From NCBI RefSeq assembly GCF_000829825.1, contig NZ_JXSL01000009.1, forward strand, positions 1-64,000: 64,000 nucleotides of DNA, written 5' to 3'. Below, in pieces: positions 1 through 64,000 of this stretch. Positions within the stretch are counted from its first letter, which is position 1, and each line of letters opens with the position of its first letter. Origin of the DNA: Paramagnetospirillum magnetotacticum MS-1. Its GTDB lineage: Bacteria > Pseudomonadota > Alphaproteobacteria > Rhodospirillales > Magnetospirillaceae. The notes under the pieces are model-generated. The model was not told the DNA's origin, did no database searches, and saw only the letters and a list, made by a program, of their open reading frames with translations. Position numbers and translations under genes: made by a program.

Positions 1-430
1 CGAGCACGTTGAGCAGCCTGAAGGCCCTCCCGTCCTCCAGCCGGTCAGCCATGAAATCCATGGACCACACCTGGTTGGGGACATCGGGCACCGTCAGTTC
101 CTCGGGCTTGTCGCGCTTGAGCCGCTTGCGGGGTTTGATGCGCAGGTTCAATTCCAACTCCCGATAGATCCGGTAGACCCGCTTGTGGTTCCAGCCATGG
201 CCCCGGACGTTGCGCAGGTACAAGAAGCACAGCCCGAAGCCCCACGTCCTGCGGGACGTTGTCAGTCCGACCAACAGATCGGCGATCTCCTCGTTCTCGG
301 GGCGGAGCTTGGGACTGTAGCGATAGCACGTCTCGCTCAGCCCGAAGGTCCGGCATGCCAAAGCAATGCTGATGCCCCGTCGCGCCACCGCTGTCTCGGC
401 CATCTCCCGGCGCTGGGATGGCCGGCTCAT
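1..430 (-). CDS. IS3-family transposase OrfB, 5' part
   Basis: DDE transposase subunit; acts with OrfA in cut-and-paste or circle transposition. The ATG at 430 overlaps the OrfA stop (AAAAAAATGA), a run of seven A that is a typical minus-one slippage site for making the OrfAB fusion. The visible 143 codons hold the HTH_21-type region (ARRGISIALACRTFGL) and the start of the integrase core ([11 protein letters not shown], which carries the first catalytic Asp). The rest of the catalytic core lies off the left edge; the second copy shows it. Confidence 0.85.
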   Translation of the reverse strand, partial: MSRPSQRREMAETAVARRGISIALACRTFGLSETCYRYSPKLRPENEEIADLLVGLTTSRRTWGFGLCFLYLRNVRGHGWNHKRVYRIYRELELNLRIKPRKRLKRDKPEELTVPDVPNQVWSMDFMADRLEDGRAFRLLNVL

Positions 431-690
431 TTTTTTCCCAGGGCCTCACGCAGCAGCTCGTTTTGCAGGCTGAGCTCGGCGAACATCTTCTTCAGCCGCC
501 GGTTCTCATCCTCAAGGCCCTTCATCTCCGAGATCATGGACGCGTCCATGCCTCCGTACTTGGCCCGCCATTTGTAAAAGGTCGCGCTGCTCATCTGGTG
601 CTCGCGGCACAGGTTCAGCACCGGAATGCCGTCCTCCGCCTGGCGCAGGATCGCCATGATCTGGGCATCCGTAAATCGGCTCTTCTTCAT
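427..690 (-). CDS. IS3-family transposase OrfA
   Basis: 87 residues. N-terminal helix-turn-helix of the transposase_8 family ([16 protein letters not shown], then [14 protein letters not shown]), followed by a leucine-zipper-like helix ([25 protein letters not shown]). Role: recognises the IS ends and is fused to OrfB by frameshifting. The reading frame ends GKK-stop on the slippery A run shared with the OrfB start. Codons 1-73 are identical to the fused copy at 25387-26079. Confidence 0.9.
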   Translation of the reverse strand: MKKSRFTDAQIMAILRQAEDGIPVLNLCREHQMSSATFYKWRAKYGGMDASMISEMKGLEDENRRLKKMFAELSLQNELLREALGKK

Positions 691-802
691 TCGAATCTCC
701 TCGTTCCGTGAACCGAGAAAATTCTACGTTCCGATCCCTCTATTTCCAGGGGGGATTACCGTAGCGTTACGTATCCTACGGAGTGTAGCTTTTCAATGAT
801 TA

Positions 803-844
803 CGGCGCCATGCTGCCACCGGCTTCGCCGGTGTTGCGGCGCCG
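803..844. other. Strong GC-rich stem-loop shared by modules M1 and M2
   Basis: Outer stem CGGCGCC/GGCGCCG and inner stem CACCGGC-TTC-GCCGGTG. The same structure is at 10717-10758. The surrounding 758-1130 is highly conserved between the two copies, with ORFs on both strands but no convincing coding signal, so I leave it as non-coding. It could be a terminator or part of a structured RNA. Confidence 0.55.
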
Positions 845-1245
845 TTGAGTTCTGTTTCATTTTTATCTTTGCTCGCGGTGTTGAGATCTATGCGGTGTGG
901 ATTGGGAATGCTTTCAAGATTGTGATGGTAGATGCCGCGGTACGCGCAGCGCGCTTCGCGCTCTTCGCTCTCGCGGTGTGTCAAAGACCAACATCAGCGA
1001 TGGCGGTTGCCGCATCGGAAGATCCAATACCTTCCGTTCCGGTCTTCATGGCCATACCCGTTCAGCGGATTGCGCGCCAAACCTCGCCAGAGAGTCACTG
1101 GCTGGCGTTTGCGGGGCGTCCGCTACCCATGTAGCGGTGGGCGGGAAAGTGACTCCTAATCGCGTTAAAACGGCTCGGACTAAAACCCGCATTCAGACAC
1201 CCTATATGGCGCTGGTGACGTTCACGATGACGGCGGCGGTCTGAG

Positions 1246-1398
1246 GTGGGCTTTGGCTCGATAGTCGGTCATGGAAAGGATGATGAGGTCGTCAACGTGA
1301 TCGATATCCACCTATTGCCAGATGATAGGGAGAAATTGAGTCTCATCCATCGCAAAATGGTTTTGAAAACCACTCTTGTAGACGCAATGCGCTTTTGA
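1246..1398 (+). CDS. Small conserved module ORF, 50 residues, function unknown
   Basis: GTG start in GAGGTGGGC; no family recognised. The protein is hydrophilic with the stretch GHGKDDEVVNVIDIHLLPDD near the N-terminus. The same frame is open in all three module copies (11160-11297 and 30118-30315). Lengths differ only at the C-terminus, and the copies differ by several conservative or silent changes. It converges with the 201-residue gene. Real but untested; could also be a conserved non-coding stretch. Confidence 0.4.
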   Translation: MGFGSIVGHGKDDEVVNVIDIHLLPDDREKLSLIHRKMVLKTTLVDAMRF

Positions 1399-1510
1399 TG
1401 AAGATGATTTGGTCATCAAGACTCAAAATGAAGCCAGATTAGATGTTTGATTTTGCCGTAAGGCATTTTAAAGCATTCAAAACATCGAAGACGTCATCAT
1501 AAGACGGCTT

Positions 1511-2116
1511 TTACGCCGTAAAGTCGCTCATTGAGCATTCGTGAAGCGCTAAAAATTCATCTAGAGCAATGATTATTTCCGGCTCAAGATGTGTTGATCG
1601 AGATATTGCCCTTCCAATACTCGTGTCTAACACATTTGAAACGCCCAGCGCACGCATCAACGGCGCAGTTTTTAACGCACCACCTTTTTTGACGTAACCT
1701 TTTGCGTTCATCATAGCGATGATGCGTTTTTTTCCGTCGATGGTTAGCTTTCCATCAGATGTGGAAACAGACGGCTTTGGTGTTATGGCTGATGCTGGAG
1801 ACGGCGGCGGAGCCACAGATCGACCACCAGATGAATGAGATGGTGCGGAAGTGGTTGGAGGCGGCAAGGGTACGATGGTCATCCCAAACTCGGCTTCCAG
1901 AAATACCCGAAAGCCATCTCGCTCGACGGCATCAGCTTTGCGCCACTCACGTTTCAGCGCATCGAGGCGGTTCGGTAGTTGTATTAACCCGGCAGCGGCA
2001 CATGCGGCACGCACGCTCGTATACGTCCCTGCGATCAGATCGGCATAGAAGGAGGGCTGGTCGCGTTCTAGGCGACCGCGCCAATATGCTGCATCACGTT
2101 TCTTGGGCTTGGGCAT
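1511..2116 (-). CDS. Module protein, 201 residues, function unknown (copy 1)
   Basis: No family recognised. The N-terminal 65 residues are charged and helical (KKRDAAYWRGRLERDQPSFY, ADLIAGTYTSVRAACAAAGL) and look like a helix-turn-helix-style DNA-binding segment. A Pro/Ser-rich linker (about 80-115) follows, then a C-terminal helical domain (GKKRIIAMMNAKGYVKKGG). Protein sequence identical to the inverted copy at 29444-30049 and about half identical to 11560-12171. No Shine-Dalgarno is visible. A possible -35 TTGCCA and -10 TATCCT place the transcript start at or next to the ATG, suggesting a leaderless mRNA. A palindrome lies between these boxes. Confidence 0.75.
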   Translation of the reverse strand: MPKPKKRDAAYWRGRLERDQPSFYADLIAGTYTSVRAACAAAGLIQLPNRLDALKREWRKADAVERDGFRVFLEAEFGMTIVPLPPPTTSAPSHSSGGRSVAPPPSPASAITPKPSVSTSDGKLTIDGKKRIIAMMNAKGYVKKGGALKTAPLMRALGVSNVLDTSIGRAISRSTHLEPEIIIALDEFLALHECSMSDFTA

Positions 2117-2124
2117 AAGCGCAG

Positions 2125-2266
2125 GATAGATGCATCAATCCATCGATGGCAATGCCAGACTCGTGTCGGGCGTCTGTGAACTTCCCACTTCTTCACCCTT
2201 TCTTCCCCGCCTGCGCATGAAACGGTGAAGTTATCTCGGTTGGAATGTGATGGATTGATGTATCAA
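2125..2266. promoter_or_regulatory. Promoter/operator segment of the 201-residue gene, bounded by palindromes
   Basis: About 140 bases conserved in three module copies (also 12184-12322 and 29293-29433). The ends carry GATGCATCAA (2129-2138) and TTGATGTATCAA (2255-2266). In between lie inverted GTGAA/TTCAC and CTTCACC/GGTGAAG pairs. The proximal palindrome falls in the spacer between the inferred -35 and -10, so autoregulation by a module protein is plausible. Bases 2267-2459 hold only the end of the module homology and no gene that I can see. Confidence 0.5.
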
Positions 2267-2459
2267 CCTGAACCACAACACCGCCCTTCCCAGCCAGGGC
2301 GTCGCCAGAGACGATCCGACCACCGGCAGCAAGGGTGACAGCAGATGATATCCAAACTGCATTGTCGTTCTGCCAGTAAAGATCATCGATTATAAATTCG
2401 ATATTCGGCTAACGGAAAAAGAACCGCAAGCAGATGGCATCAATACGATCAGATCGGTA

Positions 2460-2930
2460 TTATCCTACTGCTTCCATTGCCAGGAAAGCGAGAGGGCGAG
2501 GATCAACGGCGAAATCTCGAATCCACCGTTTATACTGCATGTCCTCATTGAGAATGTGATGAGTAAGCCATTGGATGACGAGGTTGGGAAGGTCGTCCGC
2601 CGCTGACTTGGTACCACTTTGATACGTTTCGGAAATTGCCCTCACCCTGGCTTGAAACTTGCGGTGTTTATGGTGATGTTCCGCCAGCTGCGAATAGCCG
2701 ACCGCCTTCAGCGCCTTTTCCTCGCGAAGGAAATGCCCATCTACATACTCTTCTAGGATCATGAGAGTGCTGGTGATGATCATTCCCTGGTCCTGCTTCG
2801 CTGAAAGCGAATCGTAAAGCAGCCGAGCAATGTCAAAAAATGCCTTGTGGTCGGAGTCCAGCGTGTCATTGCCCACTGACATTTCAGGGGTCCACTGGGG
2901 AATCGCTGCTGAAGCGGTATCGGTACCCAT
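2460..2930 (-). CDS. Bacteriohemerythrin
   Basis: 156 residues; di-iron O2-binding four-helix protein. All ligand blocks are present in order: DSDHKAFFDIARLL, HFLREEKAL, EHHHKHRKF and LTHHILNEDMQY. Family role is reversible O2 binding for storage, delivery or sensing; here it sits back to back with a PAS protein and chemoreceptor, so O2 sensing or buffering for taxis is a fair inference. Start chosen at the ATG of MGTDT, because the longer frame runs into the divergent promoter region. Confidence 0.88.
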   Translation of the reverse strand: MGTDTASAAIPQWTPEMSVGNDTLDSDHKAFFDIARLLYDSLSAKQDQGMIITSTLMILEEYVDGHFLREEKALKAVGYSQLAEHHHKHRKFQARVRAISETYQSGTKSAADDLPNLVIQWLTHHILNEDMQYKRWIRDFAVDPRPLAFLAMEAVG

Positions 2931-3070
2931 ACGCCCACACCTAACGTGGTTTCTTGACATGGGGCACCGCCGAGCCGTCAGGTTGTGGCAAACCATCCGT
3001 CCGTGATATGACCAATGTCAAGAAAGCAGCAAATGCCCTTAGAACGGGTTTGTCAAGGAAGGCTAACTGC

Positions 3071-3586
3071 ATGGCCAGCGGCATTAGCGGAAGTGAGCGC
3101 AGCTTCCGCGACAATGAGATCATCGTCAGCAAGACGGATCTTCAGGGGCGAATGACCTATTGTAATGACGTTTTTATTCGCATCTCAGGATACGCGGAAG
3201 CCGAGTTGATCGGAAAACCACATAACATGATCCGGCATCCGGCTATGCCCCGATGCGTGTTCAAGCTGCTATGGGACACCATCTCCCAGGGCAAGGAACT
3301 GTTCGCCTACGTGGTCAATCGCTGTAAGAACGGCGACTACTACTGGGTTTACGCTCATGTGACGGGCGATCTTGACGACAGCGGCAACATGGTCGGCTAC
3401 CACTCCAATCGTCGATCTCCAGATCGCAAAGCCATCGACGTCATTGAGCCGTTGTATGCCCGACTTCTGGAAGAAGAAGGGCGGCATGCCGACCGAAAGG
3501 CTGGGATCGAGGCGGCGACCAATCTGCTGCTGACCATTCTCGCTGAGAAGGGAGTGAGCTATGAGCAGTTTGTCTTCAGCCTCTAA
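3071..3586 (+). CDS. Stand-alone PAS-domain sensor protein (Aer-like PAS)
   Basis: 171 residues. One PAS domain of the Aer type with [40 protein letters not shown] and [12 protein letters not shown], the pattern of FAD-binding aerotaxis sensors, then a short helical tail. No membrane segment and no signalling domain. Start taken at the ATG after AAGGAAGG (about 8 bases upstream). The 3' end overlaps the chemoreceptor start by 26 bases, so the two are translationally coupled and probably work as one receptor. Confidence 0.85.
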
Positions 3587-5252
3587 GGCGCTGGCCGCAG
3601 TCGTCATCGCATTGGTGCTGATGGTGGTAGCGACGATCTGGGACATGTCAAGAGGAGCCTCAGGCATTACTGCCGTGGTGCTGGCGGCATCCGTGATATT
3701 GATGCTGGCAGCGATGTGGCTGCGGCGGACCAATGCCAGCCTGAGCAAAGGTGTTGCGGTTCTGAGCCAAGCCGCTGAAGGCCGTCTCAGGGTTCGGGTG
3801 TTAGGCATCCGTGGCCATGGCACGATCGGCGAGCTGCTTCGCAACATAAATCGCTTGTTGGATCAGACCGAGGCTTTCGCGAAGGAAGCGGATGCGGCAA
3901 TGCACGCCGCCGCCGAAGGCCGCTTTTACCGCAACATCGTCGGCAAGGGCTTGCGAGGAGAGTTCATTCGCTACTCTCAAGACGTGAATACTACGCTGGG
4001 AGTCATGGGCGAAAGCAATTCGAAGCTGGGAATGTTCACCAGCCGCATGCTCAAAGACGCAGTGTCAATCTCGATGACCATCAACGAAGGTGCCATTGCT
4101 AACGCCAGTATCATCACCGGCATTCACAGCGCCCGTGACGAGGCGCAGGGCATGGCTGCTGCAACCGAAGAATTGGTGTCCAGCATCCAGGAAATTAGCC
4201 ACCAAAGTGAAGGTGTTGCTGGGCTGTCCACTGAAGCCCACTCGGTTACCGAGGCTGGGCGGCAGGTCGTTTCGGAAGCCATGGTAGAATTCGCCACGAT
4301 TGAAGCCGTTGTTCGCGAAGCCGCCCATAAGGTTGCTGATTTGGCTAAGGCGTCAGAAGCCATTGGAGACATCCTGTCTTCCATTGAGGATATCGCGGCC
4401 CAGACCAACCTTCTCGCCTTGAACGCCACCATTGAGGCGGCCAGGGCTGGTGAAGCAGGAAAAGGCTTTGCTGTCGTAGCCAATGAGGTCAAGAACCTCG
4501 CCAATCAGACGGCACGGGCTACCCTCGACATTGGGGAGCGCATCAACACCCTTCGCCAGGAAATGGCAGGGATCGTCACCACGATGAGCCAAGGTACTGA
4601 AGCTATCGCCACTGGCAGGCATTCAATGGAGACCATGGATCGCCGTATGGGCGAGATCAGCGATCTCGTCAGCAATACGACGGAGCGTATGGCAGAGGTA
4701 TCGCACATCCTGTCACAGCAAGCCGCTGCCGCTAATGAAATCTCCAGTGGCATCCAAAAGGTGGCGTATTTGGGCCAGCAGAATGCGCAAGCCATCGAAA
4801 AAAGCACGAATGCCCTTTCAGGCGTTGAGGCAGAGATCGGCTCGCTGTTGACCCTGCTTAATGATCAAGAGATTCCCAACAAGATCATCACAATCGCCAA
4901 GGCTGATCACGTTATCTGGAAAAAGCGTCTGGTCGATATGGTCATCGGCAAGATCACGCTGAAGGCGGAAGAGCTTTCCAGCGAACAGACCTGCCGGCTT
5001 GGAAAATGGTATTTCGGCCCAGGTTCGATGCCGTTCCGACATCATCCCGCCTTCGTTGAATTAGAAGGCTGTCACCGAGATGTTCATCAGACCGGCATGT
5101 CCGTGGTAAAGGCATTCAATGGCGGAAATGCGGAAGAAGCCATCCGCCTCATAGGCGAGGTTGGGGGCGCTTCCGAACGCGTGATTGCGTGTCTCGACCG
5201 CTTGATCAACGAACCTGCCCGGATAAGCAGTGGGGTCACAGGAAGGTTCTGA
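3561..5252 (+). CDS. Methyl-accepting chemotaxis protein with C-terminal CZB domain
   Basis: 563 residues. Two membrane helices (about 10-27 and 36-53) with almost no periplasmic loop, HAMP-like linker, then the coiled-coil signalling domain with the conserved hairpin tip ([20 protein letters not shown] near residue 275). Residues about 449-550 are a zinc-binding CZB domain ([29 protein letters not shown]), known in other receptors to sense zinc or oxidants. Lacking its own ligand domain, it may take input from the overlapping PAS gene. Signals to CheA/CheW, which are not in this window. Confidence 0.92.
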
Positions 5253-5296
5253 AGCAGACCTCCGTTTTGATTCGACAGTTTCTAAGAGGGTCTCTG

Positions 5297-6061
5297 ATGG
5301 TTCCTCCTCATCTGCCAGCCACTTCCCGGCCCATGTATTCGGCTGAGCGCCAAATGCACGAGCGGAGAGCAAAGGCGAAGCCTGAGGCAACGCTCGATGC
5401 CTTGGTTGCAATGATCACCGACATGCGGGGAGAAATTTCATCGCTTCGCAGCAACGTTGCGGCCCTCAAGCAACCTAGCGTGGCGACCAATCCCCTCGTC
5501 GGGGAGCCTGTCACTGATAGCAGTGACGATGCGGCGGTGGTTCTTCTCAAGGCGGAATTACACGGCCTCGCGAAATGCATTGCAGAAACCAAGTTAGAGA
5601 TTGCCGCCATCCGGCCTTCAGGGCCTGCGGGTAGTGACGACCACATAACCATCGTTGCCAACGAATTGGATGCTGTGGTTGCCGCGACCGAGGACGCCAC
5701 CCAGTCCATTCTCGATTCGGTTGAGGCAGTGGATACCATGGCGCAGGAACTGCGATCCCACGTGTCCAACGCCTATGCAGGCGGTATCCTCAACGACATT
5801 TCGGAAAAGATGACGGCGATATTGGAAGCCTGCAATTTCCAAGACATCACGGGCCAGCGAATCACCAAGGTGGTCAATACCCTCAAATATGTCGAGCAGC
5901 GCGTTAACGCCATGATCGCCATCTGGGGTGAAGAGGCTGCCGCTAATGATACATCTTCGCCAAAGGAAGACCTTCGCGAAGGCGACGCTCGGCTTTTAAA
6001 CGGACCACAACTCGATGGCATCGGAATTAGTCAGAACGACATCGACGCGATGTTCGGCTAG
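5297..6061 (+). CDS. CheZ-like CheY-P phosphatase
   Basis: 254 residues. The long helical region carries the CheZ signature ACNFQDITGQRITKVVNTL, and the C-terminus ends ISQNDIDAMFG, the CheY-binding peptide of CheZ proteins. Expected role: dephosphorylates CheY-P. Start chosen at ATG after TAAGAGGG; an upstream start would overlap the receptor gene. It follows the receptor by 44 bases, so it is likely co-transcribed. CheZ-like genes are less usual in alphaproteobacteria, but the motif is clear. Confidence 0.85.
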   Translation: MVPPHLPATSRPMYSAERQMHERRAKAKPEATLDALVAMITDMRGEISSLRSNVAALKQPSVATNPLVGEPVTDSSDDAAVVLLKAELHGLAKCIAETKLEIAAIRPSGPAGSDDHITIVANELDAVVAATEDATQSILDSVEAVDTMAQELRSHVSNAYAGGILNDISEKMTAILEACNFQDITGQRITKVVNTLKYVEQRVNAMIAIWGEEAAANDTSSPKEDLREGDARLLNGPQLDGIGISQNDIDAMFG

Positions 6062-6158
6062 CCGCTGCTGCGAGGGCATAAATGGGTAGAATGTGGCACT
6101 TAGACTAATACCCCCCCCCAATCAGCATGAAGCTGTCCCTCAATTTGGCTGACCACAA

Positions 6159-7262
6159 ATGCTATCACCTACCAGACAAGTCGCCCTGATCGCCGTCATA
6201 GATGCCAATGCGGGCTTTCGAACCCAAGTTGCGCAAGTTCTGGTGTCGCTTTATCGGGTTAATGAATATCCGGATGCTGAGCGCGCGCTACATGGTTTGC
6301 GCGCTGCTCCGCCGGAATTGATTTTGGTGGACGAACAGATAGCGCCCAGAGGTGGTTGTGATTTGATCACCCAAGTGAGGCGCGAACCGGCGCTGGCTGC
6401 TATCCCTGTCGTGATTACCTCGAAGCGTGAACCATCTGTAATCTCCGAGACATTGCGTCAATGTGGGGCCGATGGCTACCTAGCCAAGCCGTTCCGGCGC
6501 AGTTCTCTGATCAATCTCGTCACTTCTATGATCAACAAGCAGGTGGAAGCCAACTGGGAGAACCTGCCGGTAAGGGCAAGGACAGCACTCAAGGGCACTG
6601 TAGAGGTCTTTAACAATATCTCCGATTTCATCGCAGCAGGTGAGCCGGTACCGTTCGAGTCTGTCAAGGACGCCTGCGGTCCGTTGATCGATGCCGTCGC
6701 TAACAACGACTTCAGGGGCATCCTGAGCGGTGTTCGTGAGCACGACAACTACTCCTACGCTCACTCTATGCGGGTGGCGACATTGTTGTCATTATTCGGT
6801 CATACCCTTGGCCTGCCACAGGCGGACCAATTGGTGCTGGCTAGCGGCGGCTTGCTGCATGATACAGGCAAGATCTCCATCCCGCATGAGGTGCTGAACA
6901 AGCCGGGACGCCTCACGGAAGAGGAGTTCTCGGTAATGAAATCCCACGTCACCGAGACTATTAAGTTTCTGGACCTCGCCCAAGACATTCCCAAGCCTGT
7001 GATCGTTATCGGTGCCCAGCATCATGAGAAGATTGACGGCACTGGCTATCCATTCGGTCTCAAGGGGGCCCAGCTTAATGATCTGGCTCGCATGGCATCT
7101 ATCGTTGATGTGTTCAGCGCGCTTACCGACCGCCGAGTCTATAAGCCGCCCATGGCGGCGGAGGTTGCTCTGGGCATCATGACTGATCAGATGTCACGCC
7201 ATCTAGACCAGAACTTTGTCACTCTGTTTAAGACCATGCTGCTTGATGCCGTGGTGGATTAG
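6159..7262 (+). CDS. Response regulator with HD-GYP domain (c-di-GMP phosphodiesterase)
   Basis: 367 residues. Receiver domain at about 8-125 (phosphoacceptor in LILVDEQ near residue 58), then an HD-GYP domain with HDTGK near 234 and the hallmark HHEKIDGTGYP near 288. Such proteins hydrolyse cyclic di-GMP and thereby favour motility. The ORF follows the CheZ-like gene by about 100 bases in the same direction. The usual metal-binding His/Asp residues appear present. No clear Shine-Dalgarno. Confidence 0.9.
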   Translation: MLSPTRQVALIAVIDANAGFRTQVAQVLVSLYRVNEYPDAERALHGLRAAPPELILVDEQIAPRGGCDLITQVRREPALAAIPVVITSKREPSVISETLRQCGADGYLAKPFRRSSLINLVTSMINKQVEANWENLPVRARTALKGTVEVFNNISDFIAAGEPVPFESVKDACGPLIDAVANNDFRGILSGVREHDNYSYAHSMRVATLLSLFGHTLGLPQADQLVLASGGLLHDTGKISIPHEVLNKPGRLTEEEFSVMKSHVTETIKFLDLAQDIPKPVIVIGAQHHEKIDGTGYPFGLKGAQLNDLARMASIVDVFSALTDRRVYKPPMAAEVALGIMTDQMSRHLDQNFVTLFKTMLLDAVVD

Positions 7263-7344
7263 ACTGGGACGGGTTTCGGAGGACGCCTCTACCACATCAT
7301 TTGAGCAATTGGCGATGACGTCCCCGCCACACCCCTGGCACATC

Positions 7345-7376
7345 GGCGCAACCGGCTCGATTCGAACCAGCAGCCG
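7345..7376 (-). pseudogene. tRNA-Arg 3'-half remnant, inverted
   Basis: On the minus strand this reads as the T-arm and 3' acceptor of tRNA-Arg (GGTTCGAATCGAGCCGGTTG), with one T-stem change. The flanking GATGTGCCAGGGGT resembles the sequence after the att remnant at 26972-27001. A similar inverted remnant precedes the intact tRNA at 19041. These are scars of integration and recombination at the tRNA locus. Otherwise 7263-7473 holds no gene. Confidence 0.6.
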
Positions 7377-7473
7377 ATGCCGGAGGAGGGCGTTGCTCCG
7401 ACCCGCAACTCCCCCCTTCCCACCGCTGCCGCCTTGCGCTATAACCCTCGCCTCTCGTTCACCCGAGACCCGC

Positions 7474-7512
<39 letters not shown>

Positions 7513-7709
7513 AGTAAAAGCCTAAGACATCGTCAGGAACAAGCCAATCATAAGCCTGGCTTAGCGCCGATGTGTTCCAAGCCATCCGCATTTTAGTCTC
7601 AAAGTGTGCCAGCGGCACGATCCAGGCACACCCACATGGACTTTTCCTTCACTTCCTGATCGCGGCGTCCAAGAATCAGTCATCGACAACCTCAACGATG
7701 GTGATGACG

Positions 7710-8702
7710 ATGGCGACGATCAGGAAACTCCGGGGTAGGTGGCAGGCGATGGTGCGGCGGAAGGGCACCGCGCCGAGGTCCAAATCCTTCGACAAGAAGA
7801 CCGATGCCGAGAAGTGGGCGCGTGATCTGGAAGCCGAGGTTGATCGGTGCGGGTTCCTTCCCGACACCAAGCTCGCCGAGGATACCACTCTCGCCGACAT
7901 CATGACCCGGTATCGCGAAGAGGTGACGCCCAGGAAGCGTGGTGCCAAGATCGAGGTGTTCCGGATCAATGCCATGCTGCGTCATGACATCATGCATCGG
8001 ACCTTGGCGCTTCTTTCCAGTTCTGACATTGCCGCCTATCGTGATGAGCGTCTCCAGTCCGTTGGTCCGGCGGCGGTGGTCAGGGAGATCGCCACCATCA
8101 GCCAAGCCATCGACACCGCCATGAAGGACTGGAACATCTATCTGGTTCGCAATCCCGCCAAGCTTGTTCGTCGCCCAAGCCTTCCCCGTGGTCGTGACCG
8201 CCGTCTGGAAGGTGATGAGGAGCAGCGGATTCTTGCTGCCTGCGACCGTGGTCGAATCCGTTGGCTCAAGCCCATGGTGGTGCTGGCGGTGGAAACCAGC
8301 ATGCGCCGTGGAGAGATGCTATCGCTCCGGTGGTCCGACATTGATCTTGATCGTCGGGTTGCCCACCTGTCCATGACCAAGAATGGATCGAGCCGCGACG
8401 TGCCGCTGTCAACCAGGGCGGTGGAGACGCTATCGGGGTTGATGCAACAACCTGATCGTGATCCAGAGAAGGTCTTTATGGTGTCCGAGAACGCCGTCCG
8501 TCTCGCATGGGATCGCCTGCGGAACCGCATCGGTCTGGAGAACATCAACTTCCATGACCTGCGTCATGAAGGCGTGTCTCGGTTGTTCGAGAAGGGGCTG
8601 GATGTGATGGAGGTGTCTGCCATCAGCGGTCACAAGACCCTGACCATGTTGAAGCGGTACACCCATCTGCGGGCCGAGGACTTGGCACTGCGGTTGGGTT
8701 GA
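7710..8702 (+). CDS. Tyrosine recombinase (site-specific integrase)
   Basis: 330 residues. N-terminal arm-binding segment (IRKLRGRWQAMVRRKG), SAM-like core-binding domain, C-terminal catalytic domain with SMRRGEMLSLRW (Arg I), HDLRHEGVSRLF (His-x-x-Arg), SGHKTLTMLKRYTHL (His and the nucleophile Tyr). Likely moves the module in and out of tRNA-Arg. Start taken at MATIRK; an in-frame ATG at 7698 and a longer frame from 7572 are possible. The stop lies inside the palindrome at 8697-8712. C-terminal fragments of sister genes are at 30494 and 32308. Confidence 0.93.
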   Translation: MATIRKLRGRWQAMVRRKGTAPRSKSFDKKTDAEKWARDLEAEVDRCGFLPDTKLAEDTTLADIMTRYREEVTPRKRGAKIEVFRINAMLRHDIMHRTLALLSSSDIAAYRDERLQSVGPAAVVREIATISQAIDTAMKDWNIYLVRNPAKLVRRPSLPRGRDRRLEGDEEQRILAACDRGRIRWLKPMVVLAVETSMRRGEMLSLRWSDIDLDRRVAHLSMTKNGSSRDVPLSTRAVETLSGLMQQPDRDPEKVFMVSENAVRLAWDRLRNRIGLENINFHDLRHEGVSRLFEKGLDVMEVSAISGHKTLTMLKRYTHLRAEDLALRLG

Positions 8703-8712
8703 TGCATCAACC
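8697..8712. promoter_or_regulatory. 16-bp palindrome holding two convergent stop codons
   Basis: GGTTGATGCATCAACC is a perfect palindrome. It supplies the TGA of the integrase on the plus strand (8700-8702) and the TGA of the 70-residue gene on the minus strand (8707-8709). An 18-bp version is at 30483-30500 in the same gene context. Its inner 12 bases recur near the 200-residue genes. It could be an operator, a recombination site, or both. Confidence 0.6.
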
Positions 8713-8919
8713 TGTCTGGATTAGAACCTCGTCGATCTTGGTGAACCCGCTGCCGACGCCCAACTGAGACGCGTGGACCGTCACCGAGCCATAACCATCG
8801 ATCTTGGTCAGCCGCACCATGGTTCCAGATTTCGGGACGTCGATGATGCTGTCCACCGACCAAACCGTCCGGCTCCGACCATCGCTCTGATAAAGGTCGC
8901 CAAGGGCAACAGCTTTCAT
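8707..8919 (-). CDS. Module protein, 70 residues, function unknown
   Basis: No family recognised. A small beta-rich protein (VWSVDSIIDVPKSGTMVRL, YGSVTVHASQLGVG) that could be an SH3-like fold. Good Shine-Dalgarno (AAGGGAGTGGGTC before ATG). Convergent with the integrase and sharing its terminal palindrome. The last 28 codons are preserved at 30404-30489 beside the second integrase fragment. An excisionase or integrase-modulating role would fit the position, but nothing in the sequence shows it. Confidence 0.7.
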   Translation of the reverse strand: MKAVALGDLYQSDGRSRTVWSVDSIIDVPKSGTMVRLTKIDGYGSVTVHASQLGVGSGFTKIDEVLIQTG

Positions 8920-9199
8920 GACCCACTCCCTTCCCTTGGGGCCGCTTCATTGCACACTGAGGGCGGTGTGATCAAGTGACGGATTGAAACTAAAGTTATA
9001 GGGCCGGACTGGGCAACGCCGCCTATCGCTCACACTCGTGCTGCTATAGCTGGGGCAGATCGAAGTCCTAGAAAATCCAGCACTTGCTGGCCCGGATGGC
9101 GGCTGATCCGCGACCATTTTCAGCACATCCTTGTAGAGCGGCTTGACTCTGGGTCGGAATCGAGTCATCAAATGCACGTGCATTGCAAACGGAGATCGC
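8920..9199. other. Non-coding stretch with a segment shared with 32155-32235
   Basis: No convincing gene. Bases about 9059-9118 (CGAAGTCCTAGAAAAT, then GGCGGCTGATCCG) match the reverse complement of 32155-32213, which lies just past the third integrase fragment. This shows the 32 kb copy descends from the same module. Confidence 0.55.
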
Positions 9200-9676
9200 A
9201 TGGCACGCCGCCCACATCAAAGCGGACTTACCATTGACGCCGTGCGCGCCAGACAGCTTCGCCTGATGGCGGAACGTGAAGGTGTCACCGTGTCCGATTG
9301 GCTGGACCAGATCATCGTTCGGGAGTGGTCTGATACCGGCTGTTTTGGTCTTCCTGGTTTCAAGGTCATACGCGCCATAGGGCCGGACAATGAAACGCCA
9401 GTCGTAATGGTCAGCATCGACCGACCTGACAACCAGGCTGTTCGGCTCCAGTTAGCCATGCAAGACGCCGACACACTATCCATCGCGATGGGGCAGGGCT
9501 GCGCAGGGGACGCAAGAACCATCACGGGTGATGACATCACCTACCGACGCAAAGGAAACGGCTTCGTCCTGAGCCTGATCACCAGCATCGAAACCATCAA
9601 ACACCCATTTCATCCGTCAGTGGCGCGTGATCTTGCGCGTCAGATCGCTGATACCATCACGCCGAAGAAGGTTTGA
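9200..9676 (+). CDS. Ribbon-helix-helix-like module protein
   Basis: 158 residues. Residues about 8-40 (GLTIDAVRARQLRLMAEREG, then VTVSDWLDQIIVREW) look like a MetJ/Arc-type ribbon-helix-helix DNA-binding segment; the remainder is not recognised. ATG after GGAGATCGC; the upstream extension from 9143 is unlikely. Overlaps the next gene by 4 bases (ATGA), so the pair is translationally coupled. It is a candidate for the regulator that binds the module palindromes. Confidence 0.65.
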   Translation: MARRPHQSGLTIDAVRARQLRLMAEREGVTVSDWLDQIIVREWSDTGCFGLPGFKVIRAIGPDNETPVVMVSIDRPDNQAVRLQLAMQDADTLSIAMGQGCAGDARTITGDDITYRRKGNGFVLSLITSIETIKHPFHPSVARDLARQIADTITPKKV

Positions 9677-10533
9677 CCATGTTTGACGATCCAATCCCTC
9701 TGACCGAAAGCCATTCAATCAGCTCGCCGTCCAAGCCACTGACGAAGAAGCCATCGACCTACGTTCTACCAGAACCAAAAGCCGCAGACCTTTCAAAGCG
9801 CCCAACAGACATGATCCTCGACGGCATGCGTCGTATAGCGAATGACATGGACTGTAACCGCCATGATCGTGCAGTATTCGATGGTCTCCGCGGTAAGTAT
9901 TTTGCACTGGCAATGGAGCTAAATTCACGCCGAGAGATCGCGCCAATATACCGACCCCGGATAAAAGTTGTCCACCCGAAGTCTCCGGAATGGTCAGAAA
10001 TAGATGGGCATTTCGCGATTGATCTTCAGGTGCTTGATCTGGATTGGCTTGGAAACCAGAACTTTTCCTCGGATCGCTGCTCTAAAAACGTGCAGCCGAT
10101 CTTTGCTGACGGATTCGACTTAGAGAAGGCGGCCGACTTCGCAACTGCGGAATGGGGATTCGATAAGAAGATCACCGCACTCGGCCTGGAGCTAGATGAA
10201 GTTTGGGACCTTGCCATGCTGCGCCCTGCCAAGGTGCGTTCAGCACTGGTCGAGTGGCGAAAGGAAGCCAAGCGTTTCGGGCAATGGCTGGGTAGGCATC
10301 GAACACCTCAGATCCAGAAGCAGGCGGCCGAGTGGGAGCAGCTTTGGTTGGCTCGCAAGGTCGCCGCCATGCGCTATACCGGATTGACCGTCGCTGACGA
10401 CATCAAGGTCAGTCCGACCGATATCGCCAGAGAGTTCATGAAAATGACGGGGCAGCGGCTTGATCCTGACACAGTTTCCAGGCGTATTGTTCGTCTCCTG
10501 AAAGCCAAGAAGGACATGCCGCGGAAAGCCTGA
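9673..10533 (+). CDS. Module protein, 286 residues, function unknown
   Basis: No family recognised with confidence. Hydrophilic, with a charged N-terminal third, a central aromatic/acidic part (DGHFAIDLQVLDLDWLG) and a helical C-terminus ending in a possible helix-turn-helix (VSPTDIAREFMKMTGQRLDP, DTVSRRIVRLLKAKK). The terminal DNA-binding-like segment and coupling to a ribbon-helix-helix protein suggest a DNA transaction such as replication or partition, but this is inference. Confidence 0.6.
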   Translation: MTMFDDPIPLTESHSISSPSKPLTKKPSTYVLPEPKAADLSKRPTDMILDGMRRIANDMDCNRHDRAVFDGLRGKYFALAMELNSRREIAPIYRPRIKVVHPKSPEWSEIDGHFAIDLQVLDLDWLGNQNFSSDRCSKNVQPIFADGFDLEKAADFATAEWGFDKKITALGLELDEVWDLAMLRPAKVRSALVEWRKEAKRFGQWLGRHRTPQIQKQAAEWEQLWLARKVAAMRYTGLTVADDIKVSPTDIAREFMKMTGQRLDPDTVSRRIVRLLKAKKDMPRKA

Positions 10534-10680
10534 ATGCCGCATGGCAAACCGCTGGGTTGACCGCACGATGACCCGCACGGCAAACCGCACGGTACTATTG
10601 ATCAAAGCATTGAAATTTCAGGCTTATTACGCCGCAGCTGTCGCCGTAGTATATTGTAGTATCTGTAGTGCATTGTAGCG
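10534..10680. repeat. Short direct repeats ahead of the module hairpin
   Basis: Two clusters: CCGCACG-type repeats at about 10560-10591 (GACCGCACGATGACCCGCAC) and TGTAG-type repeats at about 10645-10680 (GTAGTAT, TTGTAGTAT, CTGTAGTGC, TTGTAGCG). Spacing near 9-10 bases could allow protein binding on one DNA face. Candidate operator or small origin; no experimental basis. Confidence 0.4.
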
Positions 10681-11159
10681 TTACGTATCCTACGGAGTGT
10701 AGCTTTTCAATGATTACGGCGCCATGCTGCCACCGGCTTCGCCGGTGTTGCGGCGCCGTTGAGTTCTGTTTCATTTTTATCTTTGCTCGCGGTGTTGAGA
10801 TCTATGCGGTGTGGATTGGGAATGCTTTCAAGATTGTGATGGCAGATGCCGCGGTACGCGCAGCGCGCTTCGCGCTCTTCGCTCTCGCGGTGTGTCAAAG
10901 ACCAGCATCAGCGATGGCGGGTGTCACGTCGGGAAACCCAAAACCTTCCGTTCCGGTCTTCATGACCATACCCGTTCAGCGGATTGCGCGCCAAACCTCA
11001 CCAGAGAGTCACTGGCTGGCGTTTGATGGGTGTCTGCTACCAGTGTAGCGGCGGACATGAAGATGACTCCTAATCGCATTAAAACGGCTTGCGCAGAATC
11101 CCGCATTGAGGAGCCCTGTATGGGGCTGGTGACGTTCACGATGACGGCGGCGGTCTGAG

Positions 11160-11297
11160 GTGGGCTTTGGTTCGATAGTCGGCCACGGAAAGGATGATGA
11201 GGTCGTCAACGGGATCGATATCGACCTATTGCCAGATGATAGGGAGAAATTGAGCCTCATCTATCGCAAACTGGTTTTGAAAACCACTCTTGTATGA
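11160..11297 (+). CDS. Small conserved module ORF, 45 residues
   Basis: Counterpart of 1246-1398. GTG start in GAGGTGGGC. The encoded peptide keeps GHGKDDEVVNGIDIDLLPDD and stops five codons earlier owing to a TGA. Convergent with the 203-residue gene. Function unknown. Confidence 0.38.
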   Translation: MGFGSIVGHGKDDEVVNGIDIDLLPDDREKLSLIYRKLVLKTTLV

Positions 11298-11559
11298 ACA
11301 ATGCTCTGTTGATGAAGATGTTTTGGTCATCAAGGCTAAAATTGATGCCCTAATAGGGTTTTGATTTTGCTAGAAAGCCATTTAAAGCAATCAAACCACC
11401 CACGATGTCATCTTAAAGCGGCATTTTACGCTGTCAAAGGGCTCACTGATCGATGGGCGATGCCTTGAATTCACTTTAACGCAAATTCAGCGTCTATTAG
11501 ATCAAGATTTTTCTGATTTATTGTGTTGAAATTCAATGATCGGAAGTGATGTCTAATTA

Positions 11560-12171
11560 TCATTCGTGAAGCGCCAACCAGCCCTCAAGTGCGGCGATAA
11601 GTGTAGCTTTGACTCTGGTGCCACGCGCAAAGGCGTTGCCGAGGCTGGCATTCAATGGCTTGAAGCCAAGCTCAAGCATCAGCGGACCAGGCTTCCAATG
11701 TCCTGGTTCACCATGCCCCATCCGCTTCATGACGGTTTGAAGACGCGCCTTGCCGCTTGCTGTTAACTTTCGGTCAGTGCCAGCGATTGGTGCGCCAGGA
11801 CGTGGAGCTGCGATTGGTGACGGTGCTATCGGCGGCTTTGGCGTAACAGATGGGGCGGTTGGAGCCGCTGGTGGGGTAGGTGGCGGCGATGTCGATGATG
11901 ATGGAGCGCCAATTGCACGAGACGGTGACAGCGGCGCTGCAACCGTGATGCCTGCAAATGCCAGAAACTCGTCTCGCTCGACGGCATCAGCTTTGCGCCA
12001 CTCACGTTTCAGCGCATCGAGGCGGTTGGGTAGATGTATCAACCCGGCAGCGGCACATGCGGCACGAACGCTCGTATGCTTCCCTGCGATCAGGTCGGCA
12101 TAGAAGGTAGGCTTTTCGCGTTCTAGGCGACCACGCCAATATGCTGCATTACGTTTCTTGGGCTTGGCCAT
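11560..12171 (-). CDS. Module protein, 203 residues, diverged paralog of the 201-residue protein
   Basis: The N-terminal 65 residues are nearly the same as in copy 1 (KKRNAAYWRGRLEREKPTFY). The linker is Pro/Ala-rich (about 82-130), and the C-terminal domain differs (KARLQTVMKRMGHGEPGHWK) while keeping the ending LEGWLALHE. A conserved N-terminus with a variable linker and C-terminus suggests a fixed DNA-binding part and a variable partner-binding part. Promoter layout as for copy 1 (-10 TATTCT next to the start). Confidence 0.72.
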   Translation of the reverse strand: MAKPKKRNAAYWRGRLEREKPTFYADLIAGKHTSVRAACAAAGLIHLPNRLDALKREWRKADAVERDEFLAFAGITVAAPLSPSRAIGAPSSSTSPPPTPPAAPTAPSVTPKPPIAPSPIAAPRPGAPIAGTDRKLTASGKARLQTVMKRMGHGEPGHWKPGPLMLELGFKPLNASLGNAFARGTRVKATLIAALEGWLALHE

Positions 12172-12183
12172 GAGCGCAGAATA

Positions 12184-12322
12184 GATGCATCAACCCATCA
12201 ATGGCAAGGCCAGACTGGAGCGGGGGCGTCTGTGAACTTCCCACTTCTTCACCCTTTCTTCCCCGCCTGCGCATGAAACGGTGAAGTTATCTCGGTCGGA
12301 ATACGATGGATTGATGCATCAA
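12184..12322. promoter_or_regulatory. Palindrome-bounded promoter segment (M2)
   Basis: GATGCATCAACC at 12184-12195 and the perfect TTGATGCATCAA at 12311-12322 flank about 115 bases closely similar to those at 2139-2254. The proximal palindrome lies about 20 bases from the start codon of the 203-residue gene. Confidence 0.5.
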
Positions 12323-12773
12323 CCCGCCCACACTACCTCCATTCCCATCCTGGACGTCGCCAGAGACGATCCGATCACCGGCAGCAGCGGTGGCAGCAGA
12401 TGATATCCAAAACCTGCCACGGGTCTCGGGAGTGGGATGGCGCATCTCATGTGGTGTCGCATGGGACGCGGCAAAATTTAAACTGAACGGCGGTTGTCGG
12501 AGGTAGGGCGGTCATCCACCGCGCCGGGGCCAACCGGCTCTACCTGACCCAACCCGGTCGTTGACGTCCACTACAGCTGCCTATCGCAGGTGCAAACTTT
12601 CGTATGTAAATGTTCTGTCTCTTCTTGTAACCTCGCCACGATCTAGAACGACTCCAACAGGGTATTCTTCGTATGTCGCGCTGGATGCCTCAAGCATCGT
12701 TCGCCTTGGCATTTCTATGCTCTTGGTATAGTTTTGGGTGGCCATAGTATGGCTATGGCGTGGGGGCTGTCAG

Positions 12774-12848
12774 CCCAAGGACAAGTGGGCCGCCGCTTTC
12801 GAGGAGGCCGCCGCCAAGGTCACTCATTACTATCGCAAGACCGACTAA
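12774..12848 (+). pseudogene. Possible 3' remnant of a displaced gene
   Basis: An open frame of 24 codons ending PKDKWAAAFEEAAAKVTHYY then RKTD-stop has strong codon-like composition and reads like a genuine C-terminus, but no start or upstream coding part is present. The rest of 12476-12917 shows no gene. It may mark the far edge of the module insertion. Confidence 0.3.
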
Positions 12849-12917
12849 CCGGTCTGGAGGACTCATTCCTTGCGGCGTCAGCGGCCTCAGCCCCCTTTAC
12901 AAGGGAATCGGTGAAAT

Positions 12918-13619
12918 ATGGAGCCAAACAGCCCCTCTCCCCTGCGCAGTGCTTCATCCGGCGGCCTGACCCTCATAGGATTTGTCCTGTTTCTGGTGGG
13001 AGGTGCCTGGGCCATCAGCCTATATGGCAAGCTGGGCACTCATCCGTCGGACGACATGTACACGATGGTGTTCATGATCATCTTCGCCTTGCCAATGACA
13101 CTGGTTGGCTTCTTGATGGCCTGGGCCGGGCAAGCGCTGGCGGGGCCTAGCGGGGCGATCCCTATGAAACGGGTCATGATCGGGGTCATGGCCTTGGCGG
13201 TGCTGTACGTTCTATGGGACCAGCACATGCAGCAAAGCGAACGGGATGCGGCTTGGCTTTCCTACGAACAGGAGATCAAGCGGTTAACAGAGATGGCGCA
13301 ACAGGGCGACGGTGACGCCCAATGCCGTCTTGGCCATCAACAGAGGTCAATCGAATGGTTCGCCAAGGCAGCGCTGCAAGGCAAACCCTGCGCCACTGAA
13401 TTGCAGAGAATTTATGAGGAACGGGGAACCGACGCCAATCTTGACTGGGCGACGAAGTATCGCTGGTACCTGATCTCTCAAATGGCGGGTAACAGCAAAT
13501 TAGAGAAGGACGTGCATTGGCTGAAAACCGAGATGGTTTCCCCTGCAGTGGCCGCCGAGGAAGAAGCTCGAGCGCGAGAATGGTGTGCCCAGCCCGGCTA
13601 TTGTCTCCCCCCGAAATAA
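12918..13619 (+). CDS. Membrane protein with Sel1-like region
   Basis: 233 residues. Three hydrophobic helices (about 15-35, 48-72, 88-102), then a hydrophilic helical part containing a single Sel1-like repeat pattern (AQQGDGDAQCRLG, SIEWFAKAALQGKPCATEL). Sel1-type repeats mediate protein contacts at membranes. Followed closely by two paralogous membrane proteins in the same direction; probably an operon. Function unknown. Confidence 0.65.
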   Translation: MEPNSPSPLRSASSGGLTLIGFVLFLVGGAWAISLYGKLGTHPSDDMYTMVFMIIFALPMTLVGFLMAWAGQALAGPSGAIPMKRVMIGVMALAVLYVLWDQHMQQSERDAAWLSYEQEIKRLTEMAQQGDGDAQCRLGHQQRSIEWFAKAALQGKPCATELQRIYEERGTDANLDWATKYRWYLISQMAGNSKLEKDVHWLKTEMVSPAVAAEEEARAREWCAQPGYCLPPK

Positions 13620-13635
13620 GCGCCTGAGTGGGCAA

Positions 13636-14136
13636 ATGAACTACGAACTGGTCTTCGACATCCATAACGCGGATAGGGGCGTCTACACGCTGGCCATCAC
13701 CTTCGCAGCTATCGCCAGCCTGGCCCTGGTCCTACGGAGCGGTATACGCATCTGCGTGAAGAAGAACGTCGCGGAGTGGCGGGCAATCCTCCTCGCCGTC
13801 ACCTCGGGGGGAGTGGTGGCGGCCCTGGCCGCCGCCTTCATCAGCTACACCGACCGCCAGGAAACGCTGGCCCTGATTGAGGCGTTCGAGGCCGGGCAAG
13901 CCAAGGTCTCGGAAGGCCCCATTGCCAATCTCTCCTTGCCCTTCCGGCCGGCCAACGGGCGGACGGGTTGGATGAGCGGCAACTTCGAGGTTGCCGGAAC
14001 CCGGGTCCGATACGGTCACCTTTCGCCCATCGACTTGGCAGGTATTGCAGAGGGACAGAAAGTGCGGGTCACGAGTATAGATGTAGACATTGTGCGGCTG
14101 GAGCGTCTGACTGAATTCGGCCACTCCGGCCAATAG
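13636..14136 (+). CDS. Two-helix membrane protein, function unknown (paralog 1)
   Basis: 166 residues from the ATG at 13636. Membrane helices near 17-33 and 50-70, then a soluble domain with EAFEAGQAKVSEGPI, WMSGNFEVAGTRVRYG and EGQKVRVTSIDVDIVRLE. The soluble part resembles the product of 14253-14759 over its whole length (EGxxxx, WxSGxF, VRxxxIDxDIVRxE), so the two arose by duplication. It looks like a small beta-barrel or OB-type domain; no name can be given. Confidence 0.65.
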   Translation: MNYELVFDIHNADRGVYTLAITFAAIASLALVLRSGIRICVKKNVAEWRAILLAVTSGGVVAALAAAFISYTDRQETLALIEAFEAGQAKVSEGPIANLSLPFRPANGRTGWMSGNFEVAGTRVRYGHLSPIDLAGIAEGQKVRVTSIDVDIVRLERLTEFGHSGQ

Positions 14137-14252
14137 CCCCGGCAGAAGCACCACAGTCAGCGGCAGCGTAACAACCGACCATCCCTCCTTGGCACTGACC
14201 ACCTCTCTTCGACTTTTGGCCTATCATCCCGCATTATCGTCTAAAATTTAAA

Positions 14253-14759
14253 GTGATGTCTCGGGAGGCTCTTGTGTATGCGGTGGTATATGATTTGCGC
14301 ACAGCCCAGGTTGGCGTATTCGACGCGCCGATCGGCTTTTCGCTTCTGGCGGCTATGTTATTGGTTGCATGGGGTGTGTTATGGCCACTCAGGGCGAGGA
14401 TCCACGAAAACATCTGTAAGTCTCTTCCACCGGTGGCGCTTGGGTTCTGCTTATGGGCTGCTGGTTTAGCTGTGCTGAGATATTTTGAGCGTGCCGAAGC
14501 ACTGGCTCTGGCCGATGCCTATGACGCTGGCAAGGGAACTGTACTCGAAGGGGTGGTCTCCAAGATTGATGCCCCGCGAGAAACGCGCGTAGGCAATGCA
14601 AGGGACTGGGTTTCCGGATCATTCAGGCTTGATGGCCGCCTCGTCCTCTACCCGCATGGCATGAATATCGAAGCTGCGATCATCGATGGGGATCGTGTCC
14701 GGGTCCACTTTATTGACGATGTGATTGTAAGATTTGAGAAATCAATAAATACCGACTAG
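14253..14759 (+). CDS. Two-helix membrane protein, function unknown (paralog 2)
   Basis: 168 residues, same plan as 13636-14136: two membrane helices (about 27-45 and 58-75) and a C-terminal domain with AYDAGKGTVLEGVV, WVSGSFRLDGRLVLYP and DRVRVHFIDDVIVRFE. Base composition is slightly more AT-rich than paralog 1, so the duplication is not recent. The 3' end overlaps the convergent YihY gene by 4 bases. Confidence 0.62.
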   Translation: MMSREALVYAVVYDLRTAQVGVFDAPIGFSLLAAMLLVAWGVLWPLRARIHENICKSLPPVALGFCLWAAGLAVLRYFERAEALALADAYDAGKGTVLEGVVSKIDAPRETRVGNARDWVSGSFRLDGRLVLYPHGMNIEAAIIDGDRVRVHFIDDVIVRFEKSINTD

Positions 14760-15580
14760 TCAATTCGATTAGCAATCTCTCCTGCGCTCAACTCAGCAGC
14801 CAAGGTCGCCGAGAGTATTATAATTACCCACAACACGAGCAGCCACATCTGTAGAAGCGGAATTATGGCCATGGCGCCATAGATCAGGTTCGGCAGGACG
14901 GGCAGCGAGATGTATTTGATGAAGGCGAATTGCGCCAAAGAATAAACTGTACATCCGACGACTGATCCGACCAGGCAGGCGGTAACCGATGTTCCCCTGG
15001 GTGAGCATATGACGAGAATCAGGAAGAAGGCCCCGAAGGCAATTCCGTAGGATTGCCATGATGCCGATATGGCTCCGAGATCGACGCCGTATCTCTCCAG
15101 GATCATGGCGGCGCCCCACCCCACCCCGGCGATTGCGATCGGCCCCGAAGTCAAGAAAGCGATCAGTTCGAAGATCCTTTCCGCAACCGACGATCGCGGG
15201 AAAGACCCGAAAATCCGGCTGAATGTCGAACGGATCTCAAACATCAGAAATGCACTGGAACTCATCAGGGAACATATCCCGATGATCGACAGGGAGCTTG
15301 CATTGGCGATGAATTCATCGATGTGAGACTCCAGAACGCCCCCAATCCCCGGAAGGAATGTTCTGATTATCAAGCCCTTGAGATGGGATGCGTATGCGAT
15401 GAATTCGGGGAAACTGGAAAAAATCACGAGACTGACCGCCGCTACCGGCACCATTGAAAGCATACTGGCAAAGGCCAGTGAACTGGCCCTCACCAGGACT
15501 TCATCCGTCGAGAATCGCCGGATCGACCGGCTGAGGGCGGTAGGCAAATTTCTGACAGTATCGCTCAAGACGTTTTTCAT
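14756..15580 (-). CDS. YihY/BrkB-family inner membrane protein
   Basis: 274 residues with six hydrophobic helices and the family pattern (RASSLAFASMLSMVPVAAVS near the N-terminus, IIPLLQMWLLVLWVIIILSA near the C-terminus). The family was once called RNase BN in error; its role is uncharacterised, possibly transport or envelope function. Somewhat shorter than usual. Transcribed against its neighbours. Confidence 0.8.
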   Translation of the reverse strand: MKNVLSDTVRNLPTALSRSIRRFSTDEVLVRASSLAFASMLSMVPVAAVSLVIFSSFPEFIAYASHLKGLIIRTFLPGIGGVLESHIDEFIANASSLSIIGICSLMSSSAFLMFEIRSTFSRIFGSFPRSSVAERIFELIAFLTSGPIAIAGVGWGAAMILERYGVDLGAISASWQSYGIAFGAFFLILVICSPRGTSVTACLVGSVVGCTVYSLAQFAFIKYISLPVLPNLIYGAMAIIPLLQMWLLVLWVIIILSATLAAELSAGEIANRID

Positions 15581-15776
15581 GGCGCGGCCATCCGGCTATC
15601 CCGAGGCGATAACTTATACGCGAGTACGGTAACGCAAGCATCTTTCCCGTCATCCCGTCCCTATTCGATCAAGCCCAATTGACTCTCCGATAAGCATCAT
15701 GTTCCATCAAATTTCTGATCGTCCTTATGGGATATGGACGATTTGGTGGGTTTGGGCCTTGGCTTCGGGGGGAGCT

Positions 15777-17195
15777 ATGAACGCAGTGCCGAAATGGCTG
15801 TTGCCGGGGGTTGTCTTGGCGGCCTTGGCGCTTTTGCTTGTCAGCGGGCTTGAGAAAGAGCAGCGCGCCGAGGGCGGGGCAGAGGGTGCCCTGATAAAGG
15901 ACAGGTGGCGCCTTCGCATGACCAGCGCCCAAGTGGCCAATGAAGTCTCCGCCTATGGCTATGTCCAGCGGCTTCGGGAATACCATTCCCGCGGCGCTCT
16001 CGACAGCGATGCCTATATGACCGAGTTGGTCGGCTCGGTAGCCGAACCGCTGATCGTCGCCGCCAAGGATCTGTACCCACAGACCACCGATTGGAACTGG
16101 GAATGGCATTTGGCCGATACCGGCGAAATCAACGCGTATTGCATGCCCGGCGGCCGGATCATTGTGCTGTCGGGCTTGCTGTCGGATCAGGTGCTGGGCG
16201 ACGACCGCGACATGCTTGCCACCATCCTGGCGCATGAAGTCTCCCACGCCATCTTGCAACACACCCGTGAATCCATGGGGCGCGGCTGGCTGGCCCAGGG
16301 GCTGGCCTGGACCATGGCCAAGAGTCTCAAAATCGGTGCGCTGCGCGAGCAGGAGATGGTCAAGGATTTGAAGTTGGCGTTCCTCGACCCGAAAAGTCGT
16401 ATCCTTGAGGCCGAGGCCGATGTGCTTGGCCTGGAACTGATGTCCCGCGCCGGATTTGATTCGGCCAAGGCGGTCGCCACTTGGGAGCATATGGCGGAGG
16501 GCACGCACTCCAACGTCCAGGACGTTATGACTCAGCGCGCCATGGCTTTCCTGTCGGATCATCCTTCCGACCGGGACCGGCTGGCCCGTATGAAGGCATT
16601 GCAGCCCAAGGCGGCACCGCTGGCAGCCAAGGGAAAACATTGGGACTGGGCGGTCCAGGGCATATCGGACCAGCAGGCCGATATCCTGGACAAGGTCGCG
16701 GGCGCCTTCGGTCTGGGGGCAAGCCGATTTTCCATTACCGAACGCCAAGAGATTGCCAAACGGGTGGCCCAGGTCGAGGGCATTCATCCTCGGCAGGCCG
16801 CAGAGGAACTGGACAAGGCCCTGTGGGAAACCGGCCTGTCCCAGGGCGGCGCCATCCAGATGGGACTGACGGCCATGGTTCGCGGCGTCGGCGGATGGGA
16901 AAGGCTGGAACGCATCTGCGCGGCCTGGGCCAAGTCGAACCCGTCGCACGCCCTGTACCAGGATCCTGCCCAGGCCACCCGACTCAATCTTTCCGACACT
17001 GATCGCAGCCTGGCCTTGAGCGGTATGAAGCGGGTGGAAGCCTACCTGAATTCTGACAGGTTTATTGTGCGGCTGTGGCGCGACGTAGCCAGCGAGATCG
17101 GCAAGACCCGGCCCAAGGCCGCCGAAGCCATCCGGGATTGGCTCCAGTCCGGCATGGGCAATCCGGCGTCCAACGGCGGGAGGGCCGGACAATGA
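15777..17195 (+). CDS. M48-family zinc metalloprotease, membrane-anchored
   Basis: 472 residues. One N-terminal membrane helix (WLLPGVVLAALALLLVSGL), then the peptidase domain with the HExxH site HEVSH (about residue 153) and the downstream glutamate in EAEADVLGLEL (third zinc ligand). The C-terminal third is helical and may act as a substrate or partner platform. Related proteins (BepA/YcaL-like) work on envelope protein quality control. Start chosen after GGGGGAG; a longer frame from 15699 exists. Stop overlaps the next start (ATGA). Confidence 0.85.
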   Translation: MNAVPKWLLPGVVLAALALLLVSGLEKEQRAEGGAEGALIKDRWRLRMTSAQVANEVSAYGYVQRLREYHSRGALDSDAYMTELVGSVAEPLIVAAKDLYPQTTDWNWEWHLADTGEINAYCMPGGRIIVLSGLLSDQVLGDDRDMLATILAHEVSHAILQHTRESMGRGWLAQGLAWTMAKSLKIGALREQEMVKDLKLAFLDPKSRILEAEADVLGLELMSRAGFDSAKAVATWEHMAEGTHSNVQDVMTQRAMAFLSDHPSDRDRLARMKALQPKAAPLAAKGKHWDWAVQGISDQQADILDKVAGAFGLGASRFSITERQEIAKRVAQVEGIHPRQAAEELDKALWETGLSQGGAIQMGLTAMVRGVGGWERLERICAAWAKSNPSHALYQDPAQATRLNLSDTDRSLALSGMKRVEAYLNSDRFIVRLWRDVASEIGKTRPKAAEAIRDWLQSGMGNPASNGGRAGQ

Positions 17196-18265
17196 CAGGA
17201 ATTGCCATACCGATTTCCGCCAGCAGCGTTTGGTTCCAACAAGCCTGGACCTTGTGGCGCCGCAATCCGATGTTCTTCATCGGCGCCGCCCTCCTGATCC
17301 TGGCGCTTCGCTGGAGCCTCGACCTTGTCCAACTGGGCGGAGCATCCGCCGCCTTCATCTTCTTGTCCTATCTGACCGACGCCTTGGTCTTCGCCGTCAT
17401 TTGGACGGCTGTGACCCAGACGGATGGAGAGGCCGGGCTCCTTGACGGCTGGCGTCTTCTGGCTGGCCGACGCCTCAAGGTGATCAAGGCGGGGATATGG
17501 GGCCTGCCCAGCGCGGCGGTCAGCTATCTGCTCCTGTCCCTGGGTGCCACCCTGTTCCAGGCGGTCAGCGTGGCGCTCGGCGCCCGCATCGGCGGCTGGT
17601 TGATGCTGGGGTGGATTTTCATGGTGGGCTGGCTGTGCTGCGCCTTGCTGTTCGTCGCCCTGTTCGCCTGCATCGAAACCGCCAGGGGCGAGGACGGGCT
17701 TTGGAAGGCTGGCATCAAGGGGATGAGGGGAGCCTATCTGGGATGGCGTCCTTTGCTGGCGATCTGGACTGCGTTCGTCTGCGCCGCCACCCTATGCGCG
17801 GCGCTGGGAGCGGGCGTTCTGGGGCATATCAGCATGACTACGCTCGACGATGCGGGGCGTGAGGTGCTGGCATATTGGATCAACTGGCCTGCCCTATTCC
17901 TGGCGGTGATGGCGCTGCTGGCCCTGCTGGTGCCAATCGGAACCGATGTTCTCGTCAGTGACAGGAGCAACGCGGGGGGCGAGACCGAGTTGGCCGCATT
18001 CGGCGAGGCGGTGGCCGTGCGGCTGGGGCAAGGGCTAAAGGCGCTGGCGGCAGCGGTGATCCTGAGCGGATTGTTGGTCATCAATGTGGGAATTGCCTCC
18101 AGCCTGACAGCAGCACTGGCGCTCTGGCTGACCGGGCGAGCGCTGGCGGCGTCGGCTCCGGCCTGGGGCAAAGCCGAGGCTGGACCATGGGCTCGCTGGA
18201 AATGGCTCGTGTTCCCTGGACTACCGCTGCTGCTGCTTTGGCTTGGGGCGACCCAGATTTCGTGA
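17192..18265 (+). CDS. Polytopic membrane protein, function unknown
   Basis: 357 residues with about eight or nine hydrophobic segments and few charged loops (e.g. GWLMLGWIFMVGWLCCALLF, LFLAVMALLALLVPIG). No family recognised; the pattern is like DUF975/YciC-type integral membrane proteins. Translationally coupled to the M48 protease by a 4-base overlap, so it is likely a partner in the same envelope process. The frame upstream to 17075 is a shadow of the protease gene. Confidence 0.72.
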   Translation: MTGIAIPISASSVWFQQAWTLWRRNPMFFIGAALLILALRWSLDLVQLGGASAAFIFLSYLTDALVFAVIWTAVTQTDGEAGLLDGWRLLAGRRLKVIKAGIWGLPSAAVSYLLLSLGATLFQAVSVALGARIGGWLMLGWIFMVGWLCCALLFVALFACIETARGEDGLWKAGIKGMRGAYLGWRPLLAIWTAFVCAATLCAALGAGVLGHISMTTLDDAGREVLAYWINWPALFLAVMALLALLVPIGTDVLVSDRSNAGGETELAAFGEAVAVRLGQGLKALAAAVILSGLLVINVGIASSLTAALALWLTGRALAASAPAWGKAEAGPWARWKWLVFPGLPLLLLWLGATQIS

Positions 18266-18352
18266 CGGAGAAGCGCGTGAAACATACCGTGAGGAGACTA
18301 TAGCCGTGACCGTCAACCCGGCCTATGCGGGCCTTGTGGCGCAGGTGCGCGG

Positions 18353-18739
18353 ATGATTGTCTCTGGTGGAGAACGACGGACGCCGCGCGCCTGGCGCCTG
18401 CTGACGGCCGGATTGGGCCTCGTTGGTATAGTGACAACGCTGGTACTGGGTGTCCGAAACTTCTTCGAGAACTTCCCGTGGCAGACGAAGGGCGGAATCC
18501 TGTATCACGGCTATCTCAAGCTCTACATCCTGGACGGATTGGAGGGCGCACTACCCGGCCTGCTGTTGGGACTAGCGGCATTCGGCTATGCGCAGTTCGT
18601 GTCTGGGCGCTTGTCGGGGGCCAGGATCGTGCTTGGCCTAGACTATGCCGTGCTGCTGATCCTGACGCTGCTGATCGCCGTTGTCGATTTCTTCTACGTG
18701 TACACGCTGCTCTACCCTGACTGGTTCAAGTTGCATTAG
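18353..18739 (+). CDS. Small membrane protein, function unknown
   Basis: 128 residues, three hydrophobic helices (about 16-35, 60-80, 92-118) and a short cytoplasmic N-terminus. No family recognised. It lies 87 bases after the polytopic membrane gene in the same direction; no strong Shine-Dalgarno. It is the last gene before the tRNA-Arg locus. Confidence 0.55.
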   Translation: MIVSGGERRTPRAWRLLTAGLGLVGIVTTLVLGVRNFFENFPWQTKGGILYHGYLKLYILDGLEGALPGLLLGLAAFGYAQFVSGRLSGARIVLGLDYAVLLILTLLIAVVDFFYVYTLLYPDWFKLH

Positions 18740-18912
18740 GGCAACAGGAGTCCGCTCCTGGCACAACTGGGCCGTAGCGGACGCTCCAGCCGAGTGGCGG
18801 CTGACGGAGGCACAACGGTCATCAATGACGCCGACGGCAGCGATGAGGTGGGCTGCGTCGTCTTGCAAGGGAATCTTAAGGGGGGCGGCACTGCCACACC
18901 CCAGCCACAGCA

Positions 18913-18950
18913 GGCGCAACCGGCTGGATTCGAACCGACGGCCGATGCCG
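18913..18950 (-). pseudogene. tRNA-Arg 3'-half remnant, inverted, upstream of the intact tRNA
   Basis: Minus strand reads GGTTCGAATCCAGCCGGTTG then CGCC, the exact T-arm/acceptor of the tRNA-Arg at 19041, preceded by a degenerate anticodon arm (CTCCTTCGGCATCGG). The arrangement with the tRNA 90 bases later duplicates that at 7345-7512. Bases 18740-19040 hold no other gene that I can see. Confidence 0.6.
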
Positions 18951-19040
18951 AAGGAGGGCGTTGCTCGCATCAGCAACTCCCCCCTTCCCCCCGCCTCACA
19001 CCTGCGCTATAACCCTCGCCTCTCGTTCACCGAGATCCGC

Positions 19041-19117
<77 letters not shown>

Positions 19118-19333
19118 ATTTCCTACTACATCCAAGTGTCGGCGTACCACGGGCGTACCAAATGCACCCGATAGCCCATGCTCTTGCCTGGGGTGCGGTG
19201 ATCTTGAAGGAATGACCACTCATCGTCCCCGATTCGCATAATTATGCGAAGCTAACACATTGATTTCGCAAATCTATGTTGGTGCGGGCAGGGCGGGTGG
19301 CGGTATCCTGCGGCCATCATCAGAGAGGATGCC

Positions 19334-19531
19334 ATGAACACTATCATCGGTGAGATCGGAGCAGCCGTTAGCCATGCCGAGCGGGATCTGATCCAGCTTG
19401 ATCATAATGAGGTGGTGGAACTGCTCCGCGCCTCCGATGCCACCATGGGTCAGGCCGAGGGCATGGGGCCCTCGGACCTGCTGACCCTGTCCGCCGCTCG
19501 TGAAAGGTTGGCCGCCATGTTAGACGCCTAG
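19334..19531 (+). CDS. Small helical protein, 65 residues, function unknown
   Basis: Strong Shine-Dalgarno (AGAGAGG before GCC-ATG). Acidic, helical (LIQLDHNEVVELLRASDATM, LSAARERLAAMLDA). No family recognised. It sits alone on the plus strand just inside the attL site, a place where satellites and prophages often carry accessory genes. The 216 bases before it hold no other gene. Confidence 0.6.
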   Translation: MNTIIGEIGAAVSHAERDLIQLDHNEVVELLRASDATMGQAEGMGPSDLLTLSAARERLAAMLDA

Positions 19532-19574
19532 CTCTTCACATTATGACGGCCAGTCTATTGCCACGCAAATAGCC

Positions 19575-20198
19575 CTAATTCTTCACAAGGGAAATGATAT
19601 CGCGCTCCATCTTTCCTGTGGAGACGCACTGCAAGTTCTGACCCGATCCAGAGAAGACTCCCGTGGAGCCATAATTAAAGCTTGAATTGTCACTAATGCT
19701 CCTAGTTTGCCCCTGAACGCTCGTAACATTAATTTTTCTGCTCAAAATGTATCTTGTGTTAACCTGAACTTGAGTGCTTTTTTTATCGATCTCTTGCACG
19801 ACGATATTTACACGCCCTTCCAGGTTCATTTCACGCTGAAACTGATAAAGATTGTCAGTCATCACTTCATATTGCTGAAATGCCTTTGATCCAGGAAAGG
19901 TATACGTCCTCTCGCCTCGTGCATTCTTGACATAAGAACTAATAGTTCCACAATCAACATAAGCCTCAGGGTCGCCTGTGTAGCTTACATTTATCAGGCC
20001 AGATTCTTTATCAATATTATTAATTACAAAAAATTTCTTCCCAAGATTGCTAACAAGTTTTTTCCAAACATCATCCTTCTGAGCCGACAGAACGGCCATT
20101 GATTCATTCTCTCGGTAGCTTGTAGGAGGCATATAGTCGATCTTACCGGCACAACCTGAAAGCGCGCCAACTGCCAACAATAACGAAATTTTCTTCAT
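19575..20198 (-). CDS. Predicted lipoprotein
   Basis: 207 residues. N-terminal signal with lipobox (LLAVGALSGC), then a mixed alpha/beta domain of unknown function (VSYTGDPEAYVDCG, INVTSVQGQTRSISDNSSF). AT-richer than all neighbours, which suggests recent acquisition; it may be a lysogenic-conversion type cargo gene. Good Shine-Dalgarno (GGGAGGGG). The ORF could be extended upstream but the lipobox fixes the start. Confidence 0.72.
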   Translation of the reverse strand: MKKISLLLAVGALSGCAGKIDYMPPTSYRENESMAVLSAQKDDVWKKLVSNLGKKFFVINNIDKESGLINVSYTGDPEAYVDCGTISSYVKNARGERTYTFPGSKAFQQYEVMTDNLYQFQREMNLEGRVNIVVQEIDKKSTQVQVNTRYILSRKINVTSVQGQTRSISDNSSFNYGSTGVFSGSGQNLQCVSTGKMERDIISLVKN

Positions 20199-20351
20199 GT
20201 TCCCCTCCCGCGATTGCCAAGCCAGATAATCAAATACGCGAAAAAAATTCAACCCCCCGTAGTCCCACCTAACTTGGCGGAAGCCAGCGTTCGATCTTGT
20301 GAGGGCGGCTACCATGCTGGACCCAGGGATTGTTGCCTGACGCGACCAGAC

Positions 20352-20840
20352 CTAGTGTCGCACCGACAGCGCGGCGGACATGGCCGCAATCTCCTCACCG
20401 AAAATCGTCCCGTTACGCCGCGCTTCGGCCAATTCGGAAAGACAGTGGCGGACACCGGCCAAGGCGGCGACCTGAGCTTCCGGAGACCCGGCAGAGGGCT
20501 CCACGGCAACGACGATGCCGTCCCGCCATCCGCTCCGATATTTTAGCCAAAACGTTGCAGCGGGGACGCTGCCGCGCTGCATGGCCTGGACCAGGGTGCG
20601 GACGGCCAGCGCCTCTACCTGGGCCACACCGCCAGCGAGTTCCGCAGCGAATACCTTGCGGACGGTGTTGCCGCAGACGGGAGCCCCGGCGGCGGTCAAG
20701 GCGACCGCTATTTTCTCGGCGGAGAATCCAGCGGCGGCCAGCGTGGTCACCGCCGCCCGTTGCTCGCGGGTCGGCTCGAAACGGGGACGCCCGGTGGGCT
20801 TGGCTGGGGTGGTCTTTTTGCGGGGCAAGGCGGCCTCCAT
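20352..20840 (-). CDS. Phage small-terminase-like DNA-binding protein
   Basis: 162 residues. Pattern RPRFEPTREQRAAVTTLAAA, FSAEKIAVAL (helix-turn-helix), then TFWLKYRSGWRD is shared with a family of phage proteins usually found next to terminase genes. Expected role: recognises phage or satellite DNA for packaging. Last of a minus-strand gene series and separated from the preceding gene by a hairpin. No large terminase gene is present. Confidence 0.55.
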   Translation of the reverse strand: MEAALPRKKTTPAKPTGRPRFEPTREQRAAVTTLAAAGFSAEKIAVALTAAGAPVCGNTVRKVFAAELAGGVAQVEALAVRTLVQAMQRGSVPAATFWLKYRSGWRDGIVVAVEPSAGSPEAQVAALAGVRHCLSELAEARRNGTIFGEEIAAMSAALSVRH

Positions 20841-20858
20841 GGGGTTTCAATAATGAGT

Positions 20859-20891
20859 GCCGCCCATCCGCAATCGCAACGGATGGGCGGC
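20859..20891 (-). terminator. Hairpin between XkdF-like and terminase-like genes
   Basis: Perfect 12-bp stem GCCGCCCATCCG/CGGATGGGCGGC with a 9-base loop. In the minus direction it is followed by ACTCATTATTG, a weak T-rich tail, so it is a possible attenuator or terminator. Confidence 0.5.
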
Positions 20892-20929
20892 GGCTGGCCC
20901 GGCGGAGCGAACGCCAAGGCCAACGGTGG

Positions 20930-21625
20930 TCAGCGTCTCGCGGCTGCGGCGGCGGCCATGGCGGCACGGATCAGGGGCGGCTCGGCCACCTTGCCGACAA
21001 CATCACCCGTGCCGTTCTGAGGCTTCCCAGAGACCCGAGCGGCCTCGGCCATCTCGGTCTTGATCAGCGGGCTTTCCGGGGGCGCCAGGGGCGCGGAAGG
21101 CGTCTGGGGGGTGGTCATGGCCTTGGGGGCGCTCTGGGGCGTCCTCGGCGCTCCGGCGGTGCGGACGCGGTGCTTCTTGGCGAGGACTTCGCCGAACGAT
21201 TTGGCGGTCATGGTGTTGATCTCCGACTGATTGATGGCGACCCGCTGGCCGGTGCCGCCGATGGAGAAAGCGCGATAGACGCCGGAGGCCACTTTCTCGA
21301 ACACATCCGGCGTCACCCTGAATCCGATCCACCAACCCACCCTGCCCAGGTCGATGCCCATCGCCTGCTGCTTTTGCTTCGTCAGCACCACGGACTCGAC
21401 GAGTTCGCCCACGCCGATGTTGGTATGCATCTCCCCGGCGGCGCGGGCGTTCTCGGCAAAATCGTATGCGGCCTTTTCCAGTTCCGCCTCGGTGATCACG
21501 TCGCCCTGGCGATCCACCACGGGCTGGCCGTTCTCTTCGATGACGCTGGCCCAGCCGAAGACCAAACGCTCGGCGGCGTCGGTCTTCGTGATCGGCGCCG
21601 TCATGGCGATGGTGGCGGCGGCCAT
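20930..21625 (-). CDS. XkdF-like phage protein (putative prohead protease/scaffold family)
   Basis: 231 residues. Pattern LVFGWASVIEENGQPVVDRQ, GDVITEAELEKAAYDF, MHTNIGVGELVES and GWWIGFRVTPDVFEKV matches the XkdF family of phage head-morphogenesis proteins, some of which are serine proteases. The C-terminal 80 residues are Ala/Pro-rich, like a scaffold tail. Start overlaps the preceding stop (TGATG). In a satellite, such a protein could redirect helper capsid assembly; this is inference. Confidence 0.68.
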   Translation of the reverse strand: MAAATIAMTAPITKTDAAERLVFGWASVIEENGQPVVDRQGDVITEAELEKAAYDFAENARAAGEMHTNIGVGELVESVVLTKQKQQAMGIDLGRVGWWIGFRVTPDVFEKVASGVYRAFSIGGTGQRVAINQSEINTMTAKSFGEVLAKKHRVRTAGAPRTPQSAPKAMTTPQTPSAPLAPPESPLIKTEMAEAARVSGKPQNGTGDVVGKVAEPPLIRAAMAAAAAARR

Positions 21626-22368
21626 CACGCGGCCCACCCGGCGGAGGAGCCATCCTGGCGAAGCTTGTGGCCGGTCGCTTTGCCGTTCCACGGCTCGCCG
21701 GTTGAGGTGTTGGCGATGCCGGTGTTTCCCGGCTTTTCGGCCAAACCCCGCGGCGGCAAGTAGTCGGCGGCGGCGACACCCATGACCATCGACCGCCCGG
21801 TCCCCACAAGGGTATCGCCGGGGGTCAGCGCCAGAAGCTTCCGCTCCAAGAACGCGATGCCAATGTCTTCGGCGGCCATCACGGCCTTGAGCGTCAGAAG
21901 GACGGCCTCGACGTGCATGTTGGAATGGACGCCGAGCTTGGTCAGGGCCGCCAGTTCGTCGGAGGCCGCCCTGTCGGCGGCAAGCTGGGCGACAAGCTGG
22001 CGGAGGATCGACTCCAGGGCGGCGCGTCCGTTCACAATGTTCTGGGCCAGTTCATGGGCACGGCGGGCACGGTCGAAGCCCATGGCGCTTTCCAAGTCGG
22101 CCTCCGCCTCAGCAAGCAAGCCCTGAGCTTCATGAATGGCGGTGTCATGGTCGTTGGCCTGTTCCCGCAACCGGACGGCCTTAGCGCGGTTGGCGACGAC
22201 AGCCTGATGGGCTCCGCCCGCCAACAAGCGACTCAGCACGCCCACCTGGGTTTCGCGTTCCAACCGCCCGGCTTCGGCCAGAAGCCCGTCACGGCGCGAG
22301 GCCAAGTCCTGGATGGTGGCGGTCAGTTCCGAGATGCGGCCCTCGGCGGCCTTGAGATTCTGCTTCAT
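21625..22368 (-). CDS. Coiled-coil protein of the phage-like element
   Basis: 247 residues. The first 170 are heptad-rich coiled coil (LKAAEGRISELTATIQDLAS, LLAEAEADLESAMGF). The C-terminus is low-complexity and Gly/Pro-rich. No family recognised; position directly before the XkdF-like gene and the 1-base TGATG coupling suggest a structural or scaffold partner. Shine-Dalgarno AGGACGAAGAAG. Confidence 0.6.
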   Translation of the reverse strand: MKQNLKAAEGRISELTATIQDLASRRDGLLAEAGRLERETQVGVLSRLLAGGAHQAVVANRAKAVRLREQANDHDTAIHEAQGLLAEAEADLESAMGFDRARRAHELAQNIVNGRAALESILRQLVAQLAADRAASDELAALTKLGVHSNMHVEAVLLTLKAVMAAEDIGIAFLERKLLALTPGDTLVGTGRSMVMGVAAADYLPPRGLAEKPGNTGIANTSTGEPWNGKATGHKLRQDGSSAGWAA

Positions 22369-22435
22369 CTTCTTCGTCCTGTTCGATTTGCACGGGCCTC
22401 GTTGCGGGAACAGGAATCAGCCGTCTCGTTCTCGT

Positions 22436-23719
22436 CTATGCCGCCTTCGATCCTCCATTCTGGTGGTCGGTCTTGCGCTTGTGGATCGCCCTCAAGTAGG
22501 ACGGAGGGCTTGCGATCCGCTGCCCCTTGGCGGCCTCGGCAATGGCTTCTTGGGCCGCCTCGGTGACGGCCTCAAGGGCCTTGATCGCTCCCATGCTGGG
22601 CTCCGCCTCGGCCACCAGCTTGTCCGCCTGGGCGAGGATCGGGGCCACCTGGGCACCGGCGGCGGCGGCAAACGCCGTGACTGCCTTCTCCAGGCCCGCC
22701 TTGGCCTGGGTCAGGGCCTCAGCCTTGCGTTTCCCGTCCTCGATGGCGTGACGCTCGTTGCGGATCGAATCGGCCTGGGCCTTGGCAACCTCAAGGATGG
22801 TAGCGGCGCGGGAGGTCAGTTGCTCGGAAGGCCCCCCCCTGTTGATGGCGGCTATGATACCGGCACGAGCCTCGTTCGGGGCCGTGGTGGACTTCGAGTG
22901 GAATGAACCATAGTCGGCCACCATGGAATGGACCGCCTCCCTGGCGACCGCCATGGCCTCCTCCAACTCCATGAACTCAGACGCCGCTAGGAAGGCAATT
23001 GCCCGATCCCAGGCATCTCGTTCTTCGAAGTGATTCATTTCCCCAAGAAGGACCGCCAGGACGAATGGATCGGCGGTGGCGGTCTCGCCCTCACGCGCCA
23101 CGTCATCCCAGCAACCGTTTTCGTCGGCATCGGCGGGGAGGATCGTGATGGGCAATTCACCATCACCGCCACCATCGGCTTCCGGCGGCAAGATGGTATT
23201 GGTGGTAGATTCTCTCTCTTCTATTACTGCACAAAAAACCCCAGTTTCTTGTGCATGGTGCTGCACAAAAACACCGTCATTTTTGTGCATGGACGGAGCA
23301 TCGCCATGCACAATTTCGGCGGCATTCTTGTGCATGGAGCCACGCACAATTTCATGGGGTTTTTTGTGCATGGATCGACCACCCCGCTTCACCTTGCGGG
23401 CGGTCACGATGGCATCAAGGTCGGCGGCCAGATTGATCGCGTAGTCGCCCACGGCCCGGCGACCACGTTCGTCGCGCTCGGGGTTGGTGCGGGTGATGGC
23501 ACCGGCGGCCTCTAGAGAGCGCAAGATAGGGGTGACGGTATTCCGGTGGGCCTTGGTCAGCTTTGACACCACATCAACAGCAATAGCCCCCTCTCCACGC
23601 ATAGCGCAGAAGGAGCAAGCCATATAAACGCGGTGATGAATCGGAATAAAGGTCGAGGCCATAAGAGTAACCGGAACTTTCACAAACTTTTGCTTGTCTT
23701 TTTCACTGCTTTCAGACAT
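22436..23719 (-). CDS. Replication initiator-like protein with internal iterons
   Basis: 427 residues. The N-terminal 100 form a winged helix-turn-helix (GAIAVDVVSKLTKAHRNTVT, PILRSLEAAGAITRTNPERD) like phage replication O/DnaD-type proteins. Residues about 115-170 are low-complexity repeats of SMHKN-type units, encoded by repeated DNA at 23229-23373. The C-terminal part is a long Ala/Glu-rich helix. Lambda O and similar initiators carry their origin inside their own gene, and the repeats here fit that plan. Confidence 0.6.
   Translation of the reverse strand: MSESSEKDKQKFVKVPVTLMASTFIPIHHRVYMACSFCAMRGEGAIAVDVVSKLTKAHRNTVTPILRSLEAAGAITRTNPERDERGRRAVGDYAINLAADLDAIVTARKVKRGGRSMHKKPHEIVRGSMHKNAAEIVHGDAPSMHKNDGVFVQHHAQETGVFCAVIEERESTTNTILPPEADGGGDGELPITILPADADENGCWDDVAREGETATADPFVLAVLLGEMNHFEERDAWDRAIAFLAASEFMELEEAMAVAREAVHSMVADYGSFHSKSTTAPNEARAGIIAAINRGGPSEQLTSRAATILEVAKAQADSIRNERHAIEDGKRKAEALTQAKAGLEKAVTAFAAAAGAQVAPILAQADKLVAEAEPSMGAIKALEAVTEAAQEAIAEAAKGQRIASPPSYLRAIHKRKTDHQNGGSKAA
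23229..23373. repeat. Iteron-like repeat array inside the initiator gene (candidate origin)
   Basis: TTGTGCATGG occurs at 23249-23258, 23283-23292, 23328-23337 and 23364-23373; its exact reverse complement CCATGCACAA lies at 23304-23313. GCACAA half-sites lie at about 23229, 23263 and 23344. Most copies are preceded by a T run. Spacing is 34-45 bases between direct copies. Expected to be bound by the encoded protein. Confidence 0.65.
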
Positions 23720-23767
23720 GATTTTGCTCGTGTTGCGGTTTCAACTTTGCCTCGTTGTGCCCGCCAG

Positions 23768-23798
23768 AGCCCTCGGTGTTGGAAGACCACCGAGGGCT
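23768..23798 (+). terminator. Strong hairpin between AlpA-like and initiator genes
   Basis: Stem AGCCCTCGGTG/CACCGAGGGCT with a 9-base loop, followed on the plus strand by TTACTTTAT. It lies between two minus-strand genes, so it may attenuate read-through from the regulator into the initiator or stop antisense transcription. Confidence 0.5.
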
Positions 23799-23803
23799 TT
23801 ACT

Positions 23804-24001
23804 TTATGCAGCCTCGACCTTTTCCAGCGCCTCCAGCCAAGCCATGACGCTGGTCGGGCGATACCGACGCCTTCCGTTGACCAGGATGCACGGCGGCCCG
23901 CTCCCCTGATCCACCAGCTTGCGCAAGGTCGGTAAGGCAAGGTTCAGCTTCTTGGCCGTCACCGGCTCGGTCCACGTCAGGGGTTCATTCATCACATCCA
24001 T
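23804..24001 (-). CDS. AlpA/excisionase-like helix-turn-helix regulator
   Basis: 65 residues. PVTAKKLNLALPTLRKLVDQ followed by GSGPPCILVNGRRRYRPTSV is the MerR-like HTH_17 fold of AlpA and excisionases. Perfect Shine-Dalgarno (AAGGAGG) fixes the start at 24001. Position next to the integrase gene is typical: it would control integrase and excision, or activate the initiator operon as AlpA does in satellites. Confidence 0.8.
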   Translation of the reverse strand: MDVMNEPLTWTEPVTAKKLNLALPTLRKLVDQGSGPPCILVNGRRRYRPTSVMAWLEALEKVEAA

Positions 24002-24140
24002 GGGGGCCTCCTTGGAGATGTGAGAACGATCCCGCAACACGACCGTCATTTCAACAAAAAATAGTTTGATATCAATAGTTTCGTGTAATCTTCGCATGAC
24101 TTTGCCACGCCGTTCGCATCGCTGATGGGCGGCGGAAATG

Positions 24141-24166
24141 AAAATGGCCGCCCCGGAGGACGGCCA
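24141..24166 (-). terminator. Terminator of the phage-type integrase gene
   Basis: Stem TGGCCG/CGGCCA with a 10-base loop, followed in the minus direction by TTTTCATTT. It lies 26 bases past the integrase stop. Bases 24002-24140 probably hold the promoter of the AlpA-like gene. Confidence 0.7.
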
Positions 24167-24192
24167 CCTTCTGACGAGATGCGGGTTGTCTT

Positions 24193-25319
24193 CTACGTCA
24201 CGACCCGAAGGCGCTTCGGCTTGGCCGCCGGTCGGCCATCCAGGGCCGCCGCGATGTTCTTGGAGATCAGGTCGGCGGCTGCCTGGACAGGGCTGGCCGT
24301 CAAATGCGCGTACCTCTGAGTCGTCGCCGTGTCGCTGTGGCCCAGGATTGCCCCGAGGATCGGCAGCGACTGGCCGCCTGATGCGCCGACAGCGGCGTAG
24401 CTGTGGCGAAGATCGTGGAGGCGGACCCCGTCCAGACCAGCCCGCTTCCTGATCCGCTCCCAGATGTGCGGCAACCCACCCACGGGTCCACCCGAAGGTC
24501 CACGGAATACCAGCCCGCCGCCTTCGGGCTTCGGAATGGCGGCTAGCAATTGCCGGGCGGCAGCACCGAGGGGCACTGACTTCCGTCCCGTCTTGGAGTC
24601 GGCAAGTTGGAGAAGGCCATACTCGAAATCCACCTCGCCCCAGTCGAGCGCCAAGGCTTCGCCACGGCGCATCCCGGTCAACGCCAACAATCTGATCACG
24701 CCGATGGCGGCGGGTGCCTCGGCGTTGCTGGGGCGCACTGGGGCCTTTCCCTGGCGTCCATCACCTTCCCAAGCCTTCCGGGCCACCTCCCAAGCCCGGA
24801 AGTTGGCTTCCGCTTGCCGGAGCACATCGCCCAGCTTCGCCAACTCTTCACCGCTCAGGAAACGCTCATTTTTCGTATCCTTAAACCTCTTGATGCCGAT
24901 GACAGGGTTGGAGGGTATCTCTCCCTCCTTGACGCCGAAGGCGAGTATTCCGCCCAACAGCCCAATGGTACGAGTGGCCGCCCCTCTACCTCCCCTGGTG
25001 TTGGTCCGCCCCCGATTCTTGGCTGTCTTGGCCCCGATGCTTTTGATTTTGCCCAAGGCCACGTCGTTCATGAACTTCTCGATCACCTTGCGGTCAATGT
25101 CGGCCAGGGCCAACTTGCCCAAGGCCGGACGGACCAGAGCGTTGACCCTGTACTTGTCGGTCTCGATGGTGGAAGCCTTCTTAGGCGTTCCCGCCCGCCC
25201 AACCAAAATTCCAGCGTCAGCGGCCTCCAAGTATCGGTCGATCAATTCGTTAAGGGTCGTGGCAGGCTTCGCGGCTTCCTTCGCCTTAGCCGGGTCGATG
25301 CCGCTCACCCGAAGGGCGG
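24193..25319 (-). pseudogene. Phage-type tyrosine integrase, 5' end removed by IS
   Basis: About 375 codons remain. The catalytic domain is complete: LTGMRRGEALALDW, HDLRHSYAAVGASGG, LGHSDTATTQRYAHL. The frame begins in VSGIDPAKAKEAAKP, a segment that in this integrase family follows an N-terminal DUF4102 arm-binding domain of about 80-100 residues; that domain is missing because the IS3 copy starts at 25320. A GTG at 25308 could still start a shortened protein, but arm-site binding would be lost, which should fix the element in place. Confidence 0.8.
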
Positions 25320-26115
25320 AATCCCCCCTGGAAATAGAGGGATCGGAACGTAGAATTTTCTCGGTTCACGGAACGAGGAGATTCGAATGAAGAAGAGCCG
25401 ATTTACGGATGCCCAGATCATGGCGATCCTGCGCCAGGCGGAGGACGGCATTCCGGTGCTGAACCTGTGCCGCGAGCACCAGATGAGCAGCGCGACCTTT
25501 TACAAATGGCGGGCCAAGTACGGAGGCATGGACGCGTCCATGATCTCGGAGATGAAGGGCCTTGAGGATGAGAACCGGCGGCTGAAGAAGATGTTCGCCG
25601 AGCTCAACCAGGTGTGGTCCATGGATTTCATGGCTGACCGGCTGGAGGACGGGAGGGCCTTCAGGCTGCTCAACGTGCTCGACGACTTCAACCGCGAAGG
25701 GCTCGGCATCGAGGTGGATTTCTCGCTACCCGCCGAACGGGTCGTACGCATGCTGAACCGGATCATCGAATGGCGTGGCAGCCCCAAAGCCATTCGGGTC
25801 GATAACGGCCCGGAATACATCAGCGGCACGTTGATGAAATGGGCTGAAAAACGAGGGATTGCTCTCCAGCATATCCAGCCCGGCAAGCCCCAGCAGAACG
25901 CCTATGTGGAGCGCTACAACCGGACGGTCCGCCACGAATGGCTGGGCCAGTTCCTCTTCGAAACCATCCAGGAGGTGCAAGATCACGCCACGGATTGGCT
26001 ATGGACCTACAACAACGACAGACCCAATATGGCCATCGGCGGCATCACACCCGCCCAGAAACTGAAATTGGCCGCGTGAGTTCTATGTTCCAACCCCGTT
26101 AAAAACGGGGGGATT
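25320..26115 (+). mobile_element. IS3-family insertion sequence, copy 2, internally deleted
   Basis: 796 bases with imperfect terminal inverted repeats (AATCCCCCC at both ends, then related inner sequence ending GGAACGTAGAA or GGAACATAGAA). Compared with copy 1, about 395 bases are missing between the OrfA leucine zipper and the OrfB catalytic core. The flanks (GCGG left, ACCG right) do not form a target duplication, and each flank is a truncated gene. Confidence 0.85.
25387..26079 (+). CDS. In-frame OrfA-OrfB fusion transposase (deletion derivative)
   Basis: 230 residues: OrfA residues 1-73 (helix-turn-helix and half of the zipper) joined at [15 protein letters not shown] to the OrfB integrase core. 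The DDE residues are all kept: [23 protein letters not shown] and [15 protein letters not shown]. The HTH_21 region of OrfB is lost, and the frameshift is no longer needed. Whether this short fusion is active is unknown; it could act as a transposase, an inhibitor, or be inert. Confidence 0.85.
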
Positions 26116-26872
26116 ACCGAGAGAGTTGAGCCTGGAAGCCCCCCAGCGAGGCAATCAGGGATTGGTGTGCCTGCTTATGAGCGACGGCGAAGGGAAAGCC
26201 AACGGCGGCTTGCAGGTCCTCTTCTCGCGAGAAATGGGATTGGGTATAGGCCTGCAGCTTTATGAGGGTCGCATCCAAATACGCATGCCCAACAGCTTCA
26301 GAGGTTCCCAAGATAAAGTCGTTGATCAACTCAATCAGGTGATGATGGTCGTCATCAATGACCCCGTTATCGATGGACAGGTTATAAAGCACGTCGCTGC
26401 CGATCGTTCTTACTGCCGCCCCCTTGTCGGCACCATCCATGGGCGTCATGTCTTTCGCCATGGCGGCGATCTCAGTGCGATAGGCGACCATGTGAATGTC
26501 AGACTTGAGAATGTGGTCGATCAACCAGCTATGCAGCAGTTTACCGAGTTCGTTACTCACCGCCCGCACCGCCTCGGCTTCCTTGGCGTGGAAGAACCGC
26601 ACTGCGACCTCGCCGAGGCTGGCGACCAATTGCCGATGCTCATCGGTCTGTTGTTCGGCATAGCAGAAACCAATCCGGCGCTGTAGTTCGCTCTCCCGCC
26701 AGAAATGAGAGCGGGCATAATGTTCAAGGTCAGCAATAACCCTAGCCAGTTCAGCCTTTCCCGCACTTTCCTTTAGCCTGATGAAGGTGGAGCAAAGGTC
26801 GATCAACACCCGATGGTCCTGGTCGATGATGCCCTTGTCAATCGCAAGGCGATCATTCCACTCTATCGCCAT
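26114..26872 (-). CDS. Tandem bacteriohemerythrin, second domain truncated by IS
   Basis: 252 residues with two hemerythrin domains. Domain 1 (1-135) is complete: DQDHRVLIDLCSTF, HFWRESELQ, DEHRQLVAS, HSWLIDHILKSD. Domain 2 (about 150-252) has DDDHHHLIELINDF, HFSREEDLQ and AHKQAHQSLIASL, then ends: the last helix with the final His-x-x-x-Asp ligands is missing. The stop codon TAA is made by the terminal bases of the IS. O2-binding by domain 1 is expected; domain 2 is probably defective. Confidence 0.85.
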   Translation of the reverse strand: MAIEWNDRLAIDKGIIDQDHRVLIDLCSTFIRLKESAGKAELARVIADLEHYARSHFWRESELQRRIGFCYAEQQTDEHRQLVASLGEVAVRFFHAKEAEAVRAVSNELGKLLHSWLIDHILKSDIHMVAYRTEIAAMAKDMTPMDGADKGAAVRTIGSDVLYNLSIDNGVIDDDHHHLIELINDFILGTSEAVGHAYLDATLIKLQAYTQSHFSREEDLQAAVGFPFAVAHKQAHQSLIASLGGFQAQLSR

Positions 26873-26971
26873 GACGCGCTCCCTTAGTCACATCTTGGGG
26901 TTCTGTTGCCTCGAGTCAACGCCGGGCTGTCGCCTGTGTCAAACGGGAAGTGCGCGACGTGGGCGGGGTCA

Positions 26972-27001
26972 GCCGCTGGTTTGAATCCAGCCGGTTGCGC
27001 C
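26972..27001 (+). other. Right attachment-site remnant (3' end of tRNA-Arg)
   Basis: GCCGCTGGTTTGAATCCAGC then CGGTTGCGCC repeats the last part of the tRNA at 19041-19117 with one mismatch. It marks the right edge of the phage-like element. Bases 26873-26971 and 27002-27245 hold no gene that I can see. Confidence 0.7.
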
Positions 27002-27245
27002 GATGTGCTGGGGGTATGGATGTGATCAGAGCGAATGGCTCAAGGGTGCCACTACCGGAAAGAACGTCGGCCAGAAACCCATCCCCATGACATATGTCAA
27101 ACTTCGTGACATTTGGGTCGTGTCAGTCGTCCGCAGCTTGGCTTACTCTATTTCCAATGGCAGGAAGATGCGTGCCATAGGTATAGGGCTCGGGTGGCTA
27201 TAGATCGGTCCTTTGGGGCAATTTGGTTCACTTTGAGGGCAATGA

Positions 27246-29054
27246 ATGCTCAAACTTGACGTAGGCACGATGGCTTTCTCGTCCGCCATAGCGTCCTTGG
27301 CGGCAGCGATCATCATTATATCCTATGCCAGTCCTAGCCGCAGCCTCCGGCATTGGGGCCTGTTTTCGCTTTCTGCCGCCGCTTATGGGATTGGCGTAAT
27401 CGCTATTGTCCATAGAGGTGTCCTGCCGCCCATGCTGGCAATCATCGGCGGAAACTTCATGGTGATGGTGTCTGCACTGGCGCTCCATGCCGGAACCAGC
27501 GGAATCTTTGGTCGCTTTGATCGCCGGTTCATTGCCGTTTATGTTTTATTTATGCTTCTGTATCTAGCTGGGTACACATACTATTACGCAGCTGAAGATA
27601 ACATCAATGCGCGAATAGCAGTCATATCCCTGCTTCGTATTCCGGTTTTTTTTCACGTATCCGTCATCATCCACCGCTACCGCCAGCGCCATGCTTCCCA
27701 AGGAGCGATGATGCTTGAGGTGGTGGCTGGTGTTTGGGCTGCACTGCTAATACCACGCAGCATCGGTGCCTTGTATATTGAGGGGCCTATCCGTGAGTTT
27801 GTCGGGCTCGTCGGATTTCAAGCAGCCTATTTTGCCGCGTCTGGGCTGGGCAATGTGCTGGTCGCCGTCGGGTTGCTGCGAATGGAATCGGATACAGAAG
27901 TTGCCCGGTTGGGCAAAATGGTTGAAGAGAAAACTGAGGAGTTGGAACGTCAGCTCTTTGATCACACCCAAAAAGAGATCTTGATCCGAAGCATACTCAA
28001 TGCGTCCGCAGACGCAGTCATGCTATTTCAGCCTGATGGAACGTTACTGGCGGTCAATGACGTCATGGCGGATCGCTTTGGCTGCGCGGCAGAACAGTTA
28101 GTCGGAACGTCCTTGTGGGATCTTTTCCCGCCTGATGTTGCGGAAAGCCGACGCCGGGCAAGCCTAGCGGTTCTAGAAAACGGTGTTCCCAACCATATCC
28201 TAGATCACAGAGGCTCCAGCTACTTTGACAACAGCATATATCCCGTAGCAGGTCCTGACGGCAGGGCAGATAGGCTTGCTGTTTTTTCTCGTGATATCAC
28301 CGATAAGGTGAATTCTGAAGCCAAGATAGCTACCTATATTACCGAGGTGGAGCGCTCAAACGCTGAACTGGAGCAGTTTGCCTACGTCGCGAGCCACGAT
28401 CTCCGTGAACCCCTGCGCATGATCAGCAGCTACCTGTCCTTGCTAGAGAGGCGCTACGGTGATCGTCTCGACGGTGATGGCTTAGAGTTCATTGGCTTCG
28501 CCCGCGACGGCGCCAAGCGTATGGACCTGCTTGTGCTTGATTTACTCGATCTGTCCCGTATCGAGCGCAAGGGCGACCCAATCGTTCCCATGCCGATTAT
28601 GCCTTCGGTGCAATTGGCCCTCACCAATCTGGGGATGACGATCAAGGACAACTCGGCGACCATAACCACCGACGACGTAATCTATCCCTCCTGGGTGTTA
28701 GGCGATCCCACTCAAATCATGAGACTTTTCCAGAACCTGATCGGCAACTCGCTCAAATACCGAAAGCCTGACTCTGACCCCGTTATTCAAATTGGTGGTC
28801 GCCCCCTAGATGGTTATTGGCAGTTCAGTATTGGCGACAACGGCATAGGCATTGCCTCGGAGTATTTTGAGCGCGTCTTTGGCATTTTCCAGCGCCTCCA
28901 CACGAGAGAGAAATACGATGGAACAGGCATTGGGCTGGCGGTTTGCAAGAAGATCATTGAGCGTCATCGCGGGCGTATCTGGGTGGAGTCAATACCCGGT
29001 GAAGGATCAACGTTCCACTTCACACTGCCATGTGCACCATGCCCAGGAGAATAA
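27246..29054 (+). CDS. Membrane PAS histidine kinase
   Basis: 602 residues. About seven hydrophobic helices in residues 8-212 form an integral-membrane sensor, a short coiled coil follows, then a PAS domain (about 248-355; ILNASADAVMLFQPDG), HisKA with the phospho-accepting His near 384 (VASHDLREPLRM), and HATPase_c (NLIGNSLKYRK, DNGIGIASEYFERVFGIFQR, GTGIGLAVCKKI). No receiver domain and no adjacent response regulator. The last 350 residues closely resemble the kinase at 33389-35437. GTTGGG-type promoter elements are not evident. Confidence 0.9.
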   Translation: MLKLDVGTMAFSSAIASLAAAIIIISYASPSRSLRHWGLFSLSAAAYGIGVIAIVHRGVLPPMLAIIGGNFMVMVSALALHAGTSGIFGRFDRRFIAVYVLFMLLYLAGYTYYYAAEDNINARIAVISLLRIPVFFHVSVIIHRYRQRHASQGAMMLEVVAGVWAALLIPRSIGALYIEGPIREFVGLVGFQAAYFAASGLGNVLVAVGLLRMESDTEVARLGKMVEEKTEELERQLFDHTQKEILIRSILNASADAVMLFQPDGTLLAVNDVMADRFGCAAEQLVGTSLWDLFPPDVAESRRRASLAVLENGVPNHILDHRGSSYFDNSIYPVAGPDGRADRLAVFSRDITDKVNSEAKIATYITEVERSNAELEQFAYVASHDLREPLRMISSYLSLLERRYGDRLDGDGLEFIGFARDGAKRMDLLVLDLLDLSRIERKGDPIVPMPIMPSVQLALTNLGMTIKDNSATITTDDVIYPSWVLGDPTQIMRLFQNLIGNSLKYRKPDSDPVIQIGGRPLDGYWQFSIGDNGIGIASEYFERVFGIFQRLHTREKYDGTGIGLAVCKKIIERHRGRIWVESIPGEGSTFHFTLPCAPCPGE

Positions 29055-29292
29055 CCGAGTTGGGTCAGGTGGAGCCGACCAACCCCAGCGCCGCATCCGA
29101 CTGCTGCCCCAATCTGATACCAGCCCTTCAGACCGAAGTTTGGCTGCACCCCACGCAACATGAGACACACCGCCGCCCCACTCCCGAGACCCGTGGCAGG
29201 TTTTGGATATCATCTGCTGTCACACCGCTGCTGCCGGTGATCGGATCGTCTCTGGCGACGTCCAGGATGGGAATGGAGGTGGTGTGGGCGGG

Positions 29293-29433
29293 TTGATGCA
29301 TCAATGCATCACATTCCAACCGAGATAACTTCACCGTTTCATGCACAGGCGGGGAAGAAAGGGTGAAGAAGTGGGAAGTTCACAGACGCCCCCGCTCCAG
29401 TCTGGCATTGCCATTGATGGATTGATGCATCTA
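29293..29433. promoter_or_regulatory. Palindrome-bounded promoter segment (M3)
   Basis: TTGATGCATCAA at 29293-29304 and TTGATGCATCTA at 29422-29433 bracket the conserved segment, the second lying between the inferred -35 TTGCCA and -10 TATCCT of the 201-residue gene that starts at 29444. Confidence 0.5.
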
Positions 29434-29443
29434 TCCTGCGCTT

Positions 29444-30049
29444 ATGCCCAAGCCCAAGAAACGTGATGCAGCATATTGGCGTGGTCGCCTAGAACGCGAC
29501 CAGCCTTCCTTCTATGCCGACCTGATCGCAGGGACGTATACGAGCGTGCGTGCCGCATGCGCCGCCGCCGGGTTGATACAACTACCCAACCGCCTCGATG
29601 CGCTGAAACGTGAGTGGCGCAAAGCTGATGCCGTCGAGCGAGATGGCTTTCGGGTATTTCTGGAAGCCGAGTTTGGGATGACCATCGTACCTTTGCCGCC
29701 TCCAACCACTTCCGCACCATCTCATTCATCTGGTGGTCGATCTGTGGCTCCGCCGCCGTCTCCAGCATCAGCCATAACACCAAAGCCGTCTGTTTCCACA
29801 TCTGATGGAAAGCTAACCATCGACGGAAAAAAACGCATCATCGCTATGATGAACGCAAAAGGTTACGTCAAAAAAGGTGGTGCGTTAAAAACTGCGCCGT
29901 TGATGCGTGCGCTGGGCGTTTCAAATGTGTTAGACACGAGTATTGGAAGGGCAATATCTCGATCAACACATCTTGAGCCGGAAATAATCATTGCTCTAGA
30001 TGAATTTTTAGCGCTTCACGAATGCTCAATGAGCGACTTTACGGCGTAA
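29444..30049 (+). CDS. Module protein, 201 residues, function unknown (copy 3)
   Basis: Same protein as 1511-2116, residue for residue, in the opposite orientation; DNA differs at very few positions. Such identity over 600 bases in inverted copies 28 kb apart means recent duplication or gene conversion, and provides a substrate for inversion of the intervening DNA. Leaderless layout as in copy 1. Confidence 0.75.
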   Translation: MPKPKKRDAAYWRGRLERDQPSFYADLIAGTYTSVRAACAAAGLIQLPNRLDALKREWRKADAVERDGFRVFLEAEFGMTIVPLPPPTTSAPSHSSGGRSVAPPPSPASAITPKPSVSTSDGKLTIDGKKRIIAMMNAKGYVKKGGALKTAPLMRALGVSNVLDTSIGRAISRSTHLEPEIIIALDEFLALHECSMSDFTA

Positions 30050-30117
30050 AATCCGCCTTATGATGACGTCTTCGATGTTTTGAATGCTTTAAAATGCCTT
30101 ACGGCAAAATCAAACAT

Positions 30118-30315
30118 CTAATCTGGCGTCATTTTGAGTCTTGATAACCAAATCGCCTTCATCAAGAGATGCATTGCGTCTACAAGAGTGGTTTTCAAAA
30201 CCAGTTTGCGATGGATGAGGCTCAATTTCTCCCTATCATCTGGCAATAGGTGGATATCGATCACGTTGACGACCTCATCATCCTTTCCATGACCGATAAT
30301 CGAACCAAAGCCCAC
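30118..30315 (-). CDS. Small conserved module ORF, 65 residues
   Basis: Third copy of the small ORF. GTG start in GAGGTGGGC. Conserved core GHGKDDEVVNVIDIHLLPDD; the C-terminus runs 15-20 codons longer than in the other copies because their stop is absent. Unknown function. Confidence 0.4.
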   Translation of the reverse strand: MGFGSIIGHGKDDEVVNVIDIHLLPDDREKLSLIHRKLVLKTTLVDAMHLLMKAIWLSRLKMTPD

Positions 30316-30403
30316 CTCAGACCGCCGCCGTCATCGTGAACGTCACCAGCCCCATACAGGGCTCCTCAATGCGGGCTTTAGTCCGAGCCTTTTTAACGCG
30401 ATT

Positions 30404-30489
30404 ATGGCTCGGTGACGGTCCACGCGTCTCAGTTGGGCGTCGGCAGCGGGTTCACCAAGATCGACGAGGTTCTAATCCAGACAGGTTGA
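30404..30489 (+). pseudogene. 3' remnant of the 70-residue module gene
   Basis: Codes for YGSVTVHASQLGVGSGFTKI followed by DEVLIQTG-stop, the last 28 residues of the product of 8707-8919. The 5' part is replaced by module DNA at the deletion junction (about 30403). Confidence 0.75.
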
Positions 30490-30500
30490 TGCATCAACCT
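30483..30500. promoter_or_regulatory. 18-bp perfect palindrome
   Basis: AGGTTGATGCATCAACCT, the longest version of the module palindrome, again between the ends of the convergent 70-residue gene and integrase and supplying both TGA stops. Confidence 0.6.
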
Positions 30501-30835
30501 AATCGTAGCGCCAAATCCTCGGCCCGCAGGTGGGTGTACCGCTTCAACATGGTCAGGGTCTTGTGACCGCTGATGGCAGACACCTCCATCACATCCAGCC
30601 CCTTCTCGAACAATCGCGACACGCCTTCATGACGCAGGTCATGGAAGTTGATGTTCTCCAGACCGATGCGGTTCCGCAGGCGATCCCATGCAAGACGGAC
30701 GGCGTTCTCGGACACCATAAAGACTTTCTCTGGATCACGATCAGGTTGTTGCATCAACCCTGATAGCGTCTCCACCGCCCTGGTGGACAGCGGCACGTCG
30801 CGGCTCGATCCATTCTTCGTCATGGACAGGTGGGC
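30494..30835 (-). pseudogene. Integrase C-terminal fragment (second integrase)
   Basis: About 112 codons nearly identical to the last third of the integrase at 7710-8702 (AHLSMTKNGSSRDVPLSTRA, HDLRHEGVSRLF, RYTHLRAEDLALRLG). It lacks the first catalytic Arg and all N-terminal domains. Identity to the intact gene stops abruptly near 30835, where unrelated DNA with a recombinase-like gene begins. Confidence 0.85.
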
Positions 30836-30849
30836 AGTCGGCACGTGAA

Positions 30850-31353
30850 TTGGACGGCATCCTGGTGGTCTCCGACGTTTTCAAGTTCCTCGGACTCATA
30901 GGAGACAAGAACAAGGCGATTGCCACGTATGCTCGGCTTACCAGCCTGGGAGTAACCGTCATCGACGGGAAGTTGGGGCTGGATGTGCTGAAAATTCCGA
31001 CCGACGCACGCCAATTCATGATCGCGGGAGCTGTCGCATCTAAGGTCGCCAGGAGAATCAATCGCTCTGACCAGCCTGCCACCGGGAATGAGCCAACGGA
31101 TCACGCTGTCGCGGCGGCCAAAAAAGCTCGCACCCGTCATGCTGATGAGTTTGCCAAGAGGATGGCGCCGACCCTCGCCTCGATCCGGGATGAGCTGGGC
31201 GACGGCGCGTCCCATGGCGCAATCGCACGAAGATTGAACGAACTGGGACATGGCACATCGCGAGGCGGTTTGGTCAAGTGGCAGGCAACGACGGTCATGA
31301 GGCTGCTTGAGCGTCTCGAAATGCTCGCGGGCGGGTCTGGTGAGGGCGATTGA
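30850..31353 (+). CDS. Serine-recombinase-like protein, probably a 5'-truncated fragment
   Basis: 167 residues from a TTG; the frame is open back to the junction at about 30835. Residues about 105-160 (ASIRDELGDGASHGAIARRL, NELGHGTSRGGLVKWQATTV, MRLLERL) match the C-terminal helix-turn-helix of resolvase/invertase-type recombinases. The N-terminal part has no catalytic Ser motif. Most likely the tail of a recombinase gene cut by the same rearrangement that cut the neighbouring integrase. Confidence 0.5.
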   Translation: MDGILVVSDVFKFLGLIGDKNKAIATYARLTSLGVTVIDGKLGLDVLKIPTDARQFMIAGAVASKVARRINRSDQPATGNEPTDHAVAAAKKARTRHADEFAKRMAPTLASIRDELGDGASHGAIARRLNELGHGTSRGGLVKWQATTVMRLLERLEMLAGGSGEGD

Positions 31354-32244
31354 CGATCGTTAGCTATCTCGTCGGTGAGGTGCTACAGGAACAAACCGGG
31401 GATGGTTCTTCTCCCCCCTGAGCGCCAAGCTAGGGTCGGCGCTCAAGGGAGGTGTCACCGTTCGACGGTTGCGCATAAGAACCCAGCATCAGTCACGAAT
31501 CAGACCGAGCAGCCGGCGGGACTCCGAAGTTCCGGCATCAGGTTCCGATCCCGTCCCGAGGGACAGTCCGGTCGCGTTCGGGAGAACGCACACCCCCAGC
31601 CAGCTATGCGCCGACAGGCTGGAGGCCATGGGCACGGCAATTCCGCAACCCATATCCTTTTACCCCCCGCCATCAGCGGGGTGTCTCGTTGCCATCGTCT
31701 CTCGACGGGATAGGCCGGTGAGCAGTCAGGGCGCGCTGTGACGAACTTCGTTCCATCGTTCTTGGCGACGCGACGACTAATCCCTTCGCCTGCGGCTGGC
31801 TGATACGCCCGGTCATGATCCCAGGTCGCCTTTGTAAACGGGGCCGCTATGTAGACCAGCGGATCGTTCGCCGATCTTGTGAGAACTACTCGGGCGGTCC
31901 GTTTACAAGGATAAATCCTCTGGCGCGGCCATGACGCTTTCATCTCAAGCATGTTAATTTTACTTCTTCCGCCGAATCGGAGCAACATCGGCGATATTTT
32001 TCTTCGGCTAGTGGTCATTGTGTGGCTCTATTGCCACATCTTCCATGAGCTATACTCTGGCGGAACCAACTGTCCGCACCCTCCTCAGGGCATTACAGAG
32101 CGAGTGTTTTGATGAAGATGTAATGATTCGGCTGTGCAAGGAGGATGGTAAAAGGCCGTCGGATCAGCCGCCACCAGGGCCGGACACTCTTGAATTTTCT
32201 AGGACTTCGACCTCCCAGCGGAGTGGGCTGCCCAGAAAACAGAA
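31354..32244. other. Mosaic stretch without a supported gene
   Basis: Contains a hairpin at about 31418-31451 (TGAGCGCC/GGCGCTCA), a small one at 31668-31684 (CCCCGC/GCGGGG), and a segment (32155-32213) shared with 9059-9118. A frame starting at ATG 32048 (MSYTLAEPTVRTLLRALQSE, CFDEDVMIRLCKEDG) could be a small gene, but it runs into shared module DNA and has no clear ribosome-binding site. Other long frames look like chance. Confidence 0.35.
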
Positions 32245-32274
32245 CGCCCCGCCATCGGTCAGGATGGCAGGGCG
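32245..32274 (-). terminator. Terminator after the third integrase fragment
   Basis: Stem CGCCCCGCCATC/GATGGCAGGGCG (one bulge or mismatch) with a 6-base loop, followed in the minus direction by TTCTGTTTTCTGG. It lies about 33 bases past the integrase stop. Confidence 0.75.
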
Positions 32275-32307
32275 ATTCGGGGCGCTGGAAACTTGGTCAG
32301 GTCGGGA

Positions 32308-32745
32308 TCACCCCAGGCGCTGGGCCAAGTCTTCGGCTCGCAGATGGGTGTAGCGTCGCAGCATGGACAGGGTCTTGTGACCGGAGATGGTCGCGACCTC
32401 CATCATGTCGAAGCCCTTCTCGAAAAGACGTGAGACGCCCTCGTGACGCAGGTCATGGAAGTTGATGTCGGGGATACCAGCGCGGATGCGCAGTCGGTTC
32501 CAAGCGAGACGAACCGCGTTGGGGCTGACATTGAACACCACCTCGGGGTGGCGGTCGCTGGCGGCATAGAGTCCGCGCAGGGTTTCGACCGCGAGCGTGG
32601 ACAGCGGGACATCCCGAGGGCTGCCGTTCTTGGTCATCGACAGATGAACAACCCGTCGGTCCAGGTCGATGTCTGCCCATCGCATGGACAGTTGCTCGCC
32701 CCGACGCATCCCGGTTTCGATCGCGAGAATGATCATCGGCTTGAG
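32308..32745 (-). pseudogene. Integrase C-terminal fragment (third integrase, diverged)
   Basis: About 142 codons with the whole catalytic half: TGMRRGEQLSMRWADIDLDR, HDLRHEGVSRLF, SGHKTLSMLRRYTHL. About three quarters identical to the intact integrase, so it is an older relative. The N-terminal coding part is found 450 bases further on, at 33197-33310, separated by a membrane protein ORF on the other strand. Confidence 0.82.
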
Positions 32746-32820
32746 CCACTGGATATCCGTGCAGATTACGTCCTATTGTATGCCAGCGTTTCCCAGGGCC
32801 CCCTTCTGCCGACATCCGTG

Positions 32821-33180
32821 ATGTTCAGTGGCATCGCATGGTTGGCGTTCGGTCTGGCGATCGTCCAAGCAGGGCGCTGGCTCGAACGGGGTGATGGCAT
32901 TGGATTGGCATTTGGAAAGCTGCTGCAGGTGCTGGGGATTGTGGCCGTGGCCCTGATGCTGGCGACCTTCCCATCGACCTATTTTTCATACCAGTCCGAC
33001 AGTTCTGCAGTCCTCTATGCCGGTCTCGTCGTCGTCATCGGTGGCTTCATATTCTTGGCTGGAATGGGTCTGGTGTTAACGGGCACGCTGCTAAAGCGTG
33101 GCGCAAGCAAAAAGGCCGTAATTCCAGCCGCCCTGGCAACTGGGGTGCTGGTCATGGTTTGTTTGCGAATCATCAATTGA
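32821..33180 (+). CDS. Small membrane protein inserted in the integrase gene
   Basis: 119 residues with three or four hydrophobic helices (SGIAWLAFGLAIVQAG, LLQVLGIVAVALML, VLYAGLVVVIGGFIFLAGMG, AALATGVLVMVCL). No family recognised. The frame is open upstream to about 32760 and could be a 5'-truncated gene (LLYASVSQGPLLPTSV precedes the ATG). It lies exactly where the middle of an integrase gene has been replaced. Confidence 0.5.
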   Translation: MFSGIAWLAFGLAIVQAGRWLERGDGIGLAFGKLLQVLGIVAVALMLATFPSTYFSYQSDSSAVLYAGLVVVIGGFIFLAGMGLVLTGTLLKRGASKKAVIPAALATGVLVMVCLRIIN

Positions 33181-33196
33181 TGGTTTCGCCGCCCGG

Positions 33197-33310
33197 CTCC
33201 GTAACACGCCACGCCGATCAACCTCGGCTTCCAGATCACGCGCCCACTTCTCGGCATCGGTCTTCTTGTCGAAGGACTTGGACCTCGGCGCGGCACCCTT
33301 CCGCCCCTAC
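33197..33310 (-). pseudogene. Integrase N-terminal fragment
   Basis: Reverse complement matches codons about 13-45 of the intact integrase (APRSKSFDKKTDAEKWARDL, EAEVDR) at near identity, then departs. Together with 32308-32745 it is the other end of a gene whose middle (about 120 codons) was lost. Confidence 0.75.
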
Positions 33311-33388
33311 CGGCTGCGCCGTGTGCCGGGAGTGTGGCGGGTGATAGGAGCGATTGGCTCGTGTGATCCAAGTTCGGCCATGCGCGGA

Positions 33389-35437
33389 TCAGGTCTTAAT
33401 GGAACCGCCCTGAAGGGTGAAGAAGAACGTCGTTCCCATATCGGGCTGAGATTCCAGCCAAATGCTCCCGCCATGTCGCTCGACGATCTTCTTGCAGATG
33501 GCGAGGCCGATCCCGGTACCTTCGTACTGATCTCGGGTATGGAGGCGCTGAAAAATGCCGAAGATACGCTCGAAATACTCGGTGGCAATGCCGATCCCGT
33601 TATCGCTTATGCTGAATTCCCAGCCACCGTCGCGGAGTCGCCCACCGATGCTGATGGCCGGAGCGACCTCAGACTTCCTGTATTTGAGGGCGTTTCCGAT
33701 CAGGTTCTGAAAGAGCCTCATGATCTGAACCGGGTCCCCCATGATCCCGCACGACAGCAGCGATTCGTCGATGTGAATGGCCGCTCCACACTCGCTGACG
33801 CCCATGCCGAGATTGGTCAGCGCCAGTTGAATGGCTGGCAGGACCGGCATGGCCGTTATGGGGTCACCATGCCGGGTGATGCGTGAGAACTCCAAGAGGC
33901 CAAGAACCAGTTGGTCCATACGCTTGGCGCCGTCACGGGCATAGCCGATGAAGTCGTGGCCGTCCTGGTCGAGCAGAGCTCCGTAACGGCGTTCCAGAAG
34001 ACTCAGATAACTGCTGACCATCCGCAGCGGTTCTCGCAGATCGTGGCTGGCGACATAGGCGAATTGCTCCAGTTCAGAATTGGAGCGCTCGATTTCAGCG
34101 ACATAGCTGGTGATCTTGGCCTCGGCGCGCTTCTGGTCGCTGATGTCACGGGAAAACACCGCCAATTTGTCGATTCGTCCATCAGGACCCGTAACAGGGA
34201 AGATGAAATTGTCGAGGAAGAGCTCCCCCTGGTGATCCAGAACATGAGCTGGAATCCCACTTTCCAGCACGCCCAGACAGGCTTGTCTTCGGCTTTCTGC
34301 CAGATCCGGAGGAAGGAGAGTCCAGACGCAGTCGCCGAGGAGGCATTCGACCGTCGTGCAAAATCGCTCTGCCATGACGGTGTTGGCGGCGAGAATGGCC
34401 CCGTCGATTTTAAAGAGCATGATGGCGTCGATCGAGGCATTCAGCAGGGCGTTGATCAGCGATTGGCTGATCTGGAGCTCCCGCTCCGAACGCTTTTGCT
34501 CGGTGATGTCCTCGTGAACCAGCACCACCTCGGGAACGGAATCGTTCCTTCCCCGAATCGGATAGGCATAGCCGTGCACCCAGCGCTCCTCACCCCGCCC
34601 AGTATCGACGGTGACGTGGATGGCTGGAATTTCCAGGCTGCGCCCGGCCAGGCCTTCGGAAAGCAGACGCTCCGCGCCGATCCGGTCGAGGACGGGATGC
34701 CCGCCTTCAGCGGTGGGAGCCGTGACGGTCTGCCCCCACAATTTAACCCAGGACCGGTTTGACATCCGCGGAACCGATGCGGCATCGACGATCTGGATAG
34801 CCAGTGGGCTTTGTTCAAAGATGGCGCGAAAGCGCGTCTCCGACTCCTGCAGGGCGATTTCCGCCTGCTTGCGGCTGGTGATGTCCAAAGCGGTGCTGAG
34901 GCACCGCCAGCCGTCTCCCCATCCCTCACCCAACCGGACGCTTTCCAGGATCACCGGAAAGGGCGGGCGTTGGTCGGGAGACAGCCATAGCTCGGAGGAG
35001 GCCCTCCCGACGCTTCGCACCGTGGCGAAATGGGCGTCCAGGTCATGGCGGCTGTCTTTCTCGACGAAGAGAAGAAACGGCTTGCCCGTGATGCGGCTCT
35101 TGGTGCGGGCCAGCATTCCCATCCCGGCGATGTTGGCGTCGATCACCGTGAGCTTATCGTCGATGATGAAATAGCCAGCCGGAGAATATTCAAAAAGATC
35201 CTGATACCGATGGCTGACCTTTTCGATGTTGTCCTGGGCTTGGCGGAGTTGCTCGTTCTGCGTCCGAAGCTCTTCCTGGTGGACATGGAGGTTGTGCAGG
35301 GTACCGGCCATGTGCCGTTGGGCTTCGGCCATGGCCTCGGGCGTCTGGCGGCGAAGCGCCGCCAGCTCCATGCTCATGGCATGAAGTTCGGCCTCCAACT
35401 GCGCCTTGGTTTTCTCCCGATTATTCCTAATGTCCAT
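33389..35437 (-). CDS. Cytosolic triple-PAS histidine kinase
   Basis: 682 residues. N-terminal coiled coil (10-75), three PAS domains (about 78-187, 203-312, 327-435; the second and third followed by PAC-type ends EDITEQKRSE and RDISDQKRAE), HisKA with His near 465 (VASHDLREPLRM), and HATPase_c (NLIGNALKYRK, DNGIGIATEYFERIFG, GTGIGLAICKKI). No membrane helices and no receiver. The third PAS and the kinase region are paralogous to 27246-29054, and the adjacent gene encodes a CheB-CheR-kinase fusion read divergently. Confidence 0.92.
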   Translation of the reverse strand: MDIRNNREKTKAQLEAELHAMSMELAALRRQTPEAMAEAQRHMAGTLHNLHVHQEELRTQNEQLRQAQDNIEKVSHRYQDLFEYSPAGYFIIDDKLTVIDANIAGMGMLARTKSRITGKPFLLFVEKDSRHDLDAHFATVRSVGRASSELWLSPDQRPPFPVILESVRLGEGWGDGWRCLSTALDITSRKQAEIALQESETRFRAIFEQSPLAIQIVDAASVPRMSNRSWVKLWGQTVTAPTAEGGHPVLDRIGAERLLSEGLAGRSLEIPAIHVTVDTGRGEERWVHGYAYPIRGRNDSVPEVVLVHEDITEQKRSERELQISQSLINALLNASIDAIMLFKIDGAILAANTVMAERFCTTVECLLGDCVWTLLPPDLAESRRQACLGVLESGIPAHVLDHQGELFLDNFIFPVTGPDGRIDKLAVFSRDISDQKRAEAKITSYVAEIERSNSELEQFAYVASHDLREPLRMVSSYLSLLERRYGALLDQDGHDFIGYARDGAKRMDQLVLGLLEFSRITRHGDPITAMPVLPAIQLALTNLGMGVSECGAAIHIDESLLSCGIMGDPVQIMRLFQNLIGNALKYRKSEVAPAISIGGRLRDGGWEFSISDNGIGIATEYFERIFGIFQRLHTRDQYEGTGIGLAICKKIVERHGGSIWLESQPDMGTTFFFTLQGGSIKT

Positions 35438-35583
35438 CTTGCGGCTTATTTAATTGCTCTCTATCCCCACATCAGATTCGCACAGCTACAAACAACATGG
35501 CGAACACTTTTTATAGATTATATGATGGGACGCTTAAGCCGCACCGCCATTTTACAATGAAGATGGCCGCAGGGGAGTTGGAC

Positions 35584-38500
35584 ATGGCGCGTAAGCCGAA
35601 AGAAGCGGGCGGCACTTCGGTGGCGGTGCGCTCATCGACAAAGCTCGGTGCGGAGGGAGAAGTCTCCAAGAAAACCCGAGGACGTCGCAGCAACCTCTAC
35701 GTGGTCGGCATCGGCGCCTCGGCGGGCGGCCTGGAGGCGCTGCCGCCCTTCGTGGCCCATCTGCCGACCGAGGCCAACATGGCCTATGTCATCGTCCAGC
35801 ATCTGTCGCCAGCCTATCGCTCCATGATGGTGCAATTGCTGGCGCGCGAGACCAAGCTGCCGGTGGAAGAGATCAAGGACGGCACCGTCCTGGTCGCCAA
35901 CACCATCTACATCACGCCGCCCAACAAGGATGTCCGGGTCAAGAACTCGACCCTGTGGCTGCGCGAGCCTTCGGCGCCGTTGGGTCCGAAGCCCTCGGTG
36001 GACGTCTTCTTCGCCTCCTTGGCCGAGGACCGCGGCCAGCACGCCATCGGCGTGATCCTGTCGGGCACCGGCAGTGATGGCGCACATGGCATGCGCGCCA
36101 TCAAGGCCAGCGGCGGACTGACCGTGGCTCAGGAGCCCGAAACCGCCAAATATGACGGCATGCCCAAGGCTGCCATCGATTCCGGCTGTGTCGATCAGAC
36201 GCTGCCTCCCGATTCCATTGGCCCGGAACTGTCCTCCATCTCGCGCTTTCCCCGACCGGTGGTTAACCAGAAGTCGGAAGAGACCAAGACCCAGGACACC
36301 ATCAACGAAATCTTCCTGCTGGTCCGCAAGCGTACCGAGGTGGATTTTACCCAGTACAAGCTGAACACCGTCCGCCGCCGCCTGGAGCGGCGCATGGCCG
36401 CCAACCGCATCGAGACCCTGGTGGCCTATCTGGACTTTGTCCAGCGCCAACCCGCCGAACTGGACCTGCTGTGCAAGGACATCCTGATCTCGGTGACCTC
36501 GTTCTTCCGCGATACCAAGGCGTTCGAGGATATCAAGCTGACCCTGTCGGAACTGCTGATGACCAAGCGTCCCGGCGATTCCATCCGCATCTGGGTGCCA
36601 GCCTGCGCCACGGGTGAGGAAGCCTATTCCTTCGCCATGATGCTGACCGATCTTCTCGGCGATGCCTGCAAGTCTTACAAAATCCAGGTCTTCGCCACGG
36701 ATATCGACATGGACGCCATGCGCCATGCCCGTAAAGGAACATATTCGGCCACCACGGTGGATGGACTGGACAAGGCGTATGTGTCGAAATACTTCGACGC
36801 CATGGGGCAAAATTATCAGATCAAGAAGCCCATCCGCGAGATGGTGGTGTTCGCCCGCCAGGACCTGATCAAGGACCCGCCCTTCGTCAAGGTCGATATT
36901 ATCAGTTGCCGCAATGTGCTGATCTATTTCAATTCCGACCTCCAGGACCGCATCTTCCAGGTGTTCCATTACGCCCTGAACCCGGAGGGCCACCTGTTTC
37001 TGGGCAAGTCGGAATCGGTGGGGCGCTGCACCGACCTGTTCCGCTCCATCAAGACCACGTCGAAGATTTTCCAAAAGCGCATGGGCGGGCCGCGCTCCGC
37101 CAACCCGGTCTTCGGAGCCTTCCGGCTCAAGCCCACAGAATCCTCGGAGACAATGCTGCCATTGGGGGGCGCCTCCATCGAATCCATCGTACGCGATGGC
37201 TTTGTCGAAGCCTGCATGCCAGCCAGCGTGGCCATCAATGAGAATCTGGATATCGTTTACTATCACGGCGACGTGGACGGTTTTGTCCGCTTTCCTCAGG
37301 GCCGCCCCAACCAGAATCTCGGCAAGCTGATCGCCGACGATTTCCGCATCGATCTTCGCGCCCTGGTGCACCGGTCCCGTGAGACCAGCACCGTCGCCAT
37401 GGGCAGCAAGCGCCAATTACGAACCCGCGAGGGGGATGTGATGTCGCGGCTGGTGGTGCGGCCGTTGCATGTTGAATCCGGGCGCGAGCTGCTGTTCCTG
37501 GTCAGTTGCGAGAAGATCGAGCTTATCTCCGAGGGCGGCGCAGTGGAGGCAACCACCTCGCCGGGCAACGAAATCCGCCTGATCGAGCTGGAGCAGGAGC
37601 TGACCGCGACGCGCGAGCATCTCCAGACCGTGGTGGAGGAGCTTGAGACCTCAAACGAAGAGCTTCAGGCCCTTAACGAGGAAATGCAGGCCGCCAACGA
37701 GGAACTGCAATCCTCCAATGAGGAGTTGGAAACCTCCAACGAGGAACTGCAATCCACCAACGAGGAACTGACCACGGTCAACGAGGAACTGCAGGTCCGC
37801 ACCTCGGAACTGGCCGCCGCCAACGCCGACCTCCAGAATATCCAGGACAATGTCGGCTTTCCCATGCTGGTGGTGGACAAGGGGCTGCGCATCACCCGCT
37901 TTACCCCTCAGGCGGCGCGGCTGTTCGGGTTGTTGCCTTCCGACGCTGGCCAGTTGATCACCGCCGTACCCAGCCAATTTCACGTCAAGGATCTGCGCAA
38001 CCTTCTGGTTACCGTGGTTTCCAGCGGTTTGTCCCACGAAGAGATCATCGACGCCGAGGGACGCATCTACCGCATGGGGATCTTCCCCTATCGCGATCTG
38101 CGGGAGCAGACGGCGGGGGCCATCCTCACCTTCATCGACGAGACCGATCTGCGGAACACTCAAAAAGATTTGGAAGCCAGCATTGACAGTCTGCGCTCAA
38201 CCCAGGGGGAACTGAAAGAGGCCAAGAATATTGCGGAGTCCGCCAACCGCGCCAAGTCTGAGTTCCTGGCCAATATGAGCCACGAGTTGCGCACTCCGCT
38301 CAATGCCGTTCTGGGTTTCGCCCAGATCATGGCGGACGAGATGTGGGGTAGCCTGGGCAATGATCGCTACAAGGAATATATCGGGATCATCGTCAATAGC
38401 GGCCAGCACCTGCTGGCGCTGATTGGCCAGGTGCTCGACATGTCGGTGATCGAAGCTGGGCGGACAACCTTGCGCGAGAGCAACGTCAATATCAGCGATG

Positions 38501-38967
38501 TGATCGTCACGTCCATGCGGCTGCTGTCATCCCAGGCGGAAAATTCCGAAATCAACCTGACAGCATCAGTGCCCGATGATCTGCCTCACATGCGCGGAGA
38601 CCTGACGGCCATCCAACGGATACTCCTCAATCTGCTTGGCAACGCCCTGAAATTCACCCCGGCAGGCGGGGCCGTTACCCTGACCGCCTCCCATGATCAA
38701 AGCGGCGTGACGATCTGCGTGCGTGATACCGGCATCGGCATTTCTGCCCATGATCTGGACCGTGTTCTGATGCCCTTTGAACAAGGGGGGCAACGGATAT
38801 TGCGCAAGGAGCGGGAAGGCGTTGGCCTCGGCCTGCCCATTACGAAGTCGCTGATGGAACTGCATGGCGGCACCTTGTCCATCGACAGTAAGGAAGGCAA
38901 AGGCACCACCGCCTGTGTCCACTTTCCAGCCTCTCGTTCGCTGGCGGCTCATGACGTGATGGTGTGA
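35584..38967 (+). CDS. CheB-CheR-PAS-histidine kinase fusion
   Basis: 1127 residues. Order: CheB methylesterase (about 38-225; GIGASAGGLEAL with Ser, VQHLSPAYRS with His, SGTGSDGAHGM with Asp), CheR methyltransferase (about 240-510; SVTSFFRDTKAFEDI, PACATGEEAYSFAM), a long coiled coil of NEELQ-type repeats (about 680-750), PAS (757-859), HisKA with His about 900 (MSHELRTPLNAVLGF) and HATPase_c (1003-1115). No receiver domain. The set hints at a self-contained adaptation/signalling protein outside the classic Che array. Start after AGGGGAG; ATGs at 35497 and 35557 are possible. Confidence 0.92.
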   Translation: MARKPKEAGGTSVAVRSSTKLGAEGEVSKKTRGRRSNLYVVGIGASAGGLEALPPFVAHLPTEANMAYVIVQHLSPAYRSMMVQLLARETKLPVEEIKDGTVLVANTIYITPPNKDVRVKNSTLWLREPSAPLGPKPSVDVFFASLAEDRGQHAIGVILSGTGSDGAHGMRAIKASGGLTVAQEPETAKYDGMPKAAIDSGCVDQTLPPDSIGPELSSISRFPRPVVNQKSEETKTQDTINEIFLLVRKRTEVDFTQYKLNTVRRRLERRMAANRIETLVAYLDFVQRQPAELDLLCKDILISVTSFFRDTKAFEDIKLTLSELLMTKRPGDSIRIWVPACATGEEAYSFAMMLTDLLGDACKSYKIQVFATDIDMDAMRHARKGTYSATTVDGLDKAYVSKYFDAMGQNYQIKKPIREMVVFARQDLIKDPPFVKVDIISCRNVLIYFNSDLQDRIFQVFHYALNPEGHLFLGKSESVGRCTDLFRSIKTTSKIFQKRMGGPRSANPVFGAFRLKPTESSETMLPLGGASIESIVRDGFVEACMPASVAINENLDIVYYHGDVDGFVRFPQGRPNQNLGKLIADDFRIDLRALVHRSRETSTVAMGSKRQLRTREGDVMSRLVVRPLHVESGRELLFLVSCEKIELISEGGAVEATTSPGNEIRLIELEQELTATREHLQTVVEELETSNEELQALNEEMQAANEELQSSNEELETSNEELQSTNEELTTVNEELQVRTSELAAANADLQNIQDNVGFPMLVVDKGLRITRFTPQAARLFGLLPSDAGQLITAVPSQFHVKDLRNLLVTVVSSGLSHEEIIDAEGRIYRMGIFPYRDLREQTAGAILTFIDETDLRNTQKDLEASIDSLRSTQGELKEAKNIAESANRAKSEFLANMSHELRTPLNAVLGFAQIMADEMWGSLGNDRYKEYIGIIVNSGQHLLALIGQVLDMSVIEAGRTTLRESNVNISDVIVTSMRLLSSQAENSEINLTASVPDDLPHMRGDLTAIQRILLNLLGNALKFTPAGGAVTLTASHDQSGVTICVRDTGIGISAHDLDRVLMPFEQGGQRILRKEREGVGLGLPITKSLMELHGGTLSIDSKEGKGTTACVHFPASRSLAAHDVMV

Positions 38968-39035
38968 CGGGGACGGTCAACACAGCCCCGCCGGTTTCCC
39001 GCGCCGAGCCAAGCCATCACCGGCCCAGTGGAACC

Positions 39036-40049
39036 TCAGTCGGCCATCACGGGAATTAGGCAATCCTGCGGCTCCGGCCCGTTTCCCAAGGCAGCCAACA
39101 GGCTGTCCGCCAGGGCATAGGGATCGCGGTCACGGCTCACCACCTGGTCGATCAGGGATTCCACGATCTGCTCCCTGCCCTTGAGCAGTCGTTTGTCCAG
39201 CCTGTCGCGGATGATCTCGGCCGTGCGGTGCCTGACCCTCTGACGGGCGCGCATCCGCGCCGAGTCCGGATGGTCGCGCACATGATCGAACCATGACTGC
39301 ACGGTGTCGGCCAGTTCCTCGGCGCCCTGGCCAAGAAGCGACTGGGTCTTGAGCACCGGGGGAATCCAGGCCGTCTCGGGATGAAGATGATGGCCGAGCG
39401 TGACCATGTCGCGGATCTGGCTCACCGTCCGGTCGGCCTCGGGGTGATCGCCCTTGTTGACCACGTAGATGTCGCCGATCTCGTTGATACCGGCCTTGGC
39501 CGCCTGAACGTCGCCGCCGCCCATGGGCGTCTGCACCAGCACCACCAGATCGGCATGGCGGATGATGGCGGTTTCGTTCTGCCCCACCCCCACGGTCTCG
39601 ATGATGATGACGTCCCAGTTCATGGCGTCCAGCACGGTCAGCGCATCACCGGCGGCCTTGGCCAACCCGCCCAGTTGCCCGCGCGACGCCATGGACCGGA
39701 TGAATACGCCGTCATCGCAGGTGTGGTCGGCCATGCGCAGGCGATCGCCCAGCACGGCTCCGCCCGAGAAGGGGCTGGACGGGTCCACGGCCAACACCGC
39801 CACCTTTTTACCGCGCTTGCGCCACACCCGGATCATCTGGCTGACCAGGGAACTCTTGCCCGCGCCGGGCGGGCCGGTCACGCCGATTACCTGCGCTCGG
39901 CCCCCCGCCTTGTAAAGGGCCTGGAGCAGATGGACCAGCCCCTCTTCCTCGCGCTCCACCCGGCTGATGAGACGGGCGCAGACGCGGATATCGCCCAGGG
40001 CCAGGGCGGCCCGCGTCGCCGCGATCTCGTTCTTGTCGCGCTTGGTCAT
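39036..40049 (-). CDS. meaB: MeaB/ArgK-type GTPase, mutase chaperone
   Basis: 337 residues. P-loop GVTGPPGAGKSSLVSQ, switch regions DPSSPFSGGAVLGDR and ETVGVGQNE, and NKGD for guanine. MeaB proteins load and protect the cobalamin cofactor of acyl-CoA mutases using GTP. Third gene of an operon after the mutase large and small subunits (gap 25 bases), so it is the dedicated chaperone of this mutase. Start fixed by GGGAGGATTGC-ATG. Confidence 0.93.
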   Translation of the reverse strand: MTKRDKNEIAATRAALALGDIRVCARLISRVEREEEGLVHLLQALYKAGGRAQVIGVTGPPGAGKSSLVSQMIRVWRKRGKKVAVLAVDPSSPFSGGAVLGDRLRMADHTCDDGVFIRSMASRGQLGGLAKAAGDALTVLDAMNWDVIIIETVGVGQNETAIIRHADLVVLVQTPMGGGDVQAAKAGINEIGDIYVVNKGDHPEADRTVSQIRDMVTLGHHLHPETAWIPPVLKTQSLLGQGAEELADTVQSWFDHVRDHPDSARMRARQRVRHRTAEIIRDRLDKRLLKGREQIVESLIDQVVSRDRDPYALADSLLAALGNGPEPQDCLIPVMAD

Positions 40050-40074
40050 GCAATCCTCCCGGCGGCCAGGGCGA

Positions 40075-40491
40075 TCAGGCGGATTTCCGCTCGGCGCCCC
40101 TGGCATTGGCGGCGACATAGTCGATGATCTGGGCGCTGGAACTGCCCGGCGGAAAGACCTCGGCGATGCCGTTGCCCTTCAGATGCGCGGCCACATGCTT
40201 GGGGATATTGCCGCCACAGATCACCGGCACATCGCTCATGCCGTTATCCTTCAGCAGTTCCACCAGATATTCGATCTGGTTGAAGTTCGAGGCATGCGAG
40301 CTGATGCCGATGGCGTCCACATCCTCCTGAATGGCGGCCTTGAGGATCATTTCCGGCGTCTGGGTGGCGCCCAGATAGATGACCTCGAAACCGGCATCGC
40401 GCAGCACGCGGGCCACGATCTCGCCGCCGGTGGTGTGCCCGTCCAGGCCGATCATGGAGATGATGACCTTGATACCTTTTCCCTTGCTCAT
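40075..40491 (-). CDS. Cobalamin-binding small subunit of acyl-CoA mutase
   Basis: 138 residues, only a B12-binding domain. The DxHxxG motif is in IGLDGHTTGGEIV (His ligand to cobalt), followed by GFEVIYLGATQTP, the Ser-x-Leu-like region SSHASNF and GGNIP. Works with the product of 40503-42122 as a two-chain mutase, as in isobutyryl- and hydroxyisobutyryl-CoA mutases. Eleven bases separate it from the large subunit gene. The long upstream frame is a shadow. Confidence 0.92.
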   Translation of the reverse strand: MSKGKGIKVIISMIGLDGHTTGGEIVARVLRDAGFEVIYLGATQTPEMILKAAIQEDVDAIGISSHASNFNQIEYLVELLKDNGMSDVPVICGGNIPKHVAAHLKGNGIAEVFPPGSSSAQIIDYVAANARGAERKSA

Positions 40492-40502
40492 GGCCGTTCC
40501 TT

Positions 40503-42122
40503 TCATTGGTAGTCGTAGGGGCACGAGATCATGTCGAACGGATCGTAGGTCAGTCCGCGCGCCAGACGGATGGTGCCCATGACCTCGCCCACGCTGGCAT
40601 AGGCCTTCACCGCCTCGATGATGGAGGGCATCAGATTGAAGCGGTCGCCCTTCTGGCCGTCCCGGTAGAGTTGGGTCAGGGTGGCCTTCAGCGCCGCCTG
40701 GTCGCGGGTCTTCTTCCATTCGGCCATGCGGTTGGCGATCAATTCCGAATCCTGGGAATGGACCTCCTGAATGGGGATCTCGAAATCCTCCTCGGGCGGG
40801 ATGACCAGATGGTTCACGCCCACCACCAGGCGTTCCTTGTTGTCGATCTCCTGGAACTTCTTGGCGGCCTCGGCGGACAGCATGTCCTGGATATAGCCCC
40901 GTTCCAGGGCGGCGATCATGCCGCCCATGCCCTGGATCTCGTTGTAGATGCGGTAGCCCTCTTCCTCCACCTTGTTGGTGAGCGCCTCCACGTAATAGGA
41001 ACCGGCCAGGGGATCCACCACATCGGCGGCGCCCGATTCATAGGCCACGATGTGCTGGGTGTTCAGCGACATGCGCGCCGCCAGGGCCGAGGGCTCGGAA
41101 TGGGCATTGTCTAGCGTGGCGTTGTCGAGCGCAGTACAGCCGCCGATGACGCCCGCCAGCGTCTGGATGGCGCAACGCACCACATTGTTCAGGGGCTGCT
41201 GGAAAGTCATGGTGCGGCCCGATGTGTGGATGGCGATGAGCAATTGGCACGCCTTCTCGGTCTTGGCGTGGAATTCCTCTTTGGCCATGCGGGCATACAT
41301 ACGCCTGAGCGCCCGGATCTTGGCGATCTCGTCGAAGAAGCGGGTGCCGACGCTGACCAGTTCATAGGGAAACAGCGAGGTGGTGTCGAAATCCAGGCCG
41401 CGCTCGTTGATCAAGCGGCCGCAGATCTCCTTGATCATGGACAGGCAGACGGCCAGCGCCTGAGCCGAATTGCCACCCGATTCCTGGAAGTGCTGCGAGA
41501 TGATGGAGGCCCGCATGCGGATCTTGTTCTTCAGCACATATTCGCCCGCGTCCAAAAACAGCTTCAGGTTCAGATCGAACGGGCTGACATCGGTCTGGCC
41601 GAAATAGTTCTCGAACGGCGATTCCATACAGCTGCCGTGAACTTCGGACGGGTCGATGCCACGCTTCTGGGCCAGGGCCACGATATAGGCCAGACGCAGG
41701 ACCGACGGCGCCGAAGACCCCAGCAAGGTGATGGACTGGCCGGTCAGCGGAATGCCGTCCATCAGTTCCTCGAACTCCAGCAGCGAGCATCCGGGCCAGC
41801 CCAGCACTCCGACCTCACGGCGGCCCAGAGGATGGTCGGGATCGATGCAATCGGAGAACACCCGGTCACTGATGACGCAGATGCCGCCGGTCTGGCCCAT
41901 CTCCCGGTACTTCTTCAGCACCTGATTGGCGGCCACCGAGGTGCCGAGACCGGCGGTCATGCGCTGGGTCCACATGCGCGAGCGGTAGCCCTTGGGGAAG
42001 TAGCCGCGGGTATAGGGATATTGCCCCGGATCGGCCAGATCCTTCGAGTAGTCGAAGCCGGCGATGTCCTCGGGACCATAGGTCTCCTTCAGGGCATATC
42101 CATAGTCGGTTTCTCTCTTCAT
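40503..42122 (-). CDS. Acyl-CoA mutase large (substrate) subunit, divergent subfamily
   Basis: 539 residues. Methylmalonyl-CoA mutase family TIM barrel (YPYTRGYFPKGYRSRMWTQR, SGAADVVDPLAGSYYVEALT, YEVEEEGY-like helix). The segment aligned with the substrate-specific RQYAGF of methylmalonyl-CoA mutase reads RMTAGLGTS, and the central region (VHGSCMESPFENYFGQTDVS) differs strongly from known mutases, so the substrate is not methylmalonyl-CoA by simple analogy. Neighbouring ligase and CoA transferase point to a carbon-skeleton rearrangement in catabolism of an unusual acid. Start fixed by GGAGAGAG. Confidence 0.9.
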   Translation of the reverse strand: MKRETDYGYALKETYGPEDIAGFDYSKDLADPGQYPYTRGYFPKGYRSRMWTQRMTAGLGTSVAANQVLKKYREMGQTGGICVISDRVFSDCIDPDHPLGRREVGVLGWPGCSLLEFEELMDGIPLTGQSITLLGSSAPSVLRLAYIVALAQKRGIDPSEVHGSCMESPFENYFGQTDVSPFDLNLKLFLDAGEYVLKNKIRMRASIISQHFQESGGNSAQALAVCLSMIKEICGRLINERGLDFDTTSLFPYELVSVGTRFFDEIAKIRALRRMYARMAKEEFHAKTEKACQLLIAIHTSGRTMTFQQPLNNVVRCAIQTLAGVIGGCTALDNATLDNAHSEPSALAARMSLNTQHIVAYESGAADVVDPLAGSYYVEALTNKVEEEGYRIYNEIQGMGGMIAALERGYIQDMLSAEAAKKFQEIDNKERLVVGVNHLVIPPEEDFEIPIQEVHSQDSELIANRMAEWKKTRDQAALKATLTQLYRDGQKGDRFNLMPSIIEAVKAYASVGEVMGTIRLARGLTYDPFDMISCPYDYQ

Positions 42123-42162
42123 TGGTCTCTCTCCGGTTTCGCAACGCCGCCGGTGGCAAGCC

Positions 42163-42210
42163 ATAAGCCAATTAATAGTCCGACCGATTGGTCGTTTAAT
42201 TGACTATAAT
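42163..42210. promoter_or_regulatory. Operator O1 and promoter of the mutase operon
   Basis: CGACCGATTGGTCG at 42181-42194 is an inverted repeat (CGACC/GGTCG). In the minus direction it is followed by GGACTATTAAT, which can serve as -10. The same arrangement recurs at the ligase and CoA-transferase promoters. A plus-strand TATAAT at 42204-42209 may belong to the divergent nitroreductase gene. Confidence 0.7.
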
Positions 42211-42340
42211 GGCCCCCTGCCCTACCGTCAACGCTTCGGTTGCCCTTTTCCATGGTTGCGTCGCGCACGCAGCTTCGGGTACGAATTAACCGTCCGCGTG
42301 GACTTTTTATGTGCTTTCCGCTTGGCGATAAGGATGTCTC

Positions 42341-43036
42341 ATGGAACCCTCACCTTCCACGCCCCTCACCATCTTCGACGCCCTGACCAGCCGCGCCAGC
42401 ATGCGTGCCTTCCTTCCCACCCCGGTGCCGCGCCTCACGGTGGAAGCCATCCTGGCCCTGGCCGCGCGGGCCCCCAGCGGCTCCAACATCCAGCCCTGGA
42501 CCGTCCATGTTCTGGAGGGCGAAGCCCGCGACCGCCTTTGTCAGCGCCTGTTGCAAGCCCATCGGGAGGATGAACCCGGCCATGGCGACGACTACACCTA
42601 CTACCCGCCCGAATGGTTCGAGCCGTTCTTGTCCCGGCGCCGCAAGCTGGGCCTCGACCTTTACCGCAGCCTGGGAATCGGCCGCGACGACCGCCAGCGC
42701 ATGAAGGATCAGCTGGGCCGCAACTACCTGTTCTTCGACGCGCCCATCGGAATGATCCTCACCCTCGACCGCCGCCATGGGCAGAGCGCCTGGATCGACC
42801 TGGGCGCCTTCTTGCAATCGCTCATGCTGGCGGCCCGAGGCTACGGCCTTCACACCTGTCCCCAGCAGGCCTTCGCCCGCTTCCATCGCCTGATCCGCCC
42901 CATTCTCGGCATTCCCGAGACCGAGGTGGTTGTCTGCGGTCTGGCCCTGGGGCATGCCGATACCTCGGCGCCCGAGAACGCCCTGGTCAGTGAGCGGGTT
43001 CCGGTGGCGGAATTCGCCCGCTTTCACTCCGGCTGA
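42341..43036 (+). CDS. Nitroreductase-family flavoprotein
   Basis: 231 residues. N-terminal SRASMRAFLPTPVPRLTVEA and APSGSNIQPWTVHVL are the FMN-binding start of the family; GLHTCPQQAFARFH and ETEVVVCGLALGHAD complete it. Family members reduce nitro groups, quinones or enoyl-type substrates with NAD(P)H. Transcribed away from the mutase operon and sharing its regulatory region, so it may belong to the same regulon. Substrate unknown. Confidence 0.9.
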   Translation: MEPSPSTPLTIFDALTSRASMRAFLPTPVPRLTVEAILALAARAPSGSNIQPWTVHVLEGEARDRLCQRLLQAHREDEPGHGDDYTYYPPEWFEPFLSRRRKLGLDLYRSLGIGRDDRQRMKDQLGRNYLFFDAPIGMILTLDRRHGQSAWIDLGAFLQSLMLAARGYGLHTCPQQAFARFHRLIRPILGIPETEVVVCGLALGHADTSAPENALVSERVPVAEFARFHSG

Positions 43037-43100
43037 ACGGGTGGGCCGCGAACCGGGAAGCCCCGGTACGCGGCCACCTTTGGAAGCGGCAATGGGACGA

Positions 43101-44264
43101 TTATTTGCCAGTGCCCGCCAGCCGCCATGCTCCCCCTCTGGCCTCGGCGATGCGGAAGGCGGTCAGGTCCAGACCCAGGTGATCTTGCGCCGACATATTG
43201 AAGATGCCGCCCGTACCGGACAGATTGCGGGTTTCTTCGAGGGCATCCCTGACCTTGGCGTGATCCACCGAATTGGCGCGGCGGATGGCGTCGGCCAGAA
43301 GATGGAAGGCGTCATAGGCATAGCCGCCGAACGGCGAGGGCACCTTGCCGTATTTGGCCTGATAGGCCTGGATGTATTGCAAAGATACCGGCTTTTGGCC
43401 GTCATAGGCGGGCAGGTCCTCGGCGACCAGCATGGCCGAGGCGGGCAGTCGCACCCCTTCCGCCGCAGGCCCAGCCATGTCGAGGAAGCTTTGCGAGGCA
43501 ACGCCGTGCGACTGGTAAAGCGGCAATGTCATGCCCAGCTGCCGGTAATTCTTGGTGAGGATGGCCGGTCCAGGCCCCGCGCCGATGACGAACACCGCCT
43601 GCACATCCGCATTGGCGCGGACCTTGGCCAACTGGGCCCCCATATCCACGTCCTTGGGGAAGAACACCTCGTCGAGGAGAACGGTGATGCCGTTGGCCTG
43701 CGCGATCTCGACGGTGATGTCGCGGCCCGACTTGCCGAAGCCGTCGGCCCCGGTGATCAGGGCGATCTTGGTCAGGCCACGCGACTTCAGATCCTCGAAG
43801 ACGCGCAGCACCATCATGCGGTCGGTCTGCGGCGTCTTGAACGCCCATTTCTTTACCGGCAGCACGATGCCCTCGGCCCCGGCCAGGGAGATCATGGGCG
43901 TCTCGCCACGCTCGGCCAGGGGGATCATGGCCAGGGACGAGCCGCTGGTGCTGGCGCCGATGATGGCGTCCACCTTGTCGCTTTCCACCAGACGCACCGC
44001 ATGGCCGCGAGCCATTGCAGCATCGCCGCCGTCGTCATAAACGATCAGCTTGACCGGCCGCCCCAGCAGCCCGCCCTTGGCATTGAGCTGTTCCACCAGC
44101 ATTTCCAGGGTCTTAGCCTCGGGATCGCCGATATAGGCCACCGGCCCGGTGACCGCCAGAACGGCCCCGATCTTGATGGGATCGGCGGCACTGGCCTGGG
44201 TCGTCGCCAGGGCGGCAGCCGTGCACAGGACCGCTCCTGCGGCCCCCAACAGTTTCTTCAGCAT
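43101..44264 (-). CDS. Periplasmic substrate-binding protein (LivJ/K type)
   Basis: 387 residues. Signal peptide (LLGAAGAVLCTAAALATTQA, cleavage after ASA). Mature part has the type I periplasmic-binding fold (PIKIGAVLAVTGPVAYIGDP, GASTSGSSLAMIPLAE). This family binds branched-chain amino acids, aromatic acids or other carboxylates. No permease or ATPase genes are adjacent, so it is an orphan that borrows a transporter or acts in sensing. It follows the CoA ligase gene by 20 bases, linking its ligand to the ligase substrate. Confidence 0.9.
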   Translation of the reverse strand: MLKKLLGAAGAVLCTAAALATTQASAADPIKIGAVLAVTGPVAYIGDPEAKTLEMLVEQLNAKGGLLGRPVKLIVYDDGGDAAMARGHAVRLVESDKVDAIIGASTSGSSLAMIPLAERGETPMISLAGAEGIVLPVKKWAFKTPQTDRMMVLRVFEDLKSRGLTKIALITGADGFGKSGRDITVEIAQANGITVLLDEVFFPKDVDMGAQLAKVRANADVQAVFVIGAGPGPAILTKNYRQLGMTLPLYQSHGVASQSFLDMAGPAAEGVRLPASAMLVAEDLPAYDGQKPVSLQYIQAYQAKYGKVPSPFGGYAYDAFHLLADAIRRANSVDHAKVRDALEETRNLSGTGGIFNMSAQDHLGLDLTAFRIAEARGGAWRLAGTGK

Positions 44265-44284
44265 GCTCCAGCCTCCATGTTCCA

Positions 44285-45613
44285 TTATTTCTTGATATGA
44301 ACGCGCACGGCCTTGGCCTCGTAGCGGGGCAAGGTTCCCTGGTCGCGGCAGACCACGTTGACGCGGATGCCGAGGCGCGAATGGATGAGGTGTTGCACCT
44401 TGGCGGCGAGATCGGCTTGGGACAGGTTGCAGCCCCGGGCCTTTTCCATCTCGACGGTGATCTCCTCGAGGATCTTGTCCTCGCGGTCGATCTCGATGTG
44501 CCAGGCTTCTTTGACGGTGCCCTCGGTATTGGCGATGATGTCTTCGATCTGGGTCGGAAAGACGATCACGCCACGCACCTTCAGCATGTCGTCGTTGCGG
44601 CCGATGATGCGGCCGATGAGCGGCATGCCCTTGCGCCCGCACGGGCAATCGTAGGGGTGGTCGGACAGGCGCACCAGATCATGAGTGCGCCAGCGCACCA
44701 CCGGACTGGCTTCCTTGTCCAAGGTGGTGACCACCAGTTCCCCCACCTCGCCGGGCGCCACCGGCTTCATGGTCTTGGGGTCCAAGACCTCGGTGATGAT
44801 GGTGTCCTCGTTGATCAGATGCATCTCGTCGCGGTCGTGGGAATAGGGACACGATATGCCCACAACCGGGCCGCCAGCCTCGGTCGTGCCGTAGATGTTC
44901 TGGGCGGCGAATCCGGCAGGCAGGGCGGCCTCCAATTCGTCGCGGAATTTGGCCGAAACCGATTGGCCGCCGAACAGCCCGACACGCAGCTTCCACTCGG
45001 TCTTGGGATCGATTCCCATGTCGCGGGCCGCATTGACCAGGGTCATGAGCCACAAGGGCGACATGGAGCAGGCGGTGTAGCCGTGATCCTTGAGATAGGT
45101 CACCGCCAGTTCCGACCGTCCCGGCCCCAGGGGAAAGTTGGTGGCGCCAAAGGCCTTCAGCCCCACGTCCAAGGCCAGCCCCCCCACCCAAAGGCCGTAG
45201 CCGTAGCCCTGGTAAAAGCGGTCGGAAGGATTGACCCCCGCCGCCTTGAGGATGCGGCACATCTGGCTGGCCAGGAGATGGTCCAGATCACGGGCCGTCA
45301 TGCCGAACATCACCGGCAGGCCGGTCGTGCCCGAAGTGGCGATGAAGCGGCGGACCTGGCCCATATTCGCGGTCAACATGGGAAAGGGGTATCGATCCCG
45401 CAGATCAACCTTCTCCAGGGTCGGCGACGCCGCCAGGGCGGCGTGATCCACCAGATCGGTGGGCTTCATCCCCGCCTTGGCGAAATGGGCAACCCATTCG
45501 GGCGAATCGGCCAGGCGCGTACCCAGGGCCGTAAGCTTTCTGCGCTGGATCGCCAGGATCGCGTCCCGGTCCAGCAATTCCACATCAGGATGGCAATGTT
45601 CTATCTTGGACAC
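44285..45613 (-). CDS. Phenylacetate-CoA ligase-like acyl-CoA synthetase
   Basis: 442 residues. AMP-forming ligase of the PaaK type: RFIATSGTTGLPVMFGMT (P-loop), NIYGTTEAGGPVVGISCPYS, VRWRTHDLVRLSD, IGRIIGRNDDMLKVRGV and a C-terminal PaaK domain ending VRVHIKK. It activates a carboxylic acid, probably aromatic or aryl-alkanoic, to its CoA thioester with ATP. First gene of a two-gene unit with the binding protein. Promoter carries operator O2. Confidence 0.92.
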   Translation of the reverse strand: MSKIEHCHPDVELLDRDAILAIQRRKLTALGTRLADSPEWVAHFAKAGMKPTDLVDHAALAASPTLEKVDLRDRYPFPMLTANMGQVRRFIATSGTTGLPVMFGMTARDLDHLLASQMCRILKAAGVNPSDRFYQGYGYGLWVGGLALDVGLKAFGATNFPLGPGRSELAVTYLKDHGYTACSMSPLWLMTLVNAARDMGIDPKTEWKLRVGLFGGQSVSAKFRDELEAALPAGFAAQNIYGTTEAGGPVVGISCPYSHDRDEMHLINEDTIITEVLDPKTMKPVAPGEVGELVVTTLDKEASPVVRWRTHDLVRLSDHPYDCPCGRKGMPLIGRIIGRNDDMLKVRGVIVFPTQIEDIIANTEGTVKEAWHIEIDREDKILEEITVEMEKARGCNLSQADLAAKVQHLIHSRLGIRVNVVCRDQGTLPRYEAKAVRVHIKK

Positions 45614-45648
45614 GTCTACCTCCCTAGCCTTGGTCGACGCCGCAAATT

Positions 45649-45675
45649 GATTGTCCGACCGTTCGGTCTTGTTTT
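45649..45675. promoter_or_regulatory. Operator O2 of the ligase promoter
   Basis: GACCGTTCGGTC (45657-45668) is an inverted repeat GACCG/CGGTC. In the minus direction it runs into GGACAATCAAT, aligned with the -10 region GGACTATTAAT of the other two promoters. Confidence 0.7.
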
Positions 45676-45716
45676 TAGCGTCGCGTGTCTATGAATGGAC
45701 GCCTGCGCGTCACGGG

Positions 45717-46337
45717 TCAGTTATCGTCGTTGATATCCTCGAGTCTGGTGGCCAGAAGGCCGTTCAGGAAAATACCGGACGCCATTGCGGCCAATTGCCG
45801 GGGATTCATTCCCCGATTGGCGTCGAACCACGTATAGGTCCAGTTGATCATACCGAAAAACAGCATCACCGCCGGACGGCGGAAGGCGGGATCGGCCAGC
45901 AGGCCGGGATTGACCCTCTCGATCACCCCTTCGGTGAACTTCACGACCCGGCGCTCCAGATCGACCACCCGCTCGCGCTCGCGCTCCTTCAGGCTGTCCA
46001 GATCGTTCATCATCACCGCGTGCCGGTGCTTGGAATGGCTGTAGGTCTCCAACAGCATGGCGGTCAGGGCCTCGAACTGCTTGACCGGGTCCAGGGAGGT
46101 CTGCAACGCGGCGCCCACCACGTCGAAGACCTTCTCCACATGCTCGGACACCAGGGTGTTCAAGACGTCGTTCTTTGATTTGAAGTAGTGATAGATGCCC
46201 GACTTCGACAACCCGCTGGCTTCGGAGATCTCCACGATGGAGGTATCGGCGAAACCCTTGCGCGCGAACAACTCGGCCGCCCGGTCCAAGATGGTGATCT
46301 TGATGGACTCGTAATCCTGCGACCGCGTCCGCGCCAT
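45717..46337 (-). CDS. TetR-family transcriptional regulator
   Basis: 206 residues. N-terminal helix-turn-helix (TSIVEISEASGLSKSGIYHY, FKSKNDVL) and a C-terminal ligand-binding domain of the TetR_C type. Most likely repressor of the acyl-CoA gene set, released by an acyl-CoA intermediate as in other TetR regulators of CoA catabolism. Start fixed by AAGGAGAGGG; the longer frame is a shadow of the CoA transferase end. A perfect operator-like palindrome at 46402-46413 suggests autoregulation. Confidence 0.92.
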   Translation of the reverse strand: MARTRSQDYESIKITILDRAAELFARKGFADTSIVEISEASGLSKSGIYHYFKSKNDVLNTLVSEHVEKVFDVVGAALQTSLDPVKQFEALTAMLLETYSHSKHRHAVMMNDLDSLKERERERVVDLERRVVKFTEGVIERVNPGLLADPAFRRPAVMLFFGMINWTYTWFDANRGMNPRQLAAMASGIFLNGLLATRLEDINDDN

Positions 46338-46401
46338 GCCTTGCCCTCTCCTTGCCATCACGCGCCCCGGACGGGACGCTGCCGCCAGGGTGCATAACCT
46401 C

Positions 46402-46413
46402 GACCGCGCGGTC
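46402..46413. promoter_or_regulatory. Operator O5 upstream of the TetR gene
   Basis: GACCGCGCGGTC, a perfect 12-bp palindrome with the same half-sites as O1-O4, 65 bases before the regulator start and overlapping the last codons of the CoA transferase gene. Confidence 0.6.
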
Positions 46414-47497
46414 AAACATTTCCGAGCCAGCCATGGCCCTGATCCTCGCCTAATGCCGGCGCCTTGCGGATGCGCTCCGGATCGCGAAGCGAGGAGGCCA
46501 GGGGCAATGGCAAGGCGGGCCAAGCCTCCGACCGGCCAGGGGCCAGCACGGAATGTGAGAAGACGCCGCGCCCGGCGAAATGGGGCGAGGCGAAGGCCTC
46601 CTCCGGCGTCTTCACCTGATTGCAGCACACGTCATGACCGGCGAAGACCGCGTCCCACTGGGCGGCGTCCCGGCTTGCTAAGCGCTGGGCCAGGGCGTCG
46701 GCGGTAGCCTTGGGGTCCCGGCGGTCGTCGCGCAACGCCTCCGGCAGGTCCACAAGCTCGCAAAGCCGGGCCCAGAAGCGGCCTTCCACCGCCCCCACAG
46801 CCATGCGGCGGCCATCCCTGGTCGTATATAGGCGATAGCGGGGCGAGGCGCCCATAAAGAAATCCCGGTTCACCTGGGAAGCCCCCGCCCCTCCCCGCTC
46901 GGCCAGATCCAGGATCATGGCGGGAAAGACGTTATCGGCCATGGCCACGTCCAGGTGACAGCCGCGGCCATCCCGATCCCGGCGCGCCAGGGCCAGAAGG
47001 ATGTTCAGCACCGCCGGATAGGCCCCTCCCATGATATCGGCCACCAGCACATGAGGCAGACCATGGCAGGAATCCAATAGCCCCGCCTCAGCCTGATAAT
47101 TCAAATCATGCCCGGCAACCGAAGCCAGGGGACCGGTCTGGCCGTAGCCGGTTATGGAACAGTAAATGAGGCGTGGATTGATCTGGCGCAGATCCTCCCA
47201 GCCCAGGCCAAGCCGGGTCATGACACCGGGGCGGAATTGTTCGATCAGGACATCGGCATCACGGATCAGCGACAAGGCCGCGTCGCGCCCCTTAGGCGTG
47301 TTGAGGTCAAGGGCAATGCTGCGCTTGCCGCGGTTGAGCATGGCGAAGAGCGCCTCCGACATATGGCGGCTTTCGTCGCCCATGCCTGGACGCTCCACCT
47401 TCAGCACGTCGGCCCCGGATTCGGCCAGGACCAGCGAGGCCAAGGGCCCCGGCAGCAATGTGCTGAAATCGATCACCCGTAGACCCAACACCGCCAC
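46412..47497 (-). CDS. CaiB/BaiF-type CoA transferase or acyl-CoA racemase
   Basis: 361 residues. Class III fold: LRVIDFSTLLPGPLASLVLA, VEQFRPGVM-like IEQFRPGVMTRLGLG, YCSITGYGQTGP and the catalytic-type Asp in VADIMGGAYPA. The HDLNYQAEAG stretch resembles alpha-methylacyl-CoA racemase, so it could either move CoA between acids or epimerise a 2-methyl branched thioester, which would fit a mutase pathway. Its promoter carries O3. Confidence 0.88.
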   Translation of the reverse strand: MAVLGLRVIDFSTLLPGPLASLVLAESGADVLKVERPGMGDESRHMSEALFAMLNRGKRSIALDLNTPKGRDAALSLIRDADVLIEQFRPGVMTRLGLGWEDLRQINPRLIYCSITGYGQTGPLASVAGHDLNYQAEAGLLDSCHGLPHVLVADIMGGAYPAVLNILLALARRDRDGRGCHLDVAMADNVFPAMILDLAERGGAGASQVNRDFFMGASPRYRLYTTRDGRRMAVGAVEGRFWARLCELVDLPEALRDDRRDPKATADALAQRLASRDAAQWDAVFAGHDVCCNQVKTPEEAFASPHFAGRGVFSHSVLAPGRSEAWPALPLPLASSLRDPERIRKAPALGEDQGHGWLGNV

Positions 47498-47512
47498 TCC
47501 CGATCAGATGCT

Positions 47513-47550
47513 CATAATTAATAGTCCGTCTGGTCGGTTTTTGTCAACAC
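47513..47550 (-). promoter_or_regulatory. Promoter and operator O3 of the CoA transferase gene
   Basis: In the minus direction: -35 TTGACA (complement of 47542-47547), 18-base spacer holding CCGACCAGACGGAC, then -10 TATTAA. The operator half-sites therefore lie between the promoter boxes, a classic repressor position. Confidence 0.7.
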
Positions 47551-47659
47551 CCTCATTTTCGCAAAACCGTAAGAGGCGTGTCGATTTTTCTCATTATTAT
47601 TCCTATAGTTAATAAACTTCTACAGCCTCCTTCCTGCCGACATCGCGGCACAATAAATA

Positions 47660-47685
47660 ATTAATTTGACCATCTGGTCTGTCTT
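47660..47685. promoter_or_regulatory. Operator-like site O4
   Basis: GACCATCTGGTC (47668-47679), inverted repeat GACCA/TGGTC, 170 bases upstream of the CoA transferase. Between O3 and O4 is a 13-codon frame (minus, 47594-47553, MRKIDTPLTVLRK) preceded by AGGAATAATA; its meaning is unclear. The rest of 47498-47879 has no gene that I can see. Confidence 0.5.
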
Positions 47686-47879
47686 TGATGTAATGAACCG
47701 GCAGACTGTCAGCGTCTGTGAAAGTCGCCAGGCAGCCGGGGCCGGACGACCATGATCGTCCCACTCCTCCCGGACACCTCCAAAAGGGTGCCACTGGCGC
47801 CCTTCATTTTTGTGGAGACGCGCCCCAAACCACAGACAGGGCCACAGCCCTTCCGCTCATCTCGGCGCCGAAAATGGAA

Positions 47880-47911
47880 AGCCCCCGAACGGCGTTACCG
47901 TTCAGGGGCTT
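47880..47911 (-). terminator. Terminator after tRNA-Phe
   Basis: Long stem AAGCCCC-GAACGG/CCGTTC-GGGGCTT with a 5-base loop, then TTTCCATTTT in the minus direction, just past the CCA end of the tRNA. Confidence 0.85.
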
Positions 47912-47915
47912 GAAG

Positions 47916-47991
47916 TGGTGCCCAGGGGCGGAATCGAACCACCGACACTGCGATTTTCAGTCGCATGCTCTACCAACTGAGCTACCTGGGC
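47916..47991 (-). tRNA. tRNA-Phe (anticodon GAA)
   Basis: 76 bases with full cloverleaf: acceptor GCCCAGG/CCTGGGC, anticodon stem TGCGA/TCGCA with loop CTGAAAA (anticodon GAA), T-loop GTTCGATTC, encoded CCA end. Confidence 0.97.
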
Positions 47992-48070
47992 CTCGCACGC
48001 CTCGCGGCGAAGAGGAGGCGCTTATAGGCGACTTTCGCCGTATCGGTCAAGCCCCCCTGAGGCAAAAACT

Positions 48071-48244
48071 TCATTCTTCCTCGGGCAGGCCTTCCGGGTC
48101 TTCCACGGCGGGCGCGCGGTAGGATTCGTTCAGCCAGCGGTGCAGGTCCACATCGGCGCAGCGGGTGGAGCAGAACGGCTTGTATCGGGCCTCCGCTGCC
48201 TTGCCGCAGATGGGGCAGGCGACGGTCTTTTCATCACTCATCAT
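48071..48244 (-). CDS. yacG: YacG-type zinc protein (DNA gyrase inhibitor family)
   Basis: 57 residues. Zinc-binding Cys pattern CPICGK and FCSTRCADVDLHRWL, then an acidic tail. E. coli YacG binds GyrB and blocks gyrase. Its ATG overlaps the stop of the RNase G-type gene (ATGA); a second ATG lies one codon later. Last gene of the conserved hisG-to-yacG block. Confidence 0.9.
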   Translation of the reverse strand: MMSDEKTVACPICGKAAEARYKPFCSTRCADVDLHRWLNESYRAPAVEDPEGLPEEE

Positions 48245-49272
48245 GGCACCTCGTCGATCAGGACGTCCTCGGGCAGGCGGTCCGCCTCGGCGCACACCAC
48301 CAGGGGGCGGCCCAGCAGGCGTTCGGCCTCGGTCCGCTCGGCACTCATGATCGCCAGGGCGGCGGCCACCGGGGGCGCGGCGCAGATGCCGAGCCGCGCT
48401 CCCGGCCGGGCCAGAACCTCGGCCAGCAGCGAGCGCAGGGCGGCCAGGGCCAGGGTCTCGGGCGAGGCGGACAGCGAGCGGCGGCAGAGCAGTTCGGCCA
48501 AAGACGGCCCGCGGCGTTCGCGGGTCAGTTCCACCAGACCCAGCGGCGACAGACCGAAGACATGGGTGGGAACCGGATCGGCGGCCACCGCTTGGCGCAG
48601 GGCTTCGACCAGCCGGAACAGGGGCTTGCGGTCGCGGCCCGAGATGAAATCCACCACCACCTGCCCACCCAGATTGCGCAGGCGCATCTGGCGGGCGATT
48701 TCCGTCACGGCGGCGGCATTGACCTCGGCGGGACGGCCACCCGCCGAATCCACGTCGATGGCGGTCAGCGCCGCCGTCTGTTCGATGACCAGACGCCCTC
48801 CGCCGGGCAGGGGCGCCACCGGGTCCAGGGCGGCAGCCATAGCCTCGTCCACCTCGTGATGGGCTTCGGTCACCAGGCGGGCCTGGGGAAAGGCCGCGCG
48901 CAGCCGCTCCAAGGGCTCGGATCGGCGCAGAAGAGCCGGTGCTTCACCTTCGGGTGGAAAGCCCTCCTGTGGGGTCAATAGCGGCCCTTTGCCGCCCTGG
49001 GCCTCGCCCCGCACCCGCACGACCACAACGGCGCCCTCGGACAGGCCCAATGCTTTGGCGCCGGGCAAAAAGCCGGGACAGGCCCCCGCCCCAAGATTCA
49101 CGAAAGCGGCATCCAGGCCCTTGTCCAGGGCGGTGACGCGTCCCCGGAACACCGAGCCCAGCAGGAGGGACGGACGGTCCACCACCAGTTCCACCGGGCG
49201 GCCCTCGGCCAGCACCAGATAGCGGGCCTCACCCGGGCCGGAGGAGACGAGAATGTCGATCGATTCGCTCAC
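48241..49272 (-). CDS. Ribonuclease E/G family protein
   Basis: 343 residues, GTG start overlapping the Maf stop (GTGA). N-terminal S1-like part (LLGSVFRGRVTALDKGLDAA) and catalytic core with TAIDVDSAGG and GGQVVVDFISGRDRK. Shorter than E. coli RNase G (about 490) and without the zinc-link Cys pair, as in a short alphaproteobacterial form found next to maf. Endonuclease in rRNA and mRNA processing is expected; activity of the short form is not known. Confidence 0.85.
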   Translation of the reverse strand: MSESIDILVSSGPGEARYLVLAEGRPVELVVDRPSLLLGSVFRGRVTALDKGLDAAFVNLGAGACPGFLPGAKALGLSEGAVVVVRVRGEAQGGKGPLLTPQEGFPPEGEAPALLRRSEPLERLRAAFPQARLVTEAHHEVDEAMAAALDPVAPLPGGGRLVIEQTAALTAIDVDSAGGRPAEVNAAAVTEIARQMRLRNLGGQVVVDFISGRDRKPLFRLVEALRQAVAADPVPTHVFGLSPLGLVELTRERRGPSLAELLCRRSLSASPETLALAALRSLLAEVLARPGARLGICAAPPVAAALAIMSAERTEAERLLGRPLVVCAEADRLPEDVLIDEVP

Positions 49273-49841
49273 GGAGCGAAGCCGAACCCGTCCAGCAACT
49301 GCGCCGTCTCGAACAGCGACAGGCCGACGATGTTGGAATAGGAGCCCTGGATATCGCGCACATAGCGCGCCGCCAGACCCTGGATGGCGTAACCTCCCGC
49401 CTTGCCATCCCACTCACCCGAGGCCAGATAGTCCGCAATCTCGGCATGGGAGAGGCGCTTGAAGGTCACGGAGGTGGTCACGGTGCGGCGCCCGATGCGG
49501 CCATCGGGAGCGATCAGGCAGATGCCGCCCACCACCCGGTGGCGGCGTCCCGACAGCATTTCCAGGCACTGGCGCGCGGTGGCCTCGTCCTCGGCCTTGG
49601 GCAGGATGCGCCGCCCGCAAGACACCACCGTATCGGCGGCCAGGACGAAGGCCCCCGGATGACGGGCGGCCACGGCCAGGGCCTTGGCCTCGGCCAGACG
49701 GCGGGCATGGGGAACCGGCAATTCGCCCTTGAGGGGCGTCTCGTCCACATGGGCGGGATCGACGGTTTCGGGCGTTATGGCGATCTGGCGAAGCAGGTCG
49801 AGGCGCCGAGGCGAAGCCGACGCCAACACCAGAACGGCCAT
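49269..49841 (-). CDS. maf: Maf-like nucleotide pyrophosphatase
   Basis: 190 residues. ASASPRRLDLLRQI at the N-terminus, AADTVVSCGRRILPKAEDEA and GKAGGYAIQGLAARYV are the Maf signature. These enzymes hydrolyse dTTP/UTP or modified nucleotides as house-cleaning. Start at the ATG after GGAGTAAC; 148 bases separate it from infA and include short hairpins (about 49868-49884 and 49955-49983). Confidence 0.93.
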   Translation of the reverse strand: MAVLVLASASPRRLDLLRQIAITPETVDPAHVDETPLKGELPVPHARRLAEAKALAVAARHPGAFVLAADTVVSCGRRILPKAEDEATARQCLEMLSGRRHRVVGGICLIAPDGRIGRRTVTTSVTFKRLSHAEIADYLASGEWDGKAGGYAIQGLAARYVRDIQGSYSNIVGLSLFETAQLLDGFGFAP

Positions 49842-49989
49842 GATGTTACTCCGACGGAACAAGGAACCGCTTGGCGGTTCGTTGGACCGGAGGCAAGCGC
49901 GAAGCGCGCCGCGGCTTATGCCGCGAAGCCCGAGCGAAGCGCCCGGCGATTGAGGGCTCAAGGCGGGTCAATGGGTTGGCCCGCCGAGA

Positions 49990-50208
49990 TTACTTATAGC
50001 GGAAGGTGATGCGGCCCTTGGTCAGGTCATAGGGCGTCATTTCGACGTTAACCCGATCACCAGCCAGCACGCGAATGCGGTTCTTGCGCATCTTGCCGGA
50101 CGTGTGGGCAAGAATCTCATGGTCATTGTCGAGCTTCACCCGGAACATGGCGTTCGGAAGCAATTCCGTCACCGTCCCAGAAAACTCGATCACATCCTCT
50201 TTCGCCAT
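49990..50208 (-). CDS. infA: Translation initiation factor IF-1
   Basis: 72 residues, full-length S1/OB fold: [60 protein letters not shown]. Binds the ribosomal A site during initiation. Start after GGAGGCCAA-type Shine-Dalgarno. Confidence 0.98.
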
Positions 50209-50296
50209 TTGGCCTCCGAACTGGGTTTTGCGCGCGCGAAGATAAGTGAGCGCAGCTAAGGTTTTGGTCAAGCCTTTTCGAGCATGGGAGCGGTTA

Positions 50297-50740
50297 TTAT
50301 TCCCGCGCCATGCCCGAGGCCGGGAAGCGTTTGCGGATATGGCGCTCCAGTTCGTCGCGCACTGCCCGATAGGCATCCAGACGAACCTCGCGGCTGCCCT
50401 CGATCAGGGTGGGATCGAAGGTGGGCCAGAACTCCACCTCGCAGGCATTGTGCCGGGTCAGATCCACCGCCTTGTGCTGGGCCTCGGGCGACAGCGACAC
50501 CACCACGTCGAAGCTGTCATCCTCCAATTCCTCGAACAGGCGGGGGCGGTGCTTGGAAACGTCGATGCCGATCTCGTCCATCACCTGGACCACGAAAGGA
50601 TCGGGTTCGCCGCGCCGCACGCCCACGGAATAAACATAAATGCGCTTGCCGTGGATGCGCTTCATGATGCCTTCCGCCATGGGCGACCGCACCGCGTTCA
50701 TGGTGCAGCAGAACAGAACGGCGGACGGCAGATCCCCCAT
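50297..50740 (-). CDS. Low-molecular-weight protein tyrosine phosphatase family protein
   Basis: 147 residues. P-loop [13 protein letters not shown] (C-x5-R) near residue 12 and a late Asp in [11 protein letters not shown], although the usual DPY is replaced by DPT. Could be a phosphatase or an ArsC-type reductase. It is a constant member of this gene block in the Rhodospirillales, which argues for a housekeeping role. Confidence 0.85.
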
Positions 50741-50741
50741 C

Positions 50742-51215
50742 CTACCCCCTGATATGGAGGATGCAGATGAGGGTGAACAGGCGACGGGCCGTATCGAAAT
50801 CGATATCGATCTTGCCCCCCAGGCGTTCGCGCAGCAGTTCCGAGCCCTCGTTATGCAAACCCCTGCGGCCCATGTCGATGGCTTCGATCTGGCTGGGGGT
50901 GGACTTCTTGATGGCGGCGAAATAGCTCTCGCAGATCAGGAAGTAGTCCTTGACGATGGACTGGAAGGTTTTCAGCGGCAAGGGCACCTGGACCAGCGGG
51001 GTTTCGTCCTCCTTGCGCACGTCGAAAATCAGCCGCGTGTCTTCCAGCCGGATGTAAAGGGCATAGGGGCCGACGAAATCGCCGTTGGGAGCGAAATAAT
51101 TCTCTTCCAAAAGGTCGTATAGGGCGACGGCGCGTTCGTGCTCCACCTCGGCGGCGCGCCGGACCAGATGCTTTTCCACCAGTTCGATCTTGACCAGCTT
51201 CTGGCGGTGCGGCAT
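50742..51215 (-). CDS. UPF0262 family protein
   Basis: 157 residues. Helical, conserved ALYDLLEENYFAPNGDFVGP and YALYIRLEDTRLIFDVRKED. The family is found mostly in alphaproteobacteria next to hisD and infA; function unknown. One-base overlap with the hisD stop (TGATG) and 1 base from the phosphatase gene, so a single operon. Confidence 0.85.
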   Translation of the reverse strand: MPHRQKLVKIELVEKHLVRRAAEVEHERAVALYDLLEENYFAPNGDFVGPYALYIRLEDTRLIFDVRKEDETPLVQVPLPLKTFQSIVKDYFLICESYFAAIKKSTPSQIEAIDMGRRGLHNEGSELLRERLGGKIDIDFDTARRLFTLICILHIRG

Positions 51216-52516
51216 CAGCCCACCCCTGAATTGAGCCGGAGCGCCACGGACAGTCCGTGGGCCCCCAGCCCTTCGGCCTCGGCCAGACGCACCGCCGCCG
51301 GGCCGATGGCACGCAAAGACTGGGCGTCACAGCCCAAAAGCGTGGTGCGCTTCATGAAGTCCAGCACGCCCAGACCCGAGGAGAAACGGGCCGAACGCGC
51401 CGTGGGCAGCACATGGTTGGGGCCACCGATATAATCGCCCACGGCTTCCGGGGTATAGCGGCCCAGGAAGATGGCGCCCGCATGTTTGACCTTGGCGGCC
51501 AGGGCGTCGGGGTCCTCCACCGCCAGTTCCAGATGCTCGGGCGCGATGCGGTCGATCAGCGGCAGCGAGACGTCCAGATCGGGCACCACGATGACCGCGC
51601 CGTGATTGTCCCAGCTTTCCCGCGCGATCTTGGCGCGCGGCAGGGTCTTGAGATGAGACTCCACCGCCGCCGCCACTTGGCGGCCGAAATCGGCATCATC
51701 GGTGATCAGGATGCTTTGCGCCGCGGTGTCGTGCTCGGCCTGACTCAGCAGATCGGCGGCGATCCAGGCGGGATCGTTGAAGCGGTCGGCCACCACCAGG
51801 ATTTCCGACGGCCCGGCGATCATGTCGATGCCCACCGTGCCGAACACCCGGCGCTTGGCGGCGGCGACGAAAGCATTGCCGGGCCCGACGATCTTGTCCA
51901 CCGGCCGGATGGTCTCGGTACCATAGGCCAGGGCGCCCACCGCCTGGGCACCGCCCACGCGATAGATCTCGTCCACCCCGGCCACCTTGGCGGCGGCCAG
52001 GACCAGGGGGTTGAGCTTGCCGTCGGGGCTGGGCACCACCATCACCAGCCGGGGCACGCCCGCCGCCTTGGCGGGAATGGCGTTCATCAGCACCGAGGAA
52101 GGATAGGCGGCGGTGCCGCCCGGCACATAAAGACCGGCTGCCGAAACCGGACCCCAGCGCAAACCCAGCCGCACCCCGGCGGCATCGGTGAAGGAATCGT
52201 CGGCGGGAACCTGACGGGCGTGGAAGGCGCGGATGCGGTCCGCGGCCAGTTCCAGGGCCCTGATCAGATCGGGATCACATGATGCATAGGCGGCTTCCAC
52301 CTCGGCGGCAGTAACGCGCAAGCTGGCCGGGGTCAGTTCCAGCCGGTCGAAACGCTTGGTGTAGTCGATCAAAGCGGCATCGCCGCGTGTCCGGACCTCG
52401 GCCAGAATGGCGGCCACCGCCTGATCCACGTCCTCGTCCACCTCGCGCTTCATGGCCAAAAGGGCCAGGAAGGCGGTTTCGAAGTCGTCAGAGCGGGAAT
52501 CGAGGCTTTGCACCAT
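51215..52516 (-). CDS. hisD: Histidinol dehydrogenase
   Basis: 433 residues. Last two steps of histidine synthesis (histidinol to histidine, NAD and zinc). Signature region VDKIVGPGNAFVAAAKRRVF, IDMIAGPSEILVVAD and SQAEHDTAAQSILIT, and PEHLELAVEDP with the catalytic Glu-His. Start overlaps the hisG stop by one base (TGATG). Confidence 0.97.
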   Translation of the reverse strand: MVQSLDSRSDDFETAFLALLAMKREVDEDVDQAVAAILAEVRTRGDAALIDYTKRFDRLELTPASLRVTAAEVEAAYASCDPDLIRALELAADRIRAFHARQVPADDSFTDAAGVRLGLRWGPVSAAGLYVPGGTAAYPSSVLMNAIPAKAAGVPRLVMVVPSPDGKLNPLVLAAAKVAGVDEIYRVGGAQAVGALAYGTETIRPVDKIVGPGNAFVAAAKRRVFGTVGIDMIAGPSEILVVADRFNDPAWIAADLLSQAEHDTAAQSILITDDADFGRQVAAAVESHLKTLPRAKIARESWDNHGAVIVVPDLDVSLPLIDRIAPEHLELAVEDPDALAAKVKHAGAIFLGRYTPEAVGDYIGGPNHVLPTARSARFSSGLGVLDFMKRTTLLGCDAQSLRAIGPAAVRLAEAEGLGAHGLSVALRLNSGVG

Positions 52517-53190
52517 CAGCCTCCGCCAACCTTGCTGCCACAGGCCTTGCGAAAAGACTCGATCCAGCCGGTCATCTCGTCGGGACGGGTCTTGAGCGCG
52601 GCGCGGTTGACGATCAGGCGCGAGGTCACCTCGGCGATCACCTCGACTTCCTTCAATCCGTTGGCCTTCAAGGTGGCCCCCGACGACACCAGATCGACGA
52701 TGCGGGTGCACAGGCCCAGCGAGGGGGCAAGCTCCATGGCGCCGTTAAGCTTGACACATTCGGCCTGGACGCCGCGCGCCGCGAAATGACGCCGGGTCAC
52801 TTCCGGATATTTGGTGGCGATGCGCACATGGCTCCAACGCGTCGGATCGTCCGAGGCGGCCAGATCATCGGGCTCGGCCACCGACAGGCGGCAGGCCCCG
52901 ATGCCCAGATCGAGCGGCGCATAGATTTCGGGATAGTCGAATTCCATCAGCACGTCGTTGCCAGCCACTCCCAGATGGGCGGCTCCGAAGGCCACGAAGG
53001 TGGCGACGTCGAACGAGCGTACCCGGATGATGTCGATATGGGGATGGTTGGTGGCAAAGCGCAACAGCCGGCTCTTCGGATCATCGAAGGCGGGTTCGGG
53101 GAGGATACCGGCGGCGCGGACCAGGGGCATGGCCTCGTCGAGGATGCGGCCCTTGGGCAGGGCGATGACCAGTTTGTCTTGCGGGCTCAC
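52516..53190 (-). CDS. hisG: ATP phosphoribosyltransferase, short form
   Basis: 224 residues; first step of histidine synthesis. [31 protein letters not shown] and [14 protein letters not shown] are the family motifs. The length is of the short HisG form, which lacks the regulatory domain and needs HisZ; no hisZ is in this window. GTG start; first gene of the block. Confidence 0.96.
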
Positions 53191-53335
53191 GGCGATTGAA
53201 ACTCTTATCTTCCGGGGAGCCCTGTTTACCCGGTTTCCGTCCCCCGTTCCAGTGCCCAGAAACGATGCTTGGCCTGTTACCTTCGGTTACCGAAAAGCAA
53301 CCGACGGCACGCCCCGCAAAGGGTATAAAGAAGCC

Positions 53336-54061
53336 ATGGACGTGACAAATCCCCATATCCTGGTCGTGGACGACGACCGCGAAATCCGCGATCTCCTGAC
53401 CAAGTTCCTGATGCGGCACAATCTTCGGGTCAGTGCCGCCAAGGACGGCGTCGAGATGATGAAGATGCTGGACGAGCGCCGCATCGATCTGGTGGTCCTC
53501 GACCTGATGCTGCCGGGCGAGGACGGCCTGTCGCTGTGCCGCCGCATGCGCGAGAGCCGCTCGGGCGTGCCCATCGTCATGCTGACCGCCATGGGCGAGG
53601 ACACCGACCGCATCGTCGGCCTGGAAATGGGCGCCGATGATTATCTGCCCAAGCCCTTCAACCCCCGTGAATTACTGGCCCGCATCAAGGCGGTGCTGCG
53701 CCGGACCCAGGCGTCCGAGGACGCACCGGCAAAGCCCGGTGGTACGAGACTGCGATTTCTGGGGTGGACCCTGGATCTGTCCAGCCGCGACCTGCTGTCT
53801 CCCGACGGCGTGATGGTTGCTCTGTCGGCGGGCGAGTTCGGCCTATTGCAGGTCTTTGTCGAGCATCCCCGCCGCGTGCTGTCACGCGACCAGTTGCTGG
53901 ACTTCGCGCGCGGGCGCTCGGCGGTGCCCTTCGACCGCTCCATCGATATTCAGGTCAGCCGGCTGAGACGGCGCATCGGCGATGATGCCCGCGATCCCCA
54001 GATCATCAAGACGGTGCGTGGCGGAGGCTATCTCTTCACGCCCGAAGTGGAACATCTATGA
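53336..54061 (+). CDS. OmpR-family response regulator
   Basis: 241 residues. Receiver (ILVVDDDREIRDLLTKFLMR, phospho-Asp in LVVLDLMLPGEDG, KPF near 105) and a winged-helix effector domain (SRDQLLDFARGR, QVSRLRRRIGDD, VRGGGYLF). Transcribed divergently from hisG. Start at MDVTNP. Overlaps the sensor kinase gene by 4 bases (ATGA). Confidence 0.95.
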   Translation: MDVTNPHILVVDDDREIRDLLTKFLMRHNLRVSAAKDGVEMMKMLDERRIDLVVLDLMLPGEDGLSLCRRMRESRSGVPIVMLTAMGEDTDRIVGLEMGADDYLPKPFNPRELLARIKAVLRRTQASEDAPAKPGGTRLRFLGWTLDLSSRDLLSPDGVMVALSAGEFGLLQVFVEHPRRVLSRDQLLDFARGRSAVPFDRSIDIQVSRLRRRIGDDARDPQIIKTVRGGGYLFTPEVEHL

Positions 54062-55545
54062 GCCCCCTCCTCAAAAGGTTTCTGCCCGACAGCGTGGTGG
54101 GCCGCACCGCTCTGGTTCTCGTGGCCGCCCTGATGATCTCGGCGGCAACGGCGGTGGTGCTGTTCGACATCCAACGCCAGGAGGCCTTGGAAACCATCGG
54201 CGGACGCAACGCGGCGGAACGGGTGGCGGCCCTGGTCACCCTGGCCGAGCAATTGCCCCCCGAACAACGCCAGGACACGCTCTCCAGCCAGGACACGGCT
54301 AATTTCCGTGTCGGCTGGGGCACCCAGCCGGTGGCGCTCGACGACGAGAATTTCGGGCTGACCGCCTATGTGCGCTCGGCCCTGGAAGAGGGATTGGAGG
54401 GGCGCGAGGTCAAGGTCTCCACCCGCCCCGGCCCTCTGGGCTACGGCCCCAATACCGGCATGGGGCGCGGCGGCGGTGGCGGCGGGCGTCATATGCGCGG
54501 CCCCGGCGAGGGGCCGGGGCCCGGCTTCGGCCCCCCCAGCGAAAGTCGTCCGGGCTTTGGCGGCCCACCCGCAGGCGGTCCGGGTGGCGGCGGACGGGTG
54601 ATCGGCCCGGCGCTGCGCGTCTCGGTCCATCTCAAGGACGGGTCCTGGCTGAACGTGCTGGCGCCCTTGGATCTGGGCGATCCTTTGTGGCGCCCGCGCT
54701 TCGTGGCGCCCTTGATCATCGCCCTGGTGCTGGTCACCTTGTTCGCCCTTCTGGCGGTGCGCCGCGCCACGCGGCCCTTCGCCGCCTTCGCCCAGGCGGC
54801 CGAGCGGCTGGGGATAAATGTTTCCGCCCCCGCTCTGGCCGAGACCGGGCCCAGGGAAGTGCGCCAGGCCGCCCAGGCCTTCAACGTCATGCAAGGCCGC
54901 ATCACCCGCTTCGTCCAGGACCGTACCCAGATGCTGGCGGCCATCAGCCATGACCTGAAGACGCCCATCACCCGGCTGCGCCTTCGGGCCGAGTTCATGG
55001 AAGACGACGACCAGCGGGCCAAAATGCTTTGCGACCTGGAAGAGATGGAGGCCATGATCGCCTCGACCCTGGCCTTCGCCCGCGACGACGCGGCCAGGGA
55101 GCCCAGCATCCGCCTGGACCTTGCCGCCATGATTCAGGGCATGGTCGAGGATATGGAAGAATTGGGAGGGCGATGCAGCTATGACGGGCCGCAATCCCTG
55201 GTGCTGGATGCCCGGCCCGTGGCGCTGAAGCGGGCCTTGGCTAATCTCATGGACAATGCCGTCAAATATGGCGGCTCGGCCGCGCTCTCCCTGACCAGCC
55301 TGGGGCAAGACGCCCGGATCACCATCGAGGATCAGGGGCCGGGCATCCCGGAAGAGGCGCGCGAAAGGGTCTTTGCCCCCTTCGTACGGCTGGAGACCTC
55401 TCGCTCGCGTGAGACTGGCGGCACCGGCCTAGGCCTGGCCGTGGCCCGCGCCGCCATCCGCGCCCATGGCGGTGATATCACGCTGGGCGACCGGCCGGGT
55501 GGCGGGCTGCGGGTGACGGTCACGCTGCCGGGAATGGAGAAATAG
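54058..55545 (+). CDS. EnvZ-type sensor histidine kinase with Gly/Pro-rich sensor insert
   Basis: 495 residues. Membrane helices at about 17-37 and 219-240, periplasmic domain of about 180 residues containing a Gly/Pro/Arg-rich stretch (residues about 138-182, e.g. GRGGGGGGRHMRGPGEGPGP), HAMP, HisKA with His near 298 (AISHDLKTPITRL), HATPase_c (NLMDNAVKYGG, GTGLGLAVARAAI). Pairs with the preceding regulator. The low-complexity insert is unusual for this family and may bind a polyanion or metal; inference only. Confidence 0.92.
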   Translation: MSPLLKRFLPDSVVGRTALVLVAALMISAATAVVLFDIQRQEALETIGGRNAAERVAALVTLAEQLPPEQRQDTLSSQDTANFRVGWGTQPVALDDENFGLTAYVRSALEEGLEGREVKVSTRPGPLGYGPNTGMGRGGGGGGRHMRGPGEGPGPGFGPPSESRPGFGGPPAGGPGGGGRVIGPALRVSVHLKDGSWLNVLAPLDLGDPLWRPRFVAPLIIALVLVTLFALLAVRRATRPFAAFAQAAERLGINVSAPALAETGPREVRQAAQAFNVMQGRITRFVQDRTQMLAAISHDLKTPITRLRLRAEFMEDDDQRAKMLCDLEEMEAMIASTLAFARDDAAREPSIRLDLAAMIQGMVEDMEELGGRCSYDGPQSLVLDARPVALKRALANLMDNAVKYGGSAALSLTSLGQDARITIEDQGPGIPEEARERVFAPFVRLETSRSRETGGTGLGLAVARAAIRAHGGDITLGDRPGGGLRVTVTLPGMEK

Positions 55546-55554
55546 GGACGCGTC

Positions 55555-58500
55555 CTACTTCTTGGGCGGAGCCAGGGAGATTTCCACCCGGCCAGTGAAG
55601 GGCCGGACCGGGGGAGCTGGCCGGGGTGGCGCCAGGGAGATATCCGAATCGTCCTCGGCCTCAAGCTTGGCCATGGCGGCCTCGACCGCCGCAGCCACTT
55701 CGGCCAGTTCGGCGTCGGAGGACACAGCGGGGGCCTCCTCGGCCTCGGCCAGCATGGCCCGCATATCGTCTTCGGAAAAGCCGGTTCCGCTGCCGCCGAT
55801 CTCGGGCAGATCCTCCTCGGCCAGCGGCTCCTCGTCGTTTTCTTCCAGCAGGGCGTCGATTTCGTCGTCACTCATGGCGCCGCCCAGATCGAATAAGGAG
55901 GGCGGCGGGCCATCGGGTTCACAGGGCGCCGCCTGATCCGACAGGGCCGCCAAGTCATCATCGGAAAACCCCATCCCCGTCCCGATCTCGGGCAGGTCGG
56001 CGGCCGGGGTCAAATCCTCATCGCCCCCGTCCTCATCGTCCCCGGCCTCATCGTCCCCGGCCTCATCGTCCCCGGCCTCATCGTCCCCGTCTTCCTCGCT
56101 CTCCGCCAGTAGGGCAGCGATGTCGTCATCACTCATGGCCGTTTTGAAGGAAAAATCGGGCTTGGGCGCGGTCTCGTCCACGTCCAGTTGGGCGTCGAAC
56201 TCCTCCTCCTCCGTCGCTTCGGCCAGAAGGGCCGACAGATCGGCGTCCGAAAGGGTCGTGGAGGTCAGATCGGCGTCGGAAATGAACGGCTGGTCCTCGG
56301 CTTCGTCCTCGGGATCGCCCATGGCCAGGATGGCGGCCAGATCCTCGTCGGACAGAGTGCCTTCCGAAACCGGCTCCTGAGACTCGTCCGGGGCAACGAC
56401 CTCCTCCTCTGGACCGGCCTCTTCCAGCAAGGCGGCCAGATCGGCATCGGACAAGATCGTCGAGCCAAGATCCCCAAGATCGGCGGGAGCGCAGGGCGCC
56501 GGTTCCTCGTCCTCGGCCAGTTCCTCCACCTCGCCCATGGCCAGGATAGCCGCCAGATCATCGTCGGACAGGGTGCCTTCCGACACCAGCGGCGACGCAT
56601 CCTCCAACAAGGTGGCCATGTCATCATCGGATAGTATGGGAGAGCCCAGTTCCCCCAGATCGATGTGATCATGAGGCGCCGGTTCCTCGTCCTCGGCCAG
56701 ATCTTCCACCTCGCCCATGGCCAGAATGGCGGCCATGTCGTCATCGGACAGGGCACCCTCCAATACCGGCGGAGCGGGTTCATCCTCTTCCTCGATGGGA
56801 GCGGGCTCCTCCTCGACCAGGACGGACTCTTCCTCGATGGGAGCGGGCTCCTCCTCGACCGGAACGGACTCTTCCTCGATGGGAGCGGGCTCTTCCTCGA
56901 CCGGGACGGACTCTTCCTCGATGGGAGCGGGCTCTTCCTCGACCGGGACGGACTCTTCCTCGATGGGAGCGGGCTCCTCCTCGACGGGGGCGGGCTCTTC
57001 CTCGACCAGGACGGACTCTTCCTCGATGGGAGCGGGCTCCTCCTCGATCGGGGCTGGCTCTTCCTCGATGGGAATATCGCGCATGACGGCCAGCAATTCC
57101 GTCGACAGTATCGCCAGAGGATTGGGCTCGGGCGGCGGTTCTTCCTCCTCGGACGGATCGAGGATCTCGGACGGCACCCGGCGGCGCAGGTGGTAGACCG
57201 TCTGTCGGCCGAAATCCTTGGCCAGCGACAGCACGCCCACATATTCGCAGGCAAAGCGTTCGACGAAATCTTCGCCCCGGTTCAGGGCTTCCGAACGCAT
57301 GGCGCTCTGCTCGGCGGTCAGCACGGCGACGAATTGCTGGGTGGCGTAGACGTGGCCGATCACCGTTACCGGCTCCAGCCGCGCCGCGCGGTTGATGTGG
57401 CTGCCGTAGAAGTTCTGACGCCCGCAGATGGGGTCGATGGCCTGAAACACCGGCCCGGCATGCAAGGAGATGCGCAAGGACAAAGGATGGGGCAGACGGT
57501 CGGCCAGTTCCTCGTCCGCCTTCAGCACCATTTCCTGCAGGGTTTGAGCGTATTCGGCCATGGGGCTGGCCTTGTCCATCACCGCGAAGATGGCGTCGCC
57601 CCAGGTATTGATGGCCAGCGGCTGATGTTCCAGTCCGGCCATGCCCTCGGAGATGATGCGGAGGAAGTCGAGGAATACCGGCGTGTGTTCCTCCTTCAGC
57701 CTGGAATATCCGGCGATGTCGCAAAACATCATGGAGCGGATGACGCGGCCCTCGCCCTGTTCGTCGTCGCCGCCGTCCAGATCGGGAATGGCCGGAACAT
57801 AGTCGCCAGCCAGATTGGGGTACTGCTGTAGCAGGCCGTCCAGATCGATGATGCGCAGCAGGGAGATATCTTCCCACTGGTCGATGAATTCGGCGGCTCC
57901 GCCCACCAGCGAGCCGGGCATCATGTCCCAAACCGCCAGCAGATAGGGCGCAGTGCGCAGGAAATTGGCCCGCAACGTCGCCAGACCGTGCAGGCACTGA
58001 TTGGCAAAGCGGTACAGCATGCCGTGGCCGAGATAGCGTTCCTCGGTGGCATAGGTCACCGTATTGGCCAGCTTCAGCGCGTTGCGGAACCGCATTTCCC
58101 AACGAGAGCCGCCATAGCGCACATTCTCGGCGATGAAGTCGTCGATGGCGTAGGGCATCACCACGTTCACCTCGGCGCCACGTTCAAGCATGGCTTCGAT
58201 GAACAGCAGGTCGGAACCGCAGGCGGCGGTGGAATAGCCCACCTGGGCGCCGAGTTCGTCCAGGGATTTGGCGATCTCGGCGCGGACCGCGCTTTCCAGC
58301 TCCGGCGGGAAATGCGGCCCCTCGCCCGGTCGGTCCAGGGCATGGCCGGTGAACACCACCACGGTGGGCGGCTTGATAATATCGAAGACGGCGGGCGGAA
58401 CGGCCAATCCGCCTTCCTGCAACAGGGCCAGTTGCTTCAGGGCCGAGACGGTGCTGCCGTAATGGATGCCTTCCAGGGTGCTGGCCCAGGCGAAGGAGGC

Positions 58501-59304
58501 CAGGGCATCCTGGACCTCGCCCAGCAGCAGATGCGCCTCGGCCACGGTGGCCAGCATCTGATAGCGCTCTTCCGGCGACAGGGTCAGGTCGGTCTCGGCA
58601 TGGGAAACCCGATCGCGCACCCGGCGCGCCAGATCACGCGCTCCGTCGTGATCGCCCAGCAGCCAGGAGGTCACCGCCGCGTCGATGCCGTCCCTGGGGG
58701 CATTGCTGATATGGAAGGCCCGCAAGAACAGTTCGCGGCAATGTTCGAGATCGCCGCGCAAGCCCGAGGCCAGCCAGGCCTCGCGGAACACACCGGCCAG
58801 GGAGGTGTAGGTCTCGGCATCGGCGCTGGCCACCAACTTCTTGCCGCGCACCAGTTCCAGCGCCTCGGCCAGTTCGGCCATGGAGGCCAGGGTATCCTGG
58901 CTGTCGGCCTCCTCCAAACCCTCGACGGCGCGGCGCAAGGAATTATGCAGGCGGTGAAAGGGCCCTTCGTCGATTAAGATGACGTCAAGGACCGGCTGCA
59001 ACAGGCGGCGCGCTTCGTCCACCGCACCGGTCTGGGACAGGGCGACCGCGCCGAAGATGGCAAGCTTGAAGCTGTCGGGATATTGCTTGAGGCCGTCGCG
59101 CGCCGTGTCATGGGCCAGGAAGTTCTGGCCCTCTTCCAGCAATTCACGGGTGATCCGCTCCCACTCGGACAGGCTGCGGAGCGTGTTAGCACCGGCACTG
59201 ATGGGCGTCGAATCCGCCAAGGTGGGCCAAGCCTTTCCAATGGGTCTCAATACCTGTGTACCATGCCCCGCCGCGCCCCGAAAGAGGCGGCGGGATGGCG
59301 GCAT
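55555..59304 (-). CDS. Class III nucleotide cyclase with TPR-like N-terminus and peptide-repeat tail
   Basis: 1249 residues. Residues about 45-310: helical repeats (TPR-like). About 320-500: alpha/beta region (VVFTGHALDRPGEG, STAACGSDLLFIEAMLERGA) resembling SLOG-type nucleotide-sensing domains. About 525-715: cyclase homology domain with FCDIAGYSRL and NTWGDAIFAV (metal Asp pair), SLRISLHAGPVF and NFYGSHINRAARLEP, so probably active. Then a Glu/Pro repeat (about 740-840) and ten FliM/CheZ-like LSDDDLAALL units to the C-terminus. Product could be cAMP or cGMP. An internal start near 59216 is possible. Confidence 0.82.
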   Translation of the reverse strand: MPPSRRLFRGAAGHGTQVLRPIGKAWPTLADSTPISAGANTLRSLSEWERITRELLEEGQNFLAHDTARDGLKQYPDSFKLAIFGAVALSQTGAVDEARRLLQPVLDVILIDEGPFHRLHNSLRRAVEGLEEADSQDTLASMAELAEALELVRGKKLVASADAETYTSLAGVFREAWLASGLRGDLEHCRELFLRAFHISNAPRDGIDAAVTSWLLGDHDGARDLARRVRDRVSHAETDLTLSPEERYQMLATVAEAHLLLGEVQDALASFAWASTLEGIHYGSTVSALKQLALLQEGGLAVPPAVFDIIKPPTVVVFTGHALDRPGEGPHFPPELESAVRAEIAKSLDELGAQVGYSTAACGSDLLFIEAMLERGAEVNVVMPYAIDDFIAENVRYGGSRWEMRFRNALKLANTVTYATEERYLGHGMLYRFANQCLHGLATLRANFLRTAPYLLAVWDMMPGSLVGGAAEFIDQWEDISLLRIIDLDGLLQQYPNLAGDYVPAIPDLDGGDDEQGEGRVIRSMMFCDIAGYSRLKEEHTPVFLDFLRIISEGMAGLEHQPLAINTWGDAIFAVMDKASPMAEYAQTLQEMVLKADEELADRLPHPLSLRISLHAGPVFQAIDPICGRQNFYGSHINRAARLEPVTVIGHVYATQQFVAVLTAEQSAMRSEALNRGEDFVERFACEYVGVLSLAKDFGRQTVYHLRRRVPSEILDPSEEEEPPPEPNPLAILSTELLAVMRDIPIEEEPAPIEEEPAPIEEESVLVEEEPAPVEEEPAPIEEESVPVEEEPAPIEEESVPVEEEPAPIEEESVPVEEEPAPIEEESVLVEEEPAPIEEEDEPAPPVLEGALSDDDMAAILAMGEVEDLAEDEEPAPHDHIDLGELGSPILSDDDMATLLEDASPLVSEGTLSDDDLAAILAMGEVEELAEDEEPAPCAPADLGDLGSTILSDADLAALLEEAGPEEEVVAPDESQEPVSEGTLSDEDLAAILAMGDPEDEAEDQPFISDADLTSTTLSDADLSALLAEATEEEEFDAQLDVDETAPKPDFSFKTAMSDDDIAALLAESEEDGDDEAGDDEAGDDEAGDDEDGGDEDLTPAADLPEIGTGMGFSDDDLAALSDQAAPCEPDGPPPSLFDLGGAMSDDEIDALLEENDEEPLAEEDLPEIGGSGTGFSEDDMRAMLAEAEEAPAVSSDAELAEVAAAVEAAMAKLEAEDDSDISLAPPRPAPPVRPFTGRVEISLAPPKK
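55740..56755 (-). repeat. Coding repeats: ten LS-D/E-D-D-hydrophobic-x-A-L-L peptide units
   Basis: Units read, among others, LSDDDMAAILAMGE, LSDDDLAAILAMGE, LSDADLAALLEEAG, LSDADLSALLAEA, MSDDDIAALLAES, FSDDDLAALSDQ, MSDDEIDALLEEND and FSEDDMRAMLAEAE, separated by acidic linkers of 20-45 residues. The pattern equals the CheY-binding peptide of FliM (LSQAEIDALL in E. coli, from memory) and the tail of the CheZ-like protein here. Confidence 0.75.
56770..57085 (-). repeat. Tandem 42-base coding repeat (Glu/Pro units)
   Basis: Encodes about seven units of PIEEESVPVEEEPA with small changes (V/L, P/L). Near-identical at DNA level, so it should vary in copy number by slippage. It forms a stiff acidic spacer between the cyclase domain and the peptide array. 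Confidence 0.85.
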
Positions 59305-59400
59305 CCGGCCGCCCCCCTCTCACAAGACGGATGGACTCGGTTTCCAACCGCTTGTATCCTGCGCCCAGTTTGCTTTTCGTATGGTTAAAGGAGAAGGATA

Positions 59401-59601
59401 ATGAAGAAGCTTATTCTGGTCGCGGGCACCGTTCTTCTGCTGGCTGGCTGTTCCGGCCGCTGGGAGCCCTTCGGCGGCTTCTCCGATCCGGTGTGCATGC
59501 CCGACGGTTCCGTGTCCTTCTATCAGCAGCCCGACGACAAGGGTCAGCTGGGCACGCCGCGCGCCACCAAGGAAAACTGCGCCTGGAACAAGGCCAAGTA
59601 A
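59401..59601 (+). CDS. Small lipoprotein
   Basis: 66 residues. Lipobox LLLAGC after a short signal; mature part of about 48 residues with two Cys (DPVCMPDG, KENCAWNKAK) that could form a disulphide. Strong Shine-Dalgarno AAAGGAGAAGGATA-ATG and its own terminator, so a single-gene unit likely to be well expressed. Function unknown. Confidence 0.8.
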   Translation: MKKLILVAGTVLLLAGCSGRWEPFGGFSDPVCMPDGSVSFYQQPDDKGQLGTPRATKENCAWNKAK

Positions 59602-59623
59602 GCCTTCCGGTGCAAGTTTCGAT

Positions 59624-59649
59624 AAAGGGCCCCGTTTCGGGGCCCTTTT
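59624..59649 (+). terminator. Terminator of the small lipoprotein gene
   Basis: AAAGGGCCCC-GTTTC-GGGGCCCTTTT: perfect 10-bp stem, 5-base loop, T run. Confidence 0.92.
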
Positions 59650-59763
59650 GATTCCATGGGACAGACCTGGGGCCACCATACGGGATTTGCCATCATCGCC
59701 CTTGGGTCTGGAGGCGACGCTCTGGCATAATGCCCGCCCGCTCCTCCTGCCCCAGGACGAAGC

Positions 59764-60168
59764 ATGAAGCACGAAATATCAGCGGCCCAGGTGGTTTCGG
59801 CCCGCGCGTCCGATACCGGCGATGCGGTCCGCGTCGTGCTGGCCGACCAGTCGGGCGAGGAGCATGTGGTGGTGCTGCCCCTGGATCAGCTGGCCCTGCT
59901 GTCGGCCTGGCTGGAACAGGCGGGCCGCGCGCCGTCCGAAGATCCGGCCCATCCCGCCGCCGGTCCAACCGCCCCCGCCCAGTCGGTGGAGCGCTGGACC
60001 ATCCAGCCGGAGGCCGATGACGAACATATCGTGCTGGGCTTCAAACTGGCCAAGGGCGCTGAAATGGCCCTGCGCATGCACCGCAGCGGCGTCGCCGTCT
60101 TCGCCAAGGCCCTGACCTCCATGCTGGGGCGCCTGGTCCCCGCCCCGCCGACCAAGGCCAAGCATTAG
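59764..60168 (+). CDS. Conserved-type hypothetical protein, 134 residues
   Basis: No family recognised. Two beta-rich parts (VRVVLADQSGEEHVVVLPLD; EHIVLGFKLAKGAEMALRMH) joined by a Pro/Ala linker. Ends with a basic tail. Soluble. ATG preceded by AGGACGAAGC. Codon use is that of the core genome. Confidence 0.65.
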   Translation: MKHEISAAQVVSARASDTGDAVRVVLADQSGEEHVVVLPLDQLALLSAWLEQAGRAPSEDPAHPAAGPTAPAQSVERWTIQPEADDEHIVLGFKLAKGAEMALRMHRSGVAVFAKALTSMLGRLVPAPPTKAKH

Positions 60169-60268
60169 CGGCGAGCGCCAAATCTGGGGCGCGCCGCGAT
60201 CAGCCGCCATTGAGGCGGCGGCCAAGAGCGCAGATGCGCGCGCCCGGCGAGGGGTAAACATAAGGAGA

Positions 60269-60302
60269 GATCATCGTGCGTCATATTTGACGCTCGATGA
60301 TC
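60269..60302. other. Long inverted repeat upstream of ssb
   Basis: GATCATCGTGCGTCA and TGACGCTCGATGATC form a 15-bp stem with one mismatch and a 4-base loop, 70 bases before the ssb start, followed by TAACCCTTT. Could end the preceding transcript or be an operator. The rest of 60169-60372 shows nothing else. Confidence 0.55.
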
Positions 60303-60372
60303 TAACCCTTTCTCGGGCCGCCTCCATGCAATATGATCCGCGCCACGTTTTTACCAGGGGAGCCCTATCGCC

Positions 60373-60876
60373 ATGGCTGGCAGCGTCAATAAGGTCATTC
60401 TCGTCGGCAATCTGGGGCGCGATCCCGAAGTCAGGACCGCCCAGAACGGCGACAAGATCGTCAACCTGAATATCGCCACCTCCGAGACCTGGAAGGATCG
60501 CGGCACCGGCGAGCGCAAGGAAAAGACCGAGTGGCACCGGGTGGTGATCTTCAATCCCAACCTGGCCGACGTGGCCGAGCGTTATCTGCGCAAGGGCTCC
60601 AGCGTCTATATCGAAGGCGCGTTGCAGACCCGCAAATGGACCGACCAGTCCGGCCAGGAGAAGTACACCACCGAAGTTGTGATCGGACGCTTCAAGGGTG
60701 AGCTGACCCTGCTGGGCGGCCGTGATGGCGGCGGTGGCGGCGGCGGTGGCGGCTATGACGATGGCGGCCCGCGCCAGGGCGGCGGCGGCGGCGGCGGCTC
60801 GCGCCAGGGCGGCGGCGGTGGCGGCGGCCAGTCCTGGGAGCCTCCGGCCGATCTGGACGACGAAATCCCCTTCTAA
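60373..60876 (+). CDS. ssb: Single-stranded DNA-binding protein
   Basis: 167 residues. OB fold ([54 protein letters not shown]), Gly-rich linker of about 45 residues, and the acidic protein-interaction tip DLDDEIPF. Works as a tetramer in replication, repair and recombination. Shine-Dalgarno AGGGGAG. Confidence 0.97.
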
Positions 60877-60902
60877 AACAGCCGCATCCGACAGCGAAAA
60901 AA

Positions 60903-60925
60903 AGGCCCGCCGATTTTGGCGGGCC
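60903..60925 (+). terminator. Terminator of ssb
   Basis: AGGCCCGCC-GATTT-TGGCGGGCCT stem, then AACTTTTTGG. Confidence 0.88.
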
Positions 60926-60969
60926 TAACTTTTTGGGTCTTCGACGATTTACAGGATGCCTGGCAATCG

Positions 60970-61063
60970 GACTCGTCACCCCGGCCTTGATCCGGGGTCC
61001 AGGGGAAATCCCGACATCCTTGCCCACGGTTCCTGGATCCCGGCTCAAGGCCGGGATGACGAT
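60970..61063. repeat. Dispersed palindromic repeat
   Basis: Imperfect inverted pair: CGTCACCCCGGCCTTGATCC and GGATCCCGGCTCAAGGCCGG then GATGACG, with about 45 bases between. This is the common intergenic palindrome of alphaproteobacteria, often mistaken for a coding frame. It lies between convergent ssb and the thioesterase gene. Confidence 0.8.
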
Positions 61064-61099
61064 CCTGAAGGTCTGATCTCGGGTGTCGCCTGCTTTGCC

Positions 61100-61519
61100 T
61101 CACTCCTCGGGCGGGACCGGCCGCTTCTTTCCCTGATCGTCCACCGCCACATAGGTGAAGACGGCGCTGGTCACCCGGACCAGGGCGTCGCTGCCGCCAT
61201 GGCGGCGCACCCAGGCCTCCACCCGGATGGAGATGGAGGTCCGTCCCACCCGGATGACCTCGGTGTAGCAGCTGACCTCGTCGCCCACATAAACCGGCTG
61301 ATGGAATTCCATGCCCTCCACCGCCACGGTGGGCGTGTGGCCGCGCGCCCGGCGATAGGAATGGGTGCCGCCCGCCAGATCCATCTGGCTCATCAGCCAG
61401 CCGCCGAACACATGGCCGAACGGATTGGTGTCGGCGGGCATGGCAATGGCCCGGGTGGACAGGCGGCCGCGCGGCGCCCCGCTGATCTCAATGCTTTCCG
61501 GCCTGGGGCTCTCGCTCAT
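61100..61519 (-). CDS. Hot-dog acyl-CoA thioesterase (YciA type)
   Basis: 139 residues. STRAIAMPADTNPFGHVFGG WL with the catalytic Asp region DTN, FGGWLMSQMDLAGGTHSYRR, VAVEGMEFHQPVYVGDEVSC. Hydrolyses acyl-CoA to free acid and CoA. Start at MSESPR; divergent from parE with 83-92 bases between. Confidence 0.9.
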   Translation of the reverse strand: MSESPRPESIEISGAPRGRLSTRAIAMPADTNPFGHVFGGWLMSQMDLAGGTHSYRRARGHTPTVAVEGMEFHQPVYVGDEVSCYTEVIRVGRTSISIRVEAWVRRHGGSDALVRVTSAVFTYVAVDDQGKKRPVPPEE

Positions 61520-61611
61520 GGGGATCTTGCTCTCACAATATCTTGTGGTTAACTTTGATAACGCCACAGCATGCGCTTGCGCATCGGTCGCGCATTTCTA
61601 TAATGCCACCC

Positions 61612-63603
61612 ATGTCCGACCTGTTCCAGCAACTCGCCCCCAAGGCGACCGAATACTCCGCCAAGGACATCGAGGTCCTTGAGGGGTTAGAGCCCGTCCG
61701 CCGCCGTCCCGGCATGTATATCGGCGGCACGGATGACCGCGCGCTCCACCATCTGGTGGCCGAGGTGCTCGACAACTCCATGGACGAGGCGGTGGCGGGC
61801 CATGCCGGCTGGATCGAGCTGGAACTGGCCGTGGACGGCACCTGCACGGTCAGGGACAACGGCCGCGGCATTCCCGTCGACCCCCATCCCAAATACCCGG
61901 ACAAGAGCGCGCTGGAGGTGATCCTCACCACGCTGCATTCGGGCGGCAAGTTCGGCGGCGACGCCTATAAGGTGTCGGGCGGCCTGCACGGCGTGGGCGT
62001 CTCGGTGGTCAATGCGCTGTCCGATGCGATGACGGTGGAGGTCGCCCGCGACCGCGTGCTGTGGAGCCAGCGCTTCTCGCGCGGGCTGCCGCTGGGACCG
62101 CTGGAGAAGGTGGGCCCGGTTCAGAACCGGCGCGGCACCACCGTCATCTTCCACCCCGACGCCCAGATCTTCGGCGAGCGCGCCCAGTTGCGCCCCGGCC
62201 CGCTCTACCGCATGGCGCGATCCAAGGCCTATCTGTTCAGAGGCGTGCAGATCCGCTGGAAATGCGATCCGCTGCTGATCAAGGACGGCGACGAGATTCC
62301 GGCCGAGGACACCCTGCACTTTCCCGGCGGCCTCACCGACTTTCTGAAGGCGGTGCTGAAGGAACGCCCGCTGGTCACCAAGGACGTGTTCAACGGCACC
62401 GCGCCCCTGTCCGACGACATGGGGCAGTTGGAATGGGCGGTGGCCTGGCCCGATGATGACGAGGAAGGCTTCGTCAACACCTACTGCAATACCGTGCCGA
62501 CGCCTGAGGGCGGCACCCACGAGGCGGGCTTCAGGAACGCCCTGACCAAGGGCCTGCGCGCCTATGGCGAGATGGCGGGCAACAAGAAGGCGGGGCAGAT
62601 CACCGCCGAGGATGTGATGGTCGGCGCCTGCGTCATGGTCAGCCTGTTCATCCGCGACCCGCAGTTCCAGGGCCAGACCAAGGAAAAGCTGGCCAGCCCC
62701 GAGGCCACCCGTCTGGTGGAAAACGCGGTCAAGGACCATTTCGACCACTGGCTGTCGGGCGACAAGGCCTCGGCCGCCGCCCTGCTCACCCGCCTGATCG
62801 AGAAAGCCGAAGACCGGGCGCGCCGCCGTCAGGCCAAGGAAATGAACCGCAAGACGCCCACCAAGCGTCTGCGCCTGCCCGGCAAGCTGGCCGACTGCTC
62901 GCGCTCGGTGAACGTCGGCACCGAACTGTTCCTGGTGGAGGGCGATTCGGCGGGCGGTTCCGCCAAGTCGGGCCGCAACCGCGAGACCCAGGCCATCTTG
63001 CCGCTTCGAGGCAAGATCCTCAACGTGGCCTCGGCGTCGACCGACAAGCTGCGCCAGAACCAGGAACTCAAGGACCTGATGGAGGCCCTGGGCTGCGGCG
63101 CGCGCGACAGTTACGACGACGAGAAGCTGCGCTACGAGAAGATCATCATCATGACCGACGCCGACGTGGACGGCGCCCATATCGCCTCACTGCTGATGAC
63201 CTTCTTCTATCAGGAAATGCCCGATCTGATCAGGAACGGCCATCTCTACCTTGCCCTGCCGCCGCTTTACCGCTTGGCCCATGGCCAGACCGTCATCTAT
63301 GGCCGCGACGACGCCCATAAGGAAGAGCTGCTGAAGACCCTGTTCGCGGGCAAGAAGAACGTGGAGATCAGCCGCTTCAAGGGCCTGGGCGAAATGCCGC
63401 CCGCCCAGCTCAAGGAAACCACCATGGACCCGGCAAAGCGCACGCTTTTGCGGGTCACCATACCCTCGGGCCGCACCGAGGAGGACCACGAAGAGGCCAA
63501 GGACGTGGCGCGGCTGGTGGAAAGCCTGATGGGCAAGAAGCCGGAACTGCGCTTCGCCTTCATCCAGGAACGGGCCAAATTCGCCACCGATCTGGACGTG
63601 TAG
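61612..63603 (+). CDS. parE: DNA topoisomerase IV subunit B
   Basis: 663 residues. GHKL ATPase (VLDNSMDEAVAGHAGWIELE, DNGRGIPVDPHPKYPDKSA, GGKFGGDAYKVSGGLHGVGV), transducer domain and TOPRIM (LVEGDSAGGSAKSGRNRETQ, IMTDADVDGAHIASLLMTFF). Assigned to ParE rather than GyrB by its short length, the KYPDKSALEVILT segment and the lack of a GyrB insert. Chromosome decatenation with ParC, not in this window. An ATG three codons upstream (61603) is possible. Confidence 0.93.
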   Translation: MSDLFQQLAPKATEYSAKDIEVLEGLEPVRRRPGMYIGGTDDRALHHLVAEVLDNSMDEAVAGHAGWIELELAVDGTCTVRDNGRGIPVDPHPKYPDKSALEVILTTLHSGGKFGGDAYKVSGGLHGVGVSVVNALSDAMTVEVARDRVLWSQRFSRGLPLGPLEKVGPVQNRRGTTVIFHPDAQIFGERAQLRPGPLYRMARSKAYLFRGVQIRWKCDPLLIKDGDEIPAEDTLHFPGGLTDFLKAVLKERPLVTKDVFNGTAPLSDDMGQLEWAVAWPDDDEEGFVNTYCNTVPTPEGGTHEAGFRNALTKGLRAYGEMAGNKKAGQITAEDVMVGACVMVSLFIRDPQFQGQTKEKLASPEATRLVENAVKDHFDHWLSGDKASAAALLTRLIEKAEDRARRRQAKEMNRKTPTKRLRLPGKLADCSRSVNVGTELFLVEGDSAGGSAKSGRNRETQAILPLRGKILNVASASTDKLRQNQELKDLMEALGCGARDSYDDEKLRYEKIIIMTDADVDGAHIASLLMTFFYQEMPDLIRNGHLYLALPPLYRLAHGQTVIYGRDDAHKEELLKTLFAGKKNVEISRFKGLGEMPPAQLKETTMDPAKRTLLRVTIPSGRTEEDHEEAKDVARLVESLMGKKPELRFAFIQERAKFATDLDV

Positions 63604-63616
63604 CCGTGTAGGTTTA

Positions 63617-63674
63617 CCCATAAGCTGAGAATTTTGGGCATAAGCTGAGAATCATAGCCATAAGCTGAGAATTT
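63617..63674. repeat. Three direct repeats of CATAAGCTGAGAAT
   Basis: CATAAGCTGAGAAT occurs three times in 56 bases, spaced by 6-7 bases. Multiple terminal repeats of this kind are typical of IS21-family ends, so an insertion sequence may begin here just after parE. No transposase gene is visible before the window edge. Confidence 0.55.
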
Positions 63675-63939
63675 CCGCAAAACACGGCCTGCGCAGGCTC
63701 ACGTGACGGTGTTCAGGAAATGTCTCACTGGAATCATTTTGGCGATGCATGCGGATAGGCAATGCCACCCCATGCTTTGTCCTTGCCAGCTGGTATCTGT
63801 GCGCCTACGCCTAACTCATGCATATGCAAAATAGAATGGCGGTATGGGTCCGTAAGTGGATGGACGGGTTCTTGGGTAGGAAATGGCATGAAGCGGACTT
63901 GGAATTAAGTACAGTATCACCGGAATCAAAGCGTGATAC

Positions 63940-63979
63940 CGGTTGGTTGGGGTGTCCGTCCAATGGACATCCCAACCAT
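63940..63979. other. Strong hairpin near the window end
   Basis: GGTTGGGGTGTCC and GGACATCCCAACC pair around a 7-base loop (one G-T pair). An ATG at 63982 follows at once (MSQEKQ and then the edge), so the hairpin could be a translational or transcriptional block ahead of a gene, as found ahead of some transposase genes. Bases 63675-63939 hold no gene that I can see. Confidence 0.4.
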
Positions 63980-64000
63980 CCATGTCTCAGGAGAAGCAGT

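Follow-up and report, generated by a model that had tools for sequence, protein, structure and literature searches.

The window analysed here, a 64,000-nucleotide stretch of DNA from Paramagnetospirillum magnetotacticum MS-1, holds a tyrosine integrase gene followed by a small set of genes in a fixed order, and the question that this locus raises is whether the set is a mobile element in its own right or a piece of something larger. The initial annotation had proposed the former, a small integrative element (5 kb) of a new type. The analysis supports an element that is driven by an integrase and sits at a tRNA gene, but not one that is new and small: to judge from its sequence, the module forms the left end, with the integrase, of genomic islands at tRNA-Arg(CCG), wrongly delimited as a unit of its own (Table 1). 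The order of its genes held up under analysis, but its ends, the isolated status of its copies and their supposed co-evolution did not. Islands of this type, though uncommon, are already known; several of the genes here fit none of the described families.

Table 1. The module, its islands and the tRNA-Arg(CCG) site, in positions of the window
Feature	Position	Strand	Basis or remark
Right part of copy A, including the 201-aa gene 1511-2116 (-)	761..2385	+	repeat comparison; IS between it and left part
Island A cargo: hemerythrin, PAS, MCP-CZB, CheZ, receiver-HD genes (chemotaxis)	2460..7262	+	
Promoter region of displaced tRNA-Arg 5' half	7326..7473	+	repeat 7326-7512 / 18893-19079
Inverted tRNA-3'-half-like stretch before promoter region	7342-7391	-	matched as inverted half
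Displaced 5' half of tRNA-Arg(CCG), left att repeat, 39 nt	7474..7512	+	39/39 identical to 19041-19079
Island left end and integrase leader	7513..7697	+	junction AGTAAAAGCC identical in copy A and MAG locus L154
Palindrome TAAGCCTGGCTTA within integrase leader	7551-7563		position computed
Tyrosine integrase, 334 aa	7698..8702	+	Pfam PF00589 Phage_integrase 5e-33, phrog_1
Module palindrome TTGATGCATCAA, 1 mismatch, inside int	8439..8450		sequence search
Module palindrome TTGATGCATCAA, exact, across int stop codon	8699..8710		sequence search
70-aa protein, convergent to int	8707..8919	-	no Pfam or PHROG family
Perfect palindrome AATGCACGTGCATT upstream of RHH-like gene, candidate operator	9171..9184		sequence; 12-bp core also in copy A
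RHH-like protein, 158 aa (RHH by eye only)	9200..9676	+	nothing in Pfam or PDB, nothing meaningful in NCBIfam
284-aa protein of no named family (286 aa from TTG at 9673)	9679..10533	+	2 copies in genome
Weak small ORF	10668-11048		ORF list
GC-rich hairpin, in a stretch without clear gene	10716..10759	+	-31 kcal/mol, z -2.95
203-aa protein of no named family	11560..12171	-	55% identical to 201-aa protein of copy A
Module palindrome, 1 mismatch, upstream of 203-aa gene	12182..12193		sequence search
Module palindrome, exact, upstream of 203-aa gene	12311..12322		sequence search
Dispersed imperfect palindrome of the genus, last common sequence of the module	12483..12564	+	82 bp
Island B cargo: family-less proteins, BrkB-family protein, M48 peptidase	12565..18892	+	
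Right att repeat: inverted half-like stretch, promoter, 5' half of intact tRNA	18893..19079	+	repeat comparison
Intact tRNA-Arg(CCG)	19041..19117	+	ARAGORN and Rfam
Copy C, inverted, truncated in int, without RHH-like and 284-aa genes	29158..30836	-	repeat comparison
Fragments of related, decayed module	32150..33305	-	short pieces, 71-97%, same order

Genes of the module

The order from the integrase to the palindromic segment near 12311, said to be present once in nearly complete form, was found as described (copy B, in island B), and it is far beyond chance expectation. The integrase, RHH-like and 284-aa reading frames are open alike in B and in a second large copy, A, with 329 of 334 integrase residues identical between the two, and the RHH-like and 284-aa genes, the stop codon of the former abutting the start of the latter, probably form an operon. 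Downstream, the hairpin at 10716-10759 was equalled by 2 of 200 shuffles.

That the genes other than the integrase belong to no named family was borne out: for the 70-, 158-, 203- and 286-aa proteins nothing convincing was obtained from Pfam, PHROGs, NCBIfam, PADLOC or PDB sequences, a few matches at E 0.04-0.9 having been set aside. The RHH-like, 284-aa and 203-aa proteins have weak relatives only, among them a single one of the RHH-like protein, in genome G071, 1.6 kb from a terminase gene, and one of the 284-aa protein, adjoining an integrase gene in 1 of 247 other genomes. The 286-aa and 203-aa proteins matched nothing in plasmid and phage collections, and viral contigs gave no match to the 284-aa protein, the RHH-like protein or the integrase; the 203-aa protein had a 21-residue match there (L155). 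AlphaFold gave no usable model of either the 286-aa or the 203-aa protein (mean pLDDT 38 and 45, respectively). Neither the seven module ORFs scanned (five of copy B, one of copy A, and the small ORF) nor six cargo ORFs of island B contained a relaxase or conjugation family of Pfam that would point to an ICE or IME, and PHROGs searches of the seven module ORFs for packaging or structural genes of a phage or satellite gave only the integrase above chance.

A unit of the proposed kind would be expected to keep its genes together. The 70-aa gene is largely found apart from the integrase: its DNA occurs at eight places in six sister genomes and on contigs C28 and C36 of this genome with no match to this integrase listed beside it, none was found near it at the four of the eight sister-genome places that were read (7-9 kb each), and a relative of the protein in genome G091 is encoded convergently to a different integrase. 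For the RHH-like and 286-aa proteins, occurrence elsewhere amounts to single weak relatives.

The tRNA-Arg(CCG) site and the limits of island B

Homology does not keep to 7513-12475, the limits originally given to the unit, but begins at 7326 or 7406 and ends at about 12564. Directly before the integrase end of island B lies a displaced 5' half of tRNA-Arg(CCG) that terminates in the anticodon loop CTCCGAA, and the repeat to which it belongs, 7326-7512, recurs at 18893-19079 with 88% identity over 188 aligned columns. Stretches similar to the 7326..7473 region are present in sister genomes, and Rfam at gathering thresholds reported no RNA families beyond two tRNAs. Since the 5' half ends at 7512 and the intact tRNA lies at 19041-19117, island B is most simply 7513-19079. 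This arrangement agrees with that used by Islander in that the integrase (7698-8702) sits between a tDNA and a tDNA fragment, the 5' fragment (7474-7512) is upstream of the tDNA (19041-19117) with both on the plus strand, and the interval from 7513 to 19079, 11.6 kb, falls within 2-200 kb.

A free-standing integrative element of 5 kb, at about 7513-12564 and with unrelated cargo, would suit the fact that copies and loci cease to be homologous near 12411-12564. It is nevertheless quite improbable, as the sole att-like repeats recognised flank 7513-19079 rather than 5 kb, the one att repeat that matches on the right ending at 19079, and at 12564 BLAST recognised no clear tRNA half or core repeat, the 82-bp stretch at 12483-12564 being a repeat dispersed in the genus.

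The explanation we prefer, at a probability of about 0.64, is that islands were inserted successively into one tRNA-Arg(CCG) anticodon loop, each replacing the promoter and 5' half of the gene. The tyrosine integrase would insert the island at CTCCGAA, with the module as its conserved recombination end. The circular form would carry a tRNA promoter and 5' half beside the integrase. After recombination the gene's former promoter and 5' half would lie to the left and read into int, and on the right those supplied by the island would be joined to the 3' half already present, which would keep the tRNA intact. Repeated insertion would yield the tandem of A and then B with different cargo. The right repeat presumably travels with the island, and the displaced tRNA promoter is predicted to drive int. 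In support of successive insertion, the 5' half and its upstream flank are repeated at both ends, the left junction is common to A, B and a metagenome-assembled genome (MAG), and the tRNA is intact; the identity of the 5' halves could also reflect plain conservation. Left-over tRNA 5' halves occur in 7 of the 15 genomes of the genus whose tRNA region was read, and in one genome (G094) a half, an int fragment and an intact tRNA lie inside 7.3 kb. The unlike cargo behind a common module, the genes open in both A and B, and the constant spacing of the module palindromes speak for it as well. Against it, the order on contig C5 implies an inversion, which bears on the original flanks, and the left half of A shares with B and with the intact tRNA only about 107 bp of upstream flank before diverging.

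Another element probably acted at this site, since the 3' half of the intact tRNA (T-arm GCTGG/CCAGC) differs in type from the displaced half on C5 (C5:7516-7553, GTAGG/CCTAC). The same difference lends something to a tRNA-dependent integration, in which only a short core would be used, the split tRNA would go unrepaired, and the element would carry the complete tRNA-Arg(CCG) at 19041, its right end being a displaced 3' half further on. A correctly oriented 3' half is present at 26972-27004, and phage systems of this sort exist. We consider this course of events unlikely. Between 19118 and 26971 lie genes for another tyrosine integrase and for a protease of phage type, so the half at 26972-27004 fits a 3'-type element of its own; moreover, the core is unrecognisable at 26972, and the repeat 18893-19079 ends at the same point as the left repeat.

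Copies and cargo

Three partial copies had been placed in the window, and repeats do occur at 761-2385, 29158-30836 and 32150-33305, but the first is no isolated partial copy. It is the right part of copy A, of which 761-1534 and 1901-2356 match 10675-11449 and 11956-12411 at 89-90% in the repeat search, and the left part is contig C5:147-3422, 97.6% identical over 3276 bp. The break is marked by IS ends (GGTAATCCCCCC on both sides) and a 4-bp GTAG duplication. Contig C5 appears to be adjacent to the start of the window, and islands A and B would be adjacent to each other. Inverted copy C matches the module in segments 29171-29659, 30026-30404 and 30402-30836 (94, 85 and 97%).

These comparisons do not support the idea that the unit evolves as one, A and B being 97.6% identical on the left but 89-90% on the right, their 201- and 203-aa proteins merely 55% identical, and the copy at 29158-30836 devoid of the RHH-like and 284-aa genes. 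A and B have the module in common and differ in the cargo beyond it, which counts against a new small element, as does a polarity already catalogued in Islander. Instead of repeated site-specific integration, a single old insertion could have been duplicated by homologous recombination and rearranged by IS elements to give the tandem, a course that the IS copies, the inverted deletion copy and the mosaic divergence favour, yet this is very unlikely in view of the unrelated cargo of A and B and the same left junction in the MAG.

Palindromes and the dispersed repeat

The palindrome TTGATGCATCAA occupies four fixed positions, with constant spacing, in each of the three larger copies, which hold 12 of the 15 sites in the genome at one mismatch or fewer, and in its exact form it is absent from 16 sister genomes. 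These 12-bp palindromes may be operators, and one guess is that the 203-aa protein is their ligand. The RHH-like protein would be expected to repress its own operon from the palindrome at 9171. The 82-bp repeat was found at 27 places in 10 of 17 genomes (E <= 0.01). An integron reading of it was dropped, as its copies are scattered through the genus and the integrase falls outside the integron class (32.9 bits against a cut-off of 265 for the integron integrase profile).

Related loci and known systems

In a Rhodospirillaceae MAG (locus L154), an integrase 94% identical is preceded by the same junction, CTCCGAA/AGTAAAAGCC, as in A and B, on a contig that stops just past int, leaving the left junction alone visible. 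Its flank (murA-cimA-trmJ, by eye) was rejected as the native one, the genome's sole match to that trmJ being on another contig. A conventional 3'-fragment island in genome G158 has a related integrase (136 of 337 aligned columns identical, 40%) at the same tRNA and core, with the usual 3' polarity; it differs in that the integrase follows the intact tRNA and the 3' half is displaced, to 24 kb away (GTAGG/CCTAC, versus ATAGG/CCTAT in the present half).

Islander (PMC4383910) assigns a 5' fragment to 159 of its 3919 islands and lists 125 tandem arrays of at least two. Its 5'-fragment islands resemble ours in having a tyrosine integrase flanked by an intact tDNA and, upstream, a 5' fragment in the same orientation, and in the anticodon-centred site and the tandem array; what sets ours apart are family-less module genes, a 12-bp palindrome peculiar to the element and placed at four fixed positions, and a repeat (107-188 bp) extending into the tRNA upstream region. 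The tRNA-dependent lysogeny of actinobacteriophages (PMC10865867) likewise involves a short core in a host tRNA gene and preserved tRNA function, but in those phages the gene is left unrebuilt, and a tRNA gene of the phage, separate from it, takes its place. Aside from these two papers, a literature search by title, which is no proof of absence, gave nothing on the genus at tRNA-Arg(CCG).

Tentatively, and with the balance tilted against it, the tRNA might be viewed as remade from both sides: related integrases would share the core in both polarities, 5'-type islands giving promoter and 5' half and 3'-type islands the 3' half, the tRNA-Arg(CCG) of this genome would be a mosaic of mobile-element parts, and the tRNA promoter left behind by each island would drive its own integrase under a private 12-bp operator. 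Should the account given here as a whole be right, both polarities of tRNA integration would be found at one site within one genus, the displaced and present halves of G158 would be a direct trace of tRNA half exchange, and the idea that a displaced tRNA promoter can drive an integrase could be put to the test here, together with a small set of unnamed proteins tied to a private operator-like site.

Ends of the island and copies of the module

The structure is best accounted for as a tandem of tRNA-Arg(CCG) islands of the kind that leaves a 5' tRNA fragment behind. The displaced 5' half on the integrase side ends in the anticodon loop CTCCGAA (the core), which is followed by AGTAAAAGCC. The repeat exceeds the tRNA half: aligned over 188 columns, 7326-7512 and 18893-19079 are 88% identical. 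Among the matches listed there was no further full-length tRNA-Arg(CCG) at 90% or more in the assembly. Based on the displaced half, the intact gene, this repeat and the lack of another such match, island B most simply spans 7513-19079. Directly upstream of the tRNA-Arg promoter is an inverted stretch resembling the tRNA 3' half (18895-18970, 7342-7391), as in several genus genomes (loci L074, L075, L076, L080, L081 and L082); the anticodon loop of such stretches often resembles that of Arg CCT.

Features in and around the islands (positions in the window)
Feature	Position	Remark
Hemerythrin, PAS, MCP with CZB, CheZ and receiver-HD proteins	2460-7262	
Displaced 5' half of tRNA-Arg(CCG), 39 nt	7474-7512	left of integrase
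Intact tRNA-Arg(CCG)	19041-19117	
XkdF-type phage protease	20930-21691	within 19118-26971
Second tyrosine integrase	24193-25308	minus strand
3' half without recognisable core	26972-27004	

The left part of a module lies on contig C5 (147-3422; 97.6% identity over 3276 bp) and, after GCATTGTAG, stops at the end of an IS. The window in turn begins inside an IS, whose end precedes GTAGCGTTACG (761); the uninterrupted sequence in copy B is GCATTGTAGCGTTACG. The simplest reading is that the two parts are one copy, A, split by the insertion of an IS that duplicated 4 bp; after this copy would come cargo as far as about 7325 and next island B. C5 and the window are presumably adjacent. Between A and B, 329 of 334 residues are identical in the integrase, 157 of 158 in the RHH-like protein and 278 of 284 in the 284-aa protein, and the 201/203-aa pair has only 55% identity. 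In copy C (29158-30836, inverted) the whole stretch between about 8794 and 11071 is missing, and the right part is nearer to A (95.6%). The two sides of the module, left and right, therefore differ in their histories.

The polarity of these islands, i.e., which tRNA end is displaced, was already known, since Islander gives a 5' fragment for 159 of 3919 islands (PMC4383910). What differs here is the gene set, the palindrome and the occurrence, within one genus, of both polarities at a single tRNA. We infer that the displaced tRNA promoter has a role in int expression; a benefit from coupling to tRNA promoters is suggested in general terms in another paper (PMC2951348).

The tRNA-Arg(CCG) site across the genus

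Every one of the 17 genus genomes searched (the present genome among them) matched some part of 7406-12564, the match often being confined to the tRNA end or to a repeat of dispersed type. The tRNA region was read in 15 of the 17 (all except G140 and G110), and 5' halves without a 3' half were left over in seven: G000 (two), G094, G190, G249, G185, G209 and G248 (decayed). Two junction types follow them, AGTAA in G000, G185 and an uncultured Rhodospirillaceae metagenome genome, and GGCTCCCGCC in G094, G190 and G249. The metagenome contig, CAJANN010000094.1, was the sole match of a scan that detects close relatives only; it carries the integrase (94%), preceded by the same tRNA half and junction, and breaks off past int. 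Searched at the DNA level, that genome yielded no other module parts.

The usual polarity is seen in G158, in which a related integrase (40%) begins about 60 bp past the intact tRNA, with a 3' fragment of 48 bp after a further 24 kb. This 24-kb stretch (C120:151158-175690) resembles a conventional 3'-type island that uses the same tRNA and carries that integrase. Among 12 intact genes for tRNA-Arg(CCG), the one tRNA compared (G170 and G180 being dropped for a diverged gene), the 5' half was identical in 11 and the 3' half was of seven types, differing mainly at paired T-stem positions. The displaced and present 3' halves of G158 differ at two such positions, and it seems from this comparison that the 3' half was exchanged, at least there.

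Flanks and cargo

To the right of the tRNA, 19118-27004 resembles a 3'-type element inserted at this site; its integrase and protease appear to be a remnant of a phage-like element. A further displaced 3' half, of the GTAGG/CCTAC type with a full core, lies at C5:7507-7554, and its orientation relative to copy A would require an inversion. C5:14139-15548 matches (81%) a stretch of G216 0.4-1.8 kb downstream of the tRNA. The downstream flank of G185 matches window 57-63.6 kb instead, so flanks differ even between relatives. The G185 region by the tRNA matches 57169-63603 with its segments reordered, a sign that the locus has undergone large rearrangements.

Six cargo ORFs of island B were scanned, yielding a BrkB-family protein, an M48 peptidase and one sub-threshold DUF4131 match; three were without a family. 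Chemotaxis-like signalling genes comparable to the cargo genes at 2460-7262 recur near tRNA-Arg(CCG) at L074 (G094) and L076 (G213), which have 2.2 kb in common at 94%.

Module genes and palindromes

The order of features that the initial annotation gave for 7513-12475 matches the sequence. By its match to PF00589 (5e-33), the integrase is a tyrosine recombinase; the 70-, 158-, 286- and 203-aa proteins had no convincing relative in Pfam, PHROG, NCBIfam or PDB. The 158-aa protein, called RHH-like from the look of its sequence, had a single relative (28% identity), with a terminase gene 1.6 kb away, among 119 further genomes from the order. The 286-aa protein was matched in one of 247 other genomes (35% over 91 residues), beside a gene for an integrase and what looked by eye like type I R-M genes. 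Weak matches to the 203-aa protein occurred in five of 119 other genomes (best 47% over 73 residues), several besides the best containing stops. Relatives of the 70-aa protein were found in three of 119 other genomes, and its gene's DNA, counting long matches only, at eight places in six genus genomes. No match to the module integrase was listed beside any of these, and it was absent at the four of the eight places that were read (L089-L092); in G091 a different integrase gene lies convergent to that for the 70-aa relative.

The 12-bp palindrome TTGATGCATCAA, allowing one mismatch, occurs at 15 places in the genome, and its reversed control at one. Each of the copies A, B and C has four of these sites, spaced constantly (260 and 128-129 bp), which accounts for twelve; of the other three, one belongs to a module fragment on C31 and the remaining two lie elsewhere. 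All five exact copies are inside a module, and the other 16 genus genomes contain none.

Upstream of the RHH-like gene sits a 70-84 bp repeat (9049-9142, 32150-32219; L018 9568-9651), which on C31 adjoins tRNA-Glu and an apparent serine recombinase gene. An 82-bp imperfect palindrome (12483-12564) recurs dispersed across the genus, with 27 occurrences spread over 10 of the 17 genomes (E <= 0.01); at some of these loci it lies close to the 70-aa gene or to genes for signalling.
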